In this document: piece after piece, positions 1 to 41,438 of the stretch
Position numbering within the stretch: the stretch's first letter is position 1
How the letters are laid out: each line of letters begins with the position of its first letter
NCBI GenBank assembly: GCA_021286895.1
Contig: JAJTBN010000003.1
Span: 1 to 41,438, forward strand
Origin: Bacteroidota bacterium
Lineage (GTDB): Bacteria > Bacteroidota > Ignavibacteria > Tepidaquicellales > Tepidaquicellaceae
Reading direction: 5' to 3'
DNA: 41,438 bases
Made by a program: the position numbers and the translations under genes
Notes under the pieces: generated by a model
Told to the model about the DNA's origin: nothing
The model's database searches: none
The model's input: the letters and a program-made list of their open reading frames with translations, nothing else

Positions 1-1
1 G

Positions 2-655
2 GAAGTTCTCACGCAGAATAATTACGCGACAGTCTCACCCGTACCCGTTTTGAAGAGGAACTTCGATAAAAACGAAATTAAAAAATCACTCGGGCTTGAA
101 AAATATAAAACTGTAATAGGTCTGTTTCCTTTCGGCGGTGTGAACCCCGGGACAAAGATGCGTATCAAGCGCTGGGATGTCTCGAACTATCTGCGTCTTG
201 CCGAAATGCTGTCCGAAAAAACGGAAACCGGTATTGTGCTTTTTGAGGGCAGAGAAGAAGATGAAAAATATCCCGCGGGAATTAATTTGAAAAGCAACTA
301 CAGAGTGAGGACAATTGATTTCAACCTTATCCCTGCCTGCGGAGTGTTCATATCGGCGGATACAGGCCCGCTTCATATCGCGGCTGCCCTCGGCGTGCCG
401 ACTGTAGGGCTTTTCGGGCCGTCAGACCCGCTGCTTGTAGCCCCTCCCGACGGCGACGGAAGAAACGTGTTTATCAGACAGGAACTCCCGTGCAGCCCGT
501 GCTATACGCCGTCTTCTGCGGTTGACAGGAAGAATAGGGAATACTGGAACGGCGATAATTTCATCTGCCGGCTCGGAACCGGTGAATGCATGAAAAGCAT
601 AACCGTAGATGAAGTATTTAAGGAAACAGTTAAAATATTAAACAACACGCAATGA
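2..655 (+). CDS. Glycosyltransferase family 9 (heptosyltransferase-like), 5' end missing
   Basis: The frame is open from the left edge of the window, so the true start and the N-terminal GT-B half lie outside. The visible part is the nucleotide-sugar binding half of a GT9 enzyme. It has the family signature SADTGPLHIAAALGVPTVGL followed by FGPSDP, and a Cys-rich stretch (CSPCYTP, then FICRLGTGECM) seen in many heptosyltransferases near the C-terminus. GT9 enzymes are cytoplasmic and transfer heptose or related sugars to LPS core or other surface glycans; the exact donor and acceptor cannot be read here. A TTG at 50 could serve as a start, but conserved GT9 sequence would then be missing, so a 5'-truncated gene is more likely. 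Its stop overlaps the start of nadD (ATGA), so the two are probably co-transcribed. Confidence 0.88.
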   Translation, partial: EVLTQNNYATVSPVPVLKRNFDKNEIKKSLGLEKYKTVIGLFPFGGVNPGTKMRIKRWDVSNYLRLAEMLSEKTETGIVLFEGREEDEKYPAGINLKSNYRVRTIDFNLIPACGVFISADTGPLHIAAALGVPTVGLFGPSDPLLVAPPDGDGRNVFIRQELPCSPCYTPSSAVDRKNREYWNGDNFICRLGTGECMKSITVDEVFKETVKILNNTQ

Positions 656-1248
656 AACGGTACGGAATAATGGGCGGCAGTTTCAATCCGCCTCACGTTG
701 GACATTCGATACTGGCGGAAAACGTAAGAGAGCAATTGTTTCTCGACAAGATTGTTTTCATCCCTTCGGGAAAACACGCTCTCAAGGACGGGGATAATAT
801 GGTGTCGCCCGAACACAGGCTGGCTATGGCGGAAATTGCTTTCGGCGGTGACCCGAATTTCGAAGTATCGGATATTGAAATTGAAAAAGCGAAATCGGGC
901 GTAACAAACTATACAGTCGATACGCTCATGAGCCTTTATGAAAAATACAAAAACGACTTCATAAAACTTTATCTAATAATCGGAATCGACAACCTCATAG
1001 AATTTCCGAAATGGAAGAACCCTGAAAAACTATTTGCGCTTTCGGAAGTGATTGTGATGAACCGTCCGGGTTTTCTTGTGCAGGACGTGAGCGAAGAGTA
1101 CGCCCGCAAAGCCAGGTATCTGAGCGTTCCGATGCTTGATATTTCCTCGACCGACATACGAAAGAGAATAAAAAACGGAAAATCCGTAAAATATCTCGTC
1201 GACGAAAAAGTCGAAAGTTACATAAAAGAGAACGGATTGTATAAATAA
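652..1248 (+). CDS. nadD: Nicotinate-nucleotide adenylyltransferase NadD
   Basis: This 198-residue protein has the length and motifs of NadD, which adenylates nicotinate mononucleotide with ATP to give deamido-NAD in NAD synthesis. The N-terminal nucleotidyltransferase motif GGSFNPPHVGH spans residues 8-18, with the two His residues of the (H/T)xGH site. The C-terminal ISSTDIRKR motif begins at residue 164 and carries the ISSTxxR phosphate-binding signature. The ATG overlaps the stop of the upstream glycosyltransferase by 4 bp, suggesting translational coupling. A terminator-like hairpin follows about 50 bp downstream. Nothing looks degenerate. Confidence 0.95.
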   Translation: MKRYGIMGGSFNPPHVGHSILAENVREQLFLDKIVFIPSGKHALKDGDNMVSPEHRLAMAEIAFGGDPNFEVSDIEIEKAKSGVTNYTVDTLMSLYEKYKNDFIKLYLIIGIDNLIEFPKWKNPEKLFALSEVIVMNRPGFLVQDVSEEYARKARYLSVPMLDISSTDIRKRIKNGKSVKYLVDEKVESYIKENGLYK

Positions 1249-1296
1249 TACGATTAGTGTCCTGAAATCTTCCGGTTTAACTGGGGACTCCCGGAT

Positions 1297-1317
1297 ACGA
1301 CGGGAGACGTCGTTTTT
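1297..1317 (+). terminator. Rho-independent terminator after nadD
   Basis: Arms ACGACG (1297-1302) and CGTCGT (1308-1313) enclose a 5-nt loop and are followed directly by a T run (1313-1317). An overlapping alternative hairpin, CTCCCG (1288-1293) with CGGGAG (1301-1306), shares bases with the first, so only one can form at a time. It lies between the end of nadD and the YIP1-like gene. Confidence 0.6.
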
Positions 1318-1350
1318 CAAAAGTCTCTACTTTATTTAATCTATCTTTAC

Positions 1351-1358
1351 TATTTTTG
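1351..1358 (+). promoter_or_regulatory. Possible Bacteroidota-type -7 promoter element
   Basis: TATTTTTG fits the TAnnTTTG consensus known for Bacteroidota primary sigma factors and lies 18 bp before the ATG at 1377, just after a terminator. No good TTTG -33 element was seen at the expected distance, so this is weak. Confidence 0.25.
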
Positions 1359-1376
1359 ATAAACAATAAATCAATC

Positions 1377-2171
1377 ATGGAAGAGAACAATCAATCAAAT
1401 CCCGTAGAAAACGCCCCGGTTGCGGAAACTCCTGAACAGCTTACTGTATCGGACGCCATAACAGGCGTATTCACGAGTCCGGGCGAAACATTTGAAACAA
1501 TAGTAAGGACGCCTAAGAAGACGTACTGGGTAATACCGGTTATAATATCGGTTGTGGTAGGAATCGTGCTGACGTTTCTTTTCTTCAGGGACGAGCAGCT
1601 TATATCGGGCGTAATGGACAAGCAGAAAGCCGCGCTTGAAAAAAGAATGGAAGAACAGGTAAAGAGCGGAAAAATATCGGGTGAACAGGCAAAGGTCTCG
1701 ATAGAGCAGGCCGAAAAATTCATGGACCCGAAAGGCGCCTTCTTTCAGATAATCGGATACGGTGGAGCGCTTGTATCGCCCTTCCTGATTTTATTCGTTC
1801 TAAGTCTTGTTTATCTGGTTGCGCTTAAGATAATGAAGGCTGAATTTGAGTTCACGAACATACTGAACGTTGTCGGGCTGTCGATGCTTGTAACGATTGT
1901 CGGCGCGGTCATAGGCTTCGTGTTGTCGGTAATAACAGGGGAGATGTCGACGGTAAGTCTCGGACTTGTTTTAAAAGACTCATCAGTAGGGCTTAAAGTA
2001 CACGAACTCATATCCAAGATAGACGTATTCGCAATCTGGTTTTATTTTCTGATTGGGATTGGATTGTCAAAAATCGGGAAAATCACGTCCGGCAAAGCCT
2101 ACGGCGTCGTCTTCGGAATCTGGATACTGTGGATAATAGTCACTTCCACCGTATCATTTTTGATGGGGTAA
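1377..2171 (+). CDS. YIP1-family multi-pass membrane protein
   Basis: This is a 264-residue inner-membrane protein. A polar, Pro/Glu-rich cytoplasmic N-terminus contains the PGETFETIVRTPKKTYWVIP stretch, typical of bacterial YIP1 (PF04893-like) proteins. One transmembrane helix follows at about residues 50-70, then a charged, probably coiled-coil segment (about 80-115), then four hydrophobic helices to the C-terminus. The biochemical role of bacterial YIP1 proteins is not established. I prefer ATG at 1377 over an in-frame TTG at 1356, because the latter adds only seven low-complexity residues inside the probable leader. The gene stands alone between two terminator-like hairpins. Confidence 0.75.
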   Translation: MEENNQSNPVENAPVAETPEQLTVSDAITGVFTSPGETFETIVRTPKKTYWVIPVIISVVVGIVLTFLFFRDEQLISGVMDKQKAALEKRMEEQVKSGKISGEQAKVSIEQAEKFMDPKGAFFQIIGYGGALVSPFLILFVLSLVYLVALKIMKAEFEFTNILNVVGLSMLVTIVGAVIGFVLSVITGEMSTVSLGLVLKDSSVGLKVHELISKIDVFAIWFYFLIGIGLSKIGKITSGKAYGVVFGIWILWIIVTSTVSFLMG

Positions 2172-2187
2172 AACCGAAAAATTTTTG

Positions 2188-2219
2188 CGGCATTCATTGT
2201 TAACCAAAAGTGAATGCCG
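2188..2219. terminator. Hairpin terminator between convergent genes
   Basis: A perfect 9-bp inverted repeat, CGGCATTCA (2188-2196) and TGAATGCCG (2211-2219), sits in the 51-bp gap between the plus-strand YIP1-like gene and the minus-strand sorting-domain gene. It is followed on the plus strand by TTATTATTTTATT and on the minus strand by an A/T-rich run, so it may act in both directions. Confidence 0.65.
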
Positions 2220-2222
2220 TTA

Positions 2223-3170
2223 TTATTTTATTAGCACCGCTTTTCTTACTTCCCTGTAATCGTTCGATTCAAGAACGTAAAAATATATTCCCGAGGCATA
2301 CTGCGACGCGTTCCATGAGTACTCATACGTACCGGGCTGAAGATACTGGTTAACGGGAGATTCAAGTTCTTTCCCGGACATGTCGAAAATTTTAAGTTTC
2401 ACATTTCCGCTTTTCGGCAGCATAAAACGTATCTTCGTAACGGGATTAAACGGGTTAGGGAAATTGGGCATAAGGGCAAACTTTTCCGGGATTACGGTCG
2501 AAATATTCTGTATGCCGATCGTTCTCACACGGAATTTGAATATAACAGACCAGTCGCTTGTTCCTAATGAATTTGTCGCGTTGAGCCTCCAAAAATATCT
2601 TGTATCATAGTTTAATATTCCGGTTCTTAACGGAAGTGATGCGTTTGAAAGTGTTGTGTCGAAAATAATTGTTCCTGTTGGAAACGTTGAATCACTGGCT
2701 ATCTGGAAATGGTACGTTAGAGCATACCAGTTGCTGTCCCAGTAAAAAACAGGATTAGCAGGAATGTTGGAGGAATTGTTCAATGGGAGCAGTGGCTGCG
2801 GTACTGTCGGAATGCTCAGAAAAACCCAGAATGAGCTGTCTTTATCAAAAATATTATTGTACTGATCGGCGACTATGCACCTGTGCCAGCCCAACGAAGC
2901 CTGACCATCGATGAAAAGAACAGCCGTTAATGTAGTGTCGTTTACAATAACCACGCTGTTATTCACAGTTCCAACTCCAAGGCTGTCGAAATTTACTACC
3001 CAATACGGAGAAAGAGTAAATTCTGTGTTTGTGCTGTGCACTACGATTGGAAACGAGACCCCTTGGGAACCTGTATCCGGAACTACTGATTGAACGTAAT
3101 GTAACGGTCCCTGTGAATATGCACAAGTAAAAAAAACAAAATAGATGATGGTAAAACACAAAAACTTCAT
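2223..3170 (-). CDS. Secreted protein with Fn3-like domain and T9SS C-terminal sorting domain
   Basis: This 315-residue exported protein begins with a signal peptide (hydrophobic residues 4-16, likely cleavage after CAYS). A beta-rich N-terminal domain of unknown function follows, then an Fn3-like module (about 120-220) with the phrases PLNNSSNIPANPVFYWD and YFWRLNATNSLGTSDWS. The last 85 or so residues form a type A T9SS sorting domain: PNFPNPFNPVTKIRF, then VKLKIFDMSGKE and a C-terminal GIYFYVLESN...KAVLIK. Such domains direct passage through the T9SS outer-membrane channel and are normally removed and replaced by a glycolipid anchor. The ATG overlaps the stop of the upstream O-antigen ligase-like gene by 4 bp. 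No enzymatic motif is visible, so the cargo function is unknown. Confidence 0.88.
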   Translation of the reverse strand: MKFLCFTIIYFVFFTCAYSQGPLHYVQSVVPDTGSQGVSFPIVVHSTNTEFTLSPYWVVNFDSLGVGTVNNSVVIVNDTTLTAVLFIDGQASLGWHRCIVADQYNNIFDKDSSFWVFLSIPTVPQPLLPLNNSSNIPANPVFYWDSNWYALTYHFQIASDSTFPTGTIIFDTTLSNASLPLRTGILNYDTRYFWRLNATNSLGTSDWSVIFKFRVRTIGIQNISTVIPEKFALMPNFPNPFNPVTKIRFMLPKSGNVKLKIFDMSGKELESPVNQYLQPGTYEYSWNASQYASGIYFYVLESNDYREVRKAVLIK

Positions 3171-4801
3171 AGCCCGTTTTTTTGATAGTAATTTTTAATC
3201 TCCAAAAATACAATATAATTTTTGATGAATTGATGTTCGATAATACGGCGATTTAAATCATTTATTAAAATCTTCGCCTCAGCGTTCATTTTTTCGTTCG
3301 CGTATACCGATAGAAGATTTATCTGAGGTTCGAAAAAATTCGGATACAATTCACACATTTTCTTAAACATATTTATAGATTCCCCAACATTGCCGTCTTT
3401 GTACAGAGTTGCCGCGGTATTTCCCATCACAGAAGGATAAAAAGGCATCAGTGTTGAAGCACGTTCAAAACAAAAACTCGCGAGACGGTAATTTTTCAAT
3501 TCAAAATATGATGTTCCCAAATAATAACTTACTGGAATTTTATTCGGATCAACGGGATAAATTACGTCGTTAATACTTTCAAGTTTTTTCGCCGCCCCAT
3601 AATAATCTCCTTGGAATTTCATCCGTATGGCATTTTCATAATCTTTCTGGTATGATAATCTCAAGGACATAAGAATTAAGGCGACAATAATCAAAACTGA
3701 CAACGGCCATTTTTCCCTGCGAAGTGTTCTCGACAGACTGTTTGAATCCGCATAAGCAGTTGAAAGACTGAACAAAAACAGCATCATGGCGAAAACATTA
3801 TCATAAGTAAAATTAAATATCGAAGTGACGAAATAACAAGTAGAGGTAAATAAAAAAGGGAGGTTGTTTTTTTCCGTAAGCGATTTATTGAAAAGAATCA
3901 AAACGCTGCCGGAAATGAACAGAAAATAAAATATCCCGGATATGCCGAACTCTGAAATAAACCTCAAATAATCGTTGTGCGGGTTTATAGCGGAATTCAT
4001 ATCTACATTCTCATCAGTATAAACAGTACCGTTGAATTCGGGATATACTCCCGGCCACATGCCCGCACCGATTCCTGTAATCGGATGTTCTGAAAACATT
4101 CTCAGAGAAGCGTTCCAGAATTCAATACGGGCACCGTTTGTTGAGTTGTTTAAGTTGAACATTGCCTTTAACGACTTTGACAAACTGTCTCTGTCGGAAG
4201 GCTGTATGAAAGGAACGGTCGTTTGCGCGAATGTAGCAGATAGTATCAGTAAGGCTAGTACAATCAATCTTCTATAAGATAATCCGATATTGTTATTTCT
4301 TTTTCTAAATTGTAGTATAAAAATTATTAACGCGGCTATAAGGCACAATGCAACGGCGGCGTATGCCGTTTTGACACGTAGCAGTAAGAGATAAGCAAAT
4401 AATAGAAACAAAGCCATACCACTTAATGTTACCTTTATTTTATTTTTTTTAATTAGAAGAAACATCGCGGAAAAGTACATGAATAAACCTACGGAGGTAT
4501 CTGCCTCGTTTGCTCTGTCTCCAAGCAGACCGGAAAGACGCAATTCCGGAGATTTGATCGCGGCAAAGAATCCGTACGATGTGAGTATTGCCGAAGCAGC
4601 GAATAATATATAAAACAAAAATTCATGCGCATTTTTCCAGTTCAGACTCTGAAACATAACGCAAATAAAGAAGAACGAGGAAAGATAAACCGAATAAATT
4701 AAACCGTCTACTCTATGGAAAAGAAAAGAATAATAAATCGACTGCAGAAGAAACACCGCAAAAAGCAGAGACGCCGTGTATTTAAAAAACTTTTTATACA
4801 T
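3167..4801 (-). CDS. O-antigen ligase/polymerase-like membrane protein (Wzy_C family) with C-terminal TPRs
   Basis: The first ~375 residues of this 544-residue protein are strongly hydrophobic, with about ten transmembrane helices. They hold the large periplasmic loop typical of the Wzy_C/WaaL family, including GIGAGMWPGVYPEF and NPHNDYLRFISEFGISG with the conserved His at residue 275. The C-terminal part (about 385-540) is soluble and repetitive, with TPR-like stretches (YFELKNYRLASFCFERAS, YPSVMGNTAATLYKDGNVGES). Family members join lipid-linked glycans to an acceptor (lipid A core, or sometimes protein) or polymerise them; which applies here cannot be decided. It is the first gene of a minus-strand pair and overlaps the T9SS-tagged gene by 4 bp, suggesting the glycan and the secreted protein are connected. 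It is divergent from the flippase cluster. Confidence 0.85.
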   Translation of the reverse strand: MYKKFFKYTASLLFAVFLLQSIYYSFLFHRVDGLIYSVYLSSFFFICVMFQSLNWKNAHEFLFYILFAASAILTSYGFFAAIKSPELRLSGLLGDRANEADTSVGLFMYFSAMFLLIKKNKIKVTLSGMALFLLFAYLLLLRVKTAYAAVALCLIAALIIFILQFRKRNNNIGLSYRRLIVLALLILSATFAQTTVPFIQPSDRDSLSKSLKAMFNLNNSTNGARIEFWNASLRMFSEHPITGIGAGMWPGVYPEFNGTVYTDENVDMNSAINPHNDYLRFISEFGISGIFYFLFISGSVLILFNKSLTEKNNLPFLFTSTCYFVTSIFNFTYDNVFAMMLFLFSLSTAYADSNSLSRTLRREKWPLSVLIIVALILMSLRLSYQKDYENAIRMKFQGDYYGAAKKLESINDVIYPVDPNKIPVSYYLGTSYFELKNYRLASFCFERASTLMPFYPSVMGNTAATLYKDGNVGESINMFKKMCELYPNFFEPQINLLSVYANEKMNAEAKILINDLNRRIIEHQFIKNYIVFLEIKNYYQKNGL

Positions 4802-4857
4802 CCGTTATGACTGCCGCGATATTCACGAATAATATCACTAAATATTAATGTTTAATA

Positions 4858-4941
4858 ATGTAAATTTCACAACCTGTACAAAATAATATCAATAGTATTA
4901 AGAATAAAGATATCAAAATAATATTTTCGAATTTCGGCATA
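4858..4941 (+). other. In-frame 5' extension of the flippase, interrupted by a stop at codon 2
   Basis: Upstream of the first usable start (TTG 4942), the flippase frame stays open back to TAA at 4861-4863. That stop is immediately preceded, in the same frame, by ATG (4858-4860). The intervening codons read ISQPVQNNINSIKNKDIKII and then FSNFGI, which resembles the normal N-terminus of Wzx-type flippases. A single codon change (TAA to a sense codon) would restore a start at 4858. The remaining upstream DNA (4802-4857) is AT-rich and probably carries the divergent promoters. Confidence 0.5.
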
Positions 4942-6150
4942 TTGTCGGCTCTGCAGGCATTCAACATCATTATTCCGCTTGTGTCCGTGCCCTATGCAGT
5001 GAGGGTAATTGGTGCAGAATATTTCGGGCTTATAAATTTTGCCGCCGCTTTTGCAGGGTTCTTCATAATTATAAGCGATTACGGATTTAACTTCACCGCG
5101 AACAGGGACATTGCGAAGAACAGAAATGACAGGGATAAATGCATGGAAATATTTAATTCCGTACTGACGCTGAAATTACTTTTGCTCTTGTTGTCTGTGT
5201 TGATATTCGTATCGGGTGTATTCCTTTTTCCGGGTATTTTTTACGAAAGGCCGGTTTTCTTTATCAGTCTCGGAACTCTGGCAGGTATGGCACTTTTTCC
5301 GCAGTGGTTCTTCAAGGGTATGGAAAAGATGCTTTATGTCACGGTTCCGGGAATTGTAATCCGCGCGGCGGCAACGCTTTTGGTGTTCTTTGCCGTCAGA
5401 GAAAAATCGGATTACGTAGTTTATGCCCTTCTTCTTAACGGCGGCAACTTTCTGCTCGGAATTACCGGTATTCTGATAGTCGCGGTTAAATTCAGGTATA
5501 AATTTTATTTCCCCTCTCGGCGGGTACTGTGGAAGGATTTCCGCGAAGGACTTGAGGTTTTTTATTCGATAATTTGTACGAGCGTTTACGGCTATGCCAA
5601 CACGTTTATCCTCGGGCTTTTTTCTGACCTGAAGGTTGTCGGATTCTATGCGGCGTCTGACAAGATTGTATCGGGAATAGTCGGCATCATTTCCAATCTG
5701 AACGAAAGCACATATCCCCGCATTTCTTCGCTGCTCGTTGAAAACAGGGAAAAAGGCGTTGAGATGATTAAGATGTCCGCGAAAATAATCGGGACTGTAT
5801 CGTTGTCATTCTCTTTTCTGCTGTTCATTTTTGCTAAACCGCTGGTTCTTGTAATTTTCGGCGATGAATTCGCTTCAACCGTTCCGTTGCTTAGGATAAT
5901 GTCACTGATTCCTTTGTTTTTGCCGCTGAATAACCTGCTCGGCGTACAGACTATACTCAATATGGGTTACAAGAAAGATTTTTTACGTATAATTTCAGCG
6001 TCTCTTTTATTCTTTCTCACAGTTTCCTTCACGCTCGTCCCCTTTTTCAGGGCAGAAGGAACGGCGATTGCAATTACAGGAACAGAATTACTGGTTCTAC
6101 TTTTAATGGCTTTGTTTGTGAAGAGAAAAAAACTGCTTAATTACGAATGA
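4942..6150 (+). CDS. Polysaccharide flippase (Wzx/MATE-like, MVF superfamily)
   Basis: This 402-residue integral membrane protein has about twelve helices. The N-terminal sequence LQAFNIIIPLVSVPYAVRVI, followed by GAEYFGLINFA, is characteristic of Wzx-type oligosaccharide flippases, as is the RDIAKNRNDRDKC segment after helix 2. It should flip undecaprenyl-linked glycan units from the cytoplasmic to the periplasmic face of the inner membrane. Starting at TTG 4942 removes the first conserved amphipathic segment. The in-frame sequence just upstream continues the family pattern but has no ATG, GTG or TTG until an ATG that is followed directly by a stop (4858-4863). So the start is uncertain: a non-AUG codon such as ATT 4897, TTG 4942, or a nonsense mutation at codon 2. 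It overlaps glf by 4 bp and heads the glycan cluster. Confidence 0.85.
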   Translation: MSALQAFNIIIPLVSVPYAVRVIGAEYFGLINFAAAFAGFFIIISDYGFNFTANRDIAKNRNDRDKCMEIFNSVLTLKLLLLLLSVLIFVSGVFLFPGIFYERPVFFISLGTLAGMALFPQWFFKGMEKMLYVTVPGIVIRAAATLLVFFAVREKSDYVVYALLLNGGNFLLGITGILIVAVKFRYKFYFPSRRVLWKDFREGLEVFYSIICTSVYGYANTFILGLFSDLKVVGFYAASDKIVSGIVGIISNLNESTYPRISSLLVENREKGVEMIKMSAKIIGTVSLSFSFLLFIFAKPLVLVIFGDEFASTVPLLRIMSLIPLFLPLNNLLGVQTILNMGYKKDFLRIISASLLFFLTVSFTLVPFFRAEGTAIAITGTELLVLLLMALFVKRKKLLNYE

Positions 6151-7232
6151 AGTACGATTATTTGATAGCGGGAGCCGGATTCGCGGGCTCGGTAACCGCC
6201 GAGCGTATCGCGAATATACTCGGCGCAAAAGTTCTCGTCGCGGAGAAACGCGGGCATGTCGCGGGTAACGCTTACGATTTTACGGATGAAAACGGGATTC
6301 TCGTGCAACAATACGGTCCGCATATATTTCACACGAACGATAAAAAAGTCTTTGAATATCTTTCGGGGTTCACGGAGTGGAAAAAATATGAGCACAGGGT
6401 CGTATCCAGAATCGGAGGAAAAGATTATCCAGTGCCTGTAAACATGATAACCCTTAACTTACTTTACGGGCTCGAACTGAAAACTGAAGACGAAGTGAAA
6501 AATTATTTCGACTCCGCCGCTGAAAAGAACGGGGGCGAAAACTCGGAGAAAATTATTACAGGAAGAATCGGAAGAGACCTGTATGAGAAATTTTTCGAAA
6601 AGTTTACTGAAAAAATATGGTTCGAACACCCTTCAAACCTTGCACCGAATGTGTGCGGAAGAATTAATGTCAGGTATAACGATGACTGCAGGTACTTCAC
6701 CGACAAATATCAGTATATGCCGGCAAACGGGTTTACTAAATTGGTGGAAAGTATGCTGGATAATCCGATGATAGACGTAAAACTTAATACCGATTTCAGG
6801 GATGTCGACAGGGCTCTTTACGGTAAACTTGTTTATACGGGCCCTATCGATGCTTACTTCGGTTATGAATACGGAATTCTGCCTTACAGAGGGATTAAAA
6901 TGGTGTTTGAAAAGCATGATAAAGATTTATTCCAGAAGCATGCGGTAATTAATTTCCCGGGTGATGAACCTTTTTACAGGATAACAGAGTTCAAGCACAT
7001 AACAGGCGGAAATTCCGGTTCAACCACTATTTGTACCGAGTATTCGGATAAAGAGGGAGAAAGATTCTATCCGAAACGGACCCCGGAAGCTCTTAAAATA
7101 TTTTCTCTTTATAAGAACGAAGCGGCAAAATTAAATAACGTTTATTTTACAGGCATGCACCCCGCTTTTCAGTATTATGACGTGGGGCAGGTCGTGGCAA
7201 TGTGCCTGAAAGATTTTTCAAAACTGGCTTGA
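6147..7232 (+). CDS. glf: UDP-galactopyranose mutase
   Basis: This 361-residue flavoenzyme interconverts UDP-galactopyranose and UDP-galactofuranose in the cytoplasm. The N-terminal FAD-binding Rossmann motif is GAGFAG (residues 9-14), followed by the glf phrases KRGHVAGNAYD, QQYGPHIFHTN and YPVPVNM. KIWFEHPSNL, the CRYFTDKYQYMPANGFTKL stretch and TGPIDAYFGY also match, and the C-terminus has the second FAD contact region YFTGMHPAFQYYDVGQVV. Its presence predicts Galf in the surface glycan made by this cluster. It overlaps both neighbours (flippase by 4 bp, GT4 by 4 bp), so it is in the same operon. Length and motifs are normal. Confidence 0.96.
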   Translation: MKYDYLIAGAGFAGSVTAERIANILGAKVLVAEKRGHVAGNAYDFTDENGILVQQYGPHIFHTNDKKVFEYLSGFTEWKKYEHRVVSRIGGKDYPVPVNMITLNLLYGLELKTEDEVKNYFDSAAEKNGGENSEKIITGRIGRDLYEKFFEKFTEKIWFEHPSNLAPNVCGRINVRYNDDCRYFTDKYQYMPANGFTKLVESMLDNPMIDVKLNTDFRDVDRALYGKLVYTGPIDAYFGYEYGILPYRGIKMVFEKHDKDLFQKHAVINFPGDEPFYRITEFKHITGGNSGSTTICTEYSDKEGERFYPKRTPEALKIFSLYKNEAAKLNNVYFTGMHPAFQYYDVGQVVAMCLKDFSKLA

Positions 7233-8452
7233 GGCAAAACAAAAAAATATTGTTCACTTCATTTGATGGGATTCCTCGGGAAACGCAGGGAGGCCCCGGC
7301 AATATTATTTTTAAGATTCTTAAAACAATAAACAGGGAAAAATATTCATGTGATTTCCTTTCCTACGGGAATTATCTCATTAATCCTCTCCTGAAAACTT
7401 CCACGGAAATAAAACCGGGCCTGAAAAAAACCGTTACGGATTATCTTTATTGCAAATCGAGGGTTTACAGAATGCTGACCGCTAACAGTTTTTATCTTAA
7501 AAGACATTTTGAAAGCAGAGACAGATATTTCGCGAAATATTCCGGTAATGAAATTTATGAGATAGTGCATTCTCACGACACTCTTTCGGGTTATTATTTC
7601 AGGCCGGACAAAAAAGCCGTAAAAATTCTTACCATTCACGGAAATGGATCGATTGAAAGCGACTGGGCTGACGCTGCTTCGAAAAACAAATATATTAAAG
7701 AATTTATTCCGGAATTTAAAAAAAGAGAAATTGAGGCTTATAACAGTGCGGACGTAGTTACGTTTCCGGGTACTTATGCAAAGGAACTCTTTCTTTCCGA
7801 TTACGGTATAAAACTCCGCCGTGATAAAGACCTTCGAGTTATACAAAACGGAATCGACACGGAATTTATATCGGAAGTAAAACCCGAAAAAAGCCTCCTC
7901 GAAAAATACGGGCTGAAACCTTCTCACGATATTGTACTGCTTAATCCGGCTGCCCATGTAAGGCAAAAGAATATTGACCTGGTTATTGCTACGGTTGAAA
8001 AACTGGTAAGTATGAAAAGGAATCCGCTTCTGATAAATGCCGGTTCGGGACCACTGACGGGCGATTTGAATTCCTTAATAAAAAATAAAAATCTGGGAAG
8101 AAATGTCGTTCTCGCCGGAAAAATCAGCCATAGCGAACTTATATCGTTGATGAAATCTTCCGGTGCTGTTATTATGATGTCGGAAAGAATAATTTTCGAT
8201 CTGGTTATACTTGAAGCCGCAGCGTGCGGTATCCCTCTTGTCACTGACCTGTCCGGCGGTAACAGGGAAATGCTTGAAGGCTACGAAATGCTTGCCGAAA
8301 TAAAAGATAAATCCCCGGAAGCTACTGCGGGGCTTATCATGGATAAAATTTATTCCGGAACCTTGAGGAAAAGGAAGAATCCCTCCTTTAGGTTTAAAAC
8401 AAAAATGATGACGGACGCTTACGAAAAATTATATAATGAAGTAATCAGGTGA
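7229..8452 (+). CDS. Glycosyltransferase family 4
   Basis: This GT-B fold enzyme has about 407 residues. The N-terminus has the pattern KKILFTSFDGIPRETQGGPG, a Gly-rich acceptor-side loop usual in GT4. The donor-binding half has RVIQNGID, then AAHVRQKNIDLVIATVEKL, INAGSGPL and VVLAGKISHSEL. The ExxxxxxxE region, SERIIFDLVILEAAACGIPL followed by VTDLSGGNREML, would bind the nucleotide sugar. It should transfer a sugar retentively to a growing lipid-linked glycan on the cytoplasmic face; donor and linkage are unknown. I chose TTG 7229, which overlaps the glf stop (TTGA), over an in-frame GTG at 7202 that would run deep into glf. It overlaps the next gene by 4 bp. Confidence 0.85.
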   Translation: MRQNKKILFTSFDGIPRETQGGPGNIIFKILKTINREKYSCDFLSYGNYLINPLLKTSTEIKPGLKKTVTDYLYCKSRVYRMLTANSFYLKRHFESRDRYFAKYSGNEIYEIVHSHDTLSGYYFRPDKKAVKILTIHGNGSIESDWADAASKNKYIKEFIPEFKKREIEAYNSADVVTFPGTYAKELFLSDYGIKLRRDKDLRVIQNGIDTEFISEVKPEKSLLEKYGLKPSHDIVLLNPAAHVRQKNIDLVIATVEKLVSMKRNPLLINAGSGPLTGDLNSLIKNKNLGRNVVLAGKISHSELISLMKSSGAVIMMSERIIFDLVILEAAACGIPLVTDLSGGNREMLEGYEMLAEIKDKSPEATAGLIMDKIYSGTLRKRKNPSFRFKTKMMTDAYEKLYNEVIR

Positions 8453-9498
8453 AAAAAAACATTCTTCATATAACGAACGAACTGAATACCGTGGACGGCG
8501 TTACTAACCACACGTTTGTACTGCTTAACGGTCTTTCCCGGGTTTTTCAGGGGGAGATTTTTATTATTGCCGGCGGAGGGAATAATACCGGATTATTTAC
8601 AAACACAGAAATCATAACCGAAATAAATCGGAGCGTCAACCATAAAACCCGCAGTATTCGGATTTTCGCCTCGGCGGTGAAATACGTCAGGGATTTTGTA
8701 AAGAAAAACAATGTCGGAATTATACATTCTCACAATCATTATGCGGCCAACATTGCCCGTTTCGTGTCGATGTTAACCGGCGTTTCTACTGTTCAGACCA
8801 ATCACGGATTTTTTCCGGACAAGGGAAAGCTGAACCTTTTTAATGCCGATTATCATATCGCGTTGAACGCAGGGGTGTTGAGACATCTTGCTGAAAAAGG
8901 CATTCCGGAAGAAAGGATACGGTTGATTAAGCCGGGAATCCCAGAAATAACAGATATTAAGGCGAAAATAAAAAACTCGTTTCTGGCTGCTTCAAGGTAC
9001 TCGAAAGAAAAAGGACTCGATAAATACATATCTGCTTCTAACGCCATTGAATCAAAATATCCCGGCAAATTCAAATTCTATATTGCGGGCGAGGGAGACG
9101 AAGAAAAACGTCTGATGCAGCAAAGCTCTCAGGTCGGTGGCGCGGTGGCTTTCGTGAAAGATTATAAAAAATATCTTACTTCTGCGCGGGTGTTTGTCTT
9201 TCCCTCTGAGGCGAGGGAAGGCCTTCCGACCGTTCTGCTTGAATCGGTATTATCGGGTTGCCTTGTTGTTTCTTCCGCGTACGAAGGGGCAGGGGATTTG
9301 TTTCCGGTTCCTTTTAACGGCCTGCTTTTTAAACCCGGCAATGCCGAAGAGCTCGCCGATAAGATGATTTACGCTGCAGATAATTCAGACAGGCTCGTAG
9401 AATCATACAGAGGTTTGTACCAGAACATCAAAAAAGAGTATTCAGTTGAAAAAATGGTTAAAGAGCATCTGCAACTTTACGGGGAAATCTTATCCTGA
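8449..9498 (+). CDS. Glycosyltransferase family 4
   Basis: This 349-residue GT-B enzyme starts with GTG overlapping the previous stop. The N-terminal half has ITNELNTVDGVTNHTFVLLN and IIHSHNHYAANIARF, the HxHN-type loop seen in GT4 enzymes. The C-terminal half has SRYSKEKGLDKYI, FYIAGEGDEE and the donor-binding region PSEAREGLPTVLLESVLSGC. It should act in the same glycan pathway as the upstream GT4; the sugar cannot be predicted. Its 3' end overlaps the 3' end of the convergent GT2 gene by 22 bp, so this is the last gene of the first glycan operon segment. Confidence 0.86.
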   Translation: MKKNILHITNELNTVDGVTNHTFVLLNGLSRVFQGEIFIIAGGGNNTGLFTNTEIITEINRSVNHKTRSIRIFASAVKYVRDFVKKNNVGIIHSHNHYAANIARFVSMLTGVSTVQTNHGFFPDKGKLNLFNADYHIALNAGVLRHLAEKGIPEERIRLIKPGIPEITDIKAKIKNSFLAASRYSKEKGLDKYISASNAIESKYPGKFKFYIAGEGDEEKRLMQQSSQVGGAVAFVKDYKKYLTSARVFVFPSEAREGLPTVLLESVLSGCLVVSSAYEGAGDLFPVPFNGLLFKPGNAEELADKMIYAADNSDRLVESYRGLYQNIKKEYSVEKMVKEHLQLYGEILS

Positions 9499-10454
9499 AC
9501 CGAGCCTGTCTGTCTGAGGAAATTCCGGATTTTTCTATTTCTTTCGGAAAAATAATTTAAAAGATACGATATCCGGAAACGAATTCTCATTTCCCTGAAT
9601 TTTACAAAAAGTCCTTTGCTTAAAAAGGTGGATAAATACCCGGGGAATATCCGTGAGAATAAGAAAAGCCACGCCGGCGCTTTTCTGAAATATGCTCTCG
9701 CGCTCTTTTTGCTTCCGTAAAAATATTCTCGCCATCCGCGTATTATATTCTCGCCGCTTTTCGTTATTCCGAATTCCGCTACGGGATTTATGAAATATTT
9801 TTCAGTGTATGAATATACGGTTCTGTTTTTCTTTTCGATATCGAGCGATATTGATTTTCCGTGATAACGCTTCAAAAGAAGAGTCTCGGGAAGATTGTGA
9901 AAACGGATTTTATCTTTTATCCGTAGCCACAGTTCGTAATCCTCAATAAAACCGCCGCTGTATCCTCCGTGATCCAATATTACACTCTTTCTGTACATGA
10001 CACCAGGGTGAATAACCTCGGAGTGAAGAGAAAGCCTTCGCTTGATGTCCTCATGCTCCGTGCATGTTCTGATGTCGAATAAAACTTTACTGCCGGAGAA
10101 CATAGCATAATGACAAGAAAGTACATGGATGTGTCCGTATTCGTTCATGAATTTGAACTGTTTTTCAAGTCTTTCGGGTAAAGATATGTCATCCCCGTCC
10201 ATCCTTGCTATGAGTTCAAATTTTGATTCCCTAAGACCCTTATTCAGTGTGTTACCGAGCCCGGTGTTTTTATCGTTTACAATAAGTCTTATTCTTTTAT
10301 CATTGAAGGCTTCAATCTTATTTATCGTATCATCAGAAGAATAGTCGTCGATAATAAGAAATTCAAAATTTCCGAAAGTTTGATTCAAAATGCTTCTGAT
10401 TGCCAGTGAGACGTATTCGGAATTATTATATGTCGGCATCAACACAGTAATCAT
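9477..10454 (-). CDS. Glycosyltransferase family 2
   Basis: This 325-residue GT-A enzyme opens with ITVLMPTYNNSEYVSLAIRS and ILNQTFGNFEFLIIDDYSSD, the classic GT2 start with the first Asp of the nucleotide-sugar site. The metal-binding DxD appears as ELIARMDGDDISLPERLEKQ. HSEVIHPGVMYRKS and GGYSGGFIEDYELWLRI give the later acceptor and catalytic-base region (ED). The C-terminal ~90 residues are basic and hydrophobic, as in many membrane-associated GT2 proteins. It is the only gene of the 4.9-22.6 kb block on the minus strand and overlaps the preceding gene tail to tail, so it must have its own promoter in the gap at 10455-10690. Sugar and acceptor are unknown. Confidence 0.88.
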   Translation of the reverse strand: MITVLMPTYNNSEYVSLAIRSILNQTFGNFEFLIIDDYSSDDTINKIEAFNDKRIRLIVNDKNTGLGNTLNKGLRESKFELIARMDGDDISLPERLEKQFKFMNEYGHIHVLSCHYAMFSGSKVLFDIRTCTEHEDIKRRLSLHSEVIHPGVMYRKSVILDHGGYSGGFIEDYELWLRIKDKIRFHNLPETLLLKRYHGKSISLDIEKKNRTVYSYTEKYFINPVAEFGITKSGENIIRGWREYFYGSKKSARAYFRKAPAWLFLFSRIFPGYLSTFLSKGLFVKFREMRIRFRISYLLNYFSERNRKIRNFLRQTGSVQDKISP

Positions 10455-10690
10455 TTCTGACTTATATTAACGGGATGAGAAAAGTTTGTGATAGGCCAAA
10501 AAGTCTGTAACTGCTTTTGTAATATGAAGTTCTTTCAGTAAAACAAAATATATTTAAAGATTTAAAAATCAACTTTTGATCAGGAGAAATATAATATTTG
10601 GACTGAAATTTTGCCATTATTTATTTAATATAAATATCATTTTCATATATTAACATACAATAAATTCGATGAAAGGGCGGATCAGAACCG
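10455..10690. other. AT-rich divergent intergenic region
   Basis: This 236-bp gap between the minus-strand GT2 gene and the plus-strand methyltransferase must hold promoters for both. A TATAAT is visible at 10590-10595, but without a convincing -35. No ORF, RNA or strong inverted repeat was seen. Confidence 0.4.
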
Positions 10691-11329
10691 ATGGCGTTCT
10701 TTGCACCTTATAAATATAAATTTGTTAAACTTCTGAATACCGGAGGGAAAAATATTCTTGACGTTGGCGCTGCGAACGGCAGCCCCGAGATGTTTTTCTC
10801 TTACTTTAAAGGTTATGAATATGATGCGCTGGATATTGACGAGGAATGCCTTTCGGAGAAAGGAAAGAAACTAATTAACAGATTCTATAAAGCCGATCTT
10901 GAAAAAGACGATCTGTCTGAGATACCTGATAATCATTACGATTATGTTGTTTTGTCGCATGTGATAGAACATATCGATAACGGCGAAAAAGCGCTTGAAA
11001 AACTTGCTTTAAAGATTCGAAACGGCGGCCTGATGTATGCGGAATATCCCTCTGCGAAATCCGCACGCTTACCGTCCATGAAAGGAACCTTGAATTTTTA
11101 TGACGATCCGACGCATAAAAGATTTTATGATTTAAATAAATTAAAGAATGTTTTGTCGGGAAACGGGTTTGAAATTCTGAAGTGCGGTGTGAAACGGGAT
11201 ATTCTCAGGATTGCCGGTATTCCGTACATGGTCGTTAAATCTCTGATTAAACTGGGATACGTCAGAGGAAGCGCGTTCTGGGACCTGTTCGGATTTGCTG
11301 AGTTTTTGCTCGCAAGGAGGGTGAAATAA
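10691..11329 (+). CDS. Class I SAM-dependent methyltransferase
   Basis: This 212-residue protein has motif I NILDVGAANGS (residues 21-31) for S-adenosylmethionine binding, an acidic motif II (ALDIDEECL), and the motif IV region YDYVVLSHVIEHIDN common in Methyltransf_11/23-type enzymes. The C-terminal third (FYDLNKLKNVLSGNGFEIL) also fits that group. In this context it probably methylates a sugar or a glycan end, perhaps capping chain length, but the substrate is not readable. It opens the second glycan operon segment, and its stop overlaps the start of the GT9 gene (TAATG). Confidence 0.82.
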   Translation: MAFFAPYKYKFVKLLNTGGKNILDVGAANGSPEMFFSYFKGYEYDALDIDEECLSEKGKKLINRFYKADLEKDDLSEIPDNHYDYVVLSHVIEHIDNGEKALEKLALKIRNGGLMYAEYPSAKSARLPSMKGTLNFYDDPTHKRFYDLNKLKNVLSGNGFEILKCGVKRDILRIAGIPYMVVKSLIKLGYVRGSAFWDLFGFAEFLLARRVK

Positions 11330-12249
11330 TGAAAGTTCTGATTATTTCCACAAACGCTTTCGGCGACACATATCTTTCGTCCTCTGCGATAAAGATTATA
11401 AGAGATATATTACCCGGTTCGGTCATAGATCTTCTGACTATTCAGGACTGTTCGTTTTTTACCGAATACCTCGGATTTGATAATGTGTTCTTCATAGAAA
11501 AACGCGGAGCAAGAGAGCTGCTTAAAACAAGAAAATTTCTCGGCGAAAGAAAGTATAATTTCGTGTTCTCTTTCTTCCCGGGAAGGATGAATTCTCTGCT
11601 TGTCATGCAGTCAGTATCTCCGAATAAATACTACTACAAAAACATTCTGAAACTTGAAGACTGGTCCGGCGCGTCTCAGCATGTATACTATAATTCCCAA
11701 AAAACAGACAAGGTGTGGGAGCCGTCGATGAACTATCTCCTGCGGATTAAACTGCTTCTTGATTTGGCATTCGGCAACGATAATTCGCTCGCAAAACCTG
11801 TTTTCAGTTTCAACCCGAATCTTCGCAATAATATTCCGGGTGAAGTTTTGATAAATTATTCGTCCAAAGAAGAAAACCGTCGCATCGGGTTAAAATTGGT
11901 TAATGAGTTGTCAGAATACATATCTAAGGTATTTAACAGACAGGTTTGTCTGCTCGATTTCGAAGGCGATTTCAGTGAGAAACCCGATTACATTGTCTTT
12001 CCCGAGAGTTATAATTTCAGAGAAACTATGAGCAGGATAGTATCATCCGGCATGTTCATATCTGTTGATTCTTTCCTTTTGCATCCCGCTGAAGCGTACG
12101 GAGTAAATCTTCTCGGTATATTCGGCCCTACAAATCCCGGTTCGGTGCTTTCTTCGGGTTCAAGAAATTTCATTCGTGTAAACCCCCTTAAAAGTTTAAC
12201 GCTCGAAGATGTTGTTCCGTATGTAAGAAAATTGCTCGGGGAAGAATGA
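11329..12249 (+). CDS. Glycosyltransferase family 9 (heptosyltransferase-like)
   Basis: This 306-residue GT-B protein has an N-terminal KVLIISTNAFGDTYLSSSAI segment, matching the Gly-Asp loop of heptosyltransferases. The C-terminal donor-binding region SVDSFLLHPAEAYGVNLLGI followed by FGPTNPG corresponds to the GT9 signature, although the usual DTG is DSF here. It probably adds a heptose or similar sugar to the cell-surface glycan. It is a divergent member, and the 5'-truncated gene at the left edge is a more typical one. It overlaps neighbours on both sides by 1-4 bp, so it is in one operon with the methyltransferase and the GT26 gene. Confidence 0.82.
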   Translation: MKVLIISTNAFGDTYLSSSAIKIIRDILPGSVIDLLTIQDCSFFTEYLGFDNVFFIEKRGARELLKTRKFLGERKYNFVFSFFPGRMNSLLVMQSVSPNKYYYKNILKLEDWSGASQHVYYNSQKTDKVWEPSMNYLLRIKLLLDLAFGNDNSLAKPVFSFNPNLRNNIPGEVLINYSSKEENRRIGLKLVNELSEYISKVFNRQVCLLDFEGDFSEKPDYIVFPESYNFRETMSRIVSSGMFISVDSFLLHPAEAYGVNLLGIFGPTNPGSVLSSGSRNFIRVNPLKSLTLEDVVPYVRKLLGEE

Positions 12250-12980
12250 ATAAAAGAATCTTAAATACACGGATTGATTTTGCGGATTACGACACCTTAT
12301 TGTCGCTAATTTTCGAAAATGTTGAAAAAGGGAAAAAACTAACTTTAACTTATGCGAATTCGCATATATGCATATCCGCCGCTAAGGATTGCTTGCTGCA
12401 TGATTGCCTCGAGAAATTCGACATTGTTCACCGGGACGGAATCGCCGTTCACAAAGCCTGCCGGTTTCTTTATCCATTTGAATATGGTCTTGCCCGTATG
12501 AACGGAACCGACCTTTATCGCAGGCTTTTCACCTGCGGCAGGGCGTTCAGCTGTTTCGTTCTCGGCGGCCCTCCGGACAGTCCGGAACTGTTGAGAAAAA
12601 ATTTCGGCGGACATGTCGATGTACGCGGGTTCATTCACAAACCGTCAGGAACGGATGCCGACATAGAAAAAATCAACAATTCAAATGCCGGAATTTTATT
12701 CGTCGCGCTCGGCACGTCCGCTCAGGAAAAGTGGATTATACTTAACAGGGATAGAGTAAACGTTCCTGTTATTATAGCCACAGGAAGCGGAATTGATTTC
12801 CTTACCGGTAAAAAGAGACGGGCGCCGTTATTCATGAGAAAACTCGGCATGGAGTGGCTTTACAGGCTTTTTTCCGAACCCGTGAGATTATGGAAAAGAT
12901 ATCTTGTTATGAATCCTTTTTTTATATTTAAAGTTATACAGCAAAAACTTAAATTAACCGAAAAACAAGGGAATACGTAG
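12246..12980 (+). CDS. WecG/TagA/CpsF-family glycosyltransferase (GT26)
   Basis: This 244-residue protein has the ordered GT26 motifs: TYANSHICISAAKD near residue 40, HRDGIAVHKACRFL with the conserved Asp at residue 64, and RMNGTDLYRRL. Further on are VALGTSAQEKWI and the C-terminal RRAPLFMRKLGMEWLYRLFS followed by EPVRLWKRY. Family members transfer N-acetylmannosamine(-uronic acid) or similar sugars to lipid-linked GlcNAc early in enterobacterial common antigen, teichoic acid linkage and capsule synthesis, at the inner face of the membrane. That marks the product as an undecaprenyl-linked surface glycan. The stop codon (TAG) is directly followed by the ATG of the first C25 gene, with no gap. 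Confidence 0.93.
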   Translation: MNKRILNTRIDFADYDTLLSLIFENVEKGKKLTLTYANSHICISAAKDCLLHDCLEKFDIVHRDGIAVHKACRFLYPFEYGLARMNGTDLYRRLFTCGRAFSCFVLGGPPDSPELLRKNFGGHVDVRGFIHKPSGTDADIEKINNSNAGILFVALGTSAQEKWIILNRDRVNVPVIIATGSGIDFLTGKKRRAPLFMRKLGMEWLYRLFSEPVRLWKRYLVMNPFFIFKVIQQKLKLTEKQGNT

Positions 12981-15900
12981 ATGAAGCGTGTTTTACTCCT
13001 ACTTCTAATATTGTCCGCCGTTCCGGCATTTTCCCAGAACTATAACTGGATAACCCCCAATAAAACTTATCTGAAAATGTATGTCGCTGAAGACGGCATC
13101 TACAGAATCAACAAAACGGATTTTACGCAGGCGGGTATTTCCACTGCATCGATCGACCCAAGAACCGTGAAGGTGATTTATAAGGGCTCTCAGATTCCGA
13201 TTTATTTTTACGGTGAACAGGACGGCGTTTTCAACGACAATGATTATTTTGATTTCTACGGAAAGCGCAATTACGGAGGAACAACTGTCACATACAAAGC
13301 GACAAATGATACACTCGCTATTGTTGATTACACAACGGACGAATATTTTAATCTTTACTCCGATACATCCTGTTATTGGATTGACTGGGGCGGCGCGTCC
13401 GGCCTGCGGTTCGCGGATTACGGTTATTCTACATCTTCTTTGTTCCCGAATCAGTACTATTATTCAAAAATTCAACTTGAAAAGGATTCCGTATATAATC
13501 CGGGAGAGCATCGTTCAAACGACGATTACAGGTTCTTTAATACCGAGAAAATATCGGGTGAAGGGTGGTACTGGAAAGAACTTATGTTCGGTAACCCGAG
13601 TTCGACCACTCTTACGACTTATTTCAGCCTTAACAATCTGTTCGCATTGCCGCAAAATGTTTCGTTCAGGATTTTTGCCTATCCTAATTCTTATTCCGAT
13701 ACCATATACAACGAACACAGCCTTATAATAAAAGTAAACGGAAATAATATTGATACTCTCTTTACGAATGATTATAACAGAATTGATACCGTAATAACGT
13801 TTTCTTCTTCGAACCTTACACAGGGACAGAATCAGGTATCGGTAATATATAAAGGCGCCGGAAATTATCCGGGACACATGTACCTTGATTATATCAGCTT
13901 ACAGTACCCGGCACGGTTCGAGTTTGTAAACAACTCCATATCGTTTAACGCGGGACTTTCCGATACTTCTGCGAAAGTATTTAAAGTGAAAGGGCTCGTA
14001 ACGGGCAATGATATCAATATATACGACGTGAAGAATAATTTACGGATTTCTGTTTCCTTGTCAAGCGCGGATACGCTCGTTTTTTCAGGAAAGGGCAACG
14101 GACAGTTCGAGATTGCAAACTCCTACATAACAAAAAAACCTTTCAGGATAAAACAAAGACAGGTTCCGGACCTTATCTCCGCGTCGAACGGAACGGACTA
14201 TCTGATTGTGTACAATAAACTTATGGAAACACCCGCGGAGCAGTTAAGACAGTACCGAAACAGCCATGACGGTTTCAGGTCATTCAAAGCGGAGATTGAG
14301 GACGTTTATGATATATTCAATTTCGGAATGGAAAATCCCGTTGCAGTAAGAAATTTCACGAAATACGTTTATGATAACTGGCAGCAGCCGAAAATGAAAT
14401 ACCTCTGCCTTATCGGCAGAGGCTCGCTTGACCCGAAAGGAAATTCTCCGCTCTCAGTTTATTTCTCAAACCTGATTCCTGTTTACGGGAATCCTCCGTC
14501 GGACGGATATTTCGCGAATTTTACCGCAAATGCAGGAACGTATTATCATCAGATAGCCGTAGGAAGAATTCCCGCGCTGACCTCTGCCGAGGCTTCTGAT
14601 ATCATAAACAAAACAATTGCATACGAGAACCAAACTGTCAATCCTGAAAATTTCTTTAAAACATTCGTTTTTATAACAGGAGGACAAAACCGTTCGGAGC
14701 AGATTTCGTTCGCGGGTCAGGCCGAGATTTTTATAAATACATATATACTTCCGTCTCCGGTATCCGGGTATCCCGTAAGAATATACAGGAATGATTCAAG
14801 CGGTTACGTAACGTATAATTATTCCGATTCTATTAAAAACGCGATTAACCGCGGCGGAATAATTACCAATTACATCGGGCATGCAGGAAGTACTACATGG
14901 GATAACGGTCTTGATGATCCGGGAATATTAACTAACCAGAATAAACTGTCGCTAATTCTCAGTATGACATGCTTTACAGGCAAGAATGCCGAAACCTCAC
15001 TGAGAAGTTTCGGCGAAAAATTTCTTTATCTTGCGAACAGGGGAGCAATCGGGTTTGTGGGAACTACCGGATGGAGTTTTTCAGGTTCCGGAAACACTCT
15101 TAATGGATACATTTTAAAAGGATTTGCGTTCGATACACTGAGGCGTATCGGCGATGTTCTAAGGTCCGCTTCGGCGAGACTTTATTCGGACCCTGTAAGT
15201 TTCGCATCGAGAAATACGATAAACTGTTACGGGTTAATGGGTGATCCCGCGGCGACTCTGCTAATACCCAAATATCCCGAGTATGCAATTGACATGTCAA
15301 ATTATAAACTCTCAAATCCATTTCCTTCTGTAAAAGAACAGATTACGCTTACTGCGTATCCGAGAAATCTCGGAATATATTCGGATTCCGTCAAAGTAAG
15401 ATTCACTTTGTTAAAGAACAGTGCGGCCATCAGAGTTAAAGATACACTTGTCCGCGGTTTTGGGTTTGTCGATACGCTTAATTATGTATTCTCGATAGAT
15501 TCGGCCGGAAGTTATTCCATGAATATATTTCTCGATCCCGATCACTGGAATACAAAGGAAATCAGGACAAATAATGCAATCACTTTTCCGATAAACCTTA
15601 AAAATCTTTCATTCATTCCGCTCAAGCCGGTTGATAACGAGGTTGTCGGCGGTGATACTGTGTTGATTACAGGAATCAATCCGAATGTCAGCAGGGGAAA
15701 CAGCGTGAGGCTTTTGCTTCAGGTCGACACATCGTCTTCGTTTACTTCGCCCCTGAGCAGGACGTTCTTTACATCCGGCGGTCAGGGAGTAATAACAAGG
15801 TTTGGATACGCGGTGCCGTTTAAAGACAGTAACACAGTGTATTATTTAAGAATGAATTCGATAATCAATAATACTGACACGTCAGGATGGTCGGAGACAA

Positions 15901-17840
15901 GAAGGTTTATTTATGGAAATTACTATTTTGCCCCGAACCGGAATTTCACTCAGCAGAGCCGGGGAATAACTGATAAAGAGATAGCAGTTAATAAAATAAA
16001 AGCCGGACAGTACGACGCGGCTGATCTGTACAATGCTTCCGGAAATCCCCTGGGAATTTCAATCAGCAGGTATTCGGGAAATATAACGGCGCAATCATGG
16101 GGGAACAACCTGTTCAATATGACCCGTCTGACTGTTAACAACAACGAGTTTCAGATGGTCGATACAGCCTCATGGGGCGGGCTTAATGTTATTAAACTTA
16201 ATAAAACCGATGCCCGGCTTCTGGAGAAGAGACATTTTGCGTTCTCGACAATACAAGCAAACGATTCGGTTATAAATTATCTTAACACATTTACTGATAA
16301 CAATGTACTGGTGATTTTAAAGACTTCTCCTTATAATACAAACTTTACGATAAACAGCAGTCTCAGAGCCCGTATCAGAATTCTCGGCAGTACGTATGTA
16401 GATTCTGTCAGTCTACAGTCTTACTCCTGCTGGAGTTTCATCAATTACAGCGTTCAGCCATCGGTAGTATCGGCGGAAAGTTATAACACGGCGTTCAACC
16501 CCGCGGTATGCTCGATGCAGCCGGTTTTCATGTATGACTCGGCGTATGTTTACAATACTATGGGTCCCGCGCAGACGTGGTCGCATTTTAACTGGGGTCA
16601 GACTCTGCCGTCGTATTCAGGAATGACCTTCGATGTTTACGGTGTTAACAGGCAGAATCAGAATGTGCTTCTTTACGGAAACCTCACATGGAATTCGAAC
16701 GTTTTGCTCGATACGCTTAATGCATATAACTATCCCAGTGTAAAAATCATTTCGAAACTTCGTATCGATTCCCTTAACGGAACAGATTCGCCCGTGCTAA
16801 ACGGTTTCAGGTTCAATTATACGCCGGCTCCGGAAATTATAGCCGATAATAATTCATTCATTAAGAGCGACAGCGTACTGCAGGAAGGGGATACCGTCAA
16901 CGTTTCCGTTTCATTCGGAAACTATGGTTACTCGGATGCATCGGGATACATCGCAAAATGGTCGGCGACTTCTCCGTCGGGACTTAGAGTTCTGAGAATC
17001 GATACGCTTATCAGCGCTCTTAAAATTGATTCTATGGTGACAGTATCCGCGAAACTTCCGACGATAGGTCTTCGCGACAGGAATAAAAGATTCGATACAG
17101 TAACGGTGTATTTTGAAGCCGGATTAATCCGGCAGAATGAGTTCTTCACTTATAATAATGTTGCCGCGTCCCGTATAGTCGTCACAGGCGATACTCTGAA
17201 ACCGGAAATGGAAATAACTTACGACGGTATAAAAGCACTTTCGGGCGAATACATTTCGGCAAATCCGCATATAGTGCTGAAGTTTCTTGATGACAGCAAG
17301 ATTTTTATTAAAGATACCTCAAATATACGGATAAAACTCGACGGTGAGCCTGTATGGTATTTCCTTAACGGTGTTAAGAATCCGGACCTTGATATTGTTT
17401 TTACTGCCGGAAAGTACAGGCAGGCAACGGTTTACTACAATCCTAAATTGTCAAACGGAGAAAGAATGTTCGAGTTTGCTTCTACAGACGCGAATGGGAA
17501 TTATGCCGATACTATCGTTCATTACATGAACGTCAATCCCGACCTGAAGATTGAAAGCCTCATTAATTATCCGAATCCCATGAAGAACGAGACGCTTTTC
17601 CTTGTAAATCTTTCCGGCAGTTATCCTCCGTCTTCGGCTAAAATTAAAATATTTACGGTTGCCGGAAGAAATATAAAAACGATTAATGCAAACCTGAGCA
17701 TAGGTTACAACCAGATACCATGGGATGGCAGGGATGCGGATGGCGATTATATTGCAAATGGAGTATATTTGTATAAGTTAATAATCGAAGGTAACAGCAA
17801 AACCGAAACGGCATTGCAGAAATTAGTTGTACTAAAATGA
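12981..17840 (+). CDS. Giant C25 (gingipain-family) PorU-like protein with ILEI-like domain and C-terminal sorting domain, copy 1
   Basis: This 1,619-residue exported protein begins with a signal peptide (MKRVLLLLLILSAVPAFS). The N-terminal domain has the PorU-like phrases YVAEDGIYRINKTDFTQAGI and IPIYFYGEQDG, with FDFYG after them. The C25 protease domain (about 400-760) has the candidate dyad His634 in NYIGHAGSTTW and Cys664 in LSMTCFTGKN. After it come a CARDB-like domain (about 765-880), an Fn3-like module (882-985), an ILEI/FAM3-like segment (about 1062-1160, GLNVIKLNKTDARLLEKRHF through ILGSTYVDSV), more beta modules and a FlgD/T9SS-type C-terminal domain from about 1525 (NYPNPMKNE, WDGRDADGDYIANGVYLYKL). 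In Porphyromonas the C25 protein PorU is an outer-membrane sortase that removes T9SS sorting domains. A similar role is inferred, though a plain surface protease is possible. It is fused by zero spacing to the glycan operon. Confidence 0.85.
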   Translation: MKRVLLLLLILSAVPAFSQNYNWITPNKTYLKMYVAEDGIYRINKTDFTQAGISTASIDPRTVKVIYKGSQIPIYFYGEQDGVFNDNDYFDFYGKRNYGGTTVTYKATNDTLAIVDYTTDEYFNLYSDTSCYWIDWGGASGLRFADYGYSTSSLFPNQYYYSKIQLEKDSVYNPGEHRSNDDYRFFNTEKISGEGWYWKELMFGNPSSTTLTTYFSLNNLFALPQNVSFRIFAYPNSYSDTIYNEHSLIIKVNGNNIDTLFTNDYNRIDTVITFSSSNLTQGQNQVSVIYKGAGNYPGHMYLDYISLQYPARFEFVNNSISFNAGLSDTSAKVFKVKGLVTGNDINIYDVKNNLRISVSLSSADTLVFSGKGNGQFEIANSYITKKPFRIKQRQVPDLISASNGTDYLIVYNKLMETPAEQLRQYRNSHDGFRSFKAEIEDVYDIFNFGMENPVAVRNFTKYVYDNWQQPKMKYLCLIGRGSLDPKGNSPLSVYFSNLIPVYGNPPSDGYFANFTANAGTYYHQIAVGRIPALTSAEASDIINKTIAYENQTVNPENFFKTFVFITGGQNRSEQISFAGQAEIFINTYILPSPVSGYPVRIYRNDSSGYVTYNYSDSIKNAINRGGIITNYIGHAGSTTWDNGLDDPGILTNQNKLSLILSMTCFTGKNAETSLRSFGEKFLYLANRGAIGFVGTTGWSFSGSGNTLNGYILKGFAFDTLRRIGDVLRSASARLYSDPVSFASRNTINCYGLMGDPAATLLIPKYPEYAIDMSNYKLSNPFPSVKEQITLTAYPRNLGIYSDSVKVRFTLLKNSAAIRVKDTLVRGFGFVDTLNYVFSIDSAGSYSMNIFLDPDHWNTKEIRTNNAITFPINLKNLSFIPLKPVDNEVVGGDTVLITGINPNVSRGNSVRLLLQVDTSSSFTSPLSRTFFTSGGQGVITRFGYAVPFKDSNTVYYLRMNSIINNTDTSGWSETRRFIYGNYYFAPNRNFTQQSRGITDKEIAVNKIKAGQYDAADLYNASGNPLGISISRYSGNITAQSWGNNLFNMTRLTVNNNEFQMVDTASWGGLNVIKLNKTDARLLEKRHFAFSTIQANDSVINYLNTFTDNNVLVILKTSPYNTNFTINSSLRARIRILGSTYVDSVSLQSYSCWSFINYSVQPSVVSAESYNTAFNPAVCSMQPVFMYDSAYVYNTMGPAQTWSHFNWGQTLPSYSGMTFDVYGVNRQNQNVLLYGNLTWNSNVLLDTLNAYNYPSVKIISKLRIDSLNGTDSPVLNGFRFNYTPAPEIIADNNSFIKSDSVLQEGDTVNVSVSFGNYGYSDASGYIAKWSATSPSGLRVLRIDTLISALKIDSMVTVSAKLPTIGLRDRNKRFDTVTVYFEAGLIRQNEFFTYNNVAASRIVVTGDTLKPEMEITYDGIKALSGEYISANPHIVLKFLDDSKIFIKDTSNIRIKLDGEPVWYFLNGVKNPDLDIVFTAGKYRQATVYYNPKLSNGERMFEFASTDANGNYADTIVHYMNVNPDLKIESLINYPNPMKNETLFLVNLSGSYPPSSAKIKIFTVAGRNIKTINANLSIGYNQIPWDGRDADGDYIANGVYLYKLIIEGNSKTETALQKLVVLK

Positions 17841-20800
17841 AAAAAATTTTTATTGTTCTATTATTATTTTTATTGGTATGTTCTGTACGTTCACAGAATT
17901 ACAACTGGATTACTCCGAACACTACATACCTCAAGATGTATGTTATTAATAACGGCATACACAGGATAGAAAAAGCCGACTTTACCAATGCCGGAATATC
18001 AGTTACAGGCCTTGACCCGAGAACTGTGAAAGTTTATTACAAAGGGAACCAGGTGCCGATATATTTCTACGGTGAAGGTGACGGTACTTTCGACGACGGC
18101 GATTATTTTGATTTTTACGGAACCCGGAATTACGGAGGGCTGACGAACACATACGATGAAGCCGGGAATGTAGCATACACAACTAATGAATATTATAACC
18201 CGTATTCCGATACTTCAGTTTACTGGATTGGATGGGGCGGCGCGAACGGTTTAAGGTTTGCGGATTATTCGAACGCTTCCTCGGTTCCTTATTCGCTGGA
18301 TTATTACAACGCAACACTTCATTTTGAAAATGATCAAGTATATAATCTTGGTCAAAACATTAATTCAAACGATTATTTCAATTTTCTTAATGACAAATAT
18401 AAAGGCGAAGGCTGGTTTTGGGCGGCTATGGCTTTTAATAATCAAATGGCAAGTTCATTCAACATAAGCAATCTTTCAAATACTGTGCAACAGTGCAAAT
18501 TTAGATTCTATGCCTATCCGTATAATCAGAATACTGCTATTACAAACGAACATCGGTTTGTCGTGAAGATAAACGCAACACAATTTGACACTTTAAGATT
18601 CGATGATTTTGCCAGACAGGATACAACTATATATTTTCAGAGTTCGATACTTAATGCGGGTGCGAATACATCCATGATAAAATATATGCCTATTAATTCT
18701 GGCGGAATTACTCTGTACACTTTTTTTGATTTTTATGAAATTACTACATCCAGGCGATTTCAATTCGATAGCAGCTATCTTGGCTTTACCAGTGAACTTA
18801 CTTCAGCTTCACCTTCATTGTTTTGGGTAAAAGGAGCGGTGTCATCTAATCCGATTTCTATATATGATACAAAAAACGGTTACCGAATAACGAATTATTC
18901 GTTTTCAAATGACACGCTTTACTTTACAGGCCCGACAAACGGAACATTCGAAATATATAATAAATATATAACGAGAAAGCCTTTCAGGGTTAAACAAAAA
19001 CAGGTGCCAAATCTTGTAACCAATTCGACGGGTGCGGATTATATCCTCGTATACAATAAAGTGTTTGAGACACAAGCAGAACAATTAAGGGCCTATAGAA
19101 ATTCTCACGACGGGTTCAGATCAATTAAAGCCGAAATAGAAGATATTTATGATATTTTCAATTATGGCATGGAAGATCCTATCGCCGTCAGGTATTTTGT
19201 AAAGAACGCGTTTGAAAATTGGGCAGTTCCAAAACCGGGATATTTGTGTTTGTTCGGGAGGGGGTCGACTGACCCTAAAAGACTTCAATCAAATTCAGTT
19301 TTATCCCAGAATTTCGTTCCTGTTTTCGGTAATCCGGTTACTGACGGGTATTTTGCGAATTTCAGCATGGCGACTCAGTACTATAAACACCAGATAGCGG
19401 TCGGACGGCTTCCCGTTGTATCAACGCAGGAGGCTCAGGATGTAGTGAATAAAATCATTGCGTATGAAAATCTGGGATTGCCTTCATGGATTAAAAAATC
19501 TGTGTTTATTGCCGGCGGTTATGATATGAATGAGCAGCAAAATTTCGCCTATCAATCCAATGTTCTGATAAATAATTATATTTCAACGCCTCCTTTCAGC
19601 GCCAGTCCGACCAGAATTTTTCTGGGTGATTCTACGGGAATGGTCACTTATAACTATCCTGACTCGGCTATAAAATCAATAAATAAAGGCGCGCTGGTCG
19701 TAAATTATATGGCGCACGCGCCGGACGGATACTGGCTTAATCTTTTCGATGATCCTGCGATTTTGTCAAATCAGAACAGATATCCGCTCGTGATTAGCCA
19801 GACATGCTTCACGGGAAAACATGCGGAGGCGAACCTGAGAGGATATACAGAAAAGTTCATTGTAAACGCGAACAAAGGCTCAATCGGATTTATAGGCACT
19901 ACCGGCTGGAGTTTTAATGGGACAGGAAACATGTATAATGATATCATTCTCGCAAGTTTTACACATGATACGATAAGAAGAATCGGCGACATATTAAAAA
20001 AATCTTCCGGTATGCTGGATTCCAACGATTTCTATAACAGAAATACAGTTAACTGTTACGATATAATGGGGGATCCGGCAACAAAACTGCTCTGGCCGAG
20101 ACACCCGGAGTTTGACGTGCTTAACAACGATTATTATATCTCCGATTATAATCCGCAGTTCAAAAAGAATATTGCTTTTAAAGTCTATCCCCAGAATCTT
20201 GGAACCTATGTTGATTCATGTAAAATAAGATTTCAGGTACTTAAAAGAAATATCGCGTATAAAACAAAAGATACAATTATTCGCTCATTCGGAAATATTG
20301 ATACTTTGTGCTATTATCTGTCTTTCGATACAGCAGGTGATTATTCTCTTAAAATTATCGTTGATCCGGATAACTGGTATCCCACCGACAGTAAATCGAA
20401 CAATACGCTCGTCGTGCCCGTAACAGTTAAGAATTTTTCTTTTATGCCTCTTAAACCCGAGAACAATCAGGCGGTGTATAAAGATACTGTCGAAATCACA
20501 GGCATCAATCCTAATGTTGACACTAGAAGAAACACCATTAAACTGCTACTCCAGTTTGATACTTCCGCGGCATTCGGCTCCTCTGCGGTTCAGAATTACC
20601 AGATACAAAACATGACAGGCGTGAGAACAAAGATTAAAGTCCGGCTGCCATATCTTGACAGCACGGTTGTTTATTACTGGAGACTGAATTCTATTCTAAA
20701 TAACACAGATACCCTCGGCTGGTCGGATACGAGGTCTTTTACTTATCACGGGTCTTTTGCCAGAAACGATTCGCTTATTTTGATAAGCAGGTATAAACCG

Positions 20801-22645
20801 GGGCAGTTCTATCCGGATGAGCTGACAGGGCTTTCCTCGTCGCAGATCGGGGTTGTCATTTCGAGCTATACAGGAGGTATTATCGCGAGTTCGTTCAGCG
20901 GGAATATGACGAATCCGACCTATATGATGCTGAACAAAAATTATTATTCCTTTATTGATCCAAGTTTTCTGAGCGGGCTTATTGTAGCCAAAATGTCGAA
21001 GATCACAGGCTCGGTCCTTGATATTAAACACTTTTTCTTTACGGCTTCAACATCCAGCGATTCACTTGCGAATTTTCTTAGTACGTTTGATACAACGCAT
21101 ATATTATCACTTGTGAAAGAACCTCCGATCGGAACATCCTATTCTCTGAATTCTTCGGCGAAGGCGCTCCTGAGACTAATGGGAAGCGTATACGCAGACT
21201 CTGTTAACGTTGCTGACTGGATGAGATGGAGCTTTGTCAGTTATATAAGGATACCTAATCCGATAAAATCGGAAGCTTACAAGATTACTTTTTCGCCCTG
21301 GGATGCCGCTAATTCATCAATGAACGTTTCATTCCTGAATCCCAGTGGAACGGCTTCTCTAATTTTCGGCCCTTCACAAACCTGGCAAAACTTTAACTGG
21401 CTGCAGAACGTCTACACGGGCTCAAGCGTAAAGTTTGATGTGGTAGGTATTGATGCCAATAATACGGAAACAACACTTCTTACCGGTTTGACATCCAATA
21501 ACTTCGTTGATATTCATACTATAAACGCTTTGCAGTATCCGCATCTGAAACTTGTCGCGAATGAATTGGTCGATACACTTGAGGGAACGCAGTCTCCCGT
21601 CATAACGGGCGTTTCTCTGAATTACATCGGCCCGCCTGAAATCGCGCTTGATAATAATTCGATTTTTAAATCGGACTCCGTCGTAACCATGGGCGACAGC
21701 GTTGGCATCGCGGGGTATTACTACAATATCGGCTACGTTCCGCTTAACAGGCATATAAGAAGTTTCTACGCGCTCGACGGCGCAGGGAATAAAGTCATTC
21801 TCAGAACTGATACTGTAAATACACCGCTCAAAGTCGACAGCTCGATGTACGTTAAAGCGAGTTTCAAAGTGAACGGCTTGCCTATCTATAAGAAATACCT
21901 TAATCAGATTGCCGTCGTTCTTGAAATTATTCCCGTAAATCAGAACGACCTTTATGCGTTCAATAATGCCGTTATCTCTACTTTCTACGTCAAAGGCTCT
22001 CTTGCCGATTTCCAGACAGAGGTTTACTCTGACGGCACAAGGCTTTACGGCAATGACTACGTTAGAGCAAATCCCGACCTTATAATCAAACTATCGGGAA
22101 AATCCATAGAAGAACTTATTAATACCGATACTTCGCTGTTCAGAATTATGCTGAACGGAAATTTTATCTCTCTCAACGGGACTTCAAAAACGAATAAAGA
22201 CGTGAACGTCGTGAAAGATATGGAGAATGGGAATTTCATCGTCCGCTTCTCACCGAAACTTCAGAACGGTATCAATTACCTGAACCTGATTTCTAATAAG
22301 GGCGAAACTTATGATACTCTGAAGTTCGCGCTTAACGTGACGTCGGAAGTATCATTCCTAAAAGTATACAACTTTCCCAACCCAATGAAAGACAACACAA
22401 CCTTCACTTTCGAAATAACCGGCGCAGATCTCCCCGGAGATTACAGGATAAAAATCTACAGCGTCGCCGGAAGAGTGATTAAGGAAATCGATGCTCCCGG
22501 AAGAGTGGGGTTGAACAATATATACTGGGACGGCCGAGATGCGGACGGAGATTATATCGCCAACGGCGTTTACTTCTATCGCCTGCTTCTAAAGAACGAT
22601 TCCGAAATACACTCCGATGTCAGGAAACTCGTTGTCCTAAAATAA
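17837..22645 (+). CDS. Giant C25 (gingipain-family) PorU-like protein with ILEI-like domain and C-terminal sorting domain, copy 2
   Basis: This 1,602-residue paralogue is collinear with copy 1 over its whole length and overlaps it by 4 bp. It has a signal peptide, the same N-terminal domain (YVINNGIHRIEKADFTNAGI), and the C25 domain with candidate His627 in NYMAHAPDGYW and Cys657 in ISQTCFTGKH. The CARDB-like and Fn3-like modules, the ILEI-like segment (about 1047-1140) and the C-terminal sorting domain (FPNPMKDN, WDGRDADGDYIANGVYFYRL) are also in order. The Gly before the catalytic His is Ala here and the following Gly is Pro, so activity may differ from copy 1. The first ~1.5 kb is visibly more AT-rich than the rest. 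A tandem gene duplication followed by divergence is the simplest origin. It is the last gene of the operon, followed by a strong hairpin terminator. Confidence 0.85.
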   Translation: MKKIFIVLLLFLLVCSVRSQNYNWITPNTTYLKMYVINNGIHRIEKADFTNAGISVTGLDPRTVKVYYKGNQVPIYFYGEGDGTFDDGDYFDFYGTRNYGGLTNTYDEAGNVAYTTNEYYNPYSDTSVYWIGWGGANGLRFADYSNASSVPYSLDYYNATLHFENDQVYNLGQNINSNDYFNFLNDKYKGEGWFWAAMAFNNQMASSFNISNLSNTVQQCKFRFYAYPYNQNTAITNEHRFVVKINATQFDTLRFDDFARQDTTIYFQSSILNAGANTSMIKYMPINSGGITLYTFFDFYEITTSRRFQFDSSYLGFTSELTSASPSLFWVKGAVSSNPISIYDTKNGYRITNYSFSNDTLYFTGPTNGTFEIYNKYITRKPFRVKQKQVPNLVTNSTGADYILVYNKVFETQAEQLRAYRNSHDGFRSIKAEIEDIYDIFNYGMEDPIAVRYFVKNAFENWAVPKPGYLCLFGRGSTDPKRLQSNSVLSQNFVPVFGNPVTDGYFANFSMATQYYKHQIAVGRLPVVSTQEAQDVVNKIIAYENLGLPSWIKKSVFIAGGYDMNEQQNFAYQSNVLINNYISTPPFSASPTRIFLGDSTGMVTYNYPDSAIKSINKGALVVNYMAHAPDGYWLNLFDDPAILSNQNRYPLVISQTCFTGKHAEANLRGYTEKFIVNANKGSIGFIGTTGWSFNGTGNMYNDIILASFTHDTIRRIGDILKKSSGMLDSNDFYNRNTVNCYDIMGDPATKLLWPRHPEFDVLNNDYYISDYNPQFKKNIAFKVYPQNLGTYVDSCKIRFQVLKRNIAYKTKDTIIRSFGNIDTLCYYLSFDTAGDYSLKIIVDPDNWYPTDSKSNNTLVVPVTVKNFSFMPLKPENNQAVYKDTVEITGINPNVDTRRNTIKLLLQFDTSAAFGSSAVQNYQIQNMTGVRTKIKVRLPYLDSTVVYYWRLNSILNNTDTLGWSDTRSFTYHGSFARNDSLILISRYKPGQFYPDELTGLSSSQIGVVISSYTGGIIASSFSGNMTNPTYMMLNKNYYSFIDPSFLSGLIVAKMSKITGSVLDIKHFFFTASTSSDSLANFLSTFDTTHILSLVKEPPIGTSYSLNSSAKALLRLMGSVYADSVNVADWMRWSFVSYIRIPNPIKSEAYKITFSPWDAANSSMNVSFLNPSGTASLIFGPSQTWQNFNWLQNVYTGSSVKFDVVGIDANNTETTLLTGLTSNNFVDIHTINALQYPHLKLVANELVDTLEGTQSPVITGVSLNYIGPPEIALDNNSIFKSDSVVTMGDSVGIAGYYYNIGYVPLNRHIRSFYALDGAGNKVILRTDTVNTPLKVDSSMYVKASFKVNGLPIYKKYLNQIAVVLEIIPVNQNDLYAFNNAVISTFYVKGSLADFQTEVYSDGTRLYGNDYVRANPDLIIKLSGKSIEELINTDTSLFRIMLNGNFISLNGTSKTNKDVNVVKDMENGNFIVRFSPKLQNGINYLNLISNKGETYDTLKFALNVTSEVSFLKVYNFPNPMKDNTTFTFEITGADLPGDYRIKIYSVAGRVIKEIDAPGRVGLNNIYWDGRDADGDYIANGVYFYRLLLKNDSEIHSDVRKLVVLK

Positions 22646-22660
22646 AAACTTTTTAAAATA

Positions 22661-22694
22661 CACTTGACATTATTGTTTGTCAGGTGTATTTTTG
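22661..22694 (+). terminator. Hairpin terminator of the glycan/C25 operon, overlapping the next promoter
   Basis: CACTTGACA (22661-22669) pairs with TGTCAGGTG (22678-22686), eight Watson-Crick pairs plus one T-G, around an 8-nt loop, and is followed by TATTTTTG. It lies 16 bp after the stop of the second C25 gene. Confidence 0.65.
22664..22692 (+). promoter_or_regulatory. Sigma-70-like promoter of the TetR-efflux operon
   Basis: A perfect -35 TTGACA (22664-22669) is separated by 17 bp from TATTTT (22687-22692), with the TetR-type operator just downstream, where transcription would begin. The -35 box is the left arm of the upstream operon's terminator hairpin. Confidence 0.6.
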
Positions 22695-22695
22695 T

Positions 22696-22713
22696 ATTAA
22701 CCAAACGGTTAAT
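22696..22713 (+). promoter_or_regulatory. Palindromic operator for the TetR-family regulator
   Basis: ATTAACC-AAAC-GGTTAAT is a perfect 7-bp inverted repeat covering the expected transcription start, 31 bp before the tetR-type ATG. Related half-sites follow (GGTTAAAC at 22720 and AGGTTTAA at 22732). Position and symmetry fit autorepression by the adjacent TetR protein; binding itself is inferred. Confidence 0.65.
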
Positions 22714-22743
22714 GTGTATGGTTAAACTATTAGGTTTAAGCAA

Positions 22744-23382
22744 ATGGACAACATAAAAGATTTGAATACAGACGAAAATCCGGATAAAAGTACGGAAAAA
22801 TTGATATTAAAAGCAGCGAAAGATGTTTTCCACAGAAAAGGTCTCGCGGGCGCCCGTATGCAGGAGATTGCCGATGAGGCCGGGCTTAATAAGGCTATGC
22901 TGCATTATTATTTTCGTACAAAGGATAAACTCTTCGAGGCGATTTTCAGCGAAGAGTGCTGCGGTTTCTTTGATAAACTTGCCGATTTGATAAATGTCGA
23001 CCTCCCCCTGCTGGAAAAGATTGAACACTTCGTGGAAAATTACACAGAACTTTTATTGAAAAATTCTTACATACCCGCGTTCATTATCAGCGAGATGCAC
23101 CACAACCCTGAAAAAATAAAACATATGTTTATCGACCGGATTTTTTCTGTGAAGTACAAATTTCTCGGCGATATTACCACGGCGGTTTCACTCGGACTTA
23201 TTAAACCGGTTGACCCGAGGCAATTAATCGTGAATATAATAGCGTTATGTATATTTCCAATCGCGGCAAGACCTATGCTGACCTTAATGCTGGAATTCAA
23301 CGATAAAGAGTATCTGGATTTTATCGAAACAAGAAAAAAAGAAGTAGCAAAGTTTATAATAAATTCAATTAAAATTAATTGA
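22744..23382 (+). CDS. TetR/AcrR-family transcriptional regulator (CecR-like position)
   Basis: This 212-residue protein has an N-terminal TetR helix-turn-helix domain: LILKAAKDVFHRKGLAGARM, IADEAGLNKAMLHYYFRTKD, KLFEAIF. The C-terminal ligand-binding and dimerisation domain is all-helical and diverged. It is the first gene of an exporter operon with 1-bp spacing to the TolC-like gene, and its promoter carries a perfect palindrome, so it probably represses its own operon until a ligand (drug, lipid or toxic metabolite) binds. The order regulator, MFP, ATPase, permease, permease parallels E. coli cecR-ybhGFSR, where CecR is also TetR-type. The ligand is unknown. Confidence 0.9.
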   Translation: MDNIKDLNTDENPDKSTEKLILKAAKDVFHRKGLAGARMQEIADEAGLNKAMLHYYFRTKDKLFEAIFSEECCGFFDKLADLINVDLPLLEKIEHFVENYTELLLKNSYIPAFIISEMHHNPEKIKHMFIDRIFSVKYKFLGDITTAVSLGLIKPVDPRQLIVNIIALCIFPIAARPMLTLMLEFNDKEYLDFIETRKKEVAKFIINSIKIN

Positions 23383-23383
23383 T

Positions 23384-24652
23384 ATGAGAAAGTTCTTATT
23401 GGTGGTCTTTCTCGCGGCTTTCGCCGGTCTCTACGCGCAGGATACTTTCATTACGCTTAAAGACTGCTATAAAACCGCGTATGAAAACTATCCGAATGCA
23501 AAACAGAGGGACTATTACAAATCGATAAACGACCTTAAACTGAAAAATCTTAACGTCAACTATCTTCCCCAGATTTCGTTCAAAGGGCAGGCGACATACC
23601 AGTCTGACGTTACGAAACTGAATATTTCGCTTCCTTTCTTCAAACCGGAAGAACTTAACAAGGACCAGTACAAACTGACGCTCGACGTAAAGCAACTTAT
23701 ATACGACGGCGGAAGCACTTCTTCGATGAAAGAAACGGAAAACAAGCAGGTGCTTATCGACAACCAGAAAGTTGAAGTTGAACTTTTCGGACTGAAGCAG
23801 AAAATTAATGACCTGTATTTTTCCGTTCTTCTTCTTCAGGAAAAGAAAAGGGTGAACGAAACGGTCAGAAAGGACCTTCTCGACAGAATTGCCGAAATGG
23901 AGTCGCGTATTAAGAACGAAACCGCGATTGCAAGCAGTTTGTACATGCTTCAGGCTCAGTTAATCCAGACCGATGAGGATATCCGCAGCATCGACCTCGA
24001 CAGGCAGTCGTCGCTTAAAATGCTCGGTGAACTTATAGGCGCCGCGATTCCCGAAGATGTGCCGCTCGCTAAACCTGAAACATCTCCGCCTGTTTATGAC
24101 AACGATTTCTCAAACCGCCCTGAGTACCGGCTTTTCTCGCTTCAGAAAGAGCAGTTAAATTCTTACTCGGATGTCGTCTCCACCCGAATCCTCCCGAAAC
24201 TTTCGGCGTTCGGCCAGGCGGGATACGGCAGACCCGGACTTAACATGCTGGATAACACTTTCCAGCCGTATTATATGGTCGGACTGACGCTGTCATGGAA
24301 TCCGGTTAACTGGAATTCGGATAACAACGAAAAACAGATATATACAGTGAACGGGAAAATAATAGATTCGCAAAAGGAAACGTTCGACAAGAACCTGAAA
24401 GTAAATCTGGAAAAATATAAATCGGAAATAAGCAAGTACGAAGACCTGATTAAAAAAGACGAGGAGTTGATATCGCTGCGCGAAAAGATTGTCGGCAGTG
24501 TTTATTCACAAATGCAGAACGGCACTGTTACGCCTACAATTTATCTCACTGAACTCAACAACAAAACGCAGTCTCAGATTCTTCTGGAAACCCACAGAAT
24601 ACAACTGCTTCAGGCAAAAATAAACTATCAAACGGCAAAAGGAGTATATTAA
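23384..24652 (+). CDS. TolC-family outer-membrane efflux protein
   Basis: This 422-residue exported protein has a signal peptide (MRKFLLVVFLAAFAGLYA) and the alternating helical and beta pattern of outer-membrane efflux proteins. Clues are LKDCYKTAYENYPNAKQRDY near the start of the first helical hairpin, LPQISFKGQATYQSD leading into a beta strand, LKQKINDLYFSVLLLQEKKR, and the second repeat with RPEYRLFSLQKEQL and LPKLSAFGQAGYGRPGLN. It would form the outer-membrane duct for the adjacent ABC-2 exporter. E. coli ybhGFSR lacks a local tolC, so the dedicated duct is a difference. Spacing is 1 bp on both sides. Confidence 0.88.
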   Translation: MRKFLLVVFLAAFAGLYAQDTFITLKDCYKTAYENYPNAKQRDYYKSINDLKLKNLNVNYLPQISFKGQATYQSDVTKLNISLPFFKPEELNKDQYKLTLDVKQLIYDGGSTSSMKETENKQVLIDNQKVEVELFGLKQKINDLYFSVLLLQEKKRVNETVRKDLLDRIAEMESRIKNETAIASSLYMLQAQLIQTDEDIRSIDLDRQSSLKMLGELIGAAIPEDVPLAKPETSPPVYDNDFSNRPEYRLFSLQKEQLNSYSDVVSTRILPKLSAFGQAGYGRPGLNMLDNTFQPYYMVGLTLSWNPVNWNSDNNEKQIYTVNGKIIDSQKETFDKNLKVNLEKYKSEISKYEDLIKKDEELISLREKIVGSVYSQMQNGTVTPTIYLTELNNKTQSQILLETHRIQLLQAKINYQTAKGVY

Positions 24653-24653
24653 T

Positions 24654-25547
24654 ATGTATAAAAAATTATTCATCGCAATTACGGTGTTCGCCGCGGCTCT
24701 TGCCGTAAGCGGATGCTCGAAGAACGACAAACGCTCAGACGCGTTCGGAAACTTTGAAGCGGTAGAGACGATTGTGTCTTCCGAATCAAGCGGCAAACTT
24801 GTAGAGTTCAATGTCGAGGAAGGCAGCATTCTCGACGCGAATTATGTCGCGGGTTATATCGACACCGTGCAATTGAACCTGAAGAAGAAACAACTGGAAG
24901 CGACAAAAAACCTGACGCGCACTAAATTCAAAAACGTAAGTTCGCAGATAGCTGTCTATCAGGAACAGAAAAGAGTCGCGTTAAAAGAACGAGACAGAAT
25001 TGAGCGTTTGCTGAAAGATAACGCTGCCACAGGCAAGCAGCTCGACGATATAAACGGCAATATCGACGTTATAAACAAACAGATTGCCGCGGTTGAAACA
25101 CAGAACAACACGACAAATGAGGAACTGAAAAACTACGACGTTCAGATAAAACAGATTGAAGACCAGCTTGGGAAAAGTTCGATTATTAATCCGGTTAAAG
25201 GCACCGTAATCATGAAATACGTTGAACCTAACGAGGTCGTTTCCTTCGGCAAACCGCTTTATAAAATTGCCGACCTCAGCGTAATGGAACTCAGAGTCTA
25301 CGTCAGCGGAACGCAGCTACCCGAAATAAAAATAGGACAGAATGTTAAAGTGCTTATCGATAACGGCAAAGACGGATTCACGAACATGGAAGGCGAAATC
25401 AGCTGGATTTCATCAAAAGCGGAATTTACACCCAAAATAATTCAGACAAAGGAAGAGCGCGTCAATCTTGTATACGCCGTGAAGGTGCGGGTTAAGAACG
25501 ACGGCGCGATAAAAATCGGCATGCCGGGAGAAGTAGTGTTTAAATAA
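24654..25547 (+). CDS. HlyD/YbhG-like periplasmic adaptor lipoprotein
   Basis: This 297-residue protein has a lipoprotein signal peptide ending in LAVSGC (Cys21), so it should be anchored in the inner membrane facing the periplasm. Two half-lipoyl motifs flank a long helical hairpin: GNFEAVETIVSSESSGKLVE at the N side and SSIINPVKGTVIMKYVEPNE at the C side. The hairpin runs at about residues 80-175, rich in Lys, Glu and Gln. A beta-barrel domain follows (LRVYVSGTQLPEIKIGQNVK). It would link the ABC-2 permeases to the TolC-like duct. It is slightly shorter than E. coli YbhG. Confidence 0.9.
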   Translation: MYKKLFIAITVFAAALAVSGCSKNDKRSDAFGNFEAVETIVSSESSGKLVEFNVEEGSILDANYVAGYIDTVQLNLKKKQLEATKNLTRTKFKNVSSQIAVYQEQKRVALKERDRIERLLKDNAATGKQLDDINGNIDVINKQIAAVETQNNTTNEELKNYDVQIKQIEDQLGKSSIINPVKGTVIMKYVEPNEVVSFGKPLYKIADLSVMELRVYVSGTQLPEIKIGQNVKVLIDNGKDGFTNMEGEISWISSKAEFTPKIIQTKEERVNLVYAVKVRVKNDGAIKIGMPGEVVFK

Positions 25548-25571
25548 AACGGAATACGCACCTATTTTGTC

Positions 25572-25597
25572 ATTCCCCGCATGATTTTAGCGGGAAT
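25572..25597. repeat. Short palindromic intergenic element
   Basis: ATTCCCCGC (25572-25580) and GCGGGAAT (25590-25597) form a hairpin with one bulged C and a 9-nt loop. It lies in the 89-bp gap between the adaptor and ABC genes and resembles the ATTCCCGC...GCGGGAAT units scattered through many bacterial intergenic regions. There is no T run, so it is probably a repeat rather than a terminator, inside an otherwise tightly packed operon. Confidence 0.5.
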
Positions 25598-25636
25598 CAA
25601 AAACAAATAAAAGAATAAAGAGTAATAATTTTAAAA

Positions 25637-26551
25637 ATGGAATACGCAGTAGAAGTAAAAAGCGTCACCAAATCCTTCGGCGAAACAAAAGCCGTAGACG
25701 ATGTATCATTCAGCGTCGAAAAAGGCGAACTGTTCGGATTTATAGGTCCTGACGGAGCGGGGAAGACAACACTGTTCAGAATGCTTACGACACTTCTCCT
25801 TCCCGATAGCGGAAGCGCCGTTGTTGACGGATTTGACATAGTAAAGGATTACAAGAAAATACGCGGCGCAGTAGGTTACATGCCCGGCAGGTTTTCACTG
25901 TATCAGGATTTAAGCGTCGAGGAAAACCTTAAATTCTTCGCGCGGGTGTTCGGCACGACGATAGAAGAAAACTATGACCTCATAAAGGATATTTACGTAA
26001 TGCTCGAGCCCTTTAATAAAAGAAGGGCGGGACAGTTGTCAGGCGGCATGAAACAAAAACTCGCGCTTTCGTGCGCGCTGATTCACAGGCCTGACGTGCT
26101 TTTCCTCGACGAGCCTACAACGGGAGTCGACCCGGTTTCGCGCAACGAATTCTGGGATATGCTCGGCAAACTGAAATCCGAAGGAATTACAATCGTCGTC
26201 TCCACGCCTTACATGGACGAAGCCTCCAAATGCGACAGGATTGCGCTCATGCAGAAGGGAAAGATACTCGACATCGGTTTTCTCAGGGATATAGTCGGCA
26301 AGTACGACAGAGAACTTTACGCCATGAAATCGTCGAACATGCACAGACTGATTCTTGACCTCCGCGCGGAGGAAAATACGGATACTGTTTTCTCATTCGG
26401 GGATTTTCTCCATTACACCGATAAACGCGGAGTCATCGATAAGGTACAAATGAAAAATGAAATGGTTTTAAAAGGCCATGCGGATTTCTCGGTTAACGAA
26501 ATCAGTCCGGGAATAGAAGACAGTTTTATGTCATTAATGAACGGAAAATAA
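25637..26551 (+). CDS. ABC exporter ATPase, YbhF N-terminal-half-like
   Basis: This 304-residue nucleotide-binding subunit has Walker A GPDGAGKTT, Q-loop region YMPGRFSLYQDL, canonical signature LSGGMKQKLAL and Walker B VLFLDEPTTGVDP with the catalytic Glu. The switch His is absent: the H-loop reads VSTPYMDEA, with Pro191 where His is usual. That substitution is typical of the first ATPase domain of YbhF/YhiH-type proteins. A ~70-residue C-terminal extension follows the ATPase core. In E. coli YbhF both domains lie in one polypeptide; here they are separate genes with a 1-bp gap. It should energise the YbhSR-like permeases as a heterodimer with the next gene's product. Confidence 0.92.
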   Translation: MEYAVEVKSVTKSFGETKAVDDVSFSVEKGELFGFIGPDGAGKTTLFRMLTTLLLPDSGSAVVDGFDIVKDYKKIRGAVGYMPGRFSLYQDLSVEENLKFFARVFGTTIEENYDLIKDIYVMLEPFNKRRAGQLSGGMKQKLALSCALIHRPDVLFLDEPTTGVDPVSRNEFWDMLGKLKSEGITIVVSTPYMDEASKCDRIALMQKGKILDIGFLRDIVGKYDRELYAMKSSNMHRLILDLRAEENTDTVFSFGDFLHYTDKRGVIDKVQMKNEMVLKGHADFSVNEISPGIEDSFMSLMNGK

Positions 26552-26552
26552 A

Positions 26553-27290
26553 ATGGAAGACAGATATATAATATCGGCGAAAGACCTGACGAAAAAATTC
26601 GGCTCTTTCACCGCGGTCGATAAAATATCGTTCGAAGTGGAACCGGGCGAGATATTCGGATTTCTCGGCGCGAACGGCGCCGGCAAAACCACCGCTATGA
26701 GAATGCTCTGCGGACTTTCGATACCCACCTCGGGAAAGGCCACGGTAGCGGGTTTCGACGTGTATAAACAGACGGAATCCATAAAGAAAAATATCGGATA
26801 CATGAGCCAGAAGTTCTCGCTCTACGAGGACCTTACGGTAAAGGAAAATATTGGTTTCTACGGCGGCGTTTACGGACTTTCAAAACAGCAGAGAAAAGAA
26901 AAGACCGAATTCCTTATAGACCTTCTGAAAATACAGGACGCGAGAAACAAACTCATAAAAGAACTTCCCCTCGGCTGGAAACAGAAACTCGCTTTCTCGA
27001 TCGCGATTATTCACGAACCGAAGATTGTTTTCCTCGACGAGCCGACAGGCGGCGTTGACCCGATTACGCGGAGACAATTCTGGGATATGATTTACGAAGC
27101 CGCCGACAGGCAGGTTACGGTCTTCGTGACGACGCACTATATGGACGAGGCCGAATACTGCGGCAGGATTTCAATGATGGTGGACGGAAGAATCGCGGCG
27201 CTTGATACGCCCGCGAAATTAAAAGAGCAATTCGGCGTCGGAACGATGCACGAAGTTTTCGTTAAATTAGCCAGACCGCAAAGCGCATGA
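26553..27290 (+). CDS. ABC exporter ATPase, YbhF C-terminal-half-like
   Basis: This 245-residue nucleotide-binding subunit has Walker A GANGAGKTT, Q-loop region YMSQKFSLYEDL, Walker B IVFLDEPTGGVDP and an intact H-loop His195 in VTTHYMDEAEYC. The signature is degenerate: LPLGWKQKLAF instead of LSGGxxQ. It is thus the mirror of the upstream ATPase, which has the signature but no switch His. A heterodimer would have one consensus ATP site and one degenerate site. Its stop overlaps the ATG of the first permease by 4 bp. Confidence 0.93.
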   Translation: MEDRYIISAKDLTKKFGSFTAVDKISFEVEPGEIFGFLGANGAGKTTAMRMLCGLSIPTSGKATVAGFDVYKQTESIKKNIGYMSQKFSLYEDLTVKENIGFYGGVYGLSKQQRKEKTEFLIDLLKIQDARNKLIKELPLGWKQKLAFSIAIIHEPKIVFLDEPTGGVDPITRRQFWDMIYEAADRQVTVFVTTHYMDEAEYCGRISMMVDGRIAALDTPAKLKEQFGVGTMHEVFVKLARPQSA

Positions 27291-28393
27291 AAAGATTCTT
27301 AAATTTTGTCTGGAAGGAATTCCTTCACATATTGCGCGACTACAGAACCCTGCTGATACTTTTCGGCATGCCCGTCGCGCAGGTTCTGCTGTTCGGTTTC
27401 GCGATTACGAATGAAATCAAGGACGCGAAAATTGCGATACTCGATTTTTCCAAAGACAACGTTACCAAGGAAATCAGCGACAAGATTCTTTCGTCCGGTT
27501 ATTTCATGCTTTATGAAAACCTTCAGTCTCCGAAAGACATCGAACCCGCTTTCCGCAAAGGAATAATCAAGGAAGTAATAGTCTTCGAGCCTGACTTCGG
27601 AAAGAATCTCGAAAGGACGGGAACTGCGAACATTCAACTTGTAGCCGACGCTTCCGACCCGAACTTCGCGAATATGGTCATAGGTTATACAACATCGATA
27701 ATAGCCGATTATCAGTCAGAACTCTCGAAGGGCAAAACATTGCCGGCAATGATTAATCCCGAGATTAAAATGCTTTACAACCCGAACCTGAAAAGCGTGT
27801 TCATGTTCGTGCCGGGGCTTATGTCGGTAATACTTCTTCTCGTATCCGCGCTGATGACTTCGATTTCAATCACGAAAGAAAAGGAACTCAGTACCATGGA
27901 AGTTCTTCTTGTTTCTCCTTTAAATCCATTCCAGATAATCGTCGGCAAAGTAATTCCTTATCTTTTTCTTTCGCTCGTTAATTCAGCGGCCGTGCTTATT
28001 CTCGCGAAATATGTGTTTGAAGTTCCGACAGTCGGAAGCCTGCCGCTCCTGATAGCTGAAAGCACGCTGTTCCTTATAACTTCGCTTTCTCTCGGGATTC
28101 TGATTTCAACAATCAGCAATAACCAGCAGACTGCGATGATGATATCCCTCGGCGCGCTGATGCTTCCGACAATCATACTCTCGGGTTACATATTCCCGAT
28201 TGAGAACATGCCGGTAGTACTCCAGATATTAAGCAACATTATACCCGCTAAATGGTATATCAGAATCGTGAAAGGCATTATGCTTAAAGGGGTTTCGTTC
28301 GATTATATATGGAAAGAAACCATTATACTTCTCGGCATGACTCTGTTTTTCATAACTCTCAGCATTAAAAAATTTAAAATCAGACTGGAATAA
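27287..28393 (+). CDS. ABC-2 type permease (YbhS-like)
   Basis: This 368-residue membrane protein has the ABC-2 layout: one N-terminal helix (RTLLILFGMPVAQVLLFGFA), a ~130-residue periplasmic domain, then five helices starting at VFMFVPGLMSVILLLVSALM. The conserved cytoplasmic coupling sequence TKEKELSTMEVLLVSPLNPF and the late GYIFPIENMPVVLQILSNII also fit the family. E. coli YbhS and YbhR form a permease pair implicated in drug and Na+/H+ export; here the substrate is unknown. Its stop overlaps the start of the second permease (TAATG). Confidence 0.92.
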   Translation: MKRFLNFVWKEFLHILRDYRTLLILFGMPVAQVLLFGFAITNEIKDAKIAILDFSKDNVTKEISDKILSSGYFMLYENLQSPKDIEPAFRKGIIKEVIVFEPDFGKNLERTGTANIQLVADASDPNFANMVIGYTTSIIADYQSELSKGKTLPAMINPEIKMLYNPNLKSVFMFVPGLMSVILLLVSALMTSISITKEKELSTMEVLLVSPLNPFQIIVGKVIPYLFLSLVNSAAVLILAKYVFEVPTVGSLPLLIAESTLFLITSLSLGILISTISNNQQTAMMISLGALMLPTIILSGYIFPIENMPVVLQILSNIIPAKWYIRIVKGIMLKGVSFDYIWKETIILLGMTLFFITLSIKKFKIRLE

Positions 28394-29505
28394 TGAGTAC
28401 AATATTCGTATTACTGAAAAAAGAATTCCTGCAGATATTCAGGAACAGGGCGATGATACCTCTGATTTTCTTCATGCCTCTTTTCCAGTTATTGATTCTT
28501 TCGAACGCGGCAACGTATGAGATTAAAAATATCAAATTTAATGTCGTAGACCTTGACCAGAGTTATTTCTCACGAGAACTCGTGTCCAAATTCACTTCGT
28601 CGAATTATTTTATTCTGAATAAGGTATCGTTTAATATCGAAGAAGCGGAAGAAAGTTTCAAAACGCTGGACGCCAGACTGGTAGTGTACATCCCGAAAGA
28701 CTTTGAAAAGGATTTCAGGACGAACGGAAAATCGGAAGTGCAGTTCATTATCAACGCGGAGGACGCTTCGGCGGCGGGCATCATAAACAATTACGCAAAT
28801 AGCATAACGCGGCAGTATAACGCCGACATCGTTACGAAATCTTCCGTGATGCCGGATAAAACCCCGCTGCTGAACATTACATATTCGAACTGGTACAATC
28901 CCGAACTCGATTACAGAACGTACATGGTTCCCGGCATACTTGTCGCGCTTGTTACGCTTATTGGCACTTTTCTTTCGGGAATGAACGTTGTGAAGGAAAA
29001 AGAAATCGGAACGATTGAACAGTTAAACGTTACCCCGATAAAGAAATACCAGTTCATAATCGGAAAACTCCTGCCGTTCTGGATTATCGGAATTTTCGAA
29101 CTGATATTCGGACTCAATCTTGGTTTATTTCTTTTCGACGTACCGCTTCTCGGAAGTCCGCTCCTTATACTGCTTCTCGCGTCTGTGTACATGTTTGTTG
29201 TTCTCGCGATAGGACTGCTTGTTTCCACCGTCACGAACACACAGCAGCAGGCGATGTTCATCGCCTGGTTCTTCATGGTTCTCTTCATGCTTATGGGAGG
29301 TATTTTTACTCCCGTTGAAAGCATGCCCGACTGGGCGCAGACAATAGCGTACTTCAATCCGATAGCGCAGTTTAACAAAGCGATGAGAATGATAATGCTG
29401 AAGGGCTCGCAGTTCAAAGATGTATTGCCGGCTTTGAACTTTTTCATCGTTTCTGGAATTGTTTTGATGACGCTCGCTGTTTGGCGTTACAGAAAAAGCG
29501 AATAA
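28393..29505 (+). CDS. ABC-2 type permease (YbhR-like)
   Basis: This 370-residue paralogue of the preceding permease has the same layout. It has an N-terminal helix (AMIPLIFFMPLFQLLILSNA), a periplasmic domain, then helices from YMVPGILVALVTLIGTFLSG. KEKEIGTIEQLNVTPIKKYQ is the coupling segment and GGIFTPVESMPDWAQTIAYF precedes the last helices. It should pair with the YbhS-like subunit in the inner membrane. It completes a seven-gene regulator/duct/adaptor/ATPase/ATPase/permease/permease operon. Only 25 bp separate it from the DUF302 gene, so transcription may continue. Confidence 0.92.
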   Translation: MSTIFVLLKKEFLQIFRNRAMIPLIFFMPLFQLLILSNAATYEIKNIKFNVVDLDQSYFSRELVSKFTSSNYFILNKVSFNIEEAEESFKTLDARLVVYIPKDFEKDFRTNGKSEVQFIINAEDASAAGIINNYANSITRQYNADIVTKSSVMPDKTPLLNITYSNWYNPELDYRTYMVPGILVALVTLIGTFLSGMNVVKEKEIGTIEQLNVTPIKKYQFIIGKLLPFWIIGIFELIFGLNLGLFLFDVPLLGSPLLILLLASVYMFVVLAIGLLVSTVTNTQQQAMFIAWFFMVLFMLMGGIFTPVESMPDWAQTIAYFNPIAQFNKAMRMIMLKGSQFKDVLPALNFFIVSGIVLMTLAVWRYRKSE

Positions 29506-29530
29506 ATTTATAAACATTAAAAATAATATT

Positions 29531-29914
29531 ATGAACTACGGATTCTCAAAGAAAGTAAATTACGGCTACGATGAAGCCATAATGAAAGCCACGGAAACCC
29601 TTAAGAACGAAGGTTTCGGCGTGCTTACAACAATCGACGTTAAGGAAACACTTAAGAAAAAACTAGACGTCGATTTCGACAGGTACATCATTCTCGGCGC
29701 CTGCAATCCTCCCTTCGCGTACGAAGCTCTGAAAGCGGAAGAGTCTGTCGGGCTTCTTATGCCCTGCAACGTCGTCGTTCACGAAAAAGGCGGCGAAGTT
29801 ACGGTTTCTGTTTTCAACCCCGGACTTATCGCGATGGTTTCCGATAACCCGAAACTCAAAGAACTGTCGGAAAATCTCATGGTAAAATTGCAGAAAGTAT
29901 TATCTAACTTATAA
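29531..29914 (+). CDS. DUF302 domain protein
   Basis: This 127-residue soluble protein belongs to the DUF302 family. Family features are the opening KKVNYGYDEAIMKATETLKN, then GFGVLTTIDVKETLKKKL, the Cys-Pro-type loop YIILGACNPPFAYEAL, and GLLMPCNVVVHEKGG. The structure of family members is known as a small alpha/beta fold, but the function is not. One single-domain copy without a signal peptide suggests a cytoplasmic protein. It follows the exporter by 25 bp and may be part of that operon or head the next genes. Confidence 0.88.
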   Translation: MNYGFSKKVNYGYDEAIMKATETLKNEGFGVLTTIDVKETLKKKLDVDFDRYIILGACNPPFAYEALKAEESVGLLMPCNVVVHEKGGEVTVSVFNPGLIAMVSDNPKLKELSENLMVKLQKVLSNL

Positions 29915-29958
29915 TTTAATTCCGCAGTTATTAAATTAAGGGAAACATAATCTGATTT

Positions 29959-30654
29959 ATGCCCCGTAAAAAAATCGTTGTTCTGAGCGGCGCCGGTATC
30001 AGCGCCGAGAGCGGGCTTTCCACTTTCAGGGACGCTGGCGGCTTATGGGAAGGTCATGACGTGTACGAAGTCGCCTCGCCCGGCGGATGGGTGAAAGACC
30101 CGGAAGTCGTTCTTCGTTTCTATAACGCGAGAAGGAGACAATTGGAAGAGGTTCAGCCGAACGAAGCCCATATCGCCCTTGCGAAACTTGAAAAGAAGTA
30201 CGATGTCGTTATTGTTACTCAGAACGTCGATAACCTTCACGAGCGCGCAGGCTCGACTAACATTATCCACCTTCACGGCGAACTCACAAAAGCGCGGAGC
30301 ACGGTTCCGCCTTACAATGTTTATGACATCGGCTACCGCGACATTAATTACGGCGACCTCTGCGAAAAAGGCGCGCAATTGCGCCCCGACATCGTGTGGT
30401 TCGGCGAGGCGGTTCCGCTCATGACTGACGCCGCCGCTGTAGCGGCTTCCGCGGATATTTTTATTGTCGTCGGAACATCGCTTGTTGTTTATCCAGCTGC
30501 CGGTCTTATCGATTATGTTCCGCGCGAAGCGATGAAATACATAATCGACCCGAATAAACCCAACGTATCCGGTATTCACAGGAACCTAGAATTCATAGCG
30601 GAGAAGGCGACTACGGGCACGCCGCCTCTCGTCGAAAAACTACTTAATGTATAA
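29959..30654 (+). CDS. cobB: NAD-dependent protein deacylase (Sir2 family, probably desuccinylase-type)
   Basis: This 231-residue class III-like sirtuin has the NAD motif LSGAGISAESGLSTFRD (residues 9-25), TQNVDNLHERAG and the catalytic His106 in IIHLHGEL. Tyr55 and Arg58 (FYNARR) match the YxxR pair that binds succinyl- and malonyl-lysine in SIRT5 and CobB. The two CxxC pairs of the usual zinc-binding module are absent: after the HGEL motif comes KARSTVPPYNVYDIGYRDIN, with only one Cys nearby. Zinc-less sirtuins of this kind occur in Bacteroidota relatives. It should remove acyl groups from protein lysines in the cytoplasm. Its stop touches the start of the next gene, so they are co-transcribed. 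Confidence 0.92.
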   Translation: MPRKKIVVLSGAGISAESGLSTFRDAGGLWEGHDVYEVASPGGWVKDPEVVLRFYNARRRQLEEVQPNEAHIALAKLEKKYDVVIVTQNVDNLHERAGSTNIIHLHGELTKARSTVPPYNVYDIGYRDINYGDLCEKGAQLRPDIVWFGEAVPLMTDAAAVAASADIFIVVGTSLVVYPAAGLIDYVPREAMKYIIDPNKPNVSGIHRNLEFIAEKATTGTPPLVEKLLNV

Positions 30655-31563
30655 ATGACTTCGCCGAAAATACTTATAGCGGGAACGGGCGCTCTGGGCG
30701 GTTATTTCGGCGGACGTCTCGCGCTGAATAAAAACTATAAAGTTTATTTTCTTTCCCGCGGTAATACGCTCAAACTTCTTAAGAAAAAAGGCCTCGCTGT
30801 AAAAAGCATACACGGTGATTTCAAAATAAAGATAAACGTATCCGATAACCTCTCGTCCTTTAGAACAAAATTCGATTACGTTATAATGTGCGTGAAGTCG
30901 AATGATACGCTTCCTTTAATACCCGCGCTGAAAAAAGTTACGACTTCGAAAACAATTATCATTTCGGTTCAGAACGGAATCTACAACTTTAACATACTGA
31001 AAAAGGAATTCGGCAAATCCCGCGTGATGCAGACTGTAAGCCGCATCGCATCGGAGATGAAGGGAAATACCGTCCTGCATACGGCGCTCGGTATAATAGT
31101 AATTGGAGAAGAGAACGGGAAAATCAGCATAAGAATAAAAGCCATTCATAAACTTCTGAGCGTGCCGGGAATAAAATGCAAAATCTCGGACTACATACTC
31201 CACGAAATCTGGGTTAAGTTGGCATGGAACACAATATTCAACACGCTCACGGCGATAGCGTTCTGTACAGTCGAAGAATTATTCAAAGACAAAAAAATTA
31301 CAGGCCTTATCGACGACCTTTACAAAGAAATATCAAAAGTCGCCGCGTCCGCAGAAATCAGGTTCACGAAAGACGATTATAAGAAAGTCGTAACCGACAC
31401 GAAGACAATCGGCATATCTAAAACATCCGCGTATCAGGACAGGGAAAAAGGCCGCGCCGCCGAAGTAACATACTTCACATCCGAACTACTTAAAATCGCC
31501 GCGGCAAATAACATCGAAACCCCCGCGCTTAAAGCAATCCACCTGCTCGCAAACCTCATCTGA
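30655..31563 (+). CDS. 2-dehydropantoate 2-reductase-like (ApbA/PanE family)
   Basis: This 302-residue protein has an N-terminal NADPH-binding Rossmann domain with GTGALGGYFGGRLA (from residue 10) and VIMCVKSNDT, in which the Lys is the catalytic-lysine motif region. The C-terminal helical domain has HEIWVKLAWNTIFNTLTAIA, the conserved Lys and Asn residues of ketopantoate reductases. The family reduces ketopantoate to pantoate for coenzyme A, but many paralogues have other substrates, so the pathway assignment is tentative. The ATG directly follows the sirtuin stop. The gene ends at a repeat-rich gap. Confidence 0.87.
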   Translation: MTSPKILIAGTGALGGYFGGRLALNKNYKVYFLSRGNTLKLLKKKGLAVKSIHGDFKIKINVSDNLSSFRTKFDYVIMCVKSNDTLPLIPALKKVTTSKTIIISVQNGIYNFNILKKEFGKSRVMQTVSRIASEMKGNTVLHTALGIIVIGEENGKISIRIKAIHKLLSVPGIKCKISDYILHEIWVKLAWNTIFNTLTAIAFCTVEELFKDKKITGLIDDLYKEISKVAASAEIRFTKDDYKKVVTDTKTIGISKTSAYQDREKGRAAEVTYFTSELLKIAAANNIETPALKAIHLLANLI

Positions 31564-31977
31564 CAATCAGCCGTCAATAATAAAACATTACTTATTAGAG
31601 GTCTCTGAAAAAGTAAAAGAAAAATTAAAGTATACACATACTAACCCCACTCTTTAGAGTGGGGTGAAGAAATGAAATAGAATCCCGGCTTTAGCCACAG
31701 AATATATATTATCTAGGACTAAAGTTCTTTGATTTTGTATCTCCCTTATCCGTGCCCGTCAGAGCCTGTCCCGATTCAATCGGGAACTTAAGTCCTGGCT
31801 GAAACTGAAGCGGATGCACTGCCTTTATTAGTGGTGTCAGGTGTTACCACCTGACGCGCAGGCCGATGGCCTGCATCTTTGATTAATAATTAGTAATTAA
31901 TAATTAACAATTATTTCGTTATTTTGAATAACCTGTAGTTAGCCTGTTGAATACAACCATAATTATGGAGTAAAACT
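31564..31977. repeat. Repeat-rich intergenic region with four palindromes
   Basis: No gene is visible in these 414 bp. It holds four hairpin-forming palindromes: a perfect 9-bp stem at 31644-31665, TCCCGAT-TCA-ATCGGGA at 31769-31785, GTCAGGTG-TTAC-CACCTGAC at 31836-31855 and GCAGGCC-GAT-GGCCTGC at 31858-31874. CGTCAGAGCCTGTC at 31757-31770 recurs exactly at 38854-38867. The last ~100 bp are AT-rich and should hold the promoter of the next gene. Confidence 0.7.
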
Positions 31978-33672
31978 ATGAAGCCTAACATCGCGATATA
32001 TTGCTGTATTTTATTCTTCTCCTCTCTTTGTCTGTCGCAGGAAAAAAACAATCTATTGATCAACGGTAATTTCGAACTGGGAATGACCTCGGATTCAATC
32101 CCCGTCGGCTGGAAATGGAATAAGGATTATTATCGCAACTCCGTTTGCAGAATAGTCGATGACGGCGGAAATAAAATACTTATGCTCGAAAATATTATTT
32201 CGCCCGCCGAAAAATGTTCCATGTTTTCGCAAAAAGTGGATAATGTGAAATCTTGTGAAATTGAGTTAAGCGCAAGGTTCAAAGCTTCCGTATCAGATAG
32301 CGTTCAGTTCTTTATCAGATGCAATGACAGTTCAAATAATCCTGTCGCTTTCGGAAGCAAAAAATATTCGGGCAACGGTAATTGGCAGGTAATTAGTTCT
32401 AAAATTGATGTGCCGTCTGAAACGAAATATATTTTGGTGATGAATTTGCTTTTAGGCAAAGGAAAGGCGTATTTCGACGACCTCAGTTTGAAGATCTCAA
32501 AAATATATAAAAGAGGTAAAACAAATGTTGTTATACTCGGATGCGAGCACAGTTCACAGCTGATTAACCCGAAAATGTCGCCCGCTGTGTTTCGTGCCTT
32601 TTTCAACAGAGTTAAGCCCGATGCTGTCTGCCTCGAAACGAAATCTGAATATATCGCTGCCGCAAAGTTCTTTTCGTTCTCGTATGAATCATGGGGTATA
32701 GCTTACCCGTGGGCGGAAAAAAACAACGTGCCTGTTTACGGAGTTGATTGGCAGCCGGACATTAAAGCAGACGAGAGGTACGGAACAAAGATGGATTTTA
32801 ACAAACGAAAGCGTGTTCTTCCTCAGTCGGATTTCAACGGACTTGAATTTAATCCTGATTACGATTTGTTCTTCGCGGATATCGACACGTTTGAATTCAA
32901 CAGGCTTTATCTCAATAACATATCAAATCCCGCCGCTGAAGGGAAATGGAATGACGAGGGTTTCAGGCGTTATATGCTTTTCCGCGATATGATAATCTCC
33001 CAGAACATACTCGATGTCGCCGTAAACTATCAGTGCGGAACACTTCTCTTGGTGTACGGCGCCGCGCACAAAGCCGGCCTGGAATATTATCTGCAAAAGT
33101 ATTTTGGCGATGATGTGAATATTGTTAAGCCTTCTTCTTATGGATATCCAACCGCAGCGGAGATTGAGAAGGAGGTGTTAAGAGAAGATGAAATTGCTGT
33201 TTGTTATTTTCTTCTCAAAGACAATAACTGGAACGGTGAAGCAAACCGTTTTCCGTTTGAAAGACTTGATTCTATTCTTAATAAATATGAATCGGTTTCC
33301 GCTGACGATATAGAACTGAAATATCTTCGCGGAAGATATTATCTGCAAAAAGGCGACACAGCAAAATATCTTGCGTGTTTGAACGATGTAATAAATTCAG
33401 GGAATGATATGCCGCGTTCTTATCCGAAACCTGATATGTTCTTTCATAGCCGTGATTCTTCTTCTGTATTTGGAAATAATGAAGAAAGCTTTCGCATTAT
33501 GGAGGGCTACGATTATCTGACAGTCAGACAATTTGCTTTGTGCGAATTATCCGAGTTTTATTTGGCGGCATGTAATAAAGCCAAACGGGATTATATGTTA
33601 TCACTTATAAAGAAAGAAATAAATGTTCACCCGAAAGCAGCGCCAACACTTGAATATTTTATTATAAAATAA
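31978..33672 (+). CDS. Secreted protein with jelly-roll-like N-domain and TraB/TIKI-like domain
   Basis: This 564-residue exported protein has a signal peptide (about residues 1-20). A beta-rich segment (about 25-175: NLLINGNFELGM, IPVGWKWN, YILVMNLLLGKGKAYFDDLS) resembles a galactose-binding or carbohydrate-binding jelly roll. The central part (about 183-385) matches the TraB/TIKI pattern: VVILGCEHSS with His191, DAVCLETKSEY with Glu220, YMLFRDMIISQNIL with Arg336, LLVYGAAHKAGL with His364. Eukaryotic TIKI proteins of this superfamily are metalloproteases; bacterial members are poorly known. The C-terminal ~180 residues are mostly helical, without similarity I recognise. There is no T9SS sorting domain and no lipobox, so a periplasmic location is likely. 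It is monocistronic and flanked on both sides by repeat-rich DNA, which could mark an acquired insert. Confidence 0.65.
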   Translation: MKPNIAIYCCILFFSSLCLSQEKNNLLINGNFELGMTSDSIPVGWKWNKDYYRNSVCRIVDDGGNKILMLENIISPAEKCSMFSQKVDNVKSCEIELSARFKASVSDSVQFFIRCNDSSNNPVAFGSKKYSGNGNWQVISSKIDVPSETKYILVMNLLLGKGKAYFDDLSLKISKIYKRGKTNVVILGCEHSSQLINPKMSPAVFRAFFNRVKPDAVCLETKSEYIAAAKFFSFSYESWGIAYPWAEKNNVPVYGVDWQPDIKADERYGTKMDFNKRKRVLPQSDFNGLEFNPDYDLFFADIDTFEFNRLYLNNISNPAAEGKWNDEGFRRYMLFRDMIISQNILDVAVNYQCGTLLLVYGAAHKAGLEYYLQKYFGDDVNIVKPSSYGYPTAAEIEKEVLREDEIAVCYFLLKDNNWNGEANRFPFERLDSILNKYESVSADDIELKYLRGRYYLQKGDTAKYLACLNDVINSGNDMPRSYPKPDMFFHSRDSSSVFGNNEESFRIMEGYDYLTVRQFALCELSEFYLAACNKAKRDYMLSLIKKEINVHPKAAPTLEYFIIK

Positions 33673-33756
33673 ATTTAGGTCCTTACTCCTCCTTCTTAAT
33701 CCAGAGTTCGCTACAGCGGATTTTCGATTTACGAAACAGAAAAGCCGAACCGAAAA

Positions 33757-33906
33757 GCACCGTAGGAGCGAAACCGAATAGATAATGAAAATAAAAATGC
33801 GCTAAGCCCCGTATGGGCGGCACAATTTTTATTTATCCTGTTTTGCCCCTCCGGGGCTATACTATTTATCTTGTCTTTCCTATTCGGTTCCGCCCCTCCG
33901 GGGCTT
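33757..33906. repeat. Composite inverted palindromic repeat (REPIN/MITE-like), copy A
   Basis: A forward unit at 33757-33781 ends in CGAAACCGAATAG. Two internal palindromic units follow, AAGCCCCGTATGGGCGGCAC (33804-33823) and GCCCCTCCGGGGC (33845-33857). A reverse unit at 33880-33906 starts CTATTCGGTTCCG. The same order and outward symmetry recur at 38931-39107. Confidence 0.65.
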
Positions 33907-33927
33907 GCATCGAATAAATCTTTCTCC

Positions 33928-33957
33928 CTCGTGCCCAAAATCCTCTTTGGGCACGAG
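33928..33957. repeat. 12-bp perfect hairpin
   Basis: CTCGTGCCCAAA (33928-33939) pairs perfectly with TTTGGGCACGAG (33946-33957) around a 6-nt loop. There is no T run on either side, so it is unlikely to be a simple intrinsic terminator. Confidence 0.6.
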
Positions 33958-33973
33958 TAACATATAGTTGTAT

Positions 33974-34008
33974 CCGAGAGTCTCCCCGTTTTAACGGGGG
34001 ACTCTCGG
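33974..34008. repeat. 14-bp hairpin with one bulge
   Basis: CCGAGAGTCTCCCCG (33974-33988) pairs with CGGGGGACTCTCGG (33995-34008), with one bulged base, around a TTTTAA loop. A related degenerate stretch (GGAGTCCCCC...GAGTCTCTCGG) follows at 34032-34062, and GGGGACTCCCGG occurs at 1283-1294. Confidence 0.6.
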
Positions 34009-34290
34009 CTTTCCGCTCTTAATCCGCTTCTGGAGTCCCCCTAAAAGTGGCGAGTCTCTCGGTTATGCCACATTTATGACCTTATATAAACAATTAATAA
34101 TCAAGAGTTTAATGCGGTCTACTCCGATAGAATTTTTGTTTTTTATATGTATTTTTGTCCGCCGCGGCGGATGATATTTGATTTTTGATTTAGCTTGATT
34201 CTTGATTCTTGCTTCTTGATTCTTCTTACGTTTTCCATTCCTTTTCTCCCAAATTTTCACGATTTTACAGTTTAATATCGAATTTTTTTA

Positions 34291-35163
34291 ATGCTTAAAA
34301 TCTGGATTGACGCGCTAAGACCGAAAACACTTCCCGCAGGGGTCGTACCAGTCTTCATCGGAACTGCCATGGCGTACTACGACGGATTCTTTAATCCCGT
34401 CGTCTTCGCCCTGACACTGGTGTGCTCCGTCCTTATACAGATTATCACAAACTTCGTCAATGAGATTTACGATTTTAAAAAAGGCGCAGACACTCACGAA
34501 CGTGTCGGACCGAGACGCGCCGTCGCCTCCGGATTGATAAAACCCGGTACGATGAAAGCCGTTACGGGTGTACTCGTCGCGATAACTTTTCTAATCGGTC
34601 TCTATCTCGTCTTCACAGGCGGAGGTATTTTCATTTTCGGAATCGGCATCATTTCGCTTTTCTTCGCCTACGCATATACCGGCGGACCATATCCGCTTGC
34701 GTATAAAGGACTCAGCGATATTTTCGTTCTCGTGTTCTTCGGTATCATCGCCGTTTCCGGAACGTACTACCTGCAGGCTCAGCGGCTGATTCCCGAAGTC
34801 CTGATAGCGTCTCTCGCTCCGGGATTTCTTTCAATGAACATTCTCGGCGTGAACAACATACGCGATATCGTTACAGACAAAAAAGCCGGCAAGATTACGC
34901 TCGCCGTCCGCATAGGCGAACGCCCAGCGAAAATCATGTACGTCGTGATTAACCTTCTCGCGTTCATCGTTCCCGTCATTCTTTATTTCTCTCTCGAGAA
35001 CAGGTATTTCCTTATGCCGCTTCTCGTGTTTCCGATATCGCTAATTATCTGCCTGAATCTATTCAAAAGCACCGGCGCGAAACTCAATAAAATCCTCGCG
35101 CAGACTGGCCTGCTTCTCATACTTTACGGTATCGCGAACGCCATATCCTTCATTATAAAATAG
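34291..35163 (+). CDS. menA: 1,4-dihydroxy-2-naphthoate polyprenyltransferase (UbiA family)
   Basis: This 290-residue, eight-to-nine-helix inner-membrane prenyltransferase attaches the isoprenoid tail to dihydroxynaphthoate in menaquinone synthesis. The first Asp-rich motif is NFVNEIYDFKKGADT from residue 54 (NxxxDxxxGxD type) and the second is NNIRDIVTDKKAGK from residue 188, both typical of MenA. The N-terminal WIDALRPKTLPAGVVPVFIG is also diagnostic. Other men genes are not in the window. It starts after a long repeat region and is followed after 11 bp by the MFS gene, so the two are probably co-transcribed. Confidence 0.93.
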   Translation: MLKIWIDALRPKTLPAGVVPVFIGTAMAYYDGFFNPVVFALTLVCSVLIQIITNFVNEIYDFKKGADTHERVGPRRAVASGLIKPGTMKAVTGVLVAITFLIGLYLVFTGGGIFIFGIGIISLFFAYAYTGGPYPLAYKGLSDIFVLVFFGIIAVSGTYYLQAQRLIPEVLIASLAPGFLSMNILGVNNIRDIVTDKKAGKITLAVRIGERPAKIMYVVINLLAFIVPVILYFSLENRYFLMPLLVFPISLIICLNLFKSTGAKLNKILAQTGLLLILYGIANAISFIIK

Positions 35164-35174
35164 ACCCCTGAACA

Positions 35175-36356
35175 TTGCCGCCGAACTACGTAAAAAATAT
35201 CTCGGTTATATTTTCTATTTCCATAATGGCTATTCTGGGGATTGTCTCCGTCACGCCGTCTCTGCCGTACATCGCGGCAGACCTTAACGTGACCGCCGAC
35301 CGCATCGGGCTTGTAGTCTCACTCTTCGCGCTTCCGGGAATTTTCTTCACTCCCGTTTACGGCGTGCTTGCCGATAAGTACGGAAGAAAAAATGTTCTTG
35401 TTCCGTCGCTGTTTCTCTTCGGCGTCTTTGGAACGGCGGGATTTTTCGTCAGGGATTTTAATCTGCTCCTTCTATTCCGCTTCGTATCGGGAATGGGCGC
35501 CGCGTCTCTCGGCGCGCTTAACGTCGCCCTCATCGGCGATTTGTTTCCCGCAGAAACAAGAGGGAAGGTCGTCGGCTATAACAACAGCGCCCTTAATTTC
35601 GGAACGACTATCGTTCCAATCGCCGGCGGCATGCTCGCGAAGATACACTGGAACTACGTTTTCCTGCTTCCCCTGCTGGCTGTCGCTCTCGCGCTGTTCA
35701 TACTTTTTTCTTTCAAAGAACCTGTTACCGCCGAAAGAAAATCGGTTTCGTATTTCAGGGAATTCGTCAAGGCGGTTAAGGATTTTAAAATCCTCATGAT
35801 TTTTCTCGTTAACGTGCTCGTGTACATTATACACTTCGGCTCCGTCTGGACATATATTCCGTTCATCATAGAAAAAAAATTTCTTTCCTCTTCCGTGATA
35901 AACGGATTCGTGCTCGCGGGTCTTTCGCTGACGGCTTCGTTCGTTTCAATTTTCTTCGGACGGCTTACAAAGAACATGAGCCAGGCAAGAATATTCGTGT
36001 ACTCGTTCGTGCTCACGTCCTCAGCTCTGTTCGCGGTTACGCTCATCAATGAATGGCATCTGCTGTTTCTGCCGATGATTATCTACGGCGCGGGCTTCGG
36101 CATGATTCTGCCGAACATTCAGACTCTCGTTATTTCACTCGCTCCCGAAAACCAGCGCGGCGCGCTCGTTTCGATAAACAGGACGGTCTCGCTCCTCGGA
36201 CAGTTCCTCGGACCCGTGATTTCGGGTTTCATTCTTTATCTTTCGGGTACAGGAATTTCATCTATATATACGTTGTTCTACTTTTACTCCGTTGTCTGTA
36301 TAATCGCCCTCGGAGTTTCTCAAATACCTTTTATTTCAAAAAAATCAACCGGATGA
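35175..36356 (+). CDS. MFS transporter (Bcr/CflA-like drug efflux type)
   Basis: This 393-residue protein has twelve predicted helices. The first segment SISIMAILGIVSVTPSLPYI, then AADLNVTADRIGLVVSLFAL, and motif A GVLADKYGRKNV after helix 2 fit the 12-helix H+-antiporter group. RFVSGMGAASLGALNVALIG and PAETRGKVVGYNN also fit. The substrate is unknown. The start is TTG at 35175; an in-frame stop at 35169 excludes longer forms, and the next ATG would remove the first helix. Its TGA overlaps the ATG of the TonB-dependent receptor by 4 bp. Confidence 0.85.
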   Translation: MPPNYVKNISVIFSISIMAILGIVSVTPSLPYIAADLNVTADRIGLVVSLFALPGIFFTPVYGVLADKYGRKNVLVPSLFLFGVFGTAGFFVRDFNLLLLFRFVSGMGAASLGALNVALIGDLFPAETRGKVVGYNNSALNFGTTIVPIAGGMLAKIHWNYVFLLPLLAVALALFILFSFKEPVTAERKSVSYFREFVKAVKDFKILMIFLVNVLVYIIHFGSVWTYIPFIIEKKFLSSSVINGFVLAGLSLTASFVSIFFGRLTKNMSQARIFVYSFVLTSSALFAVTLINEWHLLFLPMIIYGAGFGMILPNIQTLVISLAPENQRGALVSINRTVSLLGQFLGPVISGFILYLSGTGISSIYTLFYFYSVVCIIALGVSQIPFISKKSTG

Positions 36357-38803
36357 GAATAAAATTACTTTTTTCTTTGATGCTGCTGACTTCCGTGTCG
36401 TTCGCTCAGGGCGTTCTTAACGGAACCGTTAATGACGCTTACAGCGGAAAAGAACTTCAGGGAATCAGTTTCGAACTTAAAAACACGGCGTATAAAACCG
36501 TTTCCGACGCGAGAGGAAAGTTCACGTTCGAAAACGTGCCGTCAGGCAATTACACGCTAGTGTATGTTGCCGGTGAAAATATGAATTATGAACAGTATGA
36601 AACCGATGTAAAGGTCGAAACCGGCAGGGAGAGAATCGTCGACGTGAACCTTACTCCGAAGACCTATAAACTCGATGATATATACGTGTTCGGAGCGACG
36701 AAAACTTTTGAAAAAGTTACCGAATCGCCGTCGGCTGTGCATGTGCTTTACAGGGATAAATTAAATTCTCTTTCCCGCTGCAACCAGATAGCCGGCGCGC
36801 TTACGGGACTCTCCGGCGTCGATGTTCTTCGCAACGGCTCTACCGATTATATCGTTAACACAAGAGGATTCAACTCCGGTCTTAACCGCCGGCTGCTCGT
36901 GCTTCAGGACGGACGCGATGTCGCGATGCCGCTGCTCGGCGCGATAGAGTGGAACTCTTTCGCTTATCCTCTCGACGAATTTTCGAAAGTCGAATTTGTA
37001 AAAGGGCCTTCCGCGTCGCTTTACGGCGCGAACGCGTTCAACGGTGTGCTTAATCTCACTTCTTTCTCGCCCCGCGAAGTGTTGGGCACTAAAATATCTC
37101 TGCTCGGAGGCGATTATAAGACTCTCCGCGCCGACGTGAGAAACGCAGGCATGATAACGAACAAACTTTCATACAAGGTAACGCTGGGACGCTCGCAGTC
37201 TTACAATCTCGCGCACAGACGCGATTCAGCGCAGTACCTGGAATACAGCGGACTTCAGGTGGAAGCGCGGCCGATAAAGGATGACGAAAGGACAACGTAT
37301 TCGAATTACGGTACGCTCCGGTTCGATTACGATATAAACAACAAGAACAAGATTGACATCGAAGGCGGTTACTCCAACAACACTAACGAGGCTTTTGTTT
37401 TCGGACTCGGAAGAACATTCGTGAAAAATACCGAACGGCCGTATGTGCAGGCGCAGTTCAGTTCCGATAATATTTATTTTCACGCTCATTACATGAAGCG
37501 CCACACTCTCGATACAATGTGGCTGCTGCTGCCGAGAAACGGAAACAAACTCGGTTCGCCGCTTCTCGACAACAGCGACGACATACTGCTTGACGCGCAG
37601 TACAATAAATTGCTCGGCAAATCGGAAAACACTCAGGTTATTTTCGGAATGTCACAACAGTTCCAGAACGTCAGGACAAGCGGTACATCCATACCAAACG
37701 ACGTTTACGCGAACTACACGGGCGTTTACGGACAGTTCAGCCATAAGTTCAGCGGTTTTATTAAGTTTGTCGGCACGGCGCGCTTCGACCGCACGAACAT
37801 ACATGAAGCGCAGTTCTCGCCGCGCGCGGCTTTCGTAATCTCGCCCGTAAAAGAGCATCAGTTCAGGATTTCAGTAAGCCGTTCATTCCAGAGACCGAAC
37901 TATTCCGACCTTTACAGGCTGACGCCCGACGCTCCCGCTTTCGCCACCGCGCCGGGACCGCCGAAACCCGCGCTGCTCGGAATTAACAAGATTGTTGCCG
38001 ATTCGATTAAAGTCCTCGGCGGATATTCGTCGTCCCCGAACATAAACCTTAATCTCGACGGTACGCGCGCGTACGCCGTCGGAAATTCAGGACTGAACGT
38101 CGAGAAAAATCTCGGCTTCGAATTCGGTTATAACGGTAATTTCAACAACAGGTTTTTTGTGAACGTTGATTTTTATTACAACATACTTTCGGATTTCATC
38201 ACAAACTTCCTGCCTTCGGTCAATAAAAATTTCACGTCATGGCAGGCGAACCTCCCCGACTCTCTCGCGAGATGGAACAGTCTCGCGACGTCAATCGTGT
38301 ACAGTCAACTTTCAGCGCGCGACAGGCAGAGGCTCTCGTATTTCAACGGCATGCCGGCTTTCGTGGTGTCAAACACTAACATAGGAACCGTGAAACAGTA
38401 CGGCGTAGACGTAACTCTCAGTTATTACATAAACAGAAACATTTACCTGACCGGAAATTATTCGCGCTATGATTACAATATCGACAAGAATCCGGGCGAC
38501 CCTGACATTCTTCCGAACACGTCGCCGAATAAGGCAGGCATGTCGGTAACATACCAGTTGCAGAATAAATTCGACGCGACTCTTTCGTTCCTTTATTCCG
38601 ACAGGTTCGACTGGCTGGCGGGAACGTACGCGGGAGTAGTTCCTGCATATAAAATTTTCAATTTCAATGCGGGATATTACATACTGAAGAACCTCCAGTT
38701 AGGCGCGTATGTATATAACATATTCGACGAGCAGCATTACGAAATGTTCGGAGGCACCTTCATGCCCCGCAACTTCAGCATAAAAGCCTCTTTCACATTA
38801 TAA
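36353..38803 (+). CDS. TonB-dependent outer-membrane receptor with N-terminal carboxypeptidase-like domain
   Basis: This 816-residue protein has a signal peptide (MRIKLLFSLMLLTSVSFA) and a carboxypeptidase-regulatory-like beta sandwich (about 20-105, GTVNDAYSGKELQGISFELK). A plug domain follows (about 115-235, VTESPSAVHVLYRDKL, RGFNSGLNRRLLVLQDGRDV, VEFVKGPSASLYGANAFNGV). The rest is a long beta barrel ending in GGTFMPRNFSIKASFTL. Such receptors import large nutrients (siderophores, cobalamin, glycans) with TonB energy. The N-terminal domain is typical of Bacteroidota SusC-like receptors, but no SusD partner follows, so a siderophore-type or other ligand is as likely. The real start is ATG 36353, overlapping the MFS stop; the open frame further upstream lies inside the MFS gene and is not coding. 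Confidence 0.92.
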   Translation: MRIKLLFSLMLLTSVSFAQGVLNGTVNDAYSGKELQGISFELKNTAYKTVSDARGKFTFENVPSGNYTLVYVAGENMNYEQYETDVKVETGRERIVDVNLTPKTYKLDDIYVFGATKTFEKVTESPSAVHVLYRDKLNSLSRCNQIAGALTGLSGVDVLRNGSTDYIVNTRGFNSGLNRRLLVLQDGRDVAMPLLGAIEWNSFAYPLDEFSKVEFVKGPSASLYGANAFNGVLNLTSFSPREVLGTKISLLGGDYKTLRADVRNAGMITNKLSYKVTLGRSQSYNLAHRRDSAQYLEYSGLQVEARPIKDDERTTYSNYGTLRFDYDINNKNKIDIEGGYSNNTNEAFVFGLGRTFVKNTERPYVQAQFSSDNIYFHAHYMKRHTLDTMWLLLPRNGNKLGSPLLDNSDDILLDAQYNKLLGKSENTQVIFGMSQQFQNVRTSGTSIPNDVYANYTGVYGQFSHKFSGFIKFVGTARFDRTNIHEAQFSPRAAFVISPVKEHQFRISVSRSFQRPNYSDLYRLTPDAPAFATAPGPPKPALLGINKIVADSIKVLGGYSSSPNINLNLDGTRAYAVGNSGLNVEKNLGFEFGYNGNFNNRFFVNVDFYYNILSDFITNFLPSVNKNFTSWQANLPDSLARWNSLATSIVYSQLSARDRQRLSYFNGMPAFVVSNTNIGTVKQYGVDVTLSYYINRNIYLTGNYSRYDYNIDKNPGDPDILPNTSPNKAGMSVTYQLQNKFDATLSFLYSDRFDWLAGTYAGVVPAYKIFNFNAGYYILKNLQLGAYVYNIFDEQHYEMFGGTFMPRNFSIKASFTL

Positions 38804-39263
38804 CATAAGTTTGCTCTTCTTTGAAGATTGGAGATAGAAGATTGATTATGTGTCGTCAGAGCCTGTCTTGAGAACTCGGGATGTTTGTCTGGCGCGTCGC
38901 CGCAAGACGGCAATAATTAATTCCGAAGCTCAAGCCCCGTAGGGGCGAAACCGAATAGCAGCAAATATGAAATGGAAACAAGCCCCGTAGGGGCGACACC
39001 TGAATCAATTGAAGTAAATATTGAAGATTGTTTGTGCCGCCCCTACGGGGCTTAATTAATTGCAGGATTGTCATATCTATTCGGTTTCGCCGGCTACGCC
39101 GGCTTAGAAAAAGCCTCCGGGGGTTTTCGTTTAGCCTTGAAGACTAAACAATTTCAATTATGTCCACTATATCTTCATTGAACATTGAAGATTGAAGACT
39201 GATTTTTAATTGCATTGTATATCTTTTCCGTTTACGTTAATTTCCGAAAAATTAAACACGTAG
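38804..39263. repeat. Repeat-rich intergenic region (460 bp)
   Basis: No gene is seen. It holds TTGAAGATTG-type simple repeats (38820-38844 and 39174-39200) and the 14-bp sequence CGTCAGAGCCTGTC (38854-38867) shared with the gap before the TraB/TIKI-like gene. It also holds a composite palindromic element (38931-39107). The AT-rich end (39200-39263) is the likely glgA promoter area. Confidence 0.7.
38931..39107. repeat. Composite inverted palindromic repeat (REPIN/MITE-like), copy B
   Basis: A forward unit CAAGCCCCGTAGGGGCG plus CGAAACCGAATAG end (38931-38958) is followed by a second forward core (38979-39000), a reverse core (GCCGCCCCTACGGGGC, 39037-39052) and a reverse unit CTATTCGGTTTCG with GCCGGC-TAC-GCCGGC (39078-39107). 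The outer ends are inverted copies of each other, and the arrangement matches copy A at 33757-33906. Confidence 0.7.
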
Positions 39264-40745
39264 ATGGCTAAAGGATACAACGTTCTTTTTGTTACCAGTG
39301 AGGTATTTCCATACTCAAAGACCGGCGGTCTCGCCGATATCTCGAATTCTCTGCCTCAGGCGATGAATTCTCTCGGTAATGAAGTCAGAATCATTACACC
39401 GAAGTACGGCCCGCTCGATGAAAGACGCCTTCAGATTCACGAAATTAAACGTCTGAAAGACCTTAATGTTGACCTTCTCGGCAAAAGTTATAAATTCAGC
39501 ATCAAGTCTTCGTTCATCCACGGAAAAAACACAAAAGCCCAGATGTATCTTCTCGAAAACAACGATTTTTTCAAGAACAAGGGCATCTACGAAAACAGCC
39601 GCACTAAAAAAGATTTCGAAAATAACGACGACAGATTTCTCTTCTTCTGCAAAACAGTAATTGAAATTCTCGAAGTCCTGCAATGGAAACCCGACGTTAT
39701 TCACTGCAACGACTGGCAGACGGCGCTTATTCCCGCGCTCCTGAAAACGGTTTATAAGGATAACCAGCATACCAAAGGCATAAAAACCGTTCTGACCGTT
39801 CACAACCTCGGGTATCAGGGCGATTTTCCTGTCTCAACTTTCGCGAAAACAGGAATGTCCGAGAAAGTTCTCAGTGAAGTCGGCTTCGCAAAGGGCAGGT
39901 TCAACTATCTCCGCGCCGGACTTTATTACGCGGATAAAGTAACGACGGTTTCTGAAAACTATGCCGAGGAAATCAGAACAAAGAAAGAATATTCCTTCGG
40001 CATGGAAGATATTCTGAGCAAAAGAAGAAAAGACCTTACGGGCATTCTTAACGGAATAGACCGCAATGTCTGGAATCCCAATACCGACAAGGTTATTACG
40101 TACAGATATACATCGCAGGAAATCCCCCTTAAATGGGAAAACAAAAGGGAACTTCTCAAAAAGTTCAACTTTGAAATGAAAGAAGGCGTGCCTCTTATCG
40201 GAGTCATAAGCCGTCTCGTGGAATCGAAAGGATTTGAACTCATTAAGAAAGTCCTGCCAGACCTTATGAAGGAAGATGCGCAGTTGATTATTCTCGGCAC
40301 GGGCGAGGAGGAATATCAGAAATTCCTCATGCAGGCGAAGAAGAAGTACCCGGGCAAACTCGGCGTCGTTATCGAATTCAACGAAGACCTCGCGCATCAC
40401 ATGCAGGCGGGCTGCGACATGATTCTTGCTCCGTCGTTATACGAACCGTGCGGTCTTACGCACCTGTACAGCCTAACCTACGGAACCGTTCCGATAGCAA
40501 GAAACACGGGCGGTCTGGCAGATACCATTACCGATTACAAGAAATCGGACGGCAACGGATTCCTGTTCAATAAGTTCGACGCGAAAGAATTTCTCGCGTC
40601 CATTAAGACCGCAATCGCGCTCTACAAGAAGAACAGGACAAAATGGAATCAGATGATTAGAAGCGGCATGGCTCTCGATTTCTCGTGGAAAGTTTCCGCG
40701 GCGAAGTACATGTCGATGTACAAGAACCTGATTTCGAGCAAATAG
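39264..40745 (+). CDS. glgA: Glycogen synthase (ADP-glucose type, GT5)
   Basis: This 493-residue GT-B enzyme elongates glycogen from ADP-glucose in the cytoplasm. The ADP-glucose binding motif KTGGLAD starts at Lys19. Further family motifs are VIHCNDWQTALIP, TVHNLGYQG, GILNGIDRNVWNP and GVISRLVESKGFELI. The C-terminal donor-binding region is APSLYEPCGLTHLYSLTYGT followed by VPIARNTGGLADT. Length is normal for bacterial GlgA. It begins after a repeat-rich gap and is followed 12 bp later by the HAD phosphatase, probably in one transcript. Confidence 0.96.
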   Translation: MAKGYNVLFVTSEVFPYSKTGGLADISNSLPQAMNSLGNEVRIITPKYGPLDERRLQIHEIKRLKDLNVDLLGKSYKFSIKSSFIHGKNTKAQMYLLENNDFFKNKGIYENSRTKKDFENNDDRFLFFCKTVIEILEVLQWKPDVIHCNDWQTALIPALLKTVYKDNQHTKGIKTVLTVHNLGYQGDFPVSTFAKTGMSEKVLSEVGFAKGRFNYLRAGLYYADKVTTVSENYAEEIRTKKEYSFGMEDILSKRRKDLTGILNGIDRNVWNPNTDKVITYRYTSQEIPLKWENKRELLKKFNFEMKEGVPLIGVISRLVESKGFELIKKVLPDLMKEDAQLIILGTGEEEYQKFLMQAKKKYPGKLGVVIEFNEDLAHHMQAGCDMILAPSLYEPCGLTHLYSLTYGTVPIARNTGGLADTITDYKKSDGNGFLFNKFDAKEFLASIKTAIALYKKNRTKWNQMIRSGMALDFSWKVSAAKYMSMYKNLISSK

Positions 40746-40757
40746 TCTTTTAGCGGT

Positions 40758-41333
40758 ATGGCGAAAGCGGTATTTCTCGACAGGGACGGCACGATTAACC
40801 GCGACGTCGGCTACCTTTCAAGAAAAGAGGACATCGAAATCCTGCCCGGCGCTTTCGAAGCGCTGCGGACGTTTAAGCGGCTCGGCTTCCTCAATATCGT
40901 AATCACAAACCAGTCGGGCATCGCCCGCGGATATTATACCGAAGAAGAACTCAAAGAAATCCACGATGAATTCCTGAAAATTCTCAACGCCGAAGAAAAA
41001 CTCATCGACGACATTTTTTATTCCCCTTACCATTCCGAAGGAATTGTAAAAGAATTCGCAATCGAACACGAAACCCGCAAACCCGGCACCGGAATGATTG
41101 AGCAGGCCGCCGCGAAATACAACATCGACCTCTCGCAGTCCATATTCATCGGCGACTCCCTCGTCGACATGCAGTGCGCTCAAAACGCCGGTATCAAAAA
41201 AATCCTCGTCCTCACCGGCTATGGCGAAACTACAAAGAAAAAATGCGCCGCCGAAAACATCATCCTCGAACACATCGCCGGCAATCTTCTTGCGGCGTCG
41301 GAAATAGTCAGAAAAATCCTTAAAACAGAATAA
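40758..41333 (+). CDS. gmhB: HAD-family phosphatase, GmhB/HisB-N type (D-glycero-D-manno-heptose-1,7-bisphosphate 7-phosphatase-like)
   Basis: This 191-residue HAD enzyme has nucleophile motif LDRDGTIN (Asp8, Asp10), motif II ITNQSGIARGYY, RKPGTGM (from Arg107) and the acidic motif IFIGDSLVDMQCA. GmhB removes the 7-phosphate of heptose bisphosphate in ADP-heptose synthesis, which would feed the heptosyltransferase-like genes earlier in the window. The Cys/His zinc loop of E. coli GmhB is absent: between YSPYHSEG and RKPGTG there are no Cys residues. Zinc-less GmhB variants are known, but a histidinol-phosphatase or other sugar phosphatase is also possible. Confidence 0.82.
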   Translation: MAKAVFLDRDGTINRDVGYLSRKEDIEILPGAFEALRTFKRLGFLNIVITNQSGIARGYYTEEELKEIHDEFLKILNAEEKLIDDIFYSPYHSEGIVKEFAIEHETRKPGTGMIEQAAAKYNIDLSQSIFIGDSLVDMQCAQNAGIKKILVLTGYGETTKKKCAAENIILEHIAGNLLAASEIVRKILKTE

Positions 41334-41380
41334 TATCATTCTATTTTCGCTTTCCTCAGGCTAAAAAAGTCTCTATAAAT

Positions 41381-41404
41381 TTAAGATAGTTTATGTTATC
41401 TTAA
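41381..41404. terminator. AT-rich hairpin downstream of the HAD gene
   Basis: TTAAGATA (41381-41388) and TATCTTAA (41397-41404) form a perfect 8-bp stem around an 8-nt loop, followed by T/A-rich sequence including ATTTTCG. It could be a weak terminator for glgA-gmhB or an operator for a gene beyond the window. The rest of 41334-41438 holds nothing else I can support. Confidence 0.35.
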
Positions 41405-41438
41405 TTATTAATATTTTCGATAAAATAAACGAAATTCA

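Follow-up and report, generated by a model that had tools for sequence, protein, structure and literature searches.

PorU-like enzymes encoded directly behind surface-glycan genes suggest a dedicated protein-anchoring kit in Ignavibacteria

In Ignavibacteria, genes for PorU-like enzymes are located directly behind surface-glycan genes, and the maintenance of this pairing across the group suggests a dedicated protein-anchoring kit. Two such enzymes, giant proteins of peptidase family C25, are encoded in the window, as the whole stretch of 41,438 nucleotides analysed here is called, which derives from a Bacteroidota bacterium of the order Tepidaquicellales (contig JAJTBN010000003.1). With moderate confidence, the two proteins and their glycan genes are considered an accessory glyco-anchoring module, in which PorU2-type enzymes would conjugate cargo of the type IX secretion system (T9SS) by transpeptidation to the glycan made by their own operon. 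To our knowledge, the sugar that accepts T9SS cargo has been established in just a handful of oral bacteria, among which it varies. If this reading is true, gene neighbourhood could serve to identify acceptor and sortase jointly in uncultured Bacteroidota, and the uncharacterised PorU2 family would gain a testable function. In the open literature, searched without preprints and most subscription journals, neither a mention of PorU2 nor a paper on a link between C25 genes and a glycan operon in this lineage was found; equally, no paper on Ignavibacteria together with 'peptidase C25' was found in the open literature.

Gene order and edges of the glycan locus

Five open reading frames of the forward strand, identified by Pfam as methyltransferase, GT9-like glycosyltransferase, GT26 (WecG/TagA) and two C25 giants, follow each other back to back (Table 1) with, in this order, a 1-bp overlap, a 4-bp overlap, zero spacing and a 4-bp overlap. 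The gapless run of the original prediction is thus borne out in coordinates and spacings, while the sortase genes, said there to be fused to the glycan genes, are separate adjacent reading frames. The claimed end at one terminator was only partly recovered. A strong hairpin follows the run, but is absent from the terminator list of a consensus scan and partly coincides with a promoter-like site belonging to the TetR gene that comes next, so that a single terminator is likely, but not secure. Downstream of the operon (22744-29505), genes for a TetR regulator, an outer-membrane efflux protein, an HlyD-type adaptor and an ABC-2 exporter are located, the first three of which occupy the same position in four relatives.

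The glycan locus is bigger than previously described, extending to a Wzx-type flippase, a UDP-galactopyranose mutase and GT4 glycosyltransferases at 4942-9498 and a GT2 glycosyltransferase at 9477-10454. The flippase is conserved in 20 loci, a homologue of the Wzy_C-type protein stands beside the locus in three relatives and a counterpart of the methyltransferase is present only in one genome of the same genus. The GT26 gene, which adjoins the first PorU2-like gene, is the sole GT26 found in the source genome.

Table 1. Features in and around the glycan and C25 gene run of the window
Feature	Position	Strand	Evidence
TPR-containing membrane protein of Wzy_C/O-antigen ligase type (candidate polymerase or ligase)	3167..4801	-	PF04932, 72.6 bits
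Wzx-type flippase	4942..6150	+	PF01943, 154 bits
UDP-galactopyranose mutase (galactofuranose supply)	6147..7232	+	TIGR00031, 318 bits, above cut-off
GT4 glycosyltransferase	7202..8452	+	PF00534
GT4 glycosyltransferase	8449..9498	+	PF00534
GT2 glycosyltransferase	9477..10454	- (opposite to run)	PF00535
SAM methyltransferase, opens gapless run	10691..11329	+	PF13489
GT9-like glycosyltransferase	11329..12249	+	PF01075, 21.6 bits, just under 22-bit cut-off
GT26 (WecG/TagA/CpsF)	12246..12980	+	PF03808, 134.7 bits
PorU2-like putative sortase A (P0001, 1619 aa)	12981..17840	+	NF052324, 380 bits; NF033707, 352 bits; model matches PorU 6za2
C25 catalytic domain (H634, C664) of sortase A	14199..15257	+	Peptidase_C25 (Pfam)
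ILEI (FAM3/POMGnT1-stem-like) domain of sortase A	16179..16448	+	PF15711, 30.3 bits
T9SS C-terminal sorting domain of sortase A	17568..17807	+	TIGR04183, 25.8 bits, over cut-off
PorU2-like putative sortase B (P0002, 1602 aa)	17837..22645	+	NF052324, 342 bits; His/Cys align with PorU dyad
C25 catalytic domain of sortase B	19040..20089	+	Peptidase_C25 (Pfam)
ILEI domain of sortase B	20975..21244	+	PF15711, 25.2 bits, below 27-bit cut-off; family HMM, 118 bits
T9SS C-terminal sorting domain of sortase B	22373..22597	+	TIGR04183, 26 bits, over cut-off
AT-rich 15-bp hairpin; probably a terminator or a regulatory element of the TetR gene	22655..22692	+	dG -18.8 kcal/mol, z -4.5

The giant proteins as PorU2-like paralogues in a T9SS genome

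Both giants are members of peptidase family C25, with domain scores of 221.5 and 205.3 bits (Pfam cut-off 23) and catalytic His and Cys residues that align with the PorU dyad; in an alignment of relatives the Cys (C664 of P0001) is kept in 47/47 and the His (H634) in 46/47 sequences. The best family for both proteins is NF052324 (NCBIfam PorU2; 380 and 342 bits, below the cut-off of 450), whose match spans residues 5-865, with NF033707 (PorU) second (352 and 312 bits, below the cut-off of 420), and the PorU2 architecture of a long C-terminal half, an ILEI-type region and a C-terminal sorting domain is shared. A true PorU, which reaches 738 bits with NF033707, is encoded on another contig (C253) of the source genome. 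In a tree of C25 sequences, the PorU proteins group together in a clade of support 99 with the window giants outside, and the sequences from the order of the window form a separate clade (support 99); the deep nodes, on which the placement relative to canonical PorU2 depends, have a support of 82 and very short branches. The candidate sortases of the original prediction are C25 proteins of PorU-like character, but as PorU2-like paralogues beside a true PorU they point to an accessory module rather than to the T9SS sortase itself.

AlphaFold models of the two giants are confident (pLDDT 90 and 86), and the N-terminal half matches PorU 6za2 with an E of 8.7e-36 versus 2.8e-19 for the gingipains (Foldseek), which places it closer to PorU than to the secreted C25 proteases. 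This comparison bears on the alternative that PorU2 is a surface endopeptidase, which would mature secreted or outer-surface proteins and be linked to the operon because the local glycan serves as its own anchor and is not transferred. Plain proteases such as the gingipains do occur in family C25, PorU2 carries its own sorting domain and the true PorU present could do the anchoring; yet the entire N-terminal half is much closer to PorU, and an endopeptidase gives no account of why PorU2, among many proteins with sorting domains, is tied to an operon. We regard such a protease as unlikely.

The C-terminal half is modelled as a large beta-sandwich region with a POMGnT1-stem-like domain, and in a fold search the ILEI fold of sortase A resembled the POMGnT1 stem 5ggj (TMt 0.80), while a sequence search of the PDB with a hand-made ILEI consensus retrieved nothing beyond a weak FAM3A match. 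The POMGnT1 stem and FAM3C bind GlcNAc (PMC9802357); the Arg by which the stem contacts the sugar has no evident counterpart in the family of the window giants. The ILEI domain was considered as a marker of glycan-linked PorU2s alone and rejected as such: it is found throughout the PorU2 family, weakly in some members, and so does not set the glycan-linked members apart, while every true PorU protein tested lacked it. Such a C-terminal half would also suit a protein acting mainly as a glycan presenter, passing the operon glycan to the true PorU with the C25 domain kept in a secondary role, as PorZ binds A-LPS and brings it to PorU (PMC8545088). A mere carrier, however, needs no catalytic Cys, which is invariant in the 47 sequences, and PorU stays in genomes without PorU2 and GT26, so that a presenter role is judged improbable.

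Parts of the T9SS were recovered. SprA is present in 37/37 genomes of the order, with about 2,200 aa in most; the source genome contains, besides the true PorU, six PorV-family genes over cut-off and dozens of loci that match the PorU model at its sorting-domain end. With SprA in the genome and a TIGR04183 domain over cut-off at both C-termini, the giants themselves qualify as T9SS cargo or components. On the other hand, models of the PorL/GldL and PorM/GldM motor found no match, and none in control genomes either, so that these models have no positive control and absence of the motor is not claimed. Two irregular loci were observed alongside: in the source genome (G000, contig C297, L103/L104) SprA lies in two overlapping frames of about 1136 and 1081 aa, probably through an assembly or sequencing frameshift, and a genome of the same genus as the source carries two tandem true PorU genes of about 1,357 aa each (G001:C4:103700-112100, L246).

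Conservation of the linkage within and beyond the order

The order was sampled with 37 genomes, the named relatives being Ignavibacteriae MAGs; 35 of these genomes contain PorU2 and 34 contain GT26. In all 33 assessable genomes (19 genera sampled), PorU2 is located directly downstream of GT26 on the same strand, with a median gap of 87 bp behind the GT26 domain; one genome counted as adjacent (G015) has an extra 282-aa reading frame in between, and two (G009 and G034) were left out of the test for apparent contig breaks. This adjacency, which the original prediction had named as a point to check in relatives, is far beyond chance, since most genomes of the order (24 with a single GT26 gene) possess only one GT26, beside PorU2. 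Neither PorU2 nor GT26 is present in G006 (77% complete) and G019 (99% complete), although these two genomes have retained SprA and PorU; the joint absence gives a Fisher p of 0.0045 with phylogeny ignored. At least three co-directional glycan genes are found upstream of PorU2 in 29/29 loci inspected in the order versus 0/20 loci of the true PorU, taken from 20 genomes of that order.

Apart from the GT26-PorU2 pair, locus content is shuffled between genomes and the upstream glycan genes vary. Two recurrent families of proteins with multiple membrane spans and no Pfam match (17 and 8 members; L047:6813-8429 and L047:9474-10982), possibly GT-C-like transferases or polymerases, were noticed in PorU2-linked operons. 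Variable glycan gene content, together with PorU2 of other classes that has no glycan neighbour, could indicate that the sortase genes stand behind a polysaccharide locus through ancestral gene order only, with no shared function. Against it, the adjacency has persisted in 33/33 genomes despite the shuffling of the remaining locus, PorU2 and GT26 are missing together in two genomes, and the linkage recurs with a second type of operon and has nothing similar at the true PorU. Mere ancestral neighbourhood is therefore considered very improbable.

The second operon type, seen in several genomes, is rich in GT2 genes, has no GT26 beside the sortase and equally ends in PorU2 genes. The PorU2s of the GT2-type operons constitute one clade (8 rows, support 100), the GT26-type PorU2s of the same genomes another. 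As suggested, each sortase might be matched to its local glycan, each of the two operon types being accompanied by a PorU2 clade of its own; common descent of the linked unit would, however, yield the same pattern, which supports a stable pairing without proving specificity. More tentatively, and with a probability that we set well short of even, Ignavibacteria might maintain several parallel display cassettes, each consisting of a glycan operon and its matched C25 sortase or sortases, by which different secreted proteins would be presented on different glycans in one cell. The two tandem copies of the window fall into two groups of the C25 tree, which related genera show again in the same succession, and the duplication is therefore old. 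As a separate observation, an operon of the second type starts with a protein of about 2,470 aa with at least five GT2 domains (L055:1028-8452; also L059, L063 and L069).

PorU2 is also found behind glycan genes in six other families belonging to the class, where a co-directional glycosyltransferase is among the two nearest genes at 19 of the 24 loci inspected. In other classes the same holds for 3/36 PorU2 loci; a PorV/PorQ-family gene is directly upstream at 11/36, one of these 11 scoring as PorV2 (NF052325, 563 bits), and most loci are without glycan genes, so that the glycan link is not a trait of the whole family. What had looked like a separate gene, 'c4', upstream of PorU2 in the class proved to encode an N-terminal extension of PorU2. 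PorV2 as a dedicated PorU2 partner in the order is unsupported, a PorV2-like gene (below cut-off) being present also in genomes without PorU2.

Proposed anchoring route and comparison with known systems

The glyco-anchoring module proposed originally as self-contained is sustained as an accessory one, with the adjacency conserved in relatives, T9SS components elsewhere in the genome and models that side with PorU. In this accessory module, the operon would build a lipid-linked glycan via its GT2, GT4, GT9 and GT26 transferases, with galactofuranose supplied, and Wzx would flip the glycan. The two PorU2-like proteins would reach the cell surface via the T9SS using their own sorting domains; there, the C25 Cys/His dyad would cut the sorting domains off cargo proteins and join the new C-terminus to the operon glycan, while the ILEI domain might hold the sugar. 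The established precedent is PorU, which conjugates cargo with a sugar on the cell surface (PMC7468200, PMC8545088), and the linking sugars vary among T9SS species (PMC11969387).

The closest known proteins are the members of NF052324, annotated as 'putative type IX secretion system sortase PorU2' and putative even in NCBIfam, which the giants resemble in length (about 1,600-1,900 aa), C25 dyad, ILEI-type region and sorting domain. The members above cut-off, unlike the giants, which score below it, belong to other classes and mostly have no upstream glycan operon, several standing behind a PorV/PorQ-family gene. With PorU of Porphyromonas gingivalis (6za2; NF033707) the giants have the fold of the N-terminal half, the C25 dyad and the C-terminal sorting domain in common, but are about 450 aa longer, possess ILEI, fall short of the PorU cut-off and share their genome with a true PorU. 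In P. gingivalis, the Wbp/Vim pathway makes the A-LPS, to a sugar of which cargo is attached by PorU (PMC7468200), and the linker glycan has been proposed to be assembled on undecaprenyl-PP (PMC13086638). The proposed logic of an undecaprenyl-linked glycan as acceptor for sorted cargo is the same, whereas the window locus contains other sugar genes (GT26, GT9, UDP-galactopyranose mutase) and has its sortase genes directly behind the glycan genes. The exosortase/PEP-CTERM system likewise combines the gene of a protein-sorting enzyme with adjacent exopolysaccharide loci (PMC7468200); exosortase, however, is an inner-membrane enzyme unrelated to C25 that involves no outer-membrane T9SS step, and in this it differs from the system of the window.
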